Part shown: positions 1 to 24,430 of the stretch, piece by piece
Numbering within the stretch: position 1 is the first letter of the stretch
Layout: every line of letters begins with the position of its first letter
IMG/VR virus record: IMGVR_UViG_3300044613_001145
Coordinates: 1-24,430 of that record
Reading direction: 5' to 3' (one strand)
Source: a virus
DNA length: 24,430 bases
Position numbers and translations under genes: made by a program
The notes under the pieces: generated by a model
What the model saw: the letters and a program-made list of their open reading frames with translations, nothing else
What the model was told of the DNA's origin: nothing
Databases searched by the model: none

Positions 1-2
1 AG

Positions 3-803
3 GACAAAAAGAAGGCAACCCAAGCCGCCTTGAAGCCTTACCTTGTCATTGCTCAGCCTCGACGTGATGCAAAGGAACAGGCAGCGCAAAGTTTTGTCGG
101 AGACAAGTCAGCGATAACGACATGGTGCAGCTACAAGTATATAAATATTAGTGGACAACTTGTTGACGTGGCTCGTAATGCTTTGGCAGAAAAAGCCATT
201 CAACTTGAGGCAAAGTATTTGTTATTAGTTGGTGAAGATACGGTCATGCCTTATTACGGCTTTGAGGAGTTACACAGGACTTGCGAAGAAAACCCAAACA
301 CGGTAGCAAGTGGCGTGTATTATTTCAAGGAAGCTGGGGCAATGGTTTTAATTACGGATAAAGACGGTTACAGATGCACGGCAAATGTTGACCCAGACCA
401 AATGATTCTTAATCCAATGCTCATCGGCATGGATGCTATGTTAATTCCTGTAAGCATATTAAAGGAATTAAAGGAAAAAGAACCAGACTGCCCTTTCTTT
501 TGCGTGGTTTCTGAAACGGAAAACACGCCATTTGTTGGCGAAGATGAATGGTTTTTACACTTGCTTTACAAAAACGGTTATAATTGCATTGTTAATACCA
601 ATGTTCAATGTTTGCACATGGATTTGGCAACGGGAAATTATAATGCTCATCCAGATGTTAACCTTGATGATTACGTTTGTGAGATAAAACCAAATAGGCG
701 TTTAACTTGCGCAGATAGACATTACTTGCATAAAAGGTGGAACGACAGAGTTCCAAAACCAGAATTATTGACAGAAAAAAACATTACAAAACAAAATAAA
801 TAA
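3..803 (+). CDS. Glycosyltransferase-like protein, GT-A fold (5' partial)
   Basis: Likely a nucleotide-sugar-dependent glycosyltransferase that modifies a virion protein, DNA or a cell-surface sugar; the acceptor is unknown. The reading frame is open to the left edge, so the gene is probably cut off at its 5' end. A TTG at 30 is the first possible start inside the window, but nothing around it favours it. A hydrophobic strand followed by GEDTVMP (nt 231-251) resembles the metal/nucleotide-binding strand and acidic turn of family 2 GT-A enzymes. GEDEWF (nt 537-554) with His at nt 615-617 resembles the later acidic and His positions of the same fold. The stop is 2 nt before the next gene, so it is co-transcribed with virion genes. 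The fold is inferred from motif pattern only; the family is fairly likely and the substrate is not known. Confidence 0.6.
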   Translation, partial: DKKKATQAALKPYLVIAQPRRDAKEQAAQSFVGDKSAITTWCSYKYINISGQLVDVARNALAEKAIQLEAKYLLLVGEDTVMPYYGFEELHRTCEENPNTVASGVYYFKEAGAMVLITDKDGYRCTANVDPDQMILNPMLIGMDAMLIPVSILKELKEKEPDCPFFCVVSETENTPFVGEDEWFLHLLYKNGYNCIVNTNVQCLHMDLATGNYNAHPDVNLDDYVCEIKPNRRLTCADRHYLHKRWNDRVPKPELLTEKNITKQNK

Positions 804-805
804 AC

Positions 806-1198
806 ATGGGAGCTTTTAGTAATTATTTAGAAAACGAGATACTTGACTGGGTAAACGGCGGGGCATTTCCTTCGCAGCCTTCAGCAACTTGGGTTCAACT
901 TTTTAATGGTTCACCAGACGAAACAGGTTCAGGAGGCACGGGCTTATACACCCGTGTAGCGGTTGCAGCTGGTGGATGGACAACAACCACAGGGGCAACG
1001 GCAACGATTACAAATACAAATGCAATCGTTATGAATGCCTCTGCCGCAACTACGGCTTTTGCTGATAACTTTGGCGTATTTGACAATTCGACATCGGGTA
1101 ATCTTTTGTTCTACGGTGCTTTAGCCGTGGCGAAAACGGTTTCGGTTGGCGATGAAATTCGTTTCAATGCTTCTTCATTGACCATTAGAGTAGATTAA
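806..1198 (+). CDS. Phage tail fibre / appendage-type structural protein
   Basis: A 130-residue beta-rich virion protein. It follows the pattern of a widespread phage family of roughly this length: an N-terminal helix (FSNYLENEILDWV), a strand with a VQLFNGSPDETGSGG turn, alternating Thr/Ala/Asn strands, then a FGVFDNSTSGNLLFYGAL block and a C-terminal strand ending SLTIRVD. Members of that family are usually annotated as tail fibre or minor structural proteins. It starts 2 nt after the glycosyltransferase-like gene, and a UUCG hairpin lies just past its stop. The family resemblance is strong; whether it sits on the tail or the head is inferred. It has no signal peptide, no membrane segment and no enzymatic motif. 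Confidence 0.6.
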   Translation: MGAFSNYLENEILDWVNGGAFPSQPSATWVQLFNGSPDETGSGGTGLYTRVAVAAGGWTTTTGATATITNTNAIVMNASAATTAFADNFGVFDNSTSGNLLFYGALAVAKTVSVGDEIRFNASSLTIRVD

Positions 1199-1202
1199 TC
1201 AC

Positions 1203-1222
1203 GGTAGCCCTTCGGGGTTACC
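1203..1222 (+). promoter_or_regulatory. Intergenic UUCG-tetraloop hairpin
   Basis: GGTAGCCC (1203-1210), loop TTCG (1211-1214), GGGTTACC (1215-1222). This gives an 8-bp stem with one G-U wobble, closed by a C(UUCG)G loop, an exceptionally stable class. It lies between the stop at 1198 and the ATG at 1235. The sequence after it is pyrimidine-rich (TTACCTTTTATC) but has no continuous T-run, so it may be a weak terminator or attenuator, a processing or stability element, or a translation-initiation structure for the next gene. Confidence 0.6.
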
Positions 1223-1234
1223 TTACCTTTTATC

Positions 1235-1765
1235 ATGGAAGCATCTTTACAAAAGTTAGCGGATGAAATAAGTGTGTTAGCCATTTCCGTGGTTGCCAAT
1301 GAATGGCGATTACAGGGGCATGAGTTAACAGGCTCAGCCGTGAAACAAATGGAAACAATGGTAAGGATGGAAATTAATACTTTAATCATTGAGGGCTTTA
1401 TTCCTGATTACATGGCGATAAATAATCAAGGCGTACCTTCAAACAAGATACCTTATTACCCTGGGAGCGGAAGAAAAACAAGCAAGTATATTGACGGCTT
1501 GATGAAATATGTTCAGCAGAGAATGGGTAAAAGTGAAAAGGAATCTAAAGGCATTGCATTCGCCATCGCAAGTAAGCATAAAAAGGAGGGAATGCCAACG
1601 AAAAATAGCGTCATTAAGCATTCCAAAACAGGTAAACGAACGGGGTTCATAGAAATAGCATTGGACAAGAATAGTCAAAAGTTTGTTGAGTTAATTGAGG
1701 TAAGCGTTGCCGCAACCGTTGAAGTGTTAGTTGAAAGTTATTACAAATCAATATTGAACAGATGA
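1235..1765 (+). CDS. Conserved phage morphogenesis-region protein, possible tail completion or neck protein
   Basis: A 176-residue soluble protein. The N-terminal half is helical. A middle stretch, YYPGSGRKTSKYIDGLMKYV then KSEKESKGIAFAIASKHKKEG, is followed by KTGKRTGFIEIAL. Proteins with this KES-AFAIA-KHKKEG-TGKRTGFIE layout occur in structural clusters of Bacteroidota phages, usually unnamed. The size and the C-terminal FIEIAL-helix arrangement would suit a HK97 gp10-like neck or tail-completion factor, but that is an inference. The stop overlaps the next start by 4 nt (ATGA at 1762), pointing to translational coupling to a tail gene. The upstream hairpin could affect its translation. No catalytic motif is seen. 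Confidence 0.6.
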   Translation: MEASLQKLADEISVLAISVVANEWRLQGHELTGSAVKQMETMVRMEINTLIIEGFIPDYMAINNQGVPSNKIPYYPGSGRKTSKYIDGLMKYVQQRMGKSEKESKGIAFAIASKHKKEGMPTKNSVIKHSKTGKRTGFIEIALDKNSQKFVELIEVSVAATVEVLVESYYKSILNR

Positions 1766-2964
1766 GTTACACGATAAATCCAGACACGTTATCAAGCCTT
1801 CTTTATCCTGTATCTTATCGCAGCCTTGAGCCTTCGGCGGTGGTTCAGCAGCAAATAGATGTTTACGTTGGTGGCAGCCTTGCGGGGTCATTCTTAGCAG
1901 CCCAGACGGGAACAAGTGGAAGCAGCGCGGTCTTTGATACCAATGTTCAAAGTTTCCTTTATTCCGACGTTGCACCCGTTACGGGGCTTAAAACAAGTTT
2001 CTTTGGAACGCTTAACGATTATTCCTTAACAACGAATACGGATGTAATAAAGTCCGTTTACACGGTGGCAAAGAACCAAACGGTATCAAGTGCTGGATTC
2101 CTTATAACCTCAACCGCAAGCCAAACAAGTTCAACGGCTTATGTTATTCCTTCCCAGTTTTATGAAAATGAATTTGACTTAAACGACTTTTATTCACCGT
2201 CGGCAAATCCCTTTAAATTCCTTACCACTAACAACCAAGACAGGCGATGCAATGATGACGGGAATATATTTCTTTCATTTGTTGGCAAAGGGGTTAACGC
2301 GGCTCAGTTTGAATTTTGGACAAAGTCAGGAAGTTCAGCCGTGACGATTGTAGATTTTGTAAACTCAACAGCAAACAATGACTTATATTCTCTTTCTGTT
2401 GGTGTTGCTAATATATTTGGGAGCAGTGCTATTTTTCATGGCGGCAACTTCCCCGATAATTCCAGCGCTTATTCGTTTTACGAAGTTAGCGTTGGTTCTT
2501 ATTCAGGTTCGTATACACGACTTTCTGAAAAGATTCAAGTAAACATTGAGCCAAATTGTTCTGATAACATTGACTTACATTGGTTTGGAAAATATGGCGG
2601 TGCAGAAAGTTACCAGTTCCGTGGCTTAATTGTTGACTTACAAAACGCCAATGCTGATATAATCAATATTTCGCAGCCGTGGAACGTGGCGGCAAGTCCA
2701 CGGGCAAACAGTTTTGACAAAACAATCATCAAGACAAATCAAAGGGTAAACAAACGAAAGCAAGTAAAATGTAATATTCCACACGAAGACGCGGTTTACG
2801 TTGCCTCAATGTTTTATTCCCCTGAGGTGTACATCATCGAGAATGGGAAGTATGTTAATGTTACTATTTCCAACGCTGAAACATTGACGGACAACAACAG
2901 AACAACGGACATTGAGTTATCTTTTGAAATTACCTATCCAAATAAACCAACCGCCCAGTTATGA
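1762..2964 (+). CDS. Putative tail / distal-tail structural protein
   Basis: A 400-residue protein rich in Ser, Thr, Asn and aromatic residues, with almost no lysine in the first three quarters, as expected of a beta-sandwich virion protein. The C-terminal segment (about 310-400) changes character: basic KTIIKTNQRVNKRKQVKC, then a hydrophobic strand region (EDAVYVASMFYSPEVYIIENGKYV) and a final beta hairpin. It is coupled on both sides by ATGA overlaps (1762-1765 and 2961-2964). With the following 807-residue protein and the tape measure protein it forms a tail block. It probably belongs to the distal tail or baseplate, but no specific family is certain from reading alone. No signal peptide or membrane helix is present. 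Confidence 0.6.
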   Translation: MSYTINPDTLSSLLYPVSYRSLEPSAVVQQQIDVYVGGSLAGSFLAAQTGTSGSSAVFDTNVQSFLYSDVAPVTGLKTSFFGTLNDYSLTTNTDVIKSVYTVAKNQTVSSAGFLITSTASQTSSTAYVIPSQFYENEFDLNDFYSPSANPFKFLTTNNQDRRCNDDGNIFLSFVGKGVNAAQFEFWTKSGSSAVTIVDFVNSTANNDLYSLSVGVANIFGSSAIFHGGNFPDNSSAYSFYEVSVGSYSGSYTRLSEKIQVNIEPNCSDNIDLHWFGKYGGAESYQFRGLIVDLQNANADIINISQPWNVAASPRANSFDKTIIKTNQRVNKRKQVKCNIPHEDAVYVASMFYSPEVYIIENGKYVNVTISNAETLTDNNRTTDIELSFEITYPNKPTAQL

Positions 2965-5384
2965 TAAAATTATTTATAGGCGGGCAAGAAGTAGATTTAA
3001 ATCAAAATGAAGTCAACGTAACGATTGATTATTCGATTGAAAACATTGAACTCGGAAACATATCGGGTGCGCATTCCAAAAGGAACGTCACCCTTCCAGC
3101 AACAAAAACAAACGTAAATATATTTCAAAACATCACAGACGCTGGTGCGATTGTAACCAATGCTTATAAATTATTATCGGCAAGACTTGAAGCCGACGGC
3201 GTGCCAATTCTTACAGGAAAAGCAAGGTTGGAGGGTGCAGATTTACAAGCGATTAATTCGGGGTTTGTAGCATCTAATTTTAAGGTCTCCTTGATTGGAA
3301 ACAATGCCGATTGGTTTTCCGACGTGGGTAACACATTGGTAAGAGATTTAGGTTGGGACGATATAGAAATAAATACAACAAATGTAAAAACCAATTACGA
3401 CCCGTTGACGTCGGAACATTGCTTTATCCTCATGAAATGGAAAGCGTGGGAAAATGAAACATTCATTGTAAACAATGAAATGACCCCAGCCATTTTTGTC
3501 TGGCAAGTATTGGAAAAGGCATTTTTAAATAGAGGTTATCAGTTAAACAGTATTTTTAAGACCGACCCGTTTAACCGCCTTATTATTCCAATGGGCTTAG
3601 AACTTGGCGCGGACTACTTAAATGACTTTGTAAACCTCAGGGCTTCATCTCCGAGTCCCTCATTATTAAGCAATTCAAATCCTTCGCCCGTCCTTATAAC
3701 CTTTACAGACGAAACAACATCGCCAAACTTTGACACGGGTGGAAATTATGTAAGCGGGGTTTATACCGTGCCAATAACAGCAACCTATACGTTAAAGGCT
3801 GAATTAAATATTGCCAATACTATTCTTGTGCCTACTTCAACAGATGAAATATTAGTCGGTTGGGAAATAAACGGAGTATTTGAAGAAGGCGAAGACCTTG
3901 GACAAGAACCAAGTTTTGACGATTCGGTAATCATTGAATTTATAACTGATTTGGTTGAAGGCGACTTAGTTCGATTTGTCGTAAAACATAATAACCCTGG
4001 TTTCCTTATGGGACTAAACGGCTCAATCGAAATCATAGGAAGTAAAGCTATCTTTGAGGCTGGCAGAACATTTGACTTACAATATGTTATTCCTATTACA
4101 TGGTATGTCCGTGATGTTATTGCAGACCTTACAACCATTTTCAACCTTGCATGGGAAACCAACGTACAAAGCAAACAAGTTTACGCCTATCCAAAGGATG
4201 ATTATACGATAAGGTATAGGGCTGATGCTACGGGAGCAATAAGCCTTACAAGTTTCGACGGGTTCTTTAAAGGAACAGATAAATACGATTTAAATACCCG
4301 TGACCTTGATGGCTCGGAGTTCCAAATCTTAGACGGTTACAAATCAAGTCAGGTGCTGGCATACGCCACGGACGACGATACGACGAATAAGGAAGAAGAA
4401 AGACGAGGGGTAAACATTTATTCTGGTGGTTACAATTTCCCGACTGATAGATTTGATAACGGGGTTGAATTTATTTATACAAAGTTCTTTGCCAAAACGA
4501 TCCACATAAGCGATGTTGAAATAACATCGGGAGGAATTTACGGAGCACAAATGCCGCTTGTCTTTGGCGATGATTACAACACGGTAACAGATGCTGAACC
4601 AAACTACAATCTTGCACCTCGTTTGCTTTATTACGCTGGAAGGCGCAACGGCTTAGATGGTTATATAAGATTGTACGATGAAACATCAAGTGCCTCAAGT
4701 GCTTTTGATTTTCCAGCGGCGTTTATGGTAAATTACAATGACCCAAGCGGTGGGGATTTTAACCTTTCCTTTTCCGATGAGGTCACCAATTTCACAAACG
4801 TAATGCAAGGTATTTTTAAAACCTTCCATTTGCAGACCTACAAGCGCATTGAACTTGGTAAGGTTTACACGACCTTTGCAAAGTTGAAGCCAAAGGATAT
4901 AACGCAACTATCCTTTAGACGCAAGGGAATCATTGGTTCATCTAACTTTATAATTCAGAGTATAGAATACAACCCGAAGTCAAACAGTCCAGCCAAAACG
5001 GTTTTACTTTACGATGAAAAGCCAAATGTAAATGATTTAACAAAAGTTGTCAACACGATAACATTGGCTGGGGCTTCGCCTCAATCGGGAACGGTAACAG
5101 GATCGGGCAGCGGCTTAGTGGGTGCAAATGGAGCGACGGTGAACATTCAATTATCTTACACGCCGTTTATTAACTCAATGACCAATGTACTTGTTCTTCC
5201 TGTTAACTCAGGTATCACCCAGGTATCAAACACGAATGCAAATGTACTTGTATTCATGAACGGGCAAAAGTTGATACCAACCATTCAATATATAATTAGT
5301 GGTTCAACCATTGGCATTAATATAGATACCCATTATGACGGGGCAAATTATGAAGTAGTTGTAAATGGCGTAACAAAAGGATAA
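2961..5384 (+). CDS. Large tail-tip / baseplate-like structural protein
   Basis: An 807-residue beta-rich protein. The N-terminus (IKLFIGGQEVDLNQNEVNV, then a stretch ending in KRNVTLPATKTNVNIF) resembles Bacteroidota phage proteins that follow or precede tape measure genes and are treated as tail-tip or baseplate components. The centre holds hydrophobic strands and Asp/Asn-rich loops. The C-terminal 100 residues (about 700-807) become Gly/Ser/Val-rich (ASPQSGTVTGSGSGLVGANG), like a linker leading to an exposed receptor-facing domain. It is co-translated with the preceding gene through ATGA and is 2 nt from the tape measure start. In a canonical siphophage a protein of this type would be downstream of the tape measure gene; here it is upstream. 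Structural role likely; exact position in the virion is inferred. Confidence 0.65.
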   Translation: MIKLFIGGQEVDLNQNEVNVTIDYSIENIELGNISGAHSKRNVTLPATKTNVNIFQNITDAGAIVTNAYKLLSARLEADGVPILTGKARLEGADLQAINSGFVASNFKVSLIGNNADWFSDVGNTLVRDLGWDDIEINTTNVKTNYDPLTSEHCFILMKWKAWENETFIVNNEMTPAIFVWQVLEKAFLNRGYQLNSIFKTDPFNRLIIPMGLELGADYLNDFVNLRASSPSPSLLSNSNPSPVLITFTDETTSPNFDTGGNYVSGVYTVPITATYTLKAELNIANTILVPTSTDEILVGWEINGVFEEGEDLGQEPSFDDSVIIEFITDLVEGDLVRFVVKHNNPGFLMGLNGSIEIIGSKAIFEAGRTFDLQYVIPITWYVRDVIADLTTIFNLAWETNVQSKQVYAYPKDDYTIRYRADATGAISLTSFDGFFKGTDKYDLNTRDLDGSEFQILDGYKSSQVLAYATDDDTTNKEEERRGVNIYSGGYNFPTDRFDNGVEFIYTKFFAKTIHISDVEITSGGIYGAQMPLVFGDDYNTVTDAEPNYNLAPRLLYYAGRRNGLDGYIRLYDETSSASSAFDFPAAFMVNYNDPSGGDFNLSFSDEVTNFTNVMQGIFKTFHLQTYKRIELGKVYTTFAKLKPKDITQLSFRRKGIIGSSNFIIQSIEYNPKSNSPAKTVLLYDEKPNVNDLTKVVNTITLAGASPQSGTVTGSGSGLVGANGATVNIQLSYTPFINSMTNVLVLPVNSGITQVSNTNANVLVFMNGQKLIPTIQYIISGSTIGINIDTHYDGANYEVVVNGVTKG

Positions 5385-5386
5385 TC

Positions 5387-8300
5387 ATGGCAGAAAAGGT
5401 AATAGGTTTTAAAATCCAGATTGAAGGTTTAGCGGGAACGATTGAAACGGCAACGCAATTAAAAAGGCAAATCGCCGATATAAATTCCGAGTTAAAAAAG
5501 ACGGCGGACGTTGACGAAATCAAGAAACTTGAAAAGAAGTTAGTCGATTTAAAGGCGGCTCAGTCACTTGTTAACGATGTCACACGGGAACAAGTTAAAT
5601 TAAGGAAGGAAGAAATTGCGGGGATTGACAAAAGCGAAGGGGCATATCGTCGTTTATCAAAGGAATTAAACGACCAACGGAAAAGATATAAGGATTTAGC
5701 AGCCGCCGAACAGGCATCAAGTCAGGAGGCAAGAGATTTAATTGTATCCATTGGTGCATTAGATAAGAAGTTAAAAGGCATTGACGCAAATGTTGGACAA
5801 TTTCAAAGGAATGTCGGTGGATATACTGAAGCCTTATCAAACTTTTTCCCTAAACTTAGCGGAACATTAGGTCAGGTAACAGGGGCGATTGGTGGAATAC
5901 AAAACGGTTTTGCAAATTTAAGCAAGTCCTCAGGCGCTTTGACAACGGGACTTGGTGGTATCGGTATTGCATTAACCGCTTTTCAAGCTATTAGTGAAAT
6001 TGTTGGAAGCCTTATCGAAGCCGCAAGGGCAACAAAAGAGTTATCGGCTCAGGTTACAAACTTTACACAAATTACAGGCGATGAACTTGAAGCCGTTGTC
6101 GCAACAAGTCAAGCTATTGCGGTCACTTACGGTAAGAATGTCGATGAAATTGTTGTAGCAGCTAATAGCGCAAGTAAGGCATTGGGTATTTCTTTTGCTC
6201 AGGCTTTGGACGTGGTTGAAATTGGATTCAGAAAAGGTGCGGATGCTCAGGGACAATTCCTTGACGGCTTGAAAGAATATTCTGTTCAATTTAGAGATGC
6301 TGGATTAAGTGCTGAAGATTTTTTAAGGGTATCCATTGCCTCGGCAAATGAAGGTATATTTTCAGACAAAGGACTTGACGCGGTTAAGGAATTTGGGTTA
6401 AGAATACAAGAACAAACAAAGGGTTCAAAGGATGCTTTAACCAATGCTTTTGGCGAAGAATTTACAAGTCAATTATTTGAGAATATAAATAACGGCTCAG
6501 TAACATCGGGTCAGGCTTTTGGATTAGTTACCGATAAAATAACAGAAACAGGGATAGCAGGCTCGCAGCTTCAAACGGTTATTGCCAATGTTTTTGGCGC
6601 ACCTGGGGAAGACATTGGAAAGGATTTTATTATAACCTTAGGCGATGTTTTACAAAGTACGGACGATGTCACTTTATCAACCAACCTTTACCAAAAGCAA
6701 CAAGAAGAATTATTTAAAGTAAATGAGCAATTAAAAATAAGTGAGGTCGCTTATAATACAACCCTTGCAACAACAGGCGTTGAATTTGAGATTGCAACGG
6801 CAAAGGGTAAGATATTTTTAAATAGTGTTTTGTCTGGAATACTTGGATACTTTGAACAAGTTCCAAACCGTTTAAATGCTTATAAAAAAGCCTTCGCAGA
6901 ATTTACAAAGCCTGAGGGTTCAATCCTTTCCTTCTTTAAAGTTTTTAATCAGCAGATAAAAGATGGAAACAAGGAAATAAATTTAATAAACAAAGAAGCG
7001 TTAATTGAACAAGAAAAAAATGCAAAAGCACAGGCAGCAGCAGCATTAAATACTCAGGCTGGTTTAGAACAAAAGTTATCTGATTTAAGAAAACAAAGAA
7101 AAGTTGTATTATTTGGCAGCCCTGAATTTAAAAAGTTAGACGTTGAAATTGCCAAAGTTGATGAACAATTAAGGAAATTTAAACCCGAGGTTATTGTAAC
7201 TAAAGCAGGAACAAAAGCTGGTGAAACAATAGCTAAGTCATTTGTCGATGGCTCAATCGCCGCACTTGAAAATGAACGAGGAAAATTACAACAGGCTTTT
7301 TCAAATGCAGTTGCTGGTTCTGGAACTCAAAAAGAATTAGCGGTAAAATTAAATGCAATTAATATTCAAATCAAAGATGCAGTTGAACAACAAAATCAAA
7401 TATTAGCGGATGCGTCAAGGGGTAACTTGCTTAAAAACTTGCAACAAGCACAACAATTAGCAACTTTACCTTTGACAATTAAACCTTTAAAAAGTATAAA
7501 GCAAAGTGATTTAGATAAAAAAGAAGCCGAGGAAATAAAAAAGGTTCAGCAAGATGTTATTAAGTCATCAGATGAGGCTAATAAAATAAGAATTGATAAA
7601 GAAAATAAAGCACAACAGGAGTTATACGAAAACAGACAAAAAAATATTGCTTTAGCTGGTGAAGGTGCTATGGCATTGACAAATTTATTTTCAACAATTC
7701 AATCAGCAAAATTTAAAAAGGATGCTGAAATACTAAACGAAGAAATACGTAAAACAGAAGAAAGTATTGCAACACTTGAAGCCAAAGCAGAAAAAGCAAG
7801 TGGATTAAAAAAGAAGAGATTAGAAAAAGAAATTATTCAAGAAAAAGCATTACTTGAGGAAAAAAATAAAGCAGCCGAAGCATTACAATTAAAGGCAGCA
7901 AAGGATGAAAAAAAGATAGCTATTATTCAATCAATTATCCAAGGCGCTTTGGCTGTTCAGCGTGCTTTATCTTTTCCTCCTGGTCCTCCAGTAACGATTG
8001 GGTCTGCCATTGCTACTGGAGTTTTATCTGCAATACAAACCGCAACAATAGCCGCTCAACCCCTTGCGGAAGGTGGCGTCGTGACTGGTGAAAGAATTAA
8101 CCGTAAACAAAACATTCCCACACGTTCAAACGGTGACAATGTACTTGCGTATGTAAAACGAGGTGAGGTTGTATTGAACCAACGGCAACAAAGTTTATTA
8201 GGCGGTTCACCAACCTTTAGGCGTATAGGGATAAAAGGATTTGCCGAGGGTGGTTTAGTGCCTCCAATTTCTGCACCAATACAAGCCTTATCAGGAAACA

Positions 8301-8449
8301 ATGATTTAAGCAACTTTTTACAAGTGATTGAGGCAAAGACCGACGCAATTAATAATCGAATTGACAGGCTTCAAGCTTACGTCGTTTCGGATGACATTGC
8401 AAGGGATCTCGCTGAAGGGAATAAACTTAAAGTAAAAGCAACTTTATAA
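5387..8449 (+). CDS. Tail tape measure protein
   Basis: Sets tail length and is ejected with the DNA. Size (1020 residues) and architecture fit. An N-terminal coiled coil (about 15-140, LKRQIADINSELKKTADVDE then KKLEKKLVDLKAAQ) is followed by a Gly/Ala hydrophobic membrane-active stretch near 185-215. A long helical body comes next, with a Lys/Glu coiled coil around 770-845 and a second hydrophobic stretch around 843-895 (IQSIIQGALAVQRAL). The C-terminal AEGGVVTG... GEVVLNQRQ... FAEGGLV segment is typical of phage tape measure proteins. The central part, about 6690-7960, is visibly more AT- and Lys-rich than the ends, which may mark an exchanged region. By the usual rule of about 1.5 angstrom per residue the tail would be near 150 nm. 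The next gene begins immediately after its stop. Confidence 0.92.
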   Translation: MAEKVIGFKIQIEGLAGTIETATQLKRQIADINSELKKTADVDEIKKLEKKLVDLKAAQSLVNDVTREQVKLRKEEIAGIDKSEGAYRRLSKELNDQRKRYKDLAAAEQASSQEARDLIVSIGALDKKLKGIDANVGQFQRNVGGYTEALSNFFPKLSGTLGQVTGAIGGIQNGFANLSKSSGALTTGLGGIGIALTAFQAISEIVGSLIEAARATKELSAQVTNFTQITGDELEAVVATSQAIAVTYGKNVDEIVVAANSASKALGISFAQALDVVEIGFRKGADAQGQFLDGLKEYSVQFRDAGLSAEDFLRVSIASANEGIFSDKGLDAVKEFGLRIQEQTKGSKDALTNAFGEEFTSQLFENINNGSVTSGQAFGLVTDKITETGIAGSQLQTVIANVFGAPGEDIGKDFIITLGDVLQSTDDVTLSTNLYQKQQEELFKVNEQLKISEVAYNTTLATTGVEFEIATAKGKIFLNSVLSGILGYFEQVPNRLNAYKKAFAEFTKPEGSILSFFKVFNQQIKDGNKEINLINKEALIEQEKNAKAQAAAALNTQAGLEQKLSDLRKQRKVVLFGSPEFKKLDVEIAKVDEQLRKFKPEVIVTKAGTKAGETIAKSFVDGSIAALENERGKLQQAFSNAVAGSGTQKELAVKLNAINIQIKDAVEQQNQILADASRGNLLKNLQQAQQLATLPLTIKPLKSIKQSDLDKKEAEEIKKVQQDVIKSSDEANKIRIDKENKAQQELYENRQKNIALAGEGAMALTNLFSTIQSAKFKKDAEILNEEIRKTEESIATLEAKAEKASGLKKKRLEKEIIQEKALLEEKNKAAEALQLKAAKDEKKIAIIQSIIQGALAVQRALSFPPGPPVTIGSAIATGVLSAIQTATIAAQPLAEGGVVTGERINRKQNIPTRSNGDNVLAYVKRGEVVLNQRQQSLLGGSPTFRRIGIKGFAEGGLVPPISAPIQALSGNNDLSNFLQVIEAKTDAINNRIDRLQAYVVSDDIARDLAEGNKLKVKATL

Positions 8450-8716
8450 ATGTGTAATTGTATGAAAGGAAATAGTATTTGGGGTGAACTTGCAAGCCGC
8501 ATACCCGATGAATATAAGACGCAAGTCATGGCAACGGTTGACAGGACTTACCGTGTTTTGTCGATTGACCCGTCGGATATGGATTATTTATTTCAGATTT
8601 ATAACAATTTTGTTAACCATTACGAGCCTGAGAGAAGAAATTGCCCAGCGTGTCGGACAAAGGTAGTGGGTAAAATGAGGCAAATAGTACAATTTTGGAG
8701 AGATGGAAACCAATAA
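8450..8716 (+). CDS. Small Cys-containing protein, possible zinc binder
   Basis: An 88-residue protein of unknown function. It has two cysteine pairs, C2-x-C4 and C65-PA-C68 (NCPACRTKVVGKMR), which could together bind one zinc ion. The part between them is helical (SIWGELASRIPDEYKTQVMATV). The ATG directly abuts the tape measure stop, and the end overlaps the next gene by 14 nt, so it is translated within the tail/head operon. By position next to the tape measure gene it might be a tail assembly factor, but the canonical assembly chaperones lie on the other side of the tape measure gene and this protein shows no sign of a programmed frameshift. The function is not recognised. Confidence 0.7.
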   Translation: MCNCMKGNSIWGELASRIPDEYKTQVMATVDRTYRVLSIDPSDMDYLFQIYNNFVNHYEPERRNCPACRTKVVGKMRQIVQFWRDGNQ

Positions 8717-9056
8717 AAGGGAGATAGACAAGCATTTATTAACCGAGTTTACAGATAGTGTTTTGCATCGTTATAAAACATTATGCGAAAAGGAAGGAAT
8801 AACGCCAGACTTTTATACCCTTATTGATTTTTTATTCCAAACCAACATTATAAAAGATTTGACGATAGCTAAATTCATGGTCATGGAATTATATCCAGCC
8901 GCCTTGTTTGAAAATGAAAGTAAGATGAATGCCATTTTAGATATTAGCATTCAAACGGGGCTTAGTGAAAAAACCGTTTATAACATGATACAACACCCTG
9001 AGTCGTTTGGCTATGGAATCAGCAAAAAAAGGAATAAGAAAAATAATAATAAATAA
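8703..9056 (+). CDS. Small HTH-like protein
   Basis: A 117-residue, largely helical protein. Residues 76-97 (NAILDISIQTGLSEKTVYNMIQ) have the spacing of a helix-turn-helix, with a Gly in the turn and a Ser-Glu-Lys start to the recognition helix. The tail KKRNKKNNNK is strongly basic, supporting nucleic-acid contact. Size and HTH would fit a small transcription factor, or a small terminase subunit displaced from its usual place, but no large terminase is nearby and neither role can be fixed. It overlaps the upstream gene by 14 nt and is followed after 9 nt by the protease gene. Confidence 0.65.
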   Translation: METNKREIDKHLLTEFTDSVLHRYKTLCEKEGITPDFYTLIDFLFQTNIIKDLTIAKFMVMELYPAALFENESKMNAILDISIQTGLSEKTVYNMIQHPESFGYGISKKRNKKNNNK

Positions 9057-9065
9057 ATTTACTGC

Positions 9066-10451
9066 ATGACATACGCGGACTATCCAGACACGGCAAAAAA
9101 TAACGCAAGGCGCGCACTTGACCATAAGAAAAATGGTTCGAATTGTGGAACGCGTGTCGGCTGGTTAAGGGCAAACCAAATCGCAAACGGCGAAGGCTTG
9201 TCGGAAGATACCGTCCAAAGAACTTACAGTTTTCTTTCCCGTGCGGAAACGTATGACCAAGGAAAATACTTTGATGAAGATGGAAATGAAATTTGTGGTT
9301 CAATAATGTACGACGCATGGGGTGGTTCTGCGATGAGGGATTGGGCTGAAGCAAAGTTTAAAAAGATTGAAAGAGAAAAGGAAAGTAAAGCGATGGCAAA
9401 ATTTAATATTGATATTTTAGGGGAAATTTCTGAATCTGTTAATTCGTACAATGCAGTACAAAGGGAAATTAACAACGCGAAGGGCAAAGAAATTAATTTA
9501 GTTATATCTTCTGGAGGTGGCTCAGTTACCGAAGGAATGGCGATAGCTGATTTAATTGCTAATTACCCTGAGGAAACCACGGCAACAGGAATCGGACTCG
9601 TAGCGAGTATTGCAACGGTTGTACTGTTGTCTGCGGATAATGTTAAAATGACTGAGAACGCCTTCATGATGATTCACCGACCTTGGAGTTATACGATGGG
9701 TAACGCCGACGAACTTGAGGCAACGGCTGAATTGTTAGACAAGATGGAGGCAAAGTTATTGGACATTTATACCGCCTCCGTTTATAAGCGCAAAGGGAGA
9801 CAGAAAGACCTTGAAAACAAGATTACACAAATGATGGCAGCCGAAACATGGTTGACCGCACAGGAAGCATTAGAGTTTGGTTTCATTGATGAAATTGTAA
9901 AAGTTGGCGAAAAAAATATTGATTTATTACCGTTGCAAAATAGCCTAAACAAATTTCTAAATGTACCAGCTGCATTATTAACCAACAATAAAAAAAATGA
10001 TGACATGGGTAATTCCATTTTAGAAAAAATCAAATCGCTTTTAAATAATATGGACGATAAAGAAAATATCGAAAATGTTATGCAAGAAGAAGAGGAGATG
10101 AAAAAAGACGAACCAAAGAACGACGAGGTTGGCGATGCCATCCAAATGTTAAAAGACAATGGCTACTTTGTAATGTCTCCCGAAGAAATGGAGGCAATTC
10201 ATTCAAAGCAAAAAGAGGAAATGGAATCGATGTACAAGAAGACCGATGAACAAAAGAACTCGATTAATGAAATTGAAACAGTTCTGGAAACATTGGGCAA
10301 AGAATTAGTAGCCCTTAGGGCACAAGTTAAAAAAGGCGTTGGGCTTCCTTCGGGCGGGACAACGGCTGAAAAGATTATTGAAACAAAAGCAAAATTGAGT
10401 CCCTTTGATTCTTTTGCTTCATTAGTTAAATCTAAAATTTCACAAAGATAA
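9066..10451 (+). CDS. Head maturation protease (ClpP-like) fused to an N-terminal domain and a C-terminal scaffold-like region
   Basis: Processes the procapsid during head assembly. Three parts are visible. Residues 1-100 (YPDTAKNNARRALDH ... CGTRVGWLRANQIANGE ... CGSIMYDAWGG) form a domain often found in phage prohead protease and related proteins. Residues about 111-280 are ClpP-like: SSGGGSVTEG, nucleophile S181 in VASIA, H204 in MMIHRPW, and E260 in AAETWLTAQEA at the position of the ClpP catalytic Asp, a substitution I associate with phage members. Residues 310-461 are acidic and coiled-coil-like, resembling a scaffold. Methionines at residue 110 (nt 9393) and 314 (nt 10005) could start nested products. 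The stop overlaps the next ATG by 1 nt (TAATG). Protease identity is firm; scaffold role is inferred. Confidence 0.87.
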   Translation: MTYADYPDTAKNNARRALDHKKNGSNCGTRVGWLRANQIANGEGLSEDTVQRTYSFLSRAETYDQGKYFDEDGNEICGSIMYDAWGGSAMRDWAEAKFKKIEREKESKAMAKFNIDILGEISESVNSYNAVQREINNAKGKEINLVISSGGGSVTEGMAIADLIANYPEETTATGIGLVASIATVVLLSADNVKMTENAFMMIHRPWSYTMGNADELEATAELLDKMEAKLLDIYTASVYKRKGRQKDLENKITQMMAAETWLTAQEALEFGFIDEIVKVGEKNIDLLPLQNSLNKFLNVPAALLTNNKKNDDMGNSILEKIKSLLNNMDDKENIENVMQEEEEMKKDEPKNDEVGDAIQMLKDNGYFVMSPEEMEAIHSKQKEEMESMYKKTDEQKNSINEIETVLETLGKELVALRAQVKKGVGLPSGGTTAEKIIETKAKLSPFDSFASLVKSKISQR

Positions 10452-10924
10452 TGGCATTCAATCCAACCGCCCAGAATGAGAATGGCTTTTTACAATCCAA
10501 CACTTACGTTGGAAAAAATAGCCTTAATCGAACAAACCCCTATGCAAATGTTGACGGCTTAAACGCTGAGCAACTTTACGGGGTTGATACCTATGAAGAC
10601 CGTATTCCAGTATCGTTTAGTTGGCATATTGCTTCAGCTGGTGACAGAACTACGGTTACACCAATTTACGGTGTTACATCTGCTTCCGATTATTTAAAGT
10701 TCAACTTGATTGACGAAAGTGGTAATGAGGCTTACGGACGCTGGATATCTTCAGCACCTTCAGCAGCCTTTGACATTACAACCACCGCGTTAAACACGGC
10801 GAACGATTGGAAGGCATTCTTTGCTACCTCTAAGGCTGGGGCAAAGACAGAATTTTCATTTAAAATTGAATCAGCAGCAGTTTTAACAAACACAACTGCG
10901 ACGATTACTTACGCAAACCTTTAA
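10451..10924 (+). CDS. Putative capsid decoration / stabilisation protein
   Basis: A 157-residue beta-rich protein placed between the head protease and the major capsid protein, the usual slot of lambda gpD-type or other decoration proteins. The N-terminal 45 residues are polar and flexible-looking (FNPTAQNENGFLQSNTYVGK). The rest alternates short strands with Ser/Thr/Ala-rich turns and ends TNTTATITYANL. No signal peptide, cysteine or catalytic motif is present. Translation is coupled to the protease gene (TAATG) and the capsid gene follows after 12 nt. The role rests on position, size and composition rather than on a recognised family signature; a head fibre protein is the main alternative. 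Confidence 0.55.
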   Translation: MAFNPTAQNENGFLQSNTYVGKNSLNRTNPYANVDGLNAEQLYGVDTYEDRIPVSFSWHIASAGDRTTVTPIYGVTSASDYLKFNLIDESGNEAYGRWISSAPSAAFDITTTALNTANDWKAFFATSKAGAKTEFSFKIESAAVLTNTTATITYANL

Positions 10925-10936
10925 AATTAAAAACAA

Positions 10937-11920
10937 ATGGCATTAGTTGAAATAAGCCAACTTGACGTATCCTTTAGAGGTACAGAGGCAAACAACATAT
11001 TTTTAGAGCCTGTCTTTTTTGACGATGATTTACGCGGACAATTCCGTGTTCTTGGAAACGTCGCAAATAAAAAGAAAATGGTATTTGTCCAAGACCTTGA
11101 GAATATTGTAAGAAAATATTCTGGTTGCGGATTTAACCCAGTTGGCTCGGTTGACATTTATCAGCGTACAATCGACGTTGAAAAAATGAAGGTTGACCTT
11201 GAAATGTGCTGGGACGAATTTGAAGACACCGTCTTCGAGGAGTTATTGAAAACAGGAACAAGGCTTCCAGACGTATCGGGAACATTAATTGAAAATATCT
11301 TATTGACCCGTACACAACAGGCGATAAGAAATGACATTACCCGTCTTTCTTACTTTGGTTCACAGGCATCAAACAATCCTAATTATGATTCATTAGATGG
11401 ATTTTGGACAGTTTATTACCCGCAGTTAGTTGCCGATGATTTGATTCCAAGAACAAACACGGGCTCAGGTGCAGACCTTGCGGCTGGTGATGGCTTTGCG
11501 ATCCTTCGTGCAATCTACGACCAAGCACCTTTACAGTTAAAAGGTTTACCCGCTAACCAAAAGGTGTTTAATGTAACTGGTTCTGTATATTCTCAACTTC
11601 GTGAAGACATCGAAGAAGGCGGCGGCGGTGATTACGGTTTACTCCAGTTGATTAACGGGGTTGAGCAATTTACCTTCCGTGGTGTGCCTGTTGTTGCTCA
11701 ATGGAGATGGGATGACATCGCAACATCTTTGGGAACAACCAAGCCTCATTATGTGGAATACACAACCCCACAAAATAAGGTTATTGCAACCGACGTATTA
11801 AGCCCTGAGACGGCTTTGGAACTTTGGTATGACCAGAAGGACGAAAAGGTGTATATTAAGGCTCGTTTCAAGATGGGTGTTAATTATATCCACCATTCAT
11901 TAATCAGCGTAGGCTACTAA
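10937..11920 (+). CDS. Major capsid protein, HK97-fold type
   Basis: A 327-residue protein that builds the capsid shell. Features typical of Bacteroidota phage capsid proteins include an N-arm (LVEISQLDVSFRGTEANNIF), a long helix rich in acidic residues (EKMKVDLEMCWDEFEDTVFE), and a central RTQQAIRNDITRLSYFGS segment. These lead into a DGFW motif, a helix with TGSVYSQLREDIE, then GVPVVAQWRWDD and the C-terminal strand KVYIKARFKMGVNYIHHSL. The length fits the unprocessed or lightly processed HK97 fold. The ATG follows an A-rich leader (AATTAAAAACAAATGG) with no Shine-Dalgarno sequence, as expected in Bacteroidota, where highly expressed genes use such leaders. It lies after the protease and decoration genes, but the portal gene is downstream rather than upstream. 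Confidence 0.85.
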   Translation: MALVEISQLDVSFRGTEANNIFLEPVFFDDDLRGQFRVLGNVANKKKMVFVQDLENIVRKYSGCGFNPVGSVDIYQRTIDVEKMKVDLEMCWDEFEDTVFEELLKTGTRLPDVSGTLIENILLTRTQQAIRNDITRLSYFGSQASNNPNYDSLDGFWTVYYPQLVADDLIPRTNTGSGADLAAGDGFAILRAIYDQAPLQLKGLPANQKVFNVTGSVYSQLREDIEEGGGGDYGLLQLINGVEQFTFRGVPVVAQWRWDDIATSLGTTKPHYVEYTTPQNKVIATDVLSPETALELWYDQKDEKVYIKARFKMGVNYIHHSLISVGY

Positions 11921-11931
11921 TATAAGAATCA

Positions 11932-12480
11932 ATGAGTAGTATAACAAGCGGATGGCTTAACCAATGTGTCGATGGAACTTGCGCTGGTGGTATCGGTAAA
12001 CTTTATATCGCCAATGCAAATCAAGTTACTGGTTTTACCGCCAATGCCACGGCAGCGGTTACAGCGATTACAATGTCATCAACTGCCTCAGTATTTTACG
12101 AGGTGGAATTTCGGGACAATTCGGGAGCATTTACCGAAACCGTAACACAAGACCCAGACACTTTGTCTGTTGCAGTTGAGCAAAGCTTGGTAGGTATTAT
12201 AAACTGCCGTGACCAAGAGTTAAGAAACTTAATTCAAGACATGGCGGGACAGGCTTGCGGATTGGTTTGTGTACACGTGGAAAATACGGGTAATTATTGG
12301 ATTTGGGGTGCGGAAACCATTGGCGCAAAGAAAAGACCAGCAAGGCTAACAAGCGCTGAAGGTTTATCTGGTGCTTTGTTTACGGATTCAAATCAGGAAA
12401 CATTGACGATAACTTGCCGTACCACGAACAAAGCAAGATTCATAGTTGACGGTGCAACCGTAATGGGAGCGCTTGATTAA
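11932..12480 (+). CDS. Putative major tail tube protein
   Basis: A 182-residue beta-rich protein directly after the capsid gene. The order of elements suits a tail tube monomer: strands VFYEVEFRDNSGAFTETVTQ, a helix around DQELRNLIQDMAG, the strand-turn GLVCVHVENTGNYWIWGAE, and a C-terminal GLSGALFTDSNQETLTITCR hairpin. The last two blocks resemble the YWIFG and sGa..tD.n...lT signatures common in phage tube proteins. Five cysteines (two near residues 12-17) are unusual for a tube protein. It could instead be a head-associated protein. The identification is by pattern and position only. A short unknown gene separates it from the portal. Confidence 0.5.
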   Translation: MSSITSGWLNQCVDGTCAGGIGKLYIANANQVTGFTANATAAVTAITMSSTASVFYEVEFRDNSGAFTETVTQDPDTLSVAVEQSLVGIINCRDQELRNLIQDMAGQACGLVCVHVENTGNYWIWGAETIGAKKRPARLTSAEGLSGALFTDSNQETLTITCRTTNKARFIVDGATVMGALD

Positions 12481-12490
12481 AACATGAAAT

Positions 12491-12715
12491 ATGATAGTCA
12501 GGGAAAAAAGTAAGTTGATGATTTACGTCGGGGCTGACCCAACGGGAAAGGCGGGAATACTAAAGAAGGCTATCGGAAATTTTACACAGGCAGAATTAAG
12601 GGGTTGGTACAGTACCAACCCCACATCTGTTAGCCAACACGTTATTTTTACTCCCGAGAAAAAAACCTATGAGCCAAATAAAGAAGACGATTCAAGCAGT
12701 ACCGAACAGGGCTAA
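12491..12715 (+). CDS. Small hypothetical protein carrying an internal DNA palindrome
   Basis: A 74-residue protein of unknown function. It has a short N-terminal strand (SKLMIYVGADP), a central helix (AGILKKAIGNFTQAELRGWY) and an acidic, Ser-rich tail (KEDDSSSTEQG). Its last 47 nt overlap the start of the portal gene in another frame, so it is probably translated with it. A 23-bp palindrome at 12600-12622 is embedded in the coding sequence and encodes GWYSTNP. The protein is too short and too lacking in signature to name; being between the tube-like and portal genes, it may be a minor head or connector component. Confidence 0.6.
   Translation: MIVREKSKLMIYVGADPTGKAGILKKAIGNFTQAELRGWYSTNPTSVSQHVIFTPEKKTYEPNKEDDSSSTEQG
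12600..12622. repeat. Near-perfect 23-bp palindrome within a coding sequence
   Basis: GGGGTTGGTAC (12600-12610), one central A (12611), and GTACCAACCCC (12612-12622) give two perfect 11-bp arms. As RNA it would fold into a strong GC-rich hairpin; as DNA it could cruciform or bind a dimeric protein. No T-run follows, so an ordinary terminator is unlikely. It lies inside the 74-residue gene just upstream of the portal start. Confidence 0.75.
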
Positions 12716-14096
12716 CAGAAATTTAAAAAGAAACAATAGCCCTTTATTGGCTTCCGTTACTTTGGATACCTCAAACACTATGTTAGTGCAAGAGGATATT
12801 TTCAATGAACCTTCCAGAGAAAGGCTTGATTTTACAGGGGCTAAATGGGTTAGATTCTTTACCCAAAAAGATGACTTTTTAAAGAGTCTTATTGCCATTG
12901 TGAACAATTCCCCAACGCTTCGGCGTATCATTGAGGACAAGGTTAACATGGTTGTCGGTGATGGATTTATCCCAATGAAAGGAAAGTCTAATACCTTACT
13001 TACAACCTCGATGAAGGGAGAGGTAATTACGGATGATTCTTTAAATGAGATTGAGGAAGTTATTGGACAAGTTAACTTGCACGCACAAAACTTGCAAGAA
13101 GTGCTTGGCTCATTGGCTTTTGATTACGATGCTTTTGGAAATTGCTTTGCAGAAATTGTAAGGGGAAAGGTTGGTTCTCAGCCTTTCACCTACATTTACC
13201 ATGTCCCAGTTTATAACATTGGCATCAGGAAAGCCGAGGCGGATCAGATTATAAGGTCGGTTGGCATTTACGACAACTGGGAAGAAGTGCCACTTACAAC
13301 CGAGGGGACATATTACGAAAGGGAAGGGTTTAGAGAAATACCAATTTACCCAGAGTTCAAGAAATTAGAAGACGGAACGGAGCGTTCAATTATCCACGTC
13401 AAACAATATGCGGCTGGTTATTTCTACTTTGGTTTACCTGAGTGGATTGGGGCGAAGATGTGGGCAGAGATTGAATACAGAATCCAGCGTTTTAATACCA
13501 GTAAGTTTGAAAACGGCTTCATGCCTTCTGGAATATTACAATTCTTTGGTTCAATGACATCGGTTGAGGCAAAGAGCCTTGTTGAAGGTATTGAATCAAA
13601 GTTTACAGGAATGGGAAATAATCACAAGTTATTTGTTCAGGTTTTAAGGGACGAAAAATTAAAAGCTAATTGGATACCAACATCAAAGGAAAATGAAGGG
13701 GAATTTTTAAACCTTCAAAACCTTGCAGCTTCAGCGATTGTTGTGGCTAACCGTTGGTCAAAGTCTTTAGCAGGCTTTGCAACATCGGGACAACTTGGAA
13801 CAAACCAACAGATACGGCAAGAAATGGAATACTTGCAAAATACGGTTATTAAACCACGCCAAAACCTTATGTTATCAAAGATTATTAACCCTTTCTTAAA
13901 AGAAATTGGACTTTATAATCCAGCATTCACCGACGTGACGTTTGGTATTTCCAACACTTTACCCGTGTCTTTCATGGGTGATTTAAAGGTAGATGAAAAT
14001 CTTTCATTAAACGAGAAAAGAGAAATATTAGGGTATGCACCCGTAGAAATAGAACAAACAACCCCAACGAATGAGCCAATTAATACAACCGAGTGA
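12669..14096 (+). CDS. Portal protein
   Basis: Forms the dodecameric DNA entry ring at the capsid vertex. The 475-residue length and layout match HK97-type portals. Early helices contain DDFLKSLIAIVNNSPTLRRIIEDKVNMVVG, where portals carry the AI..RA....G block. Next come GSLAFDYDAFGNCFAEIVRG, a wing region ending YHVPVYNIGIR, the strand HVKQYAAGYFYFGLPEWIGA, and the long clip/stem helix with AKMWAEIEYRIQRFNTSKFENG. The C-terminal helical crown contains LAASAIVVANRWSKSLAGF and KPRQNLMLSKIINPFLKEIG. Its start overlaps the small upstream gene by 47 nt, and its end overlaps the connector gene by 26 nt. Its position after the capsid gene is the reverse of the usual order. Confidence 0.85.
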   Translation: MSQIKKTIQAVPNRANRNLKRNNSPLLASVTLDTSNTMLVQEDIFNEPSRERLDFTGAKWVRFFTQKDDFLKSLIAIVNNSPTLRRIIEDKVNMVVGDGFIPMKGKSNTLLTTSMKGEVITDDSLNEIEEVIGQVNLHAQNLQEVLGSLAFDYDAFGNCFAEIVRGKVGSQPFTYIYHVPVYNIGIRKAEADQIIRSVGIYDNWEEVPLTTEGTYYEREGFREIPIYPEFKKLEDGTERSIIHVKQYAAGYFYFGLPEWIGAKMWAEIEYRIQRFNTSKFENGFMPSGILQFFGSMTSVEAKSLVEGIESKFTGMGNNHKLFVQVLRDEKLKANWIPTSKENEGEFLNLQNLAASAIVVANRWSKSLAGFATSGQLGTNQQIRQEMEYLQNTVIKPRQNLMLSKIINPFLKEIGLYNPAFTDVTFGISNTLPVSFMGDLKVDENLSLNEKREILGYAPVEIEQTTPTNEPINTTE

Positions 14097-14613
14097 AGTA
14101 ATAGCTGGAGGGGTTGCACGTCCAACACCAGCAGATATAAGACTTGATAAGTCGCTTATTAGCCCACATATTCAAGACGCTGAGTTCCGTTGGATTGTTC
14201 CCGCCATTGGCTTAACTTTATATGATTCAATGGTTACAGACAAGGGAAGTTCAACCGCGTTTACATCAACTTCTTATCAGGATATTTGGGACAAGCAATT
14301 AAAATCTTTTTGCGCCAATGCTGTCTTATATGAAGCTTCGCCTTATATGGTCATGCAACTTGGCTCAAATGGTTTATATACCCTTGATAATGAATACGGA
14401 CAAAACGTCGGGGTTGATGGTTTAAAGTTTTATCAAGATACCTTGTTACAAAGGTTGGACGTAAAGAAAAAAAGGATTAAAGATTTGCTTTGCAATTATT
14501 CAACACCTTTGACCGCGTTTATACCCAGCGCCATTGGTTGCCCTGAGTCAACTTGCGATGAACACGAAGAAGAAATTACAGACATTTACAACACTTTAGG
14601 CATTGTGCTATGA
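14071..14613 (+). CDS. Head-tail connector / adaptor protein (DUF6712-like)
   Basis: A 180-residue helical protein that should attach below the portal. The pattern, from SEVIAGGVARPTPADIRL through SPHIQDAEFRWIVPAIGLTL to a helix with LKSFCANAVLYEASPYM, resembles the DUF6712/gp6-type connectors of Bacteroidota phages: a helix that reports residues for the portal interface, then a four-helix body. The C-terminus carries cysteines and an acidic run (CPESTCDEHEEEI). It overlaps the portal by 26 nt and the fibre start by 4 nt (ATGA at 14610). Directly following the portal, this is the slot expected of an adaptor, which supports the call. Confidence 0.65.
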   Translation: MSQLIQPSEVIAGGVARPTPADIRLDKSLISPHIQDAEFRWIVPAIGLTLYDSMVTDKGSSTAFTSTSYQDIWDKQLKSFCANAVLYEASPYMVMQLGSNGLYTLDNEYGQNVGVDGLKFYQDTLLQRLDVKKKRIKDLLCNYSTPLTAFIPSAIGCPESTCDEHEEEITDIYNTLGIVL

Positions 14614-17087
14614 TAGAGAAACCAAAAAAAGAAAGGCGATTCCTCAAGGCATTGGGGCGCGTCGGTGAGATATTAATTGAACAGGTTTTAATCAAAGTCG
14701 GGAGTAGTTTAATTAAAAGGATTGGAGGCAAAAAAACATTGCCTTCGATTCTTTTTTTATTCCTTTCGATTTCCCTTTTTGCCCAGTTTCCAAACACGGG
14801 CAATAAACAAAGATTAGGTTTCCAGACCACGGCTGACGGGTTGGTTTGGCGCGGTTCAATTTCTGATACAGCAAGCATTCAACCCGTATCAAATCAAAAC
14901 GCATGGGTTATTCTTGACACGGTTAACCTTAAAATATATTCCTTTGATTTTACTTCCAATGTTTGGAATCAAGTTGGTACGGGTGGCGGTTCTGCATTCA
15001 CCCAGCCTATTGACTCATTGTTTTTTAAAACAAGCGTATCCCCTAACAATGTGGACACGGCAAAAATGCGATGGGATTCCGAGTTAGGTACAGTGGTTTT
15101 GGGAATGTACGATGCCGTGCCCAATGAATTAGGATTTAAAAACTTTTGGTTAGTTAAGAATCAAACAGGATCAACTATTACAAAAAATAGCCTTGTTTAC
15201 GCATCGGGAACAGTTGGCGCAAGTGGAAGGATATTGGTATCAAAATTTATAGCCAACGGAACAATAGATGCAAAGTATTTATTAGGAATAACTGCTCATG
15301 ATTTAAGTAATGGCGAAGATGGCTACGTTATTTCTTTTGGCAAGATAAGGCAAGTTAATACTGATACCTTTGCGGCTGGAGCAATCCTTTACCCTTCGCC
15401 AACTACGGCTGGTGTTTGGACGGATGTTGAACCAGTTGCTCCTAACATTGATTTGCCTATTGGCTTTTGCATAAATTCATCTTCAAACAATGGTACAATT
15501 TCAATTCGTGTAGCATCGGGTTATAGTTTAAACGAATTGCACAACGTGGCAATTACCTCACCAGTTGAAAAATCAAGTTTATTTTATTCTGATGGATTAT
15601 GGCGCGATACAACTGCCGCACTTTTGGTAAGCGACACGGCTTCGATGCTTACGCCTTATTTTAAAAAATCAGATACCACATCGTTAAACCTAACCTCAAG
15701 GTTTGCCGCAAAGCTAAATATTTCCGATACCTCTTCCATGCTTACAAATTACCTTAGGTCAGGGGTTGCAGCTTCCACATATCTGCCATTGACAGGGGGA
15801 ACATTAACGGGGGCGTTAAATGTAAATGGAACATCAACGTTAAATTTTACAAATGTATATGGTAAAAATACCTATGTTCCTTTTAATGTTGGAACAGGTG
15901 AACAATCTATTTTTAATGTGGGCGCATATTTAAGAGGTGGAACAGTTATGATATTTCCAGATTCTTCTTTAGCTGGAAGTTCTGGTAATTTATTTTTTGC
16001 AAATTCAAATATTTTAGGTGTTGAATTTTCTGCAAGAGGTAGCGGGATTAGAAATTATATAAAACAAGGAGGAGATAATAATAGAAATTCTTTAGCCTTA
16101 TATACAAGTGATATAGGTCAGCAAAATACTAATAGATTATATATTAACTATAATGGAGATATTGGAATTAATGATGATACACCTATTTATAAACTTGACG
16201 TTAACGGAACACTCGGTGTAACTGGTGCAACTACGTTATCAAGTACATTAAGTGGTACAACAGGAACATTTAAAGCATTGACAATAAATAATAATGTTAG
16301 TAGTGGAGAAGGTGTATTATCTATTCTTAGCAATACTTTTAATGATGCTAATAAAATACAATTTGGGGATGTTTCTGGAATAAGAAGAGAAATATTATTA
16401 CCCACAGGTGTGAGTAGTTTACAATTTAGAACATACGCACTTGGAGGCACTGAAGGAGGTTATTCTTTTTATACAAGACGGAATCCAAATGCCGAACAAT
16501 TAGCATTTAACATAGATTTTGATGGTAATTCTAATTTTTACGGCACACTCGGTGTAACAGGCGCAACGACATTAACAGGCGCACTCACCGTAAACAATGC
16601 CACGGTATTAAATGAAGGCTCAGGTGACTTTGACACGCGCATTGAAAGTGACGGGAACGCCAACATGGTTTTCGTGGATGCTTCAACCGACCGCGTAGGC
16701 ATTGGCACGGGTTCACCTTCAAAGACCCTTGATGTTAATGGTGAGGTTAAAATTGCAACGGTGACAACAACTCCAACGGCTTTACTTGGCAAAGATGCAA
16801 GTAATGTGGTTGGAGAGGTTACCACGGTGGCACAAACAGGATTAATGACAAGGGGTTCAACAACAGCAACAACTGGAACGCCTTCAGCTGTTTTTAACGT
16901 CACTCATGGGCTTGGTTCAAACCCTACTGCGGTTATAGTGACAAGTGCTGGTATTGCTGGTGCAGAAAAAATAATATTTGAGGTTTATGCCAAAAATTCA
17001 ACTACTTTCAGTGTTCAAGCTTGGAATTATGATGGCACGGAGGCGGCATCAACATCGGTAACAATCTATTGGTTAGCAATAAAATAA
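14610..17087 (+). CDS. Long tail-fibre-like protein with an export-signal-like N-terminus and mosaic internal modules
   Basis: An 825-residue protein, Thr/Ser/Gly/Asn-rich and repetitive as in receptor-binding fibres. Residues 1-43 are basic. Residues 44-59 (LPSILFLFLSISLFAQ) look like a Bacteroidota signal peptide core with an A-Q junction at 58/59, unusual for a virion fibre. Two copies of SDT.SMLT.Y lie near 340-390, YLPLTGGTLTGALNVNG follows near 395, and two similar blocks of the type VGI....P...LDVNG (nt 16159-16206 and 16689-16740) follow. The C-terminal domain starts with FNVTHGLGSNPTAVIVTSAG. There is no S74 chaperone domain. The middle (about 15836-16540) is more AT-rich than the flanks, with a direct repeat at its end, suggesting module exchange. 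A TTG at 14739 preceded by GGAGG at 14724-14728 is an alternative start. Confidence 0.7.
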   Translation: MIEKPKKERRFLKALGRVGEILIEQVLIKVGSSLIKRIGGKKTLPSILFLFLSISLFAQFPNTGNKQRLGFQTTADGLVWRGSISDTASIQPVSNQNAWVILDTVNLKIYSFDFTSNVWNQVGTGGGSAFTQPIDSLFFKTSVSPNNVDTAKMRWDSELGTVVLGMYDAVPNELGFKNFWLVKNQTGSTITKNSLVYASGTVGASGRILVSKFIANGTIDAKYLLGITAHDLSNGEDGYVISFGKIRQVNTDTFAAGAILYPSPTTAGVWTDVEPVAPNIDLPIGFCINSSSNNGTISIRVASGYSLNELHNVAITSPVEKSSLFYSDGLWRDTTAALLVSDTASMLTPYFKKSDTTSLNLTSRFAAKLNISDTSSMLTNYLRSGVAASTYLPLTGGTLTGALNVNGTSTLNFTNVYGKNTYVPFNVGTGEQSIFNVGAYLRGGTVMIFPDSSLAGSSGNLFFANSNILGVEFSARGSGIRNYIKQGGDNNRNSLALYTSDIGQQNTNRLYINYNGDIGINDDTPIYKLDVNGTLGVTGATTLSSTLSGTTGTFKALTINNNVSSGEGVLSILSNTFNDANKIQFGDVSGIRREILLPTGVSSLQFRTYALGGTEGGYSFYTRRNPNAEQLAFNIDFDGNSNFYGTLGVTGATTLTGALTVNNATVLNEGSGDFDTRIESDGNANMVFVDASTDRVGIGTGSPSKTLDVNGEVKIATVTTTPTALLGKDASNVVGEVTTVAQTGLMTRGSTTATTGTPSAVFNVTHGLGSNPTAVIVTSAGIAGAEKIIFEVYAKNSTTFSVQAWNYDGTEAASTSVTIYWLAIK
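16209..16238 (+). repeat. Direct repeat copy 1 in fibre gene
   Basis: ACACTCGGTGTAACTGGTGC continuing to about 16238 encodes TLGVTGATTL and matches the copy at 16545-16574 with a few third-position changes. The copies are 336 bp (112 codons) apart, in frame. They could recombine to delete or swap the module between them. Confidence 0.75.
16545..16574 (+). repeat. Direct repeat copy 2 in fibre gene
   Basis: ACACTCGGTGTAACAGGCGC continuing to about 16574. The first 14 nt are identical to copy 1 at 16209, the rest nearly so. It lies at the downstream edge of the AT-rich stretch, consistent with a recombination boundary. Confidence 0.75.
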
Positions 17088-17094
17088 ACACAAA

Positions 17095-17688
17095 ATGAAA
17101 AAAATATTATTCTTTTTATTCTTTCTTCCTTCTTTTGCCATTGCACAGGATACGGTTATCATTTCCAAAATCTTTGCAGATGATACCCTTTGGAGCGTAA
17201 AAAAGGTGTACGCTAATCAGGATGTTCAAATAAAATTGTTTGAAGATTCATCTGCCATTTATTACTACATTTTAAACGATGTTGTGGATGAGGCACGGAA
17301 GATGACCGATGCTTTTAATATTTACGAAAACCGTAACAAGTTTTTAAACGCCTTGCATAAACTTGACAAAAGCATGGTTAATGGGAAAGTGGAAAGTGCT
17401 TTTGATTACCTTTCTAATTTATACGCCTCTTTCTGGTTAGGAAATTACAATGCCATTGCTAATGGGACAAAGGTTCTTGCTGGGGCTGAGATATTTGTAA
17501 ATAAGAATAGCGAATTAAGGATTAAGATTGGCGAAAGCATTAACAAGCCTTTCATTGCCATTGCCGACACTTATGGCATCATTGTAAATTATCCAAACAC
17601 GGGGGACAGATTTGTTATTTACAAAACAAATGAAAAGTCGTTCAAGGATTTAGATAACAAATTAATCCTCAGAAAGCAAAAGAAATGA
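17095..17688 (+). CDS. Secreted protein of unknown function (signal peptide)
   Basis: A 197-residue protein with a clear type I signal peptide: MKK, a hydrophobic core rich in Phe and Leu, and an AIA-Q junction at 17/18, then the mature chain starting QDTVIISK. There is no lipobox cysteine, so it is not a lipoprotein. The mature part is mixed alpha/beta with a helical centre (EARKMTDAFNIYENRNKFLNALHKL), and the C-terminal strands end in a basic KLILRKQKK. It starts 7 nt after the fibre gene and overlaps the holin start by 4 nt (ATGA). It should be in the periplasm or outside the host. By position it may affect the envelope or lysis; a spanin role cannot be shown because no spanin signature is visible. 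Confidence 0.7.
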   Translation: MKKILFFLFFLPSFAIAQDTVIISKIFADDTLWSVKKVYANQDVQIKLFEDSSAIYYYILNDVVDEARKMTDAFNIYENRNKFLNALHKLDKSMVNGKVESAFDYLSNLYASFWLGNYNAIANGTKVLAGAEIFVNKNSELRIKIGESINKPFIAIADTYGIIVNYPNTGDRFVIYKTNEKSFKDLDNKLILRKQKK

Positions 17689-18089
17689 AATCAGTTATAA
17701 TAAATATTTTAAAACTTGGCTACGACGGCATTGTTTATTCCATTTGTTGCGGAGTGCTTTTCTCGTTTTTCCTTCCCATCAAGGATTTTTTGATTTTTAC
17801 AATATTTGTAGTTTTTGCAGACACGGTGACGGGTATCATGGCGGCAAAGAAAAGAAATGAGCCAATAACAAGCAAAGGTTTATATCGGACTTCTCAAAAG
17901 GTGGTTGTTTACTTTGTCGGTATCATGATTTTTCACGGAGCAAGTGTTACTTTTGGTTTACCTTCACAAATAGTTTACTCAGTTAGTTTCTTGATATCAT
18001 TTACAGAACTTTACAGTATTTCAGAAAACATAAAGTCTATAACTGGAGTAAACATTGGAACATTAGTATTAAAATTTTTCAGACGTTAA
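17685..18089 (+). CDS. Phage holin (toxin secretion / phage lysis holin type)
   Basis: A 134-residue inner-membrane protein that permeabilises the membrane at the end of infection and releases the endolysin. Four hydrophobic segments lie near 14-30, 34-54, 72-88 and 94-112. The signature FADTVTGIMAAKKRNEPITS (residues 44-63) followed by SKGLYRTSQKVVVYFVGI matches the phi29/Cph1-type holin family (PF05105), where D..TG..AA and a basic loop precede the third helix. It is coupled to the secreted-protein gene by ATGA and followed after 12 nt by a small unknown and then the endolysin, the typical lysis cassette layout. Confidence 0.82.
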   Translation: MKSVIINILKLGYDGIVYSICCGVLFSFFLPIKDFLIFTIFVVFADTVTGIMAAKKRNEPITSKGLYRTSQKVVVYFVGIMIFHGASVTFGLPSQIVYSVSFLISFTELYSISENIKSITGVNIGTLVLKFFRR

Positions 18090-18101
18090 AATAATTATAA
18101 A

Positions 18102-18398
18102 ATGATTGAAACAAGTTTAAAAGGAGCATTAAAAGACTCCGATACAATTAAATCTCCCATTGGTGAGATTGCCTGTTATTCCCTTAACTTTGCCGAACTT
18201 GCTGGTGAAATTAATGTTTTCATGGATGGTTCAAAAGTGAAATTTACATGGCGAGAATATGTTAAACTTGCACAAATTATTTGGGACAAAATCAAGGAGA
18301 CAAGCCGTGAATGTGCTGGGAAGGAGATTTCGGTTACTTTACCGCCCAAATTTTCTTTGATTTCCGCAGCTTTTTCGCTCATCGGGTTTAAATTATAG
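18102..18398 (+). CDS. Small protein between holin and endolysin, unknown function
   Basis: A 98-residue protein, not recognised. It has an N-terminal polar region, a helix around FTWREYVKLAQIIWDKIKET, and a C-terminal hydrophobic stretch (FSLISAAFSLIGFKL) which is borderline for membrane association. There are two cysteines and no signal peptide. It begins 12 nt after the holin with an A-rich leader (AATAATTATAAAATG-like) and lies 76 nt before the amidase start. By position it may modulate lysis (antiholin or accessory), but the sequence gives no motif to support a role. Confidence 0.55.
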   Translation: MIETSLKGALKDSDTIKSPIGEIACYSLNFAELAGEINVFMDGSKVKFTWREYVKLAQIIWDKIKETSRECAGKEISVTLPPKFSLISAAFSLIGFKL

Positions 18399-18431
18399 GC
18401 GCAGACAGATTCGCTACCTTATGCACCTGAG

Positions 18432-18459
18432 AAGGGGGTTTATTGATTTAGACTCCCTT
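18432..18459 (+). promoter_or_regulatory. Weak hairpin upstream of endolysin start
   Basis: AAGGGGG (18432-18438) pairs with CTCCCTT (18453-18459) over 7 bp with one G-U pair, around a 14-nt loop. It ends about 15 nt before the endolysin ATG at 18475. The sequence that follows is A-rich, not a T-run. A translational or stability role for the endolysin message is possible; it could also be chance. Confidence 0.3.
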
Positions 18460-18474
18460 TAAAAATATATAAAT

Positions 18475-19137
18475 ATGAAAGCAAATCAATTTTGTGTTTT
18501 CCTTGATGCTGGACATGGCGGAGTTGACCCAAAGAAAAAGTTACCTTTTAATTATACGACTTACCCTTCAAAGTGCTTCCAGCATAACAACTCAATCTTC
18601 CACGGTTACGGCTGGTTCTTTGAAGGCGTGTTCAACAGGGAAGTGGCGGCAAAGATTGAGCAATATTTAAAAGATTGGGGAATGTCGGTTATCAATGTTT
18701 ACGACCCTGTTATTGATGTAAGCCTAAACAAACGTGTATTAAAGGCAAACATGAACGCCCAGAACTATGAAGCTTCGTTGTTCCTGAGTATACATGGCAA
18801 CGCAGCAGGATCAACAACGGCAAGAGGCTTTGAAGTGTTCACATCAATCGGGCAAACAAAGGCTGATATTTACGCCACCTTCCTATTCAATGAGGTAAAA
18901 GAGGCTTTTCCAAAATGGTTGTTTCGAAGCGATAAAATTGACAATGACCCAGACAAGGAGGCTAATTTCTTTGTACTGAGCCAAACCAGTATGCCAGCCG
19001 TGTTATCTGAAAACGGATTCTTTACCAATTACAAAGATGCCGTCATGATGTTCGACCCAGCCTTCCAAGATACATTGGCGCTTTGTCATGCACGGGCGGT
19101 GGTTGATTACGCAAAGACGCAAGGGGTAATGTTTTAA
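18475..19137 (+). CDS. Endolysin, N-acetylmuramoyl-L-alanine amidase (Amidase_3)
   Basis: Cleaves the amide bond between N-acetylmuramic acid and L-alanine in host peptidoglycan to release progeny. The 220-residue single-domain protein shows the zinc and catalytic pattern of Amidase_3: H14 in FLDAGHGG, E50 in WFFEGVFN, H107 in LFLSIHGNA and E179 in VLSENGFFTN. It has no signal peptide and no binding domain, so it should depend on the holin for access. The chain ends in an Ala-rich helix. This is the last rightward gene; a hairpin follows 7 nt after its stop. The family call is firm. Confidence 0.9.
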   Translation: MKANQFCVFLDAGHGGVDPKKKLPFNYTTYPSKCFQHNNSIFHGYGWFFEGVFNREVAAKIEQYLKDWGMSVINVYDPVIDVSLNKRVLKANMNAQNYEASLFLSIHGNAAGSTTARGFEVFTSIGQTKADIYATFLFNEVKEAFPKWLFRSDKIDNDPDKEANFFVLSQTSMPAVLSENGFFTNYKDAVMMFDPAFQDTLALCHARAVVDYAKTQGVMF

Positions 19138-19144
19138 AATGGAA

Positions 19145-19168
19145 AGGGTTGACGCAACTGCCAACCCT
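19145..19168. terminator. Hairpin between convergent transcription units
   Basis: AGGGTTG (19145-19151) and CAACCCT (19162-19168) form a 7-bp stem with a 10-nt loop, 7 nt after the endolysin stop. It sits between the rightward late unit and the leftward unit ending at 19219. Neither side has a long T-run, although leftward the sequence after the stem is TTCCATTTTAAAAC. It is the best candidate for a bidirectional terminator; the stem is modest. Confidence 0.5.
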
Positions 19169-19218
19169 CTAATTCACCACTCCTAAACTAATTAACATAA
19201 ACAAACGTAATCAATTTC

Positions 19219-19506
19219 TTAATTTATAATTTGATTTATAATTTTCAAAGATAAATTTGTGACCGTGTCACCGTCCGTGCTTTTATACAACCGATAAGCA
19301 ATAGTTAACATTCGTCCTTTGTCCATTGACTCAATAGGCGGCTTCCCGTTTGGAAGTAATGGCTCAAGATAAAACTTTAATAATGCAATTTTGCTATTTA
19401 AACCGTCGGAAAATCTGATCGGCTTCGGGTAAGTTTTAGCAATCCTTTCAATTTCCTTCCAAGTGCTTATCTCAATTCCGTCGATTAATTCACTATTTCT
19501 TTTCAT
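19219..19506 (-). CDS. Hypothetical protein, 95 residues
   Basis: An unrecognised small basic helical protein. The chosen start is the ATG at 19506 (MKRNSELIDGIEISTW), which overlaps the end of the resolvase gene by 14 nt; a longer reading from 19536 would add ten residues inside the resolvase without an obvious leader. Visible features are WKEIERIAKTYPKPIRF, a helix near residues 35-50 and DKGRMLTIAYRLYKS. No cysteine, membrane segment or catalytic motif. Being the last gene of the leftward operon, co-translated with a RuvC-like resolvase, it may be a partner in recombination or processing, but that is only a guess from context. Confidence 0.6.
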   Translation of the reverse strand: MKRNSELIDGIEISTWKEIERIAKTYPKPIRFSDGLNSKIALLKFYLEPLLPNGKPPIESMDKGRMLTIAYRLYKSTDGDTVTNLSLKIINQIIN

Positions 19507-19981
19507 GTTTTTGGTAATTTTTAGCCTGTAAAGCAAGAGTAAAACAATCGATTTCGTCCTGACTTATTTTGGCAGTTTTAAAATTTGGTTCAAACTTGTA
19601 ACCTTCGCTTTGGAAGATTTTTAAAAATATTTCTTTTCCCCATTTCTTCCCCTTTTGCTCAGGGCTTATGTTGTAACCCTCGTAACCATTTTCCTTAATC
19701 CATTCATAGGCAATACGACTTGCACCTTGATTCATGCCCACGTTTCGGGACATACGGGAAAGGATAGCGCGATTAATAGATGAATTAAAGGTTACGTTTT
19801 GAAGGCTGGAATCTTCCACCATTACAACGGGGTTTTCATATTGCGCCCACTTTGGAACATCAAGGATAAAATCCACGAACCTTTTATATTTCGTGAATTT
19901 TACCTCTTTGTTTGATTGAATAATGCAAGCCGCCATTCCGTTTATCCTTATTGCTGGGTCAACCCCGATGTATGTCCTCAA
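19493..19981 (-). CDS. RuvC-like Holliday junction resolvase
   Basis: Likely cuts four-way DNA junctions formed during phage replication and recombination, before packaging. The 162-residue protein shows an RNase H-fold RuvC pattern: D8 in YIGVDPAIRINGMAACII, E56 in NPVVMVEDSS, and D142/D145 in SQDEIDCFTLAL with the Asp-x-x-Asp spacing seen at the end of RuvC. A QGASRIAYEW helix lies between, as in RuvC. The start is a TTG at 19981 that overlaps the upstream stop (TTGA), so translation is coupled to the membrane protein gene. The end overlaps the 95-residue gene. The family is fairly secure from the acidic residues and their spacing. Confidence 0.72.
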   Translation of the reverse strand: MRTYIGVDPAIRINGMAACIIQSNKEVKFTKYKRFVDFILDVPKWAQYENPVVMVEDSSLQNVTFNSSINRAILSRMSRNVGMNQGASRIAYEWIKENGYEGYNISPEQKGKKWGKEIFLKIFQSEGYKFEPNFKTAKISQDEIDCFTLALQAKNYQKHEKK

Positions 19982-20514
19982 AGTGTTATCGTTTGAAACG
20001 AAGTTACATATCCTTTACTTTCTTTTGGTGCATCTTCCGTGACTTTTTTTACAACGACCCTTCTTTTGCGTCTTTTGATTACTTTTGGCTCAACTAAACC
20101 GTATGCCTCAACCCCTTTGTTAACAAAGTTTATTTCTAAAAGGTATCCAAAGCAGACGATTGTTCCCACAAAAAAGAACATTGTAATAAATTCCGCTCCA
20201 GAATACTTTTCCATTAACCCGAAGAAAACTTCGATTAAGGCTATTACCGTTGCGCCTAAGGCTATTTTAGGCGGGAAAGGGCTTCTTCCCTTAGTAGGGT
20301 TTAAAAAGTCCATAAAAACGACTGCAAAGCGTCCAAGTTGTAAAATGGTTGAAGCGGTGATTGCAACCCAAAAGTTAATCGGTAAAAAGATGGCGGTTAA
20401 ATAGGCATTAATGCCGTAGGTAAGGACGATTGTCAAAAGCATGATTGTAGGAATGTTGTCGCTGATGCTTTCAAAAGTCCATTTAAACTGGGTGTTGGTG
20501 AAATTCTTTTCCAT
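19978..20514 (-). CDS. Membrane protein with four predicted transmembrane helices and basic cytoplasmic tail
   Basis: A 178-residue protein, not recognised. Hydrophobic segments lie near 22-42, 46-69, 83-103 and 107-131. The C-terminal 45 residues are basic (KVIKRRKRRVVVKK) and end in a polar tail, so N- and C-termini are probably both cytoplasmic by the positive-inside rule. The ATG at 20514 has the conserved A-rich leader, and just upstream is the 20-nt leader repeat. The end overlaps the resolvase TTG by 4 nt. A membrane protein next to a resolvase and small early genes could be a superinfection-exclusion or host-takeover factor, but there is no motif to support this. Confidence 0.65.
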   Translation of the reverse strand: MEKNFTNTQFKWTFESISDNIPTIMLLTIVLTYGINAYLTAIFLPINFWVAITASTILQLGRFAVVFMDFLNPTKGRSPFPPKIALGATVIALIEVFFGLMEKYSGAEFITMFFFVGTIVCFGYLLEINFVNKGVEAYGLVEPKVIKRRKRRVVVKKVTEDAPKESKGYVTSFQTITL

Positions 20515-20519
20515 TTGTT

Positions 20520-20539
20520 TTGTTTTTTAAGTGGTGAAA
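20520..20539 (-). repeat. 20-nt leader repeat, copy 1 (upstream of membrane protein gene)
   Basis: Read leftward this is TTTCACCACTTAAAAAACAA, ending 5 nt before the ATG at 20514. An identical 20-nt copy lies at 20774-20793, 254 bp away, before another start. The identity and shared position just 5' of start codons suggest a translation-initiation or regulatory leader, or a duplication. Confidence 0.8.
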
Positions 20540-20566
20540 AAAGTAGGGCAGCTGGGGGACTGCCCT
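20536..20566 (-). terminator. Rho-independent terminator (leftward)
   Basis: Read leftward, AGGGCAG - TCCCCCAG - CTGCCCT (20566 to 20545) is followed by AC and a T-run (20542 to 20537). The 7-bp GC-rich stem plus T-run is typical. It lies 8 nt after the stop of the 64-residue gene and 20 nt before the membrane protein start, so it would end that message or attenuate read-through. Confidence 0.7.
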
Positions 20567-20574
20567 GTGAAATA

Positions 20575-20769
20575 TTATAAACTATTACATAATTCAATAA
20601 ACTCAGATTCTGGTAAACGTTCCATCAATATATTTAAAACAATATCCTGAACTATGTTTGCAGCTGATGTAAAATCATTCATTAATTTTTTTAATTCAAC
20701 TATCAAATCGTTAGTTGGTAAAGCGTTTAATCTTGAAGTTGCGATTGATGTAAATTCTGAAGCTGTCAT
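20575..20769 (-). CDS. Small conserved-type phage protein, 64 residues
   Basis: A 64-residue helical protein with no recognised function. Sequence layout: SEFTSIATSRLNAL, a helix DLIVELKKLMNDF, a hydrophobic helix NIVQDIVLNILMERL, and a C-terminal PESEFIELCNSL of a kind seen in small uncharacterised phage proteins. It starts at an ATG (20769) with the A-rich leader AAAAAACAACAAAATG and is bounded by promoter-like DNA upstream (20812-20856) and a hairpin terminator downstream, so it may form a one-gene transcript. There is no cysteine pair, no DNA-binding motif, and no membrane segment long enough to be convincing. Confidence 0.6.
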   Translation of the reverse strand: MTASEFTSIATSRLNALPTNDLIVELKKLMNDFTSAANIVQDIVLNILMERLPESEFIELCNSL

Positions 20770-20773
20770 TTTG

Positions 20774-20793
20774 TTGTTTTTTAAGTGGTGAAA
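20774..20793 (-). repeat. 20-nt leader repeat, copy 2 (upstream of 64-residue gene)
   Basis: Identical to copy 1 at 20520-20539 over 20 nt and ending 4 nt before the ATG at 20769. Its distal end abuts the hairpin at 20793-20815. Confidence 0.8.
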
Positions 20794-20815
20794 TATCGTT
20801 TGTTTGTTTCGATAT
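20793..20815 (-). promoter_or_regulatory. Small inverted repeat in the leader of the 64-residue gene
   Basis: ATATCG (20793-20798) and CGATAT (20810-20815) are separated by 11 nt, forming a 6-bp stem or a two-half-site operator. It lies next to the 45-bp element. It is not present beside the other copy of that element. Confidence 0.4.
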
Positions 20816-20856
20816 GTAAATATATAAATAAATATTTAAACAAAAAAATATTTACA
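20812..20856 (-). promoter_or_regulatory. 45-bp promoter/operator-like element, copy A
   Basis: Begins 43 nt upstream of the ATG at 20769 and is 43/45 identical to 22243-22287. It has perfect 9-bp inverted arms TGTAAATAT (20815-20823) and ATATTTACA (20848-20856) separated by 24 bp. Read leftward, TATATTTAC (20824 to 20816) is close to the Bacteroidota -7 motif TAnnTTTG, and TTTG about 16 nt upstream of it could serve as the -33 motif. It may be an early promoter, an operator, or both. Confidence 0.6.
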
Positions 20857-20874
20857 CAAATAAATAAAAAAAAG

Positions 20875-21720
20875 TTAAAAAACATTGTAATCTTTCTTCA
20901 AAGGGAAGTTATCCCGTTTGATTTGCCAGTATTCCGCCATTAATGAGGCACGAAACTTGTAATCCCTGTCGGTATGGTAGCCCGATTTGTAAACACATTT
21001 ACAAATAGATTCGTATAACTTAATCCCTTTGATTTTGTAATTTGCCTTTTTACAGGCGGCGTATCTTCCAGAGTTAAGAACACCAGCCCAAAGGTTCATA
21101 CCTTCTTCCGTGCTGGATGCTTTCATAAACTTTGCCTTAATGTACTTATCTTTTCCCCTGATGACCTCACGGGTCTTGTAGGTTACCGATTGTTTTCCTT
21201 TCAAAGCCTTAACCCCTCCAGCGTTTGCGTGCTTGCGCCAAAGTTCTGTTTCAACTCCTTGACTGGTTGCCTCGATGATGAAAAAGGAATAAATCATTGA
21301 TACAGGGAAATCAGTTAAAACGTGGACGTTCATTAACATACTTTCATAACAATAAGCAAGGTATATGCGACGAAGCTTTGCCCGGTCAACTTTTGCAAGG
21401 TTTCGAAAACCGCGACCTTCCAATGTTTGCCTTAATTGTAGCCCTGATAACTTTCTAACCTCCCAGCCGTACGAACGAGATCCGTAGGCGCTTTCATCAA
21501 CTTCCTTTTTTTCCTCTTTGCCCTGGATAGTAAGCGATGTTATTTTGTGAACATACACCGTATCACGCTGAATGATGGGAACAAAAGAAGTATAATTGTA
21601 ATTTGTGTTTATCGGGGAATAAATCAACCCGATGACAAAAGCAATGCCAATGCCAGCGGCTACCTGATACGGCAGCCGCGTATTTTGTGGAACGTAAGTT
21701 TCTATTATTGGCTCTTTCAT
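20875..21720 (-). CDS. Membrane-anchored glucosaminidase-like peptidoglycan hydrolase
   Basis: Probably cleaves glycan strands between GlcNAc and MurNAc (glucosaminidase, GH73-like). The 281-residue protein has a short N-terminus, one hydrophobic segment at about 17-34 (AAGIGIAFVIGLIYSPIN-like) that would anchor it with the rest in the periplasm, a charged linker (60-90) and a C-terminal domain. The core FFIIEATSQGVETELWRKHA holds the likely catalytic E150 with the family's spacing. Then come YKTREVIRGKDKYIKAKFMK and a C-terminal helix around TEEGMNLWAGVLNSGRYAAC. Its start is 2 nt after the preceding stop. It lies outside the lysis cassette, in the early-looking region. The domain call is moderately secure; the role is uncertain. 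Confidence 0.65.
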   Translation of the reverse strand: MKEPIIETYVPQNTRLPYQVAAGIGIAFVIGLIYSPINTNYNYTSFVPIIQRDTVYVHKITSLTIQGKEEKKEVDESAYGSRSYGWEVRKLSGLQLRQTLEGRGFRNLAKVDRAKLRRIYLAYCYESMLMNVHVLTDFPVSMIYSFFIIEATSQGVETELWRKHANAGGVKALKGKQSVTYKTREVIRGKDKYIKAKFMKASSTEEGMNLWAGVLNSGRYAACKKANYKIKGIKLYESICKCVYKSGYHTDRDYKFRASLMAEYWQIKRDNFPLKKDYNVF

Positions 21721-21722
21721 GA

Positions 21723-21986
21723 TTATTGCATTACTGGTTCAGCGTAAAAGTGTCCGCCATCGTATTCAATCGTTTCGTCATTGGCATCTGCAATCACGTT
21801 TCCGTCGCAATCCCTTACAAGTCCACCCCATGAAAACTCATCCTCAGGGAAATAATTTTCATTAAGCATCTTTTCGTAAACCTTTTCAACTGCGTTGCGC
21901 TTAGAATAGGCAGCTACTTCTTCGCATAAATCTTGATACCTTTTGGCGTTGCCAAAGTACATAACTGAATAAATTTGCTTTTCCAT
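21723..21986 (-). CDS. Small hypothetical protein, 87 residues
   Basis: An acidic 87-residue protein of unknown function. It has an N-terminal strand (EKQIYSVMYF), a helix (RNAVEKVYEKMLNENYFP), acidic loops and a DCDGNVIADANDETIEYDGG stretch that looks like a beta hairpin, ending HFYAEPVMQ. Small proteins with this pattern occur in Bacteroidota phage early regions, but I know no assigned role. The ATG at 21986 is preceded by AACTAAAAACAACCAAAATG, the same A-rich leader as its neighbour upstream, so it is well expressed by the look of it. It is co-directional with and closely spaced from the glucosaminidase. Confidence 0.65.
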   Translation of the reverse strand: MEKQIYSVMYFGNAKRYQDLCEEVAAYSKRNAVEKVYEKMLNENYFPEDEFSWGGLVRDCDGNVIADANDETIEYDGGHFYAEPVMQ

Positions 21987-21997
21987 TTTGGTTGTTT

Positions 21998-22219
21998 TTA
22001 GTTGTTAAAAGAAATTTCAAATTCTACTAACCCTGATTTAGATAACATATTTTCAATATCAAGACAAATGTCTTCCATGTCTTCCTCAAACGTGGTAAAA
22101 GTCCAGCAATTTGATGCAACTTGTTCTTCTTGAATATCAAAAATACAAGCAATGTTAAGGTCTCTAATTATATCTTGAGCCTTTAGTGTTTCTCTTAGTG
22201 AAGTGGTTAATGTAATCAT
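21998..22219 (-). CDS. Small hypothetical protein, 73 residues
   Basis: A 73-residue acidic protein of unknown function (MITLTTSLRETLKAQDIIRD at the N-terminus, FTTFEEDMEDICLDIENMLS later). The ATG at 22219 is chosen because AAAAACAACCAAAATG directly precedes it, matching the next gene's leader; an upstream TTG at 22243 falls inside the 45-bp element and would not be a likely start. The chain looks like a small alpha/beta fold. It is the first gene after the promoter-like copy B and a terminator, so it probably begins a new transcript with the 87-residue and glucosaminidase genes. Confidence 0.6.
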   Translation of the reverse strand: MITLTTSLRETLKAQDIIRDLNIACIFDIQEEQVASNCWTFTTFEEDMEDICLDIENMLSKSGLVEFEISFNN

Positions 22220-22242
22220 TTTGGTTGTTTTTGTTATTTTCA

Positions 22243-22287
22243 ATATGTAAATATATAAATAAATAATTAAATAAAAAAATATTTACA
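22243..22287 (-). promoter_or_regulatory. 45-bp promoter/operator-like element, copy B
   Basis: 43/45 identical to copy A at 20812-20856. The 9-bp arms TGTAAATAT (22246-22254) and ATATTTACA (22279-22287) are again 24 bp apart, so arm spacing is conserved. It ends 24 nt upstream of the ATG at 22219 and begins 12 nt after the upstream terminator's T-run, the place expected for the promoter of a new transcript. A -7-like TATATTTAC lies at 22255-22247. Confidence 0.6.
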
Positions 22288-22298
22288 ACATTATTTAT

Positions 22299-22329
22299 AA
22301 AAAAAATCCCGTACCAATGAGATACGGGA
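22299..22329 (-). terminator. Rho-independent terminator (leftward)
   Basis: Read leftward: TCCCGTA - TCTCATTGG - TACGGGA (22329 to 22307), then eight T (22306 to 22299). It lies 5 nt after the stop of the 44-residue gene. It ends the upstream early operon just before copy B of the 45-bp element. Confidence 0.8.
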
Positions 22330-22334
22330 CAAAA

Positions 22335-22469
22335 TCAACCAAATAATGCAATACTTATTTCTTTATCTTCAACCTCAATACCCAGTTCTTTAAACTTTTT
22401 TATCGCATCTTCAACCGTTTCTGCGTCGGTAATAATTCTCCCGCTCTTCCATTTGATTTCGTATTTCAT
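22335..22469 (-). CDS. Very small hypothetical protein, 44 residues
   Basis: A 44-codon gene not detectable by length filters. It encodes MKYEIKWKSGRIITDAETVE continuing to ISIALFG, a compact strand-turn-helix pattern. The ATG at 22469 overlaps the stop of the upstream 43-residue gene as ATGA, strongly suggesting coupled translation; an in-frame ATG at 22478 is less well placed. The stop is 5 nt before the terminator stem, so it is the last gene of its transcript. No family recognised. Confidence 0.55.
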   Translation of the reverse strand: MKYEIKWKSGRIITDAETVEDAIKKFKELGIEVEDKEISIALFG

Positions 22470-22597
22470 TCGTACCATTTTTTTACAAGGTCAACAATGA
22501 AGTAAATGGCAAAAGCAAGGGTTAGGATACCTCCAGCCGCAACAAAGATACTGGCGGCGTCCCTGATTAATTTTTCTCTTTCTCGTTCTGTAAGCAT
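22466..22597 (-). CDS. Very small single-helix membrane protein, 43 residues
   Basis: A 43-residue protein: charged N-terminus (MLTEREREKLIRDAAS), one hydrophobic helix (about 17-36, IFVAAGGILTLAFAIYFIVD), and a basic end (LVKKWYE). This suits a single-pass membrane peptide. Its start lies inside the end of the 90-residue gene in another frame (31-nt overlap) and its stop overlaps the next ATG by 4 nt (ATGA). The tight packing on both sides supports it as real. Function unknown; single-helix phage peptides often act on host membranes or lysis, but nothing here shows that. Confidence 0.55.
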   Translation of the reverse strand: MLTEREREKLIRDAASIFVAAGGILTLAFAIYFIVDLVKKWYE

Positions 22598-22839
22598 TTT
22601 TTTTCTTTTTGTTTTTGACGATACGCCTTCGCGTATGCCTTAATTTTATCAATGTTTTTTAAATAATGCTCGCGGTTAGCCTCTTTTCGTTTTGCCTTTT
22701 CTTCGGGCGTCTTATCGTGGTACTTTTTTTTCTTTTGTTCCAGATTTTTAATTCGTCGTTTTTCCTTTTGGTATCGGGAAAGGTTCTTGTAATAATTTCT
22801 CATGTATTCGTTTCGCTTTGCTCTTTGTTCGTCGGTCAT
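22567..22839 (-). CDS. Lys/Arg-rich helical protein, 90 residues
   Basis: A highly charged 90-residue protein with Lys/Arg/Glu making up about half of it (YQKEKRRIKNLEQKKKKYHD, then repeated EEKAKRKEANREHY and KAYAKAYRQKQKEKK). It would be an extended helix or coiled coil. Similar basic stretches accompany HNH nucleases and DNA-binding phage proteins, but no HNH motif is present here. It starts 6 nt after the PD-(D/E)XK nuclease gene stop and may be a DNA- or RNA-binding partner of it. No function assigned; composition makes database matches unreliable. Confidence 0.55.
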   Translation of the reverse strand: MTDEQRAKRNEYMRNYYKNLSRYQKEKRRIKNLEQKKKKYHDKTPEEKAKRKEANREHYLKNIDKIKAYAKAYRQKQKEKKCLQNEKEKN

Positions 22840-22845
22840 GGCTGG

Positions 22846-23451
22846 TTAATTAAATGAGTGTAAAAAACTTTTATAATTCTCGCTTATCTCTTTGCACGTT
22901 TGTTCAATCAGGACAATGGCTTTCAAAAGTTCTTCCATTTCAAAAGTGTGGTTCAATTCATGGCTTTCGCCCGTGAAAGATAAGCCGTCTTTTGATCTCT
23001 TTGTCCCTAACCAGTTGATTTGACTTTCGGGAATTGATTCACCGTTGACAAACATTGCCAGCGCGTACACCTTCATTTGAAGGCTATCTTTTAATGTGTC
23101 CATTGTCCACGGCTTACCTGAGGTTTTAAAATCAATAACCCTGTTATTTTCAACATCCCAAACGTCAATAAATCCTTTGACTTGAATGTCATTAATTGAT
23201 AGACTAATTTCCTTTTCAGCCTCGCAACCTTTGAAGCTTTGTATTTTGTCAATGTAAAAATCGGGAAAGGTTTCCATTATGATTCCATCTTTGATATACG
23301 CCTCGGTATCTTCGGCAAATTGCTTGCCAAAGTTCATGTAAATGGAAGGTTCTTCTGGAAGGTTAAGGAAATATCGGTCAATGTATTTTTTTCGGTCGGA
23401 GTACCAAAGATTAATTTGGCTGACTGATATATATGGCTTTGGAAGTAGCAT
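22846..23451 (-). CDS. PD-(D/E)XK superfamily nuclease (RecB/Cas4-type)
   Basis: Likely a DNA exonuclease or nuclease in phage replication or recombination. The 201-residue protein has the family layout: N-terminal ISVSQINLWYSDRKKYIDRY, as in RecB-like C-terminal nucleases; FGKQFAEDTEAY in the helix before the active site; then D96 in VKGFIDVWD, D107-F-K109 in NRVIDFKTSGKPW and the helix motif Q125...Y129 in SLQMKVYALAM. These are the expected catalytic positions. There is no clear C-terminal cysteine cluster, so it is not a classical Cas4. The start is 2 nt after the preceding stop, within the early operon. Confidence 0.8.
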   Translation of the reverse strand: MLLPKPYISVSQINLWYSDRKKYIDRYFLNLPEEPSIYMNFGKQFAEDTEAYIKDGIIMETFPDFYIDKIQSFKGCEAEKEISLSINDIQVKGFIDVWDVENNRVIDFKTSGKPWTMDTLKDSLQMKVYALAMFVNGESIPESQINWLGTKRSKDGLSFTGESHELNHTFEMEELLKAIVLIEQTCKEISENYKSFLHSFN

Positions 23452-23453
23452 GG

Positions 23454-23750
23454 TTATTTTAATTTAATACTTTGAAATAAATCAATAATTTTTGTGACTG
23501 TATCGTATGAATCAATTTTAAAACCATTTAATTCATAATCATTATCCCAACCAAAGTCAACATACCAATTATCATTTATAACATCCTCCATAGGATTAGA
23601 TACAAAATACATATGAACGTCATTTTTTATATGTAAACGATACCAATAATAAATATTATTTTTATCTATTAGTTCTTCGTTAATTTCATCACAATTTTCA
23701 TCGATGTAAACCCTTTTGAATCCTAAGTCTATAAGTTGATTTTCTGTCAT
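23454..23750 (-). CDS. Hypothetical acidic protein, 98 residues
   Basis: A 98-residue acidic protein not recognised by function. It has a start ENQLIDLGFKRVYID, an Asp/Asn-rich middle and aromatic patches (YYWYRLHIK, NWYVDFGW), then a helix at the end (TVTKIIDLFQSIKL). Its DNA is AT-richer than its neighbours, possibly a sign of separate acquisition. The ATG at 23750 follows an A-rich leader (CAAAAACAAAAATCATG), and a 47-bp nested inverted repeat lies just upstream. It is followed after 2 nt by the nuclease gene. Confidence 0.6.
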   Translation of the reverse strand: MTENQLIDLGFKRVYIDENCDEINEELIDKNNIYYWYRLHIKNDVHMYFVSNPMEDVINDNWYVDFGWDNDYELNGFKIDSYDTVTKIIDLFQSIKLK

Positions 23751-23765
23751 GATTTTTGTTTTTGT

Positions 23766-23812
23766 ATTGGTAAATCCCCAGCCATATTGCAGGCTGGGGC
23801 AAACATACCAAT
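23766..23812 (-). promoter_or_regulatory. Nested two-tier inverted repeat between early genes
   Basis: Outer arms ATTGGTA (23766-23772) and TACCAAT (23806-23812), inner arms CCCCAGCC (23776-23783) and GGCTGGGG (23792-23799), with an 8-nt loop. It follows the OB-fold-like gene stop by 7 nt and precedes the next ATG by 15 nt. There is no T-run, so it may be a structured RNA element, a processing/stability hairpin, or a protein site rather than a plain terminator. Confidence 0.65.
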
Positions 23813-23819
23813 AATGAGA

Positions 23820-24278
23820 TTAAAATAATTTTCCTATCTGAATAAATATCGTGGCGGCTGCTGGTTGCGCTTGCGCTGGTTCAAGTCCTGAGGCTTGCAA
23901 CTGGTGAAATATGTCGGCATAAATGCCCGTCATAAAAGTAGCCTTTTCGCTTATTTCTTCAGCGGTCAATTTACCGTTCGTTTTAGGGGCTACATTTGCC
24001 GCCTGTTGCACGTTCGTTTGTTCCGTGGGTGTTTGTACCTTTTCGGGTAATTCGTTGGCGGTAACCATATCAAAAGCAACCTTGTAACTTTTGCCGTCGT
24101 GTATAATGGTCACGGCATCATCTTTTTGCAATGCCTTCAATTTTTCGTCATCTGGTTTCCCGTACACGCGAATGTCCGTTCCGTTTTCCAATGTGATTGC
24201 GGCGTTGATGGAAGGTCCGTATTGTCCTTCGAAAACTTTGCCCGCCGTGTATTTAACCCTGCCTTTTAGAATATTCAT
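23820..24278 (-). CDS. OB-fold-like putative ssDNA-binding/replication accessory protein
   Basis: A 152-residue protein if started at the ATG at 24278 (MNILKGRVKYTAGKVFEGQY); a GTG at 24335 would add 19 residues but overlap the upstream frame by 83 nt instead of 26. The first 85 residues alternate strands (INAAITLENGTDIRVYG, AVTIIHDGKSYKVAF), as in OB-fold proteins. A Pro/Thr/Gln-rich linker follows (about 90-110) and the end is a helical C-terminus (ISEKATFMTGIYADIFHQL). Being next to a PD-(D/E)XK nuclease suggests a ssDNA-binding or recombination role. The fold is inferred from strand pattern, so the functional label is tentative. Confidence 0.5.
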   Translation of the reverse strand: MNILKGRVKYTAGKVFEGQYGPSINAAITLENGTDIRVYGKPDDEKLKALQKDDAVTIIHDGKSYKVAFDMVTANELPEKVQTPTEQTNVQQAANVAPKTNGKLTAEEISEKATFMTGIYADIFHQLQASGLEPAQAQPAAATIFIQIGKLF

Positions 24279-24430
24279 TGCCCATTTGAATTTGAAAGTT
24301 TTGTGAATCGTACCATAAACTTTTTTTATGGTCACTTATTGCGTTCCAGTCGATTTCCTCGTTATAATGTATAGCATTTCCAGATACAAAGTATTTTTCA
24401 AGTTCACCAACCCCGCGCTGCCTCCACCAT
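24253..24430 (-). CDS. 3' end of an unrecognised gene running off the right edge
   Basis: An open frame enters from the right edge and ends at the stop at 24253-24255, giving 58 residues (WWRQRGVGELEKYFVSGNAI, then HYNEEIDWNAISDHKKSLWY and an end EYSKRQG). The start lies outside the window. Its end overlaps the OB-fold-like start by 26 nt in another frame, so both belong to one leftward operon. Acidic and aromatic residues are frequent but no motif is diagnostic. Partial; family unknown. Confidence 0.6.
   Translation of the reverse strand, partial: WWRQRGVGELEKYFVSGNAIHYNEEIDWNAISDHKKSLWYDSQNFQIQMGNEYSKRQG

What the first reader, a model, noticed from the sequence alone, without database searches (positions are those of the whole stretch)
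20812..22287. Duplicated 45-bp element with a fixed-spacing inverted repeat, before two early genes
20812-20856 and 22243-22287 match at 43/45 positions although the neighbouring genes are unrelated. Both carry perfect 9-bp arms TGTAAATAT/ATATTTACA with a 24-bp spacer, about three helical turns centre to centre. Both precede a leftward gene, and the second follows a terminator. This fits a shared promoter with a dimeric regulator site, and may be the control switch of the early region.
Basis: partly seen in the sequence, partly recalled or inferred. Interest (0 to 1): 0.7.

Follow-up and report, generated by a model that had tools for sequence, protein, structure and literature searches.

The report
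Repeated phage promoter, not dimer operator
The duplicated 45-bp element is one of three copies of a phage-specific promoter that uncultured viruses of (probably) Flavobacteria-like bacteria place in front of many unrelated small genes; the inverted repeat that drew attention is mostly a by-product of two separate promoter parts.

Summary
In detail: 43/45 identity, perfect 9-bp arms, 24-bp spacer. It is real biology, not chance. The window is part of a complete 40.5-kb circularly permuted phage genome that carries three such elements, and about 130 distinct contexts in related contigs keep the same layout. An unbiased set, found through flanking proteins rather than through the repeat, gives a conserved core AAATATTTTTTT-N17-TAWWTTTA. 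It points the same way as the gene behind it, whose ATG lies 17-75 nt downstream in 147 of 152 contexts. The right arm is the -7 box of a Bacteroidota sigma-A promoter with G-5 replaced by A: at the same site (P3) a diverged clade has the canonical TATCTTTG, and in a second promoter of these phages TTTA and TTTG interchange in otherwise near-identical upstream sequence. The arms do not co-vary and may lose complementarity, so a dimeric regulator is not supported. With the upstream block, however, -5 is always A, never G, so this is a separate promoter class, perhaps activator- or UP-dependent. It precedes 41 unrelated gene families, and the P1 copy is present or absent as a module. No sigma factor, integrase or HTH_3 repressor was found. 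By the way: a covarying kissing-loop RNA/attenuator not in Rfam.

The parts
20815..20856 (-). Promoter element P1 (42 bp, transcribed leftward)
   Evidence: Exact copy; homologue present in 42 of 80 loci found through the neighbouring 281-aa protein
20842..20856 (-). Upstream block TGTAAATATTTTTTT (about -44 to -30)
   Evidence: Near-invariant in 47 unique elements; AAATATTTTTTT part kept even where TGT is CAC, CAT, TAT or TGA
   Evidence: Same position as canonical TATCTTTG at the P3 locus of diverged relatives; G/A interchange at another promoter; consensus TAHHTTTG from PMC6847099
20793..20815 (-). Small inverted repeat ATATCG-N11-CGATAT in the P1 leader (hairpin or operator); a change to ACCG/CGGT on both sides is seen at P3 of two relatives
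   Evidence: Sequence; relatives
20575..20769 (-). First gene behind P1 (64 aa, unknown); an accessory gene absent from most relatives
22246..22287 (-). Promoter element P2 (42 bp, transcribed leftward)
22273..22287 (-). Upstream block TGTAAATATTTTTTT of P2
22248..22255 (-). -7 box TATATTTA of P2
   Evidence: PMC6847099
21998..22219 (-). First gene behind P2 (73 aa, unknown), accessory
22306..22330 (-). Intrinsic terminator upstream of P2, separating it from the preceding operon
20875..21720 (-). 281-aa protein between P2 and P1, used as anchor for the unbiased P1 set

Best explanation
Each element is the core of a leftward phage promoter read by the host's Bacteroidota RNA polymerase. Its right arm is a variant -7 box, TAWWTTTA (-12 to -5). 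About 17 bp upstream lies a T-tract block AAATATTTTTTT (about -41 to -30), usually preceded by TGT, in place of a -33 box. Transcription starts about 4-5 nt after the -7 box, giving short leaders (about 42 nt at P1, about 23 nt at P2). Three copies (P1, P2, P3) re-start transcription along the leftward early region, P2 and P3 directly after terminators, and each feeds exchangeable small accessory genes. The upstream block is inferred to compensate for the missing G at -5, either by docking the RNAP alpha subunit (UP-like) or a phage activator. The TGTAAAT/ATTTAC inverted repeat is largely a by-product of these two blocks resembling each other's complement. Shown: conservation, orientation, position before genes, fixed spacing, lack of arm covariation, TTTA/TTTG interchange at another promoter of the same phages, never G with this block. 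Inferred: start site, use of host RNAP, role of the block.
For: Layout AAATATTTTTTT-N17-TANNTTTA in 133 distinct family contexts; for TGTAAATATTTTTTT the distance to TANNTTTAC is 17 in 157 contexts and other values only in a handful, nearly all unrelated. Unbiased sets by flanking protein: 42 of 80 loci (P1) and 61 of 77 (P3) have it, all at the same spacing. In 147 of 152 contexts an ORF of at least 40 aa (or one running off the locus) starts 17-75 nt downstream, median 44; other side 61 of 152. In diverged relatives the P3 site, after the same terminator, carries TATCTTTG at the same distance. At P0-type promoters with near-identical upstream sequence the -7 box ends in G in 31 and A in 31 distinct cases. 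The F. johnsoniae -7 box is TAHHTTTG, with start 4-5 nt on, a weak -33 and AT-rich motifs at -18 and -28 (PMC6847099). Other promoters of the same phage have TAHHTTTG. Arms: no compensation. 41 unrelated first-gene families behind the element.
Against: No transcription data. G at -5 is nearly invariant in host promoters, yet is never present here with the block, so plain host sigma-A recognition is not guaranteed. TGT of the left arm is conserved in 121 of 134 contexts, more than a generic AT-rich UP element would need. A 7-bp complementary run between two such AT-rich blocks arises by chance in only about 4-7% of simulations, so some dyad role is not excluded. The contexts are related sequences, so counts are not independent events.
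Confidence: 0.8

Rival explanations
1. Middle-promoter-like switch: a phage-encoded activator (or a factor altering sigma) binds the TGTAAATATTTTTTT block and recruits host RNAP to the non-canonical TAWWTTTA box, so P1-P3 fire after the canonical TAHHTTTG promoters of the same phage.
For: A at -5 fixed with the block (133:0) while free (31:31) at P0-type promoters. Block near-invariant over 47 unique elements. One match in 257 Gb of prokaryotic genomes, apparently chance, so phage-specific. A 56-aa basic protein with a possible ribbon-helix-helix arrangement, present wherever sequence coverage allows in element-bearing phages and behind its own canonical promoter in one clade.
Against: No regulator shown; the 56-aa model has no PDB fold match and its co-occurrence is confounded with the whole genome lineage. 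A UP-like alpha-CTD site explains the block as well.
Confidence: 0.3
2. Dimeric or looping operator: one repressor or activator binds both arms three helical turns apart and controls all three promoters at once.
For: Perfect arms in P1-type copies; core GTAAAT/ATTTAC kept in most copies; spacing fixed; dyad somewhat unlikely by chance (4-7%).
Against: No compensatory changes: pair 1:42 is T.G in 32 of 80 and C.A in 4; 8:35 is complementary in only 18 of 80; variants CACAAAT, TGAAAAT or TTTAT keep the promoter with the partner arm unchanged. The fixed spacing follows from promoter geometry. At P0-type promoters an upstream GTAAA occurs as often with TTTG as with TTTAC. No HTH_3 repressor or integrase in six relatives.
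Confidence: 0.1
3. Replication origin iterons or a recombination/duplication relic rather than a promoter.
For: Three similar direct copies within about 5 kb of an early region with replication-like genes.
Against: Always oriented with, and 17-75 nt before, a gene start; canonical promoter at the same site in relatives; copies 1.2-5 kb apart, not clustered.
Confidence: 0.03

Closest known systems
Bacteroidota primary sigma (sigma-ABfr / sigma-A) promoters, TTTG / TAHHTTTG (F. johnsoniae, F. psychrophilum, Bacteroides)
   Same: T-12, A-11, H at -10/-9, T-8 to T-6; position before genes; poor -33 box; AT-rich positions near -18 and -28
   Different: A instead of G at -5 in every copy; an invariant AAATATTTTTTT block at about -41 to -30
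UP elements of strong bacterial promoters (E. coli consensus recalled from memory: AAAWWTWTTTT...)
   Same: AAATATTTTTT fits AAAWWTWTTTT letter for letter
   Different: Sits closer to the -7 box than E. coli UP elements; additional conserved TGT; no binding data in Bacteroidota
T4 middle promoters (MotA box replacing -35; from memory)
   Same: A phage-specific box replaces the upstream promoter element while a -10-like box is kept
   Different: No MotA/AsiA homologue identified; box sequence and spacing differ; activator not shown

Membership tests
Bacteroidota sigma-A promoter | TA at -12/-11 and TTT at -8 to -6 | tested here: met
   47 of 47 unique elements
Bacteroidota sigma-A promoter | G at -5 (TAHHTTTG) | tested here: not met
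   A in all family contexts with the block; but A and G interchange at P0-type promoters
Bacteroidota sigma-A promoter | Lies upstream of a gene in the gene's orientation | tested here: met
   147 of 152 contexts
Bacteroidota sigma-A promoter | TTTG -33 box 19-21 bp upstream | tested here: not met
   T-tract without G at that place; the -33 box is weak in F. johnsoniae too
Bacteroidota sigma-A promoter | Transcription start 4-5 nt after the box | not testable with these tools
   needs 5'-end mapping
Inverted-repeat operator of a dimeric regulator | Arms kept complementary through change | tested here: not met
Inverted-repeat operator of a dimeric regulator | Fixed arm spacing | tested here: met
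   157 contexts at one spacing, but promoter geometry explains it equally
UP element | AAAWWTWTTTT-type sequence (consensus from memory) | tested here: met
   AAATATTTTTTT
UP element | Alpha-CTD binding and activation | not testable with these tools
   needs footprinting or in vitro transcription
T7-like phage promoter | Phage-encoded single-subunit RNAP | tested here: inconclusive
   PF00940 not found in six relatives, but its control did not ring
Promoter of a phage-encoded sigma factor | Sigma factor gene (PF04542) in the phage | tested here: not met
   absent in six relatives, control rings in 10 genomes

The most novel reading that the evidence does not exclude
P1-P3 define a dedicated second promoter class of a large, uncultured Bacteroidota phage group: a phage factor binding TGTAAATATTTTTTT redirects host RNA polymerase to TAWWTTTA boxes that the host alone reads poorly, giving a temporal switch that any accessory gene can join by landing behind the element.
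Probability: 0.3. Interest if true: 0.6.

Novelty: new variant of a known kind. Interest (0 to 1): 0.42.

Why it matters
Promoters of Bacteroidota phages are little mapped; my searches of the paper library found none described for Flavobacterium phages. This gives a testable promoter signature for an uncultured phage group, shows that the -7 box tolerates G to A at -5 in nature, and offers a simple marker (AAATATTTTTTT-N17-TAWWTTTA) for finding the accessory, possibly host-takeover or counter-defence, genes placed behind it (41 families). It also warns that an eye-catching inverted repeat can be two promoter boxes.

Tried and rejected
Host-regulator site: the strict motif occurs once in 257 Gb of prokaryotic genomes, in an unrelated context. 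Phage sigma factor, integrase and HTH_3 repressor: none found; T7-like RNAP: control failed. 56-aa ribbon-helix-helix-like protein as regulator: AF2 gives two helices at pLDDT 78 but no PDB match, and co-occurrence is confounded with lineage; kept only as a candidate. Cultured relatives: no DNA match for window 1-20000, no match for the 281-aa and 244-aa proteins, terminase at 47% to Riemerella phages. A half-site pair with other spacing at P0 as a shared operator: upstream GTAAA is equally common with TTTG and TTTAC boxes, so rejected. Literature searches on TGTAAA operators and on kissing-loop attenuators gave nothing.

Full report
OBSERVATION. The two copies are as described: 43/45 identical, exact arms TGTAAATAT/ATATTTACA with N24, each before a leftward ORF, and a terminator upstream of the second. 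Two matches within 3 mismatches compare with 0.12 expected.

GENOME CONTEXT. The window is 100% identical to IMGVR_UViG_3300043786_000470 (40,658 bp), which spans the whole window in two circularly permuted pieces that overlap by 127 bp, so it is a complete genome. Leftward genes run from about 18130 to 8817; the rightward half holds the protease, portal and other structural genes. Promoter elements lie at 10413 (P1 = window 20815), 11844 (P2 = window 22246) and 15259 (P3, beyond the window). Complete relatives also have three, all pointing the same way. No close cultured relative was found; the terminase is nearest to Riemerella phages at 47%. Perfect TAHHTTTG boxes elsewhere in the genome point to a Bacteroidota host.

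UNBIASED CONSERVATION. Because searching with the repeat selects for the repeat, I collected loci through the neighbouring proteins: the 281-aa protein for P1 and the 244-aa protein for P3. The element follows in 42 of 80 and 61 of 77 loci. In the rest of the P1 loci the next gene, or another gene, follows directly, so the promoter at P1 is an optional module; at P3 the rest have another promoter or an inserted gene. Across 47 unique elements (read in transcription direction) TGTAAATATTTTTTT is near-invariant, the spacer varies, and TAWWTTTA(C) is invariant. The distance is always 17 bp: 157 distinct contexts, other distances only in a handful of nearly all unrelated contexts.

WHAT THE RIGHT ARM IS. 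In F. johnsoniae the -7 box is TAHHTTTG, G-5 nearly invariant, start 4-5 nt further, -33 weak (PMC6847099). The right arm fits this with A for G. Three lines confirm it. (i) In diverged relatives the P3 site, right after the same terminator, holds TATCTTTG at the same distance instead of TAAATTTA. (ii) A fourth leftward promoter (P0) has the box TATATTTAC in the window's phage and TATCTTTG in a relative, each followed by the same kind of leader hairpin. (iii) Over P0-type promoters, with upstream sequences that are near-identical in several pairs, the last base is G in 31 and A in 31 distinct cases.

WHY NOT A DIMER OPERATOR. Over 80 distinct elements the arm pairs do not compensate: 1:42 complementary in 43, 8:35 in 18; CACAAAT, CATAAAT, TGAAAAT or TTTAT variants keep the rest of the layout. 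The 7-bp complementarity would arise between such AT-rich blocks in 4-7% of trials. At P0-type promoters an upstream GTAAA is as common with TTTG as with TTTAC boxes, so the dyad is not the selected feature there.

A DISTINCT CLASS. With the AAATATTTTTTT block the base at -5 is A in all 133 distinct contexts that pass the family filter and never G; the four G contexts lie in contigs that are not known relatives (only 6 stretches with G in all viral contigs, against more than 120). So the block and the A go together. The likeliest reading is a promoter whose weak -7 box is compensated by the upstream block, through alpha-CTD (UP-like) or a phage activator. This step is inferred.

ROLE. 147 of 152 contexts have an ORF starting 17-75 nt downstream, and the first genes fall into 41 unrelated families, median 87 aa. 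The element thus works as a plug-in promoter for accessory genes along the leftward region, re-starting transcription after terminators at P2 and P3. No sigma factor, integrase or HTH_3 repressor was found in six relatives; the RNAP test was inconclusive.

SIDE FINDING. P0-type promoters drive a leader RNA of about 90 nt: a 5' hairpin whose loop pairs with the loop of an intrinsic terminator just before the first gene. 52 distinct RNAs have at least 6 Watson-Crick pairs (50 at least 7), with 19 different loop motifs; swapping partners gives 7 or more pairs in about 3%; ATG within 40 nt after the terminator in 52 of 52. No Rfam family reaches its gathering score in the copy of this phage. It looks like an attenuator or antitermination RNA and deserves its own study.

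LIMITS. No expression data; contexts are related and unevenly sampled; start sites are inferred from the box.

Noticed in passing
L210:1131-1230 (+) = G005/L190 about 18233-18134 (-), beyond the window; many relatives (e.g. L211, L226, L248 two copies, L266 two copies): About 90-nt leader RNA behind P0-type promoters: 5' hairpin loop pairs with the loop of the terminator just before the first gene, with heavy compensatory change (GTGCAG/CTGCAC, GGTAGGAG/CTCCTACC, CTAGACA/TGTCTAG, GTGGACGC/GCGTCCAC, AGTTGAGGTT/AACCTCAACT); 52 distinct RNAs, no Rfam family. Probably an attenuator or antitermination RNA; some loci carry two copies.
   Followed up: partly
P1 site in relatives, e.g. L290 (with element) against L317, L331, L354 (without): Promoter, or promoter plus a small gene, is present or absent between the same two conserved genes (281 aa and 178 aa), so the promoter behaves as an insertable module.
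   Followed up: partly
G005 22153-22323 (+), L191:2153-2323: 56-aa protein with a possible ribbon-helix-helix arrangement, conserved in element-bearing phages, own canonical TATATTTG promoter in one clade; candidate phage regulator, fold not confirmed.
   Followed up: partly
G005 18306-18400 (-), L190: Odd tRNA-like gene reported with a four-base anticodon 'aaga' (ARAGORN) in the divergent region between the rightward and leftward operons, with its own TATCTTTG promoter.
   Followed up: no
window 20875-21720 (-): 281-aa protein with an N-terminal hydrophobic stretch and a weak muramidase/FlgJ-like C-terminal half (phrog_12727, E 1e-4), in the early region rather than next to the amidase at 18475-19137.
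   Followed up: no
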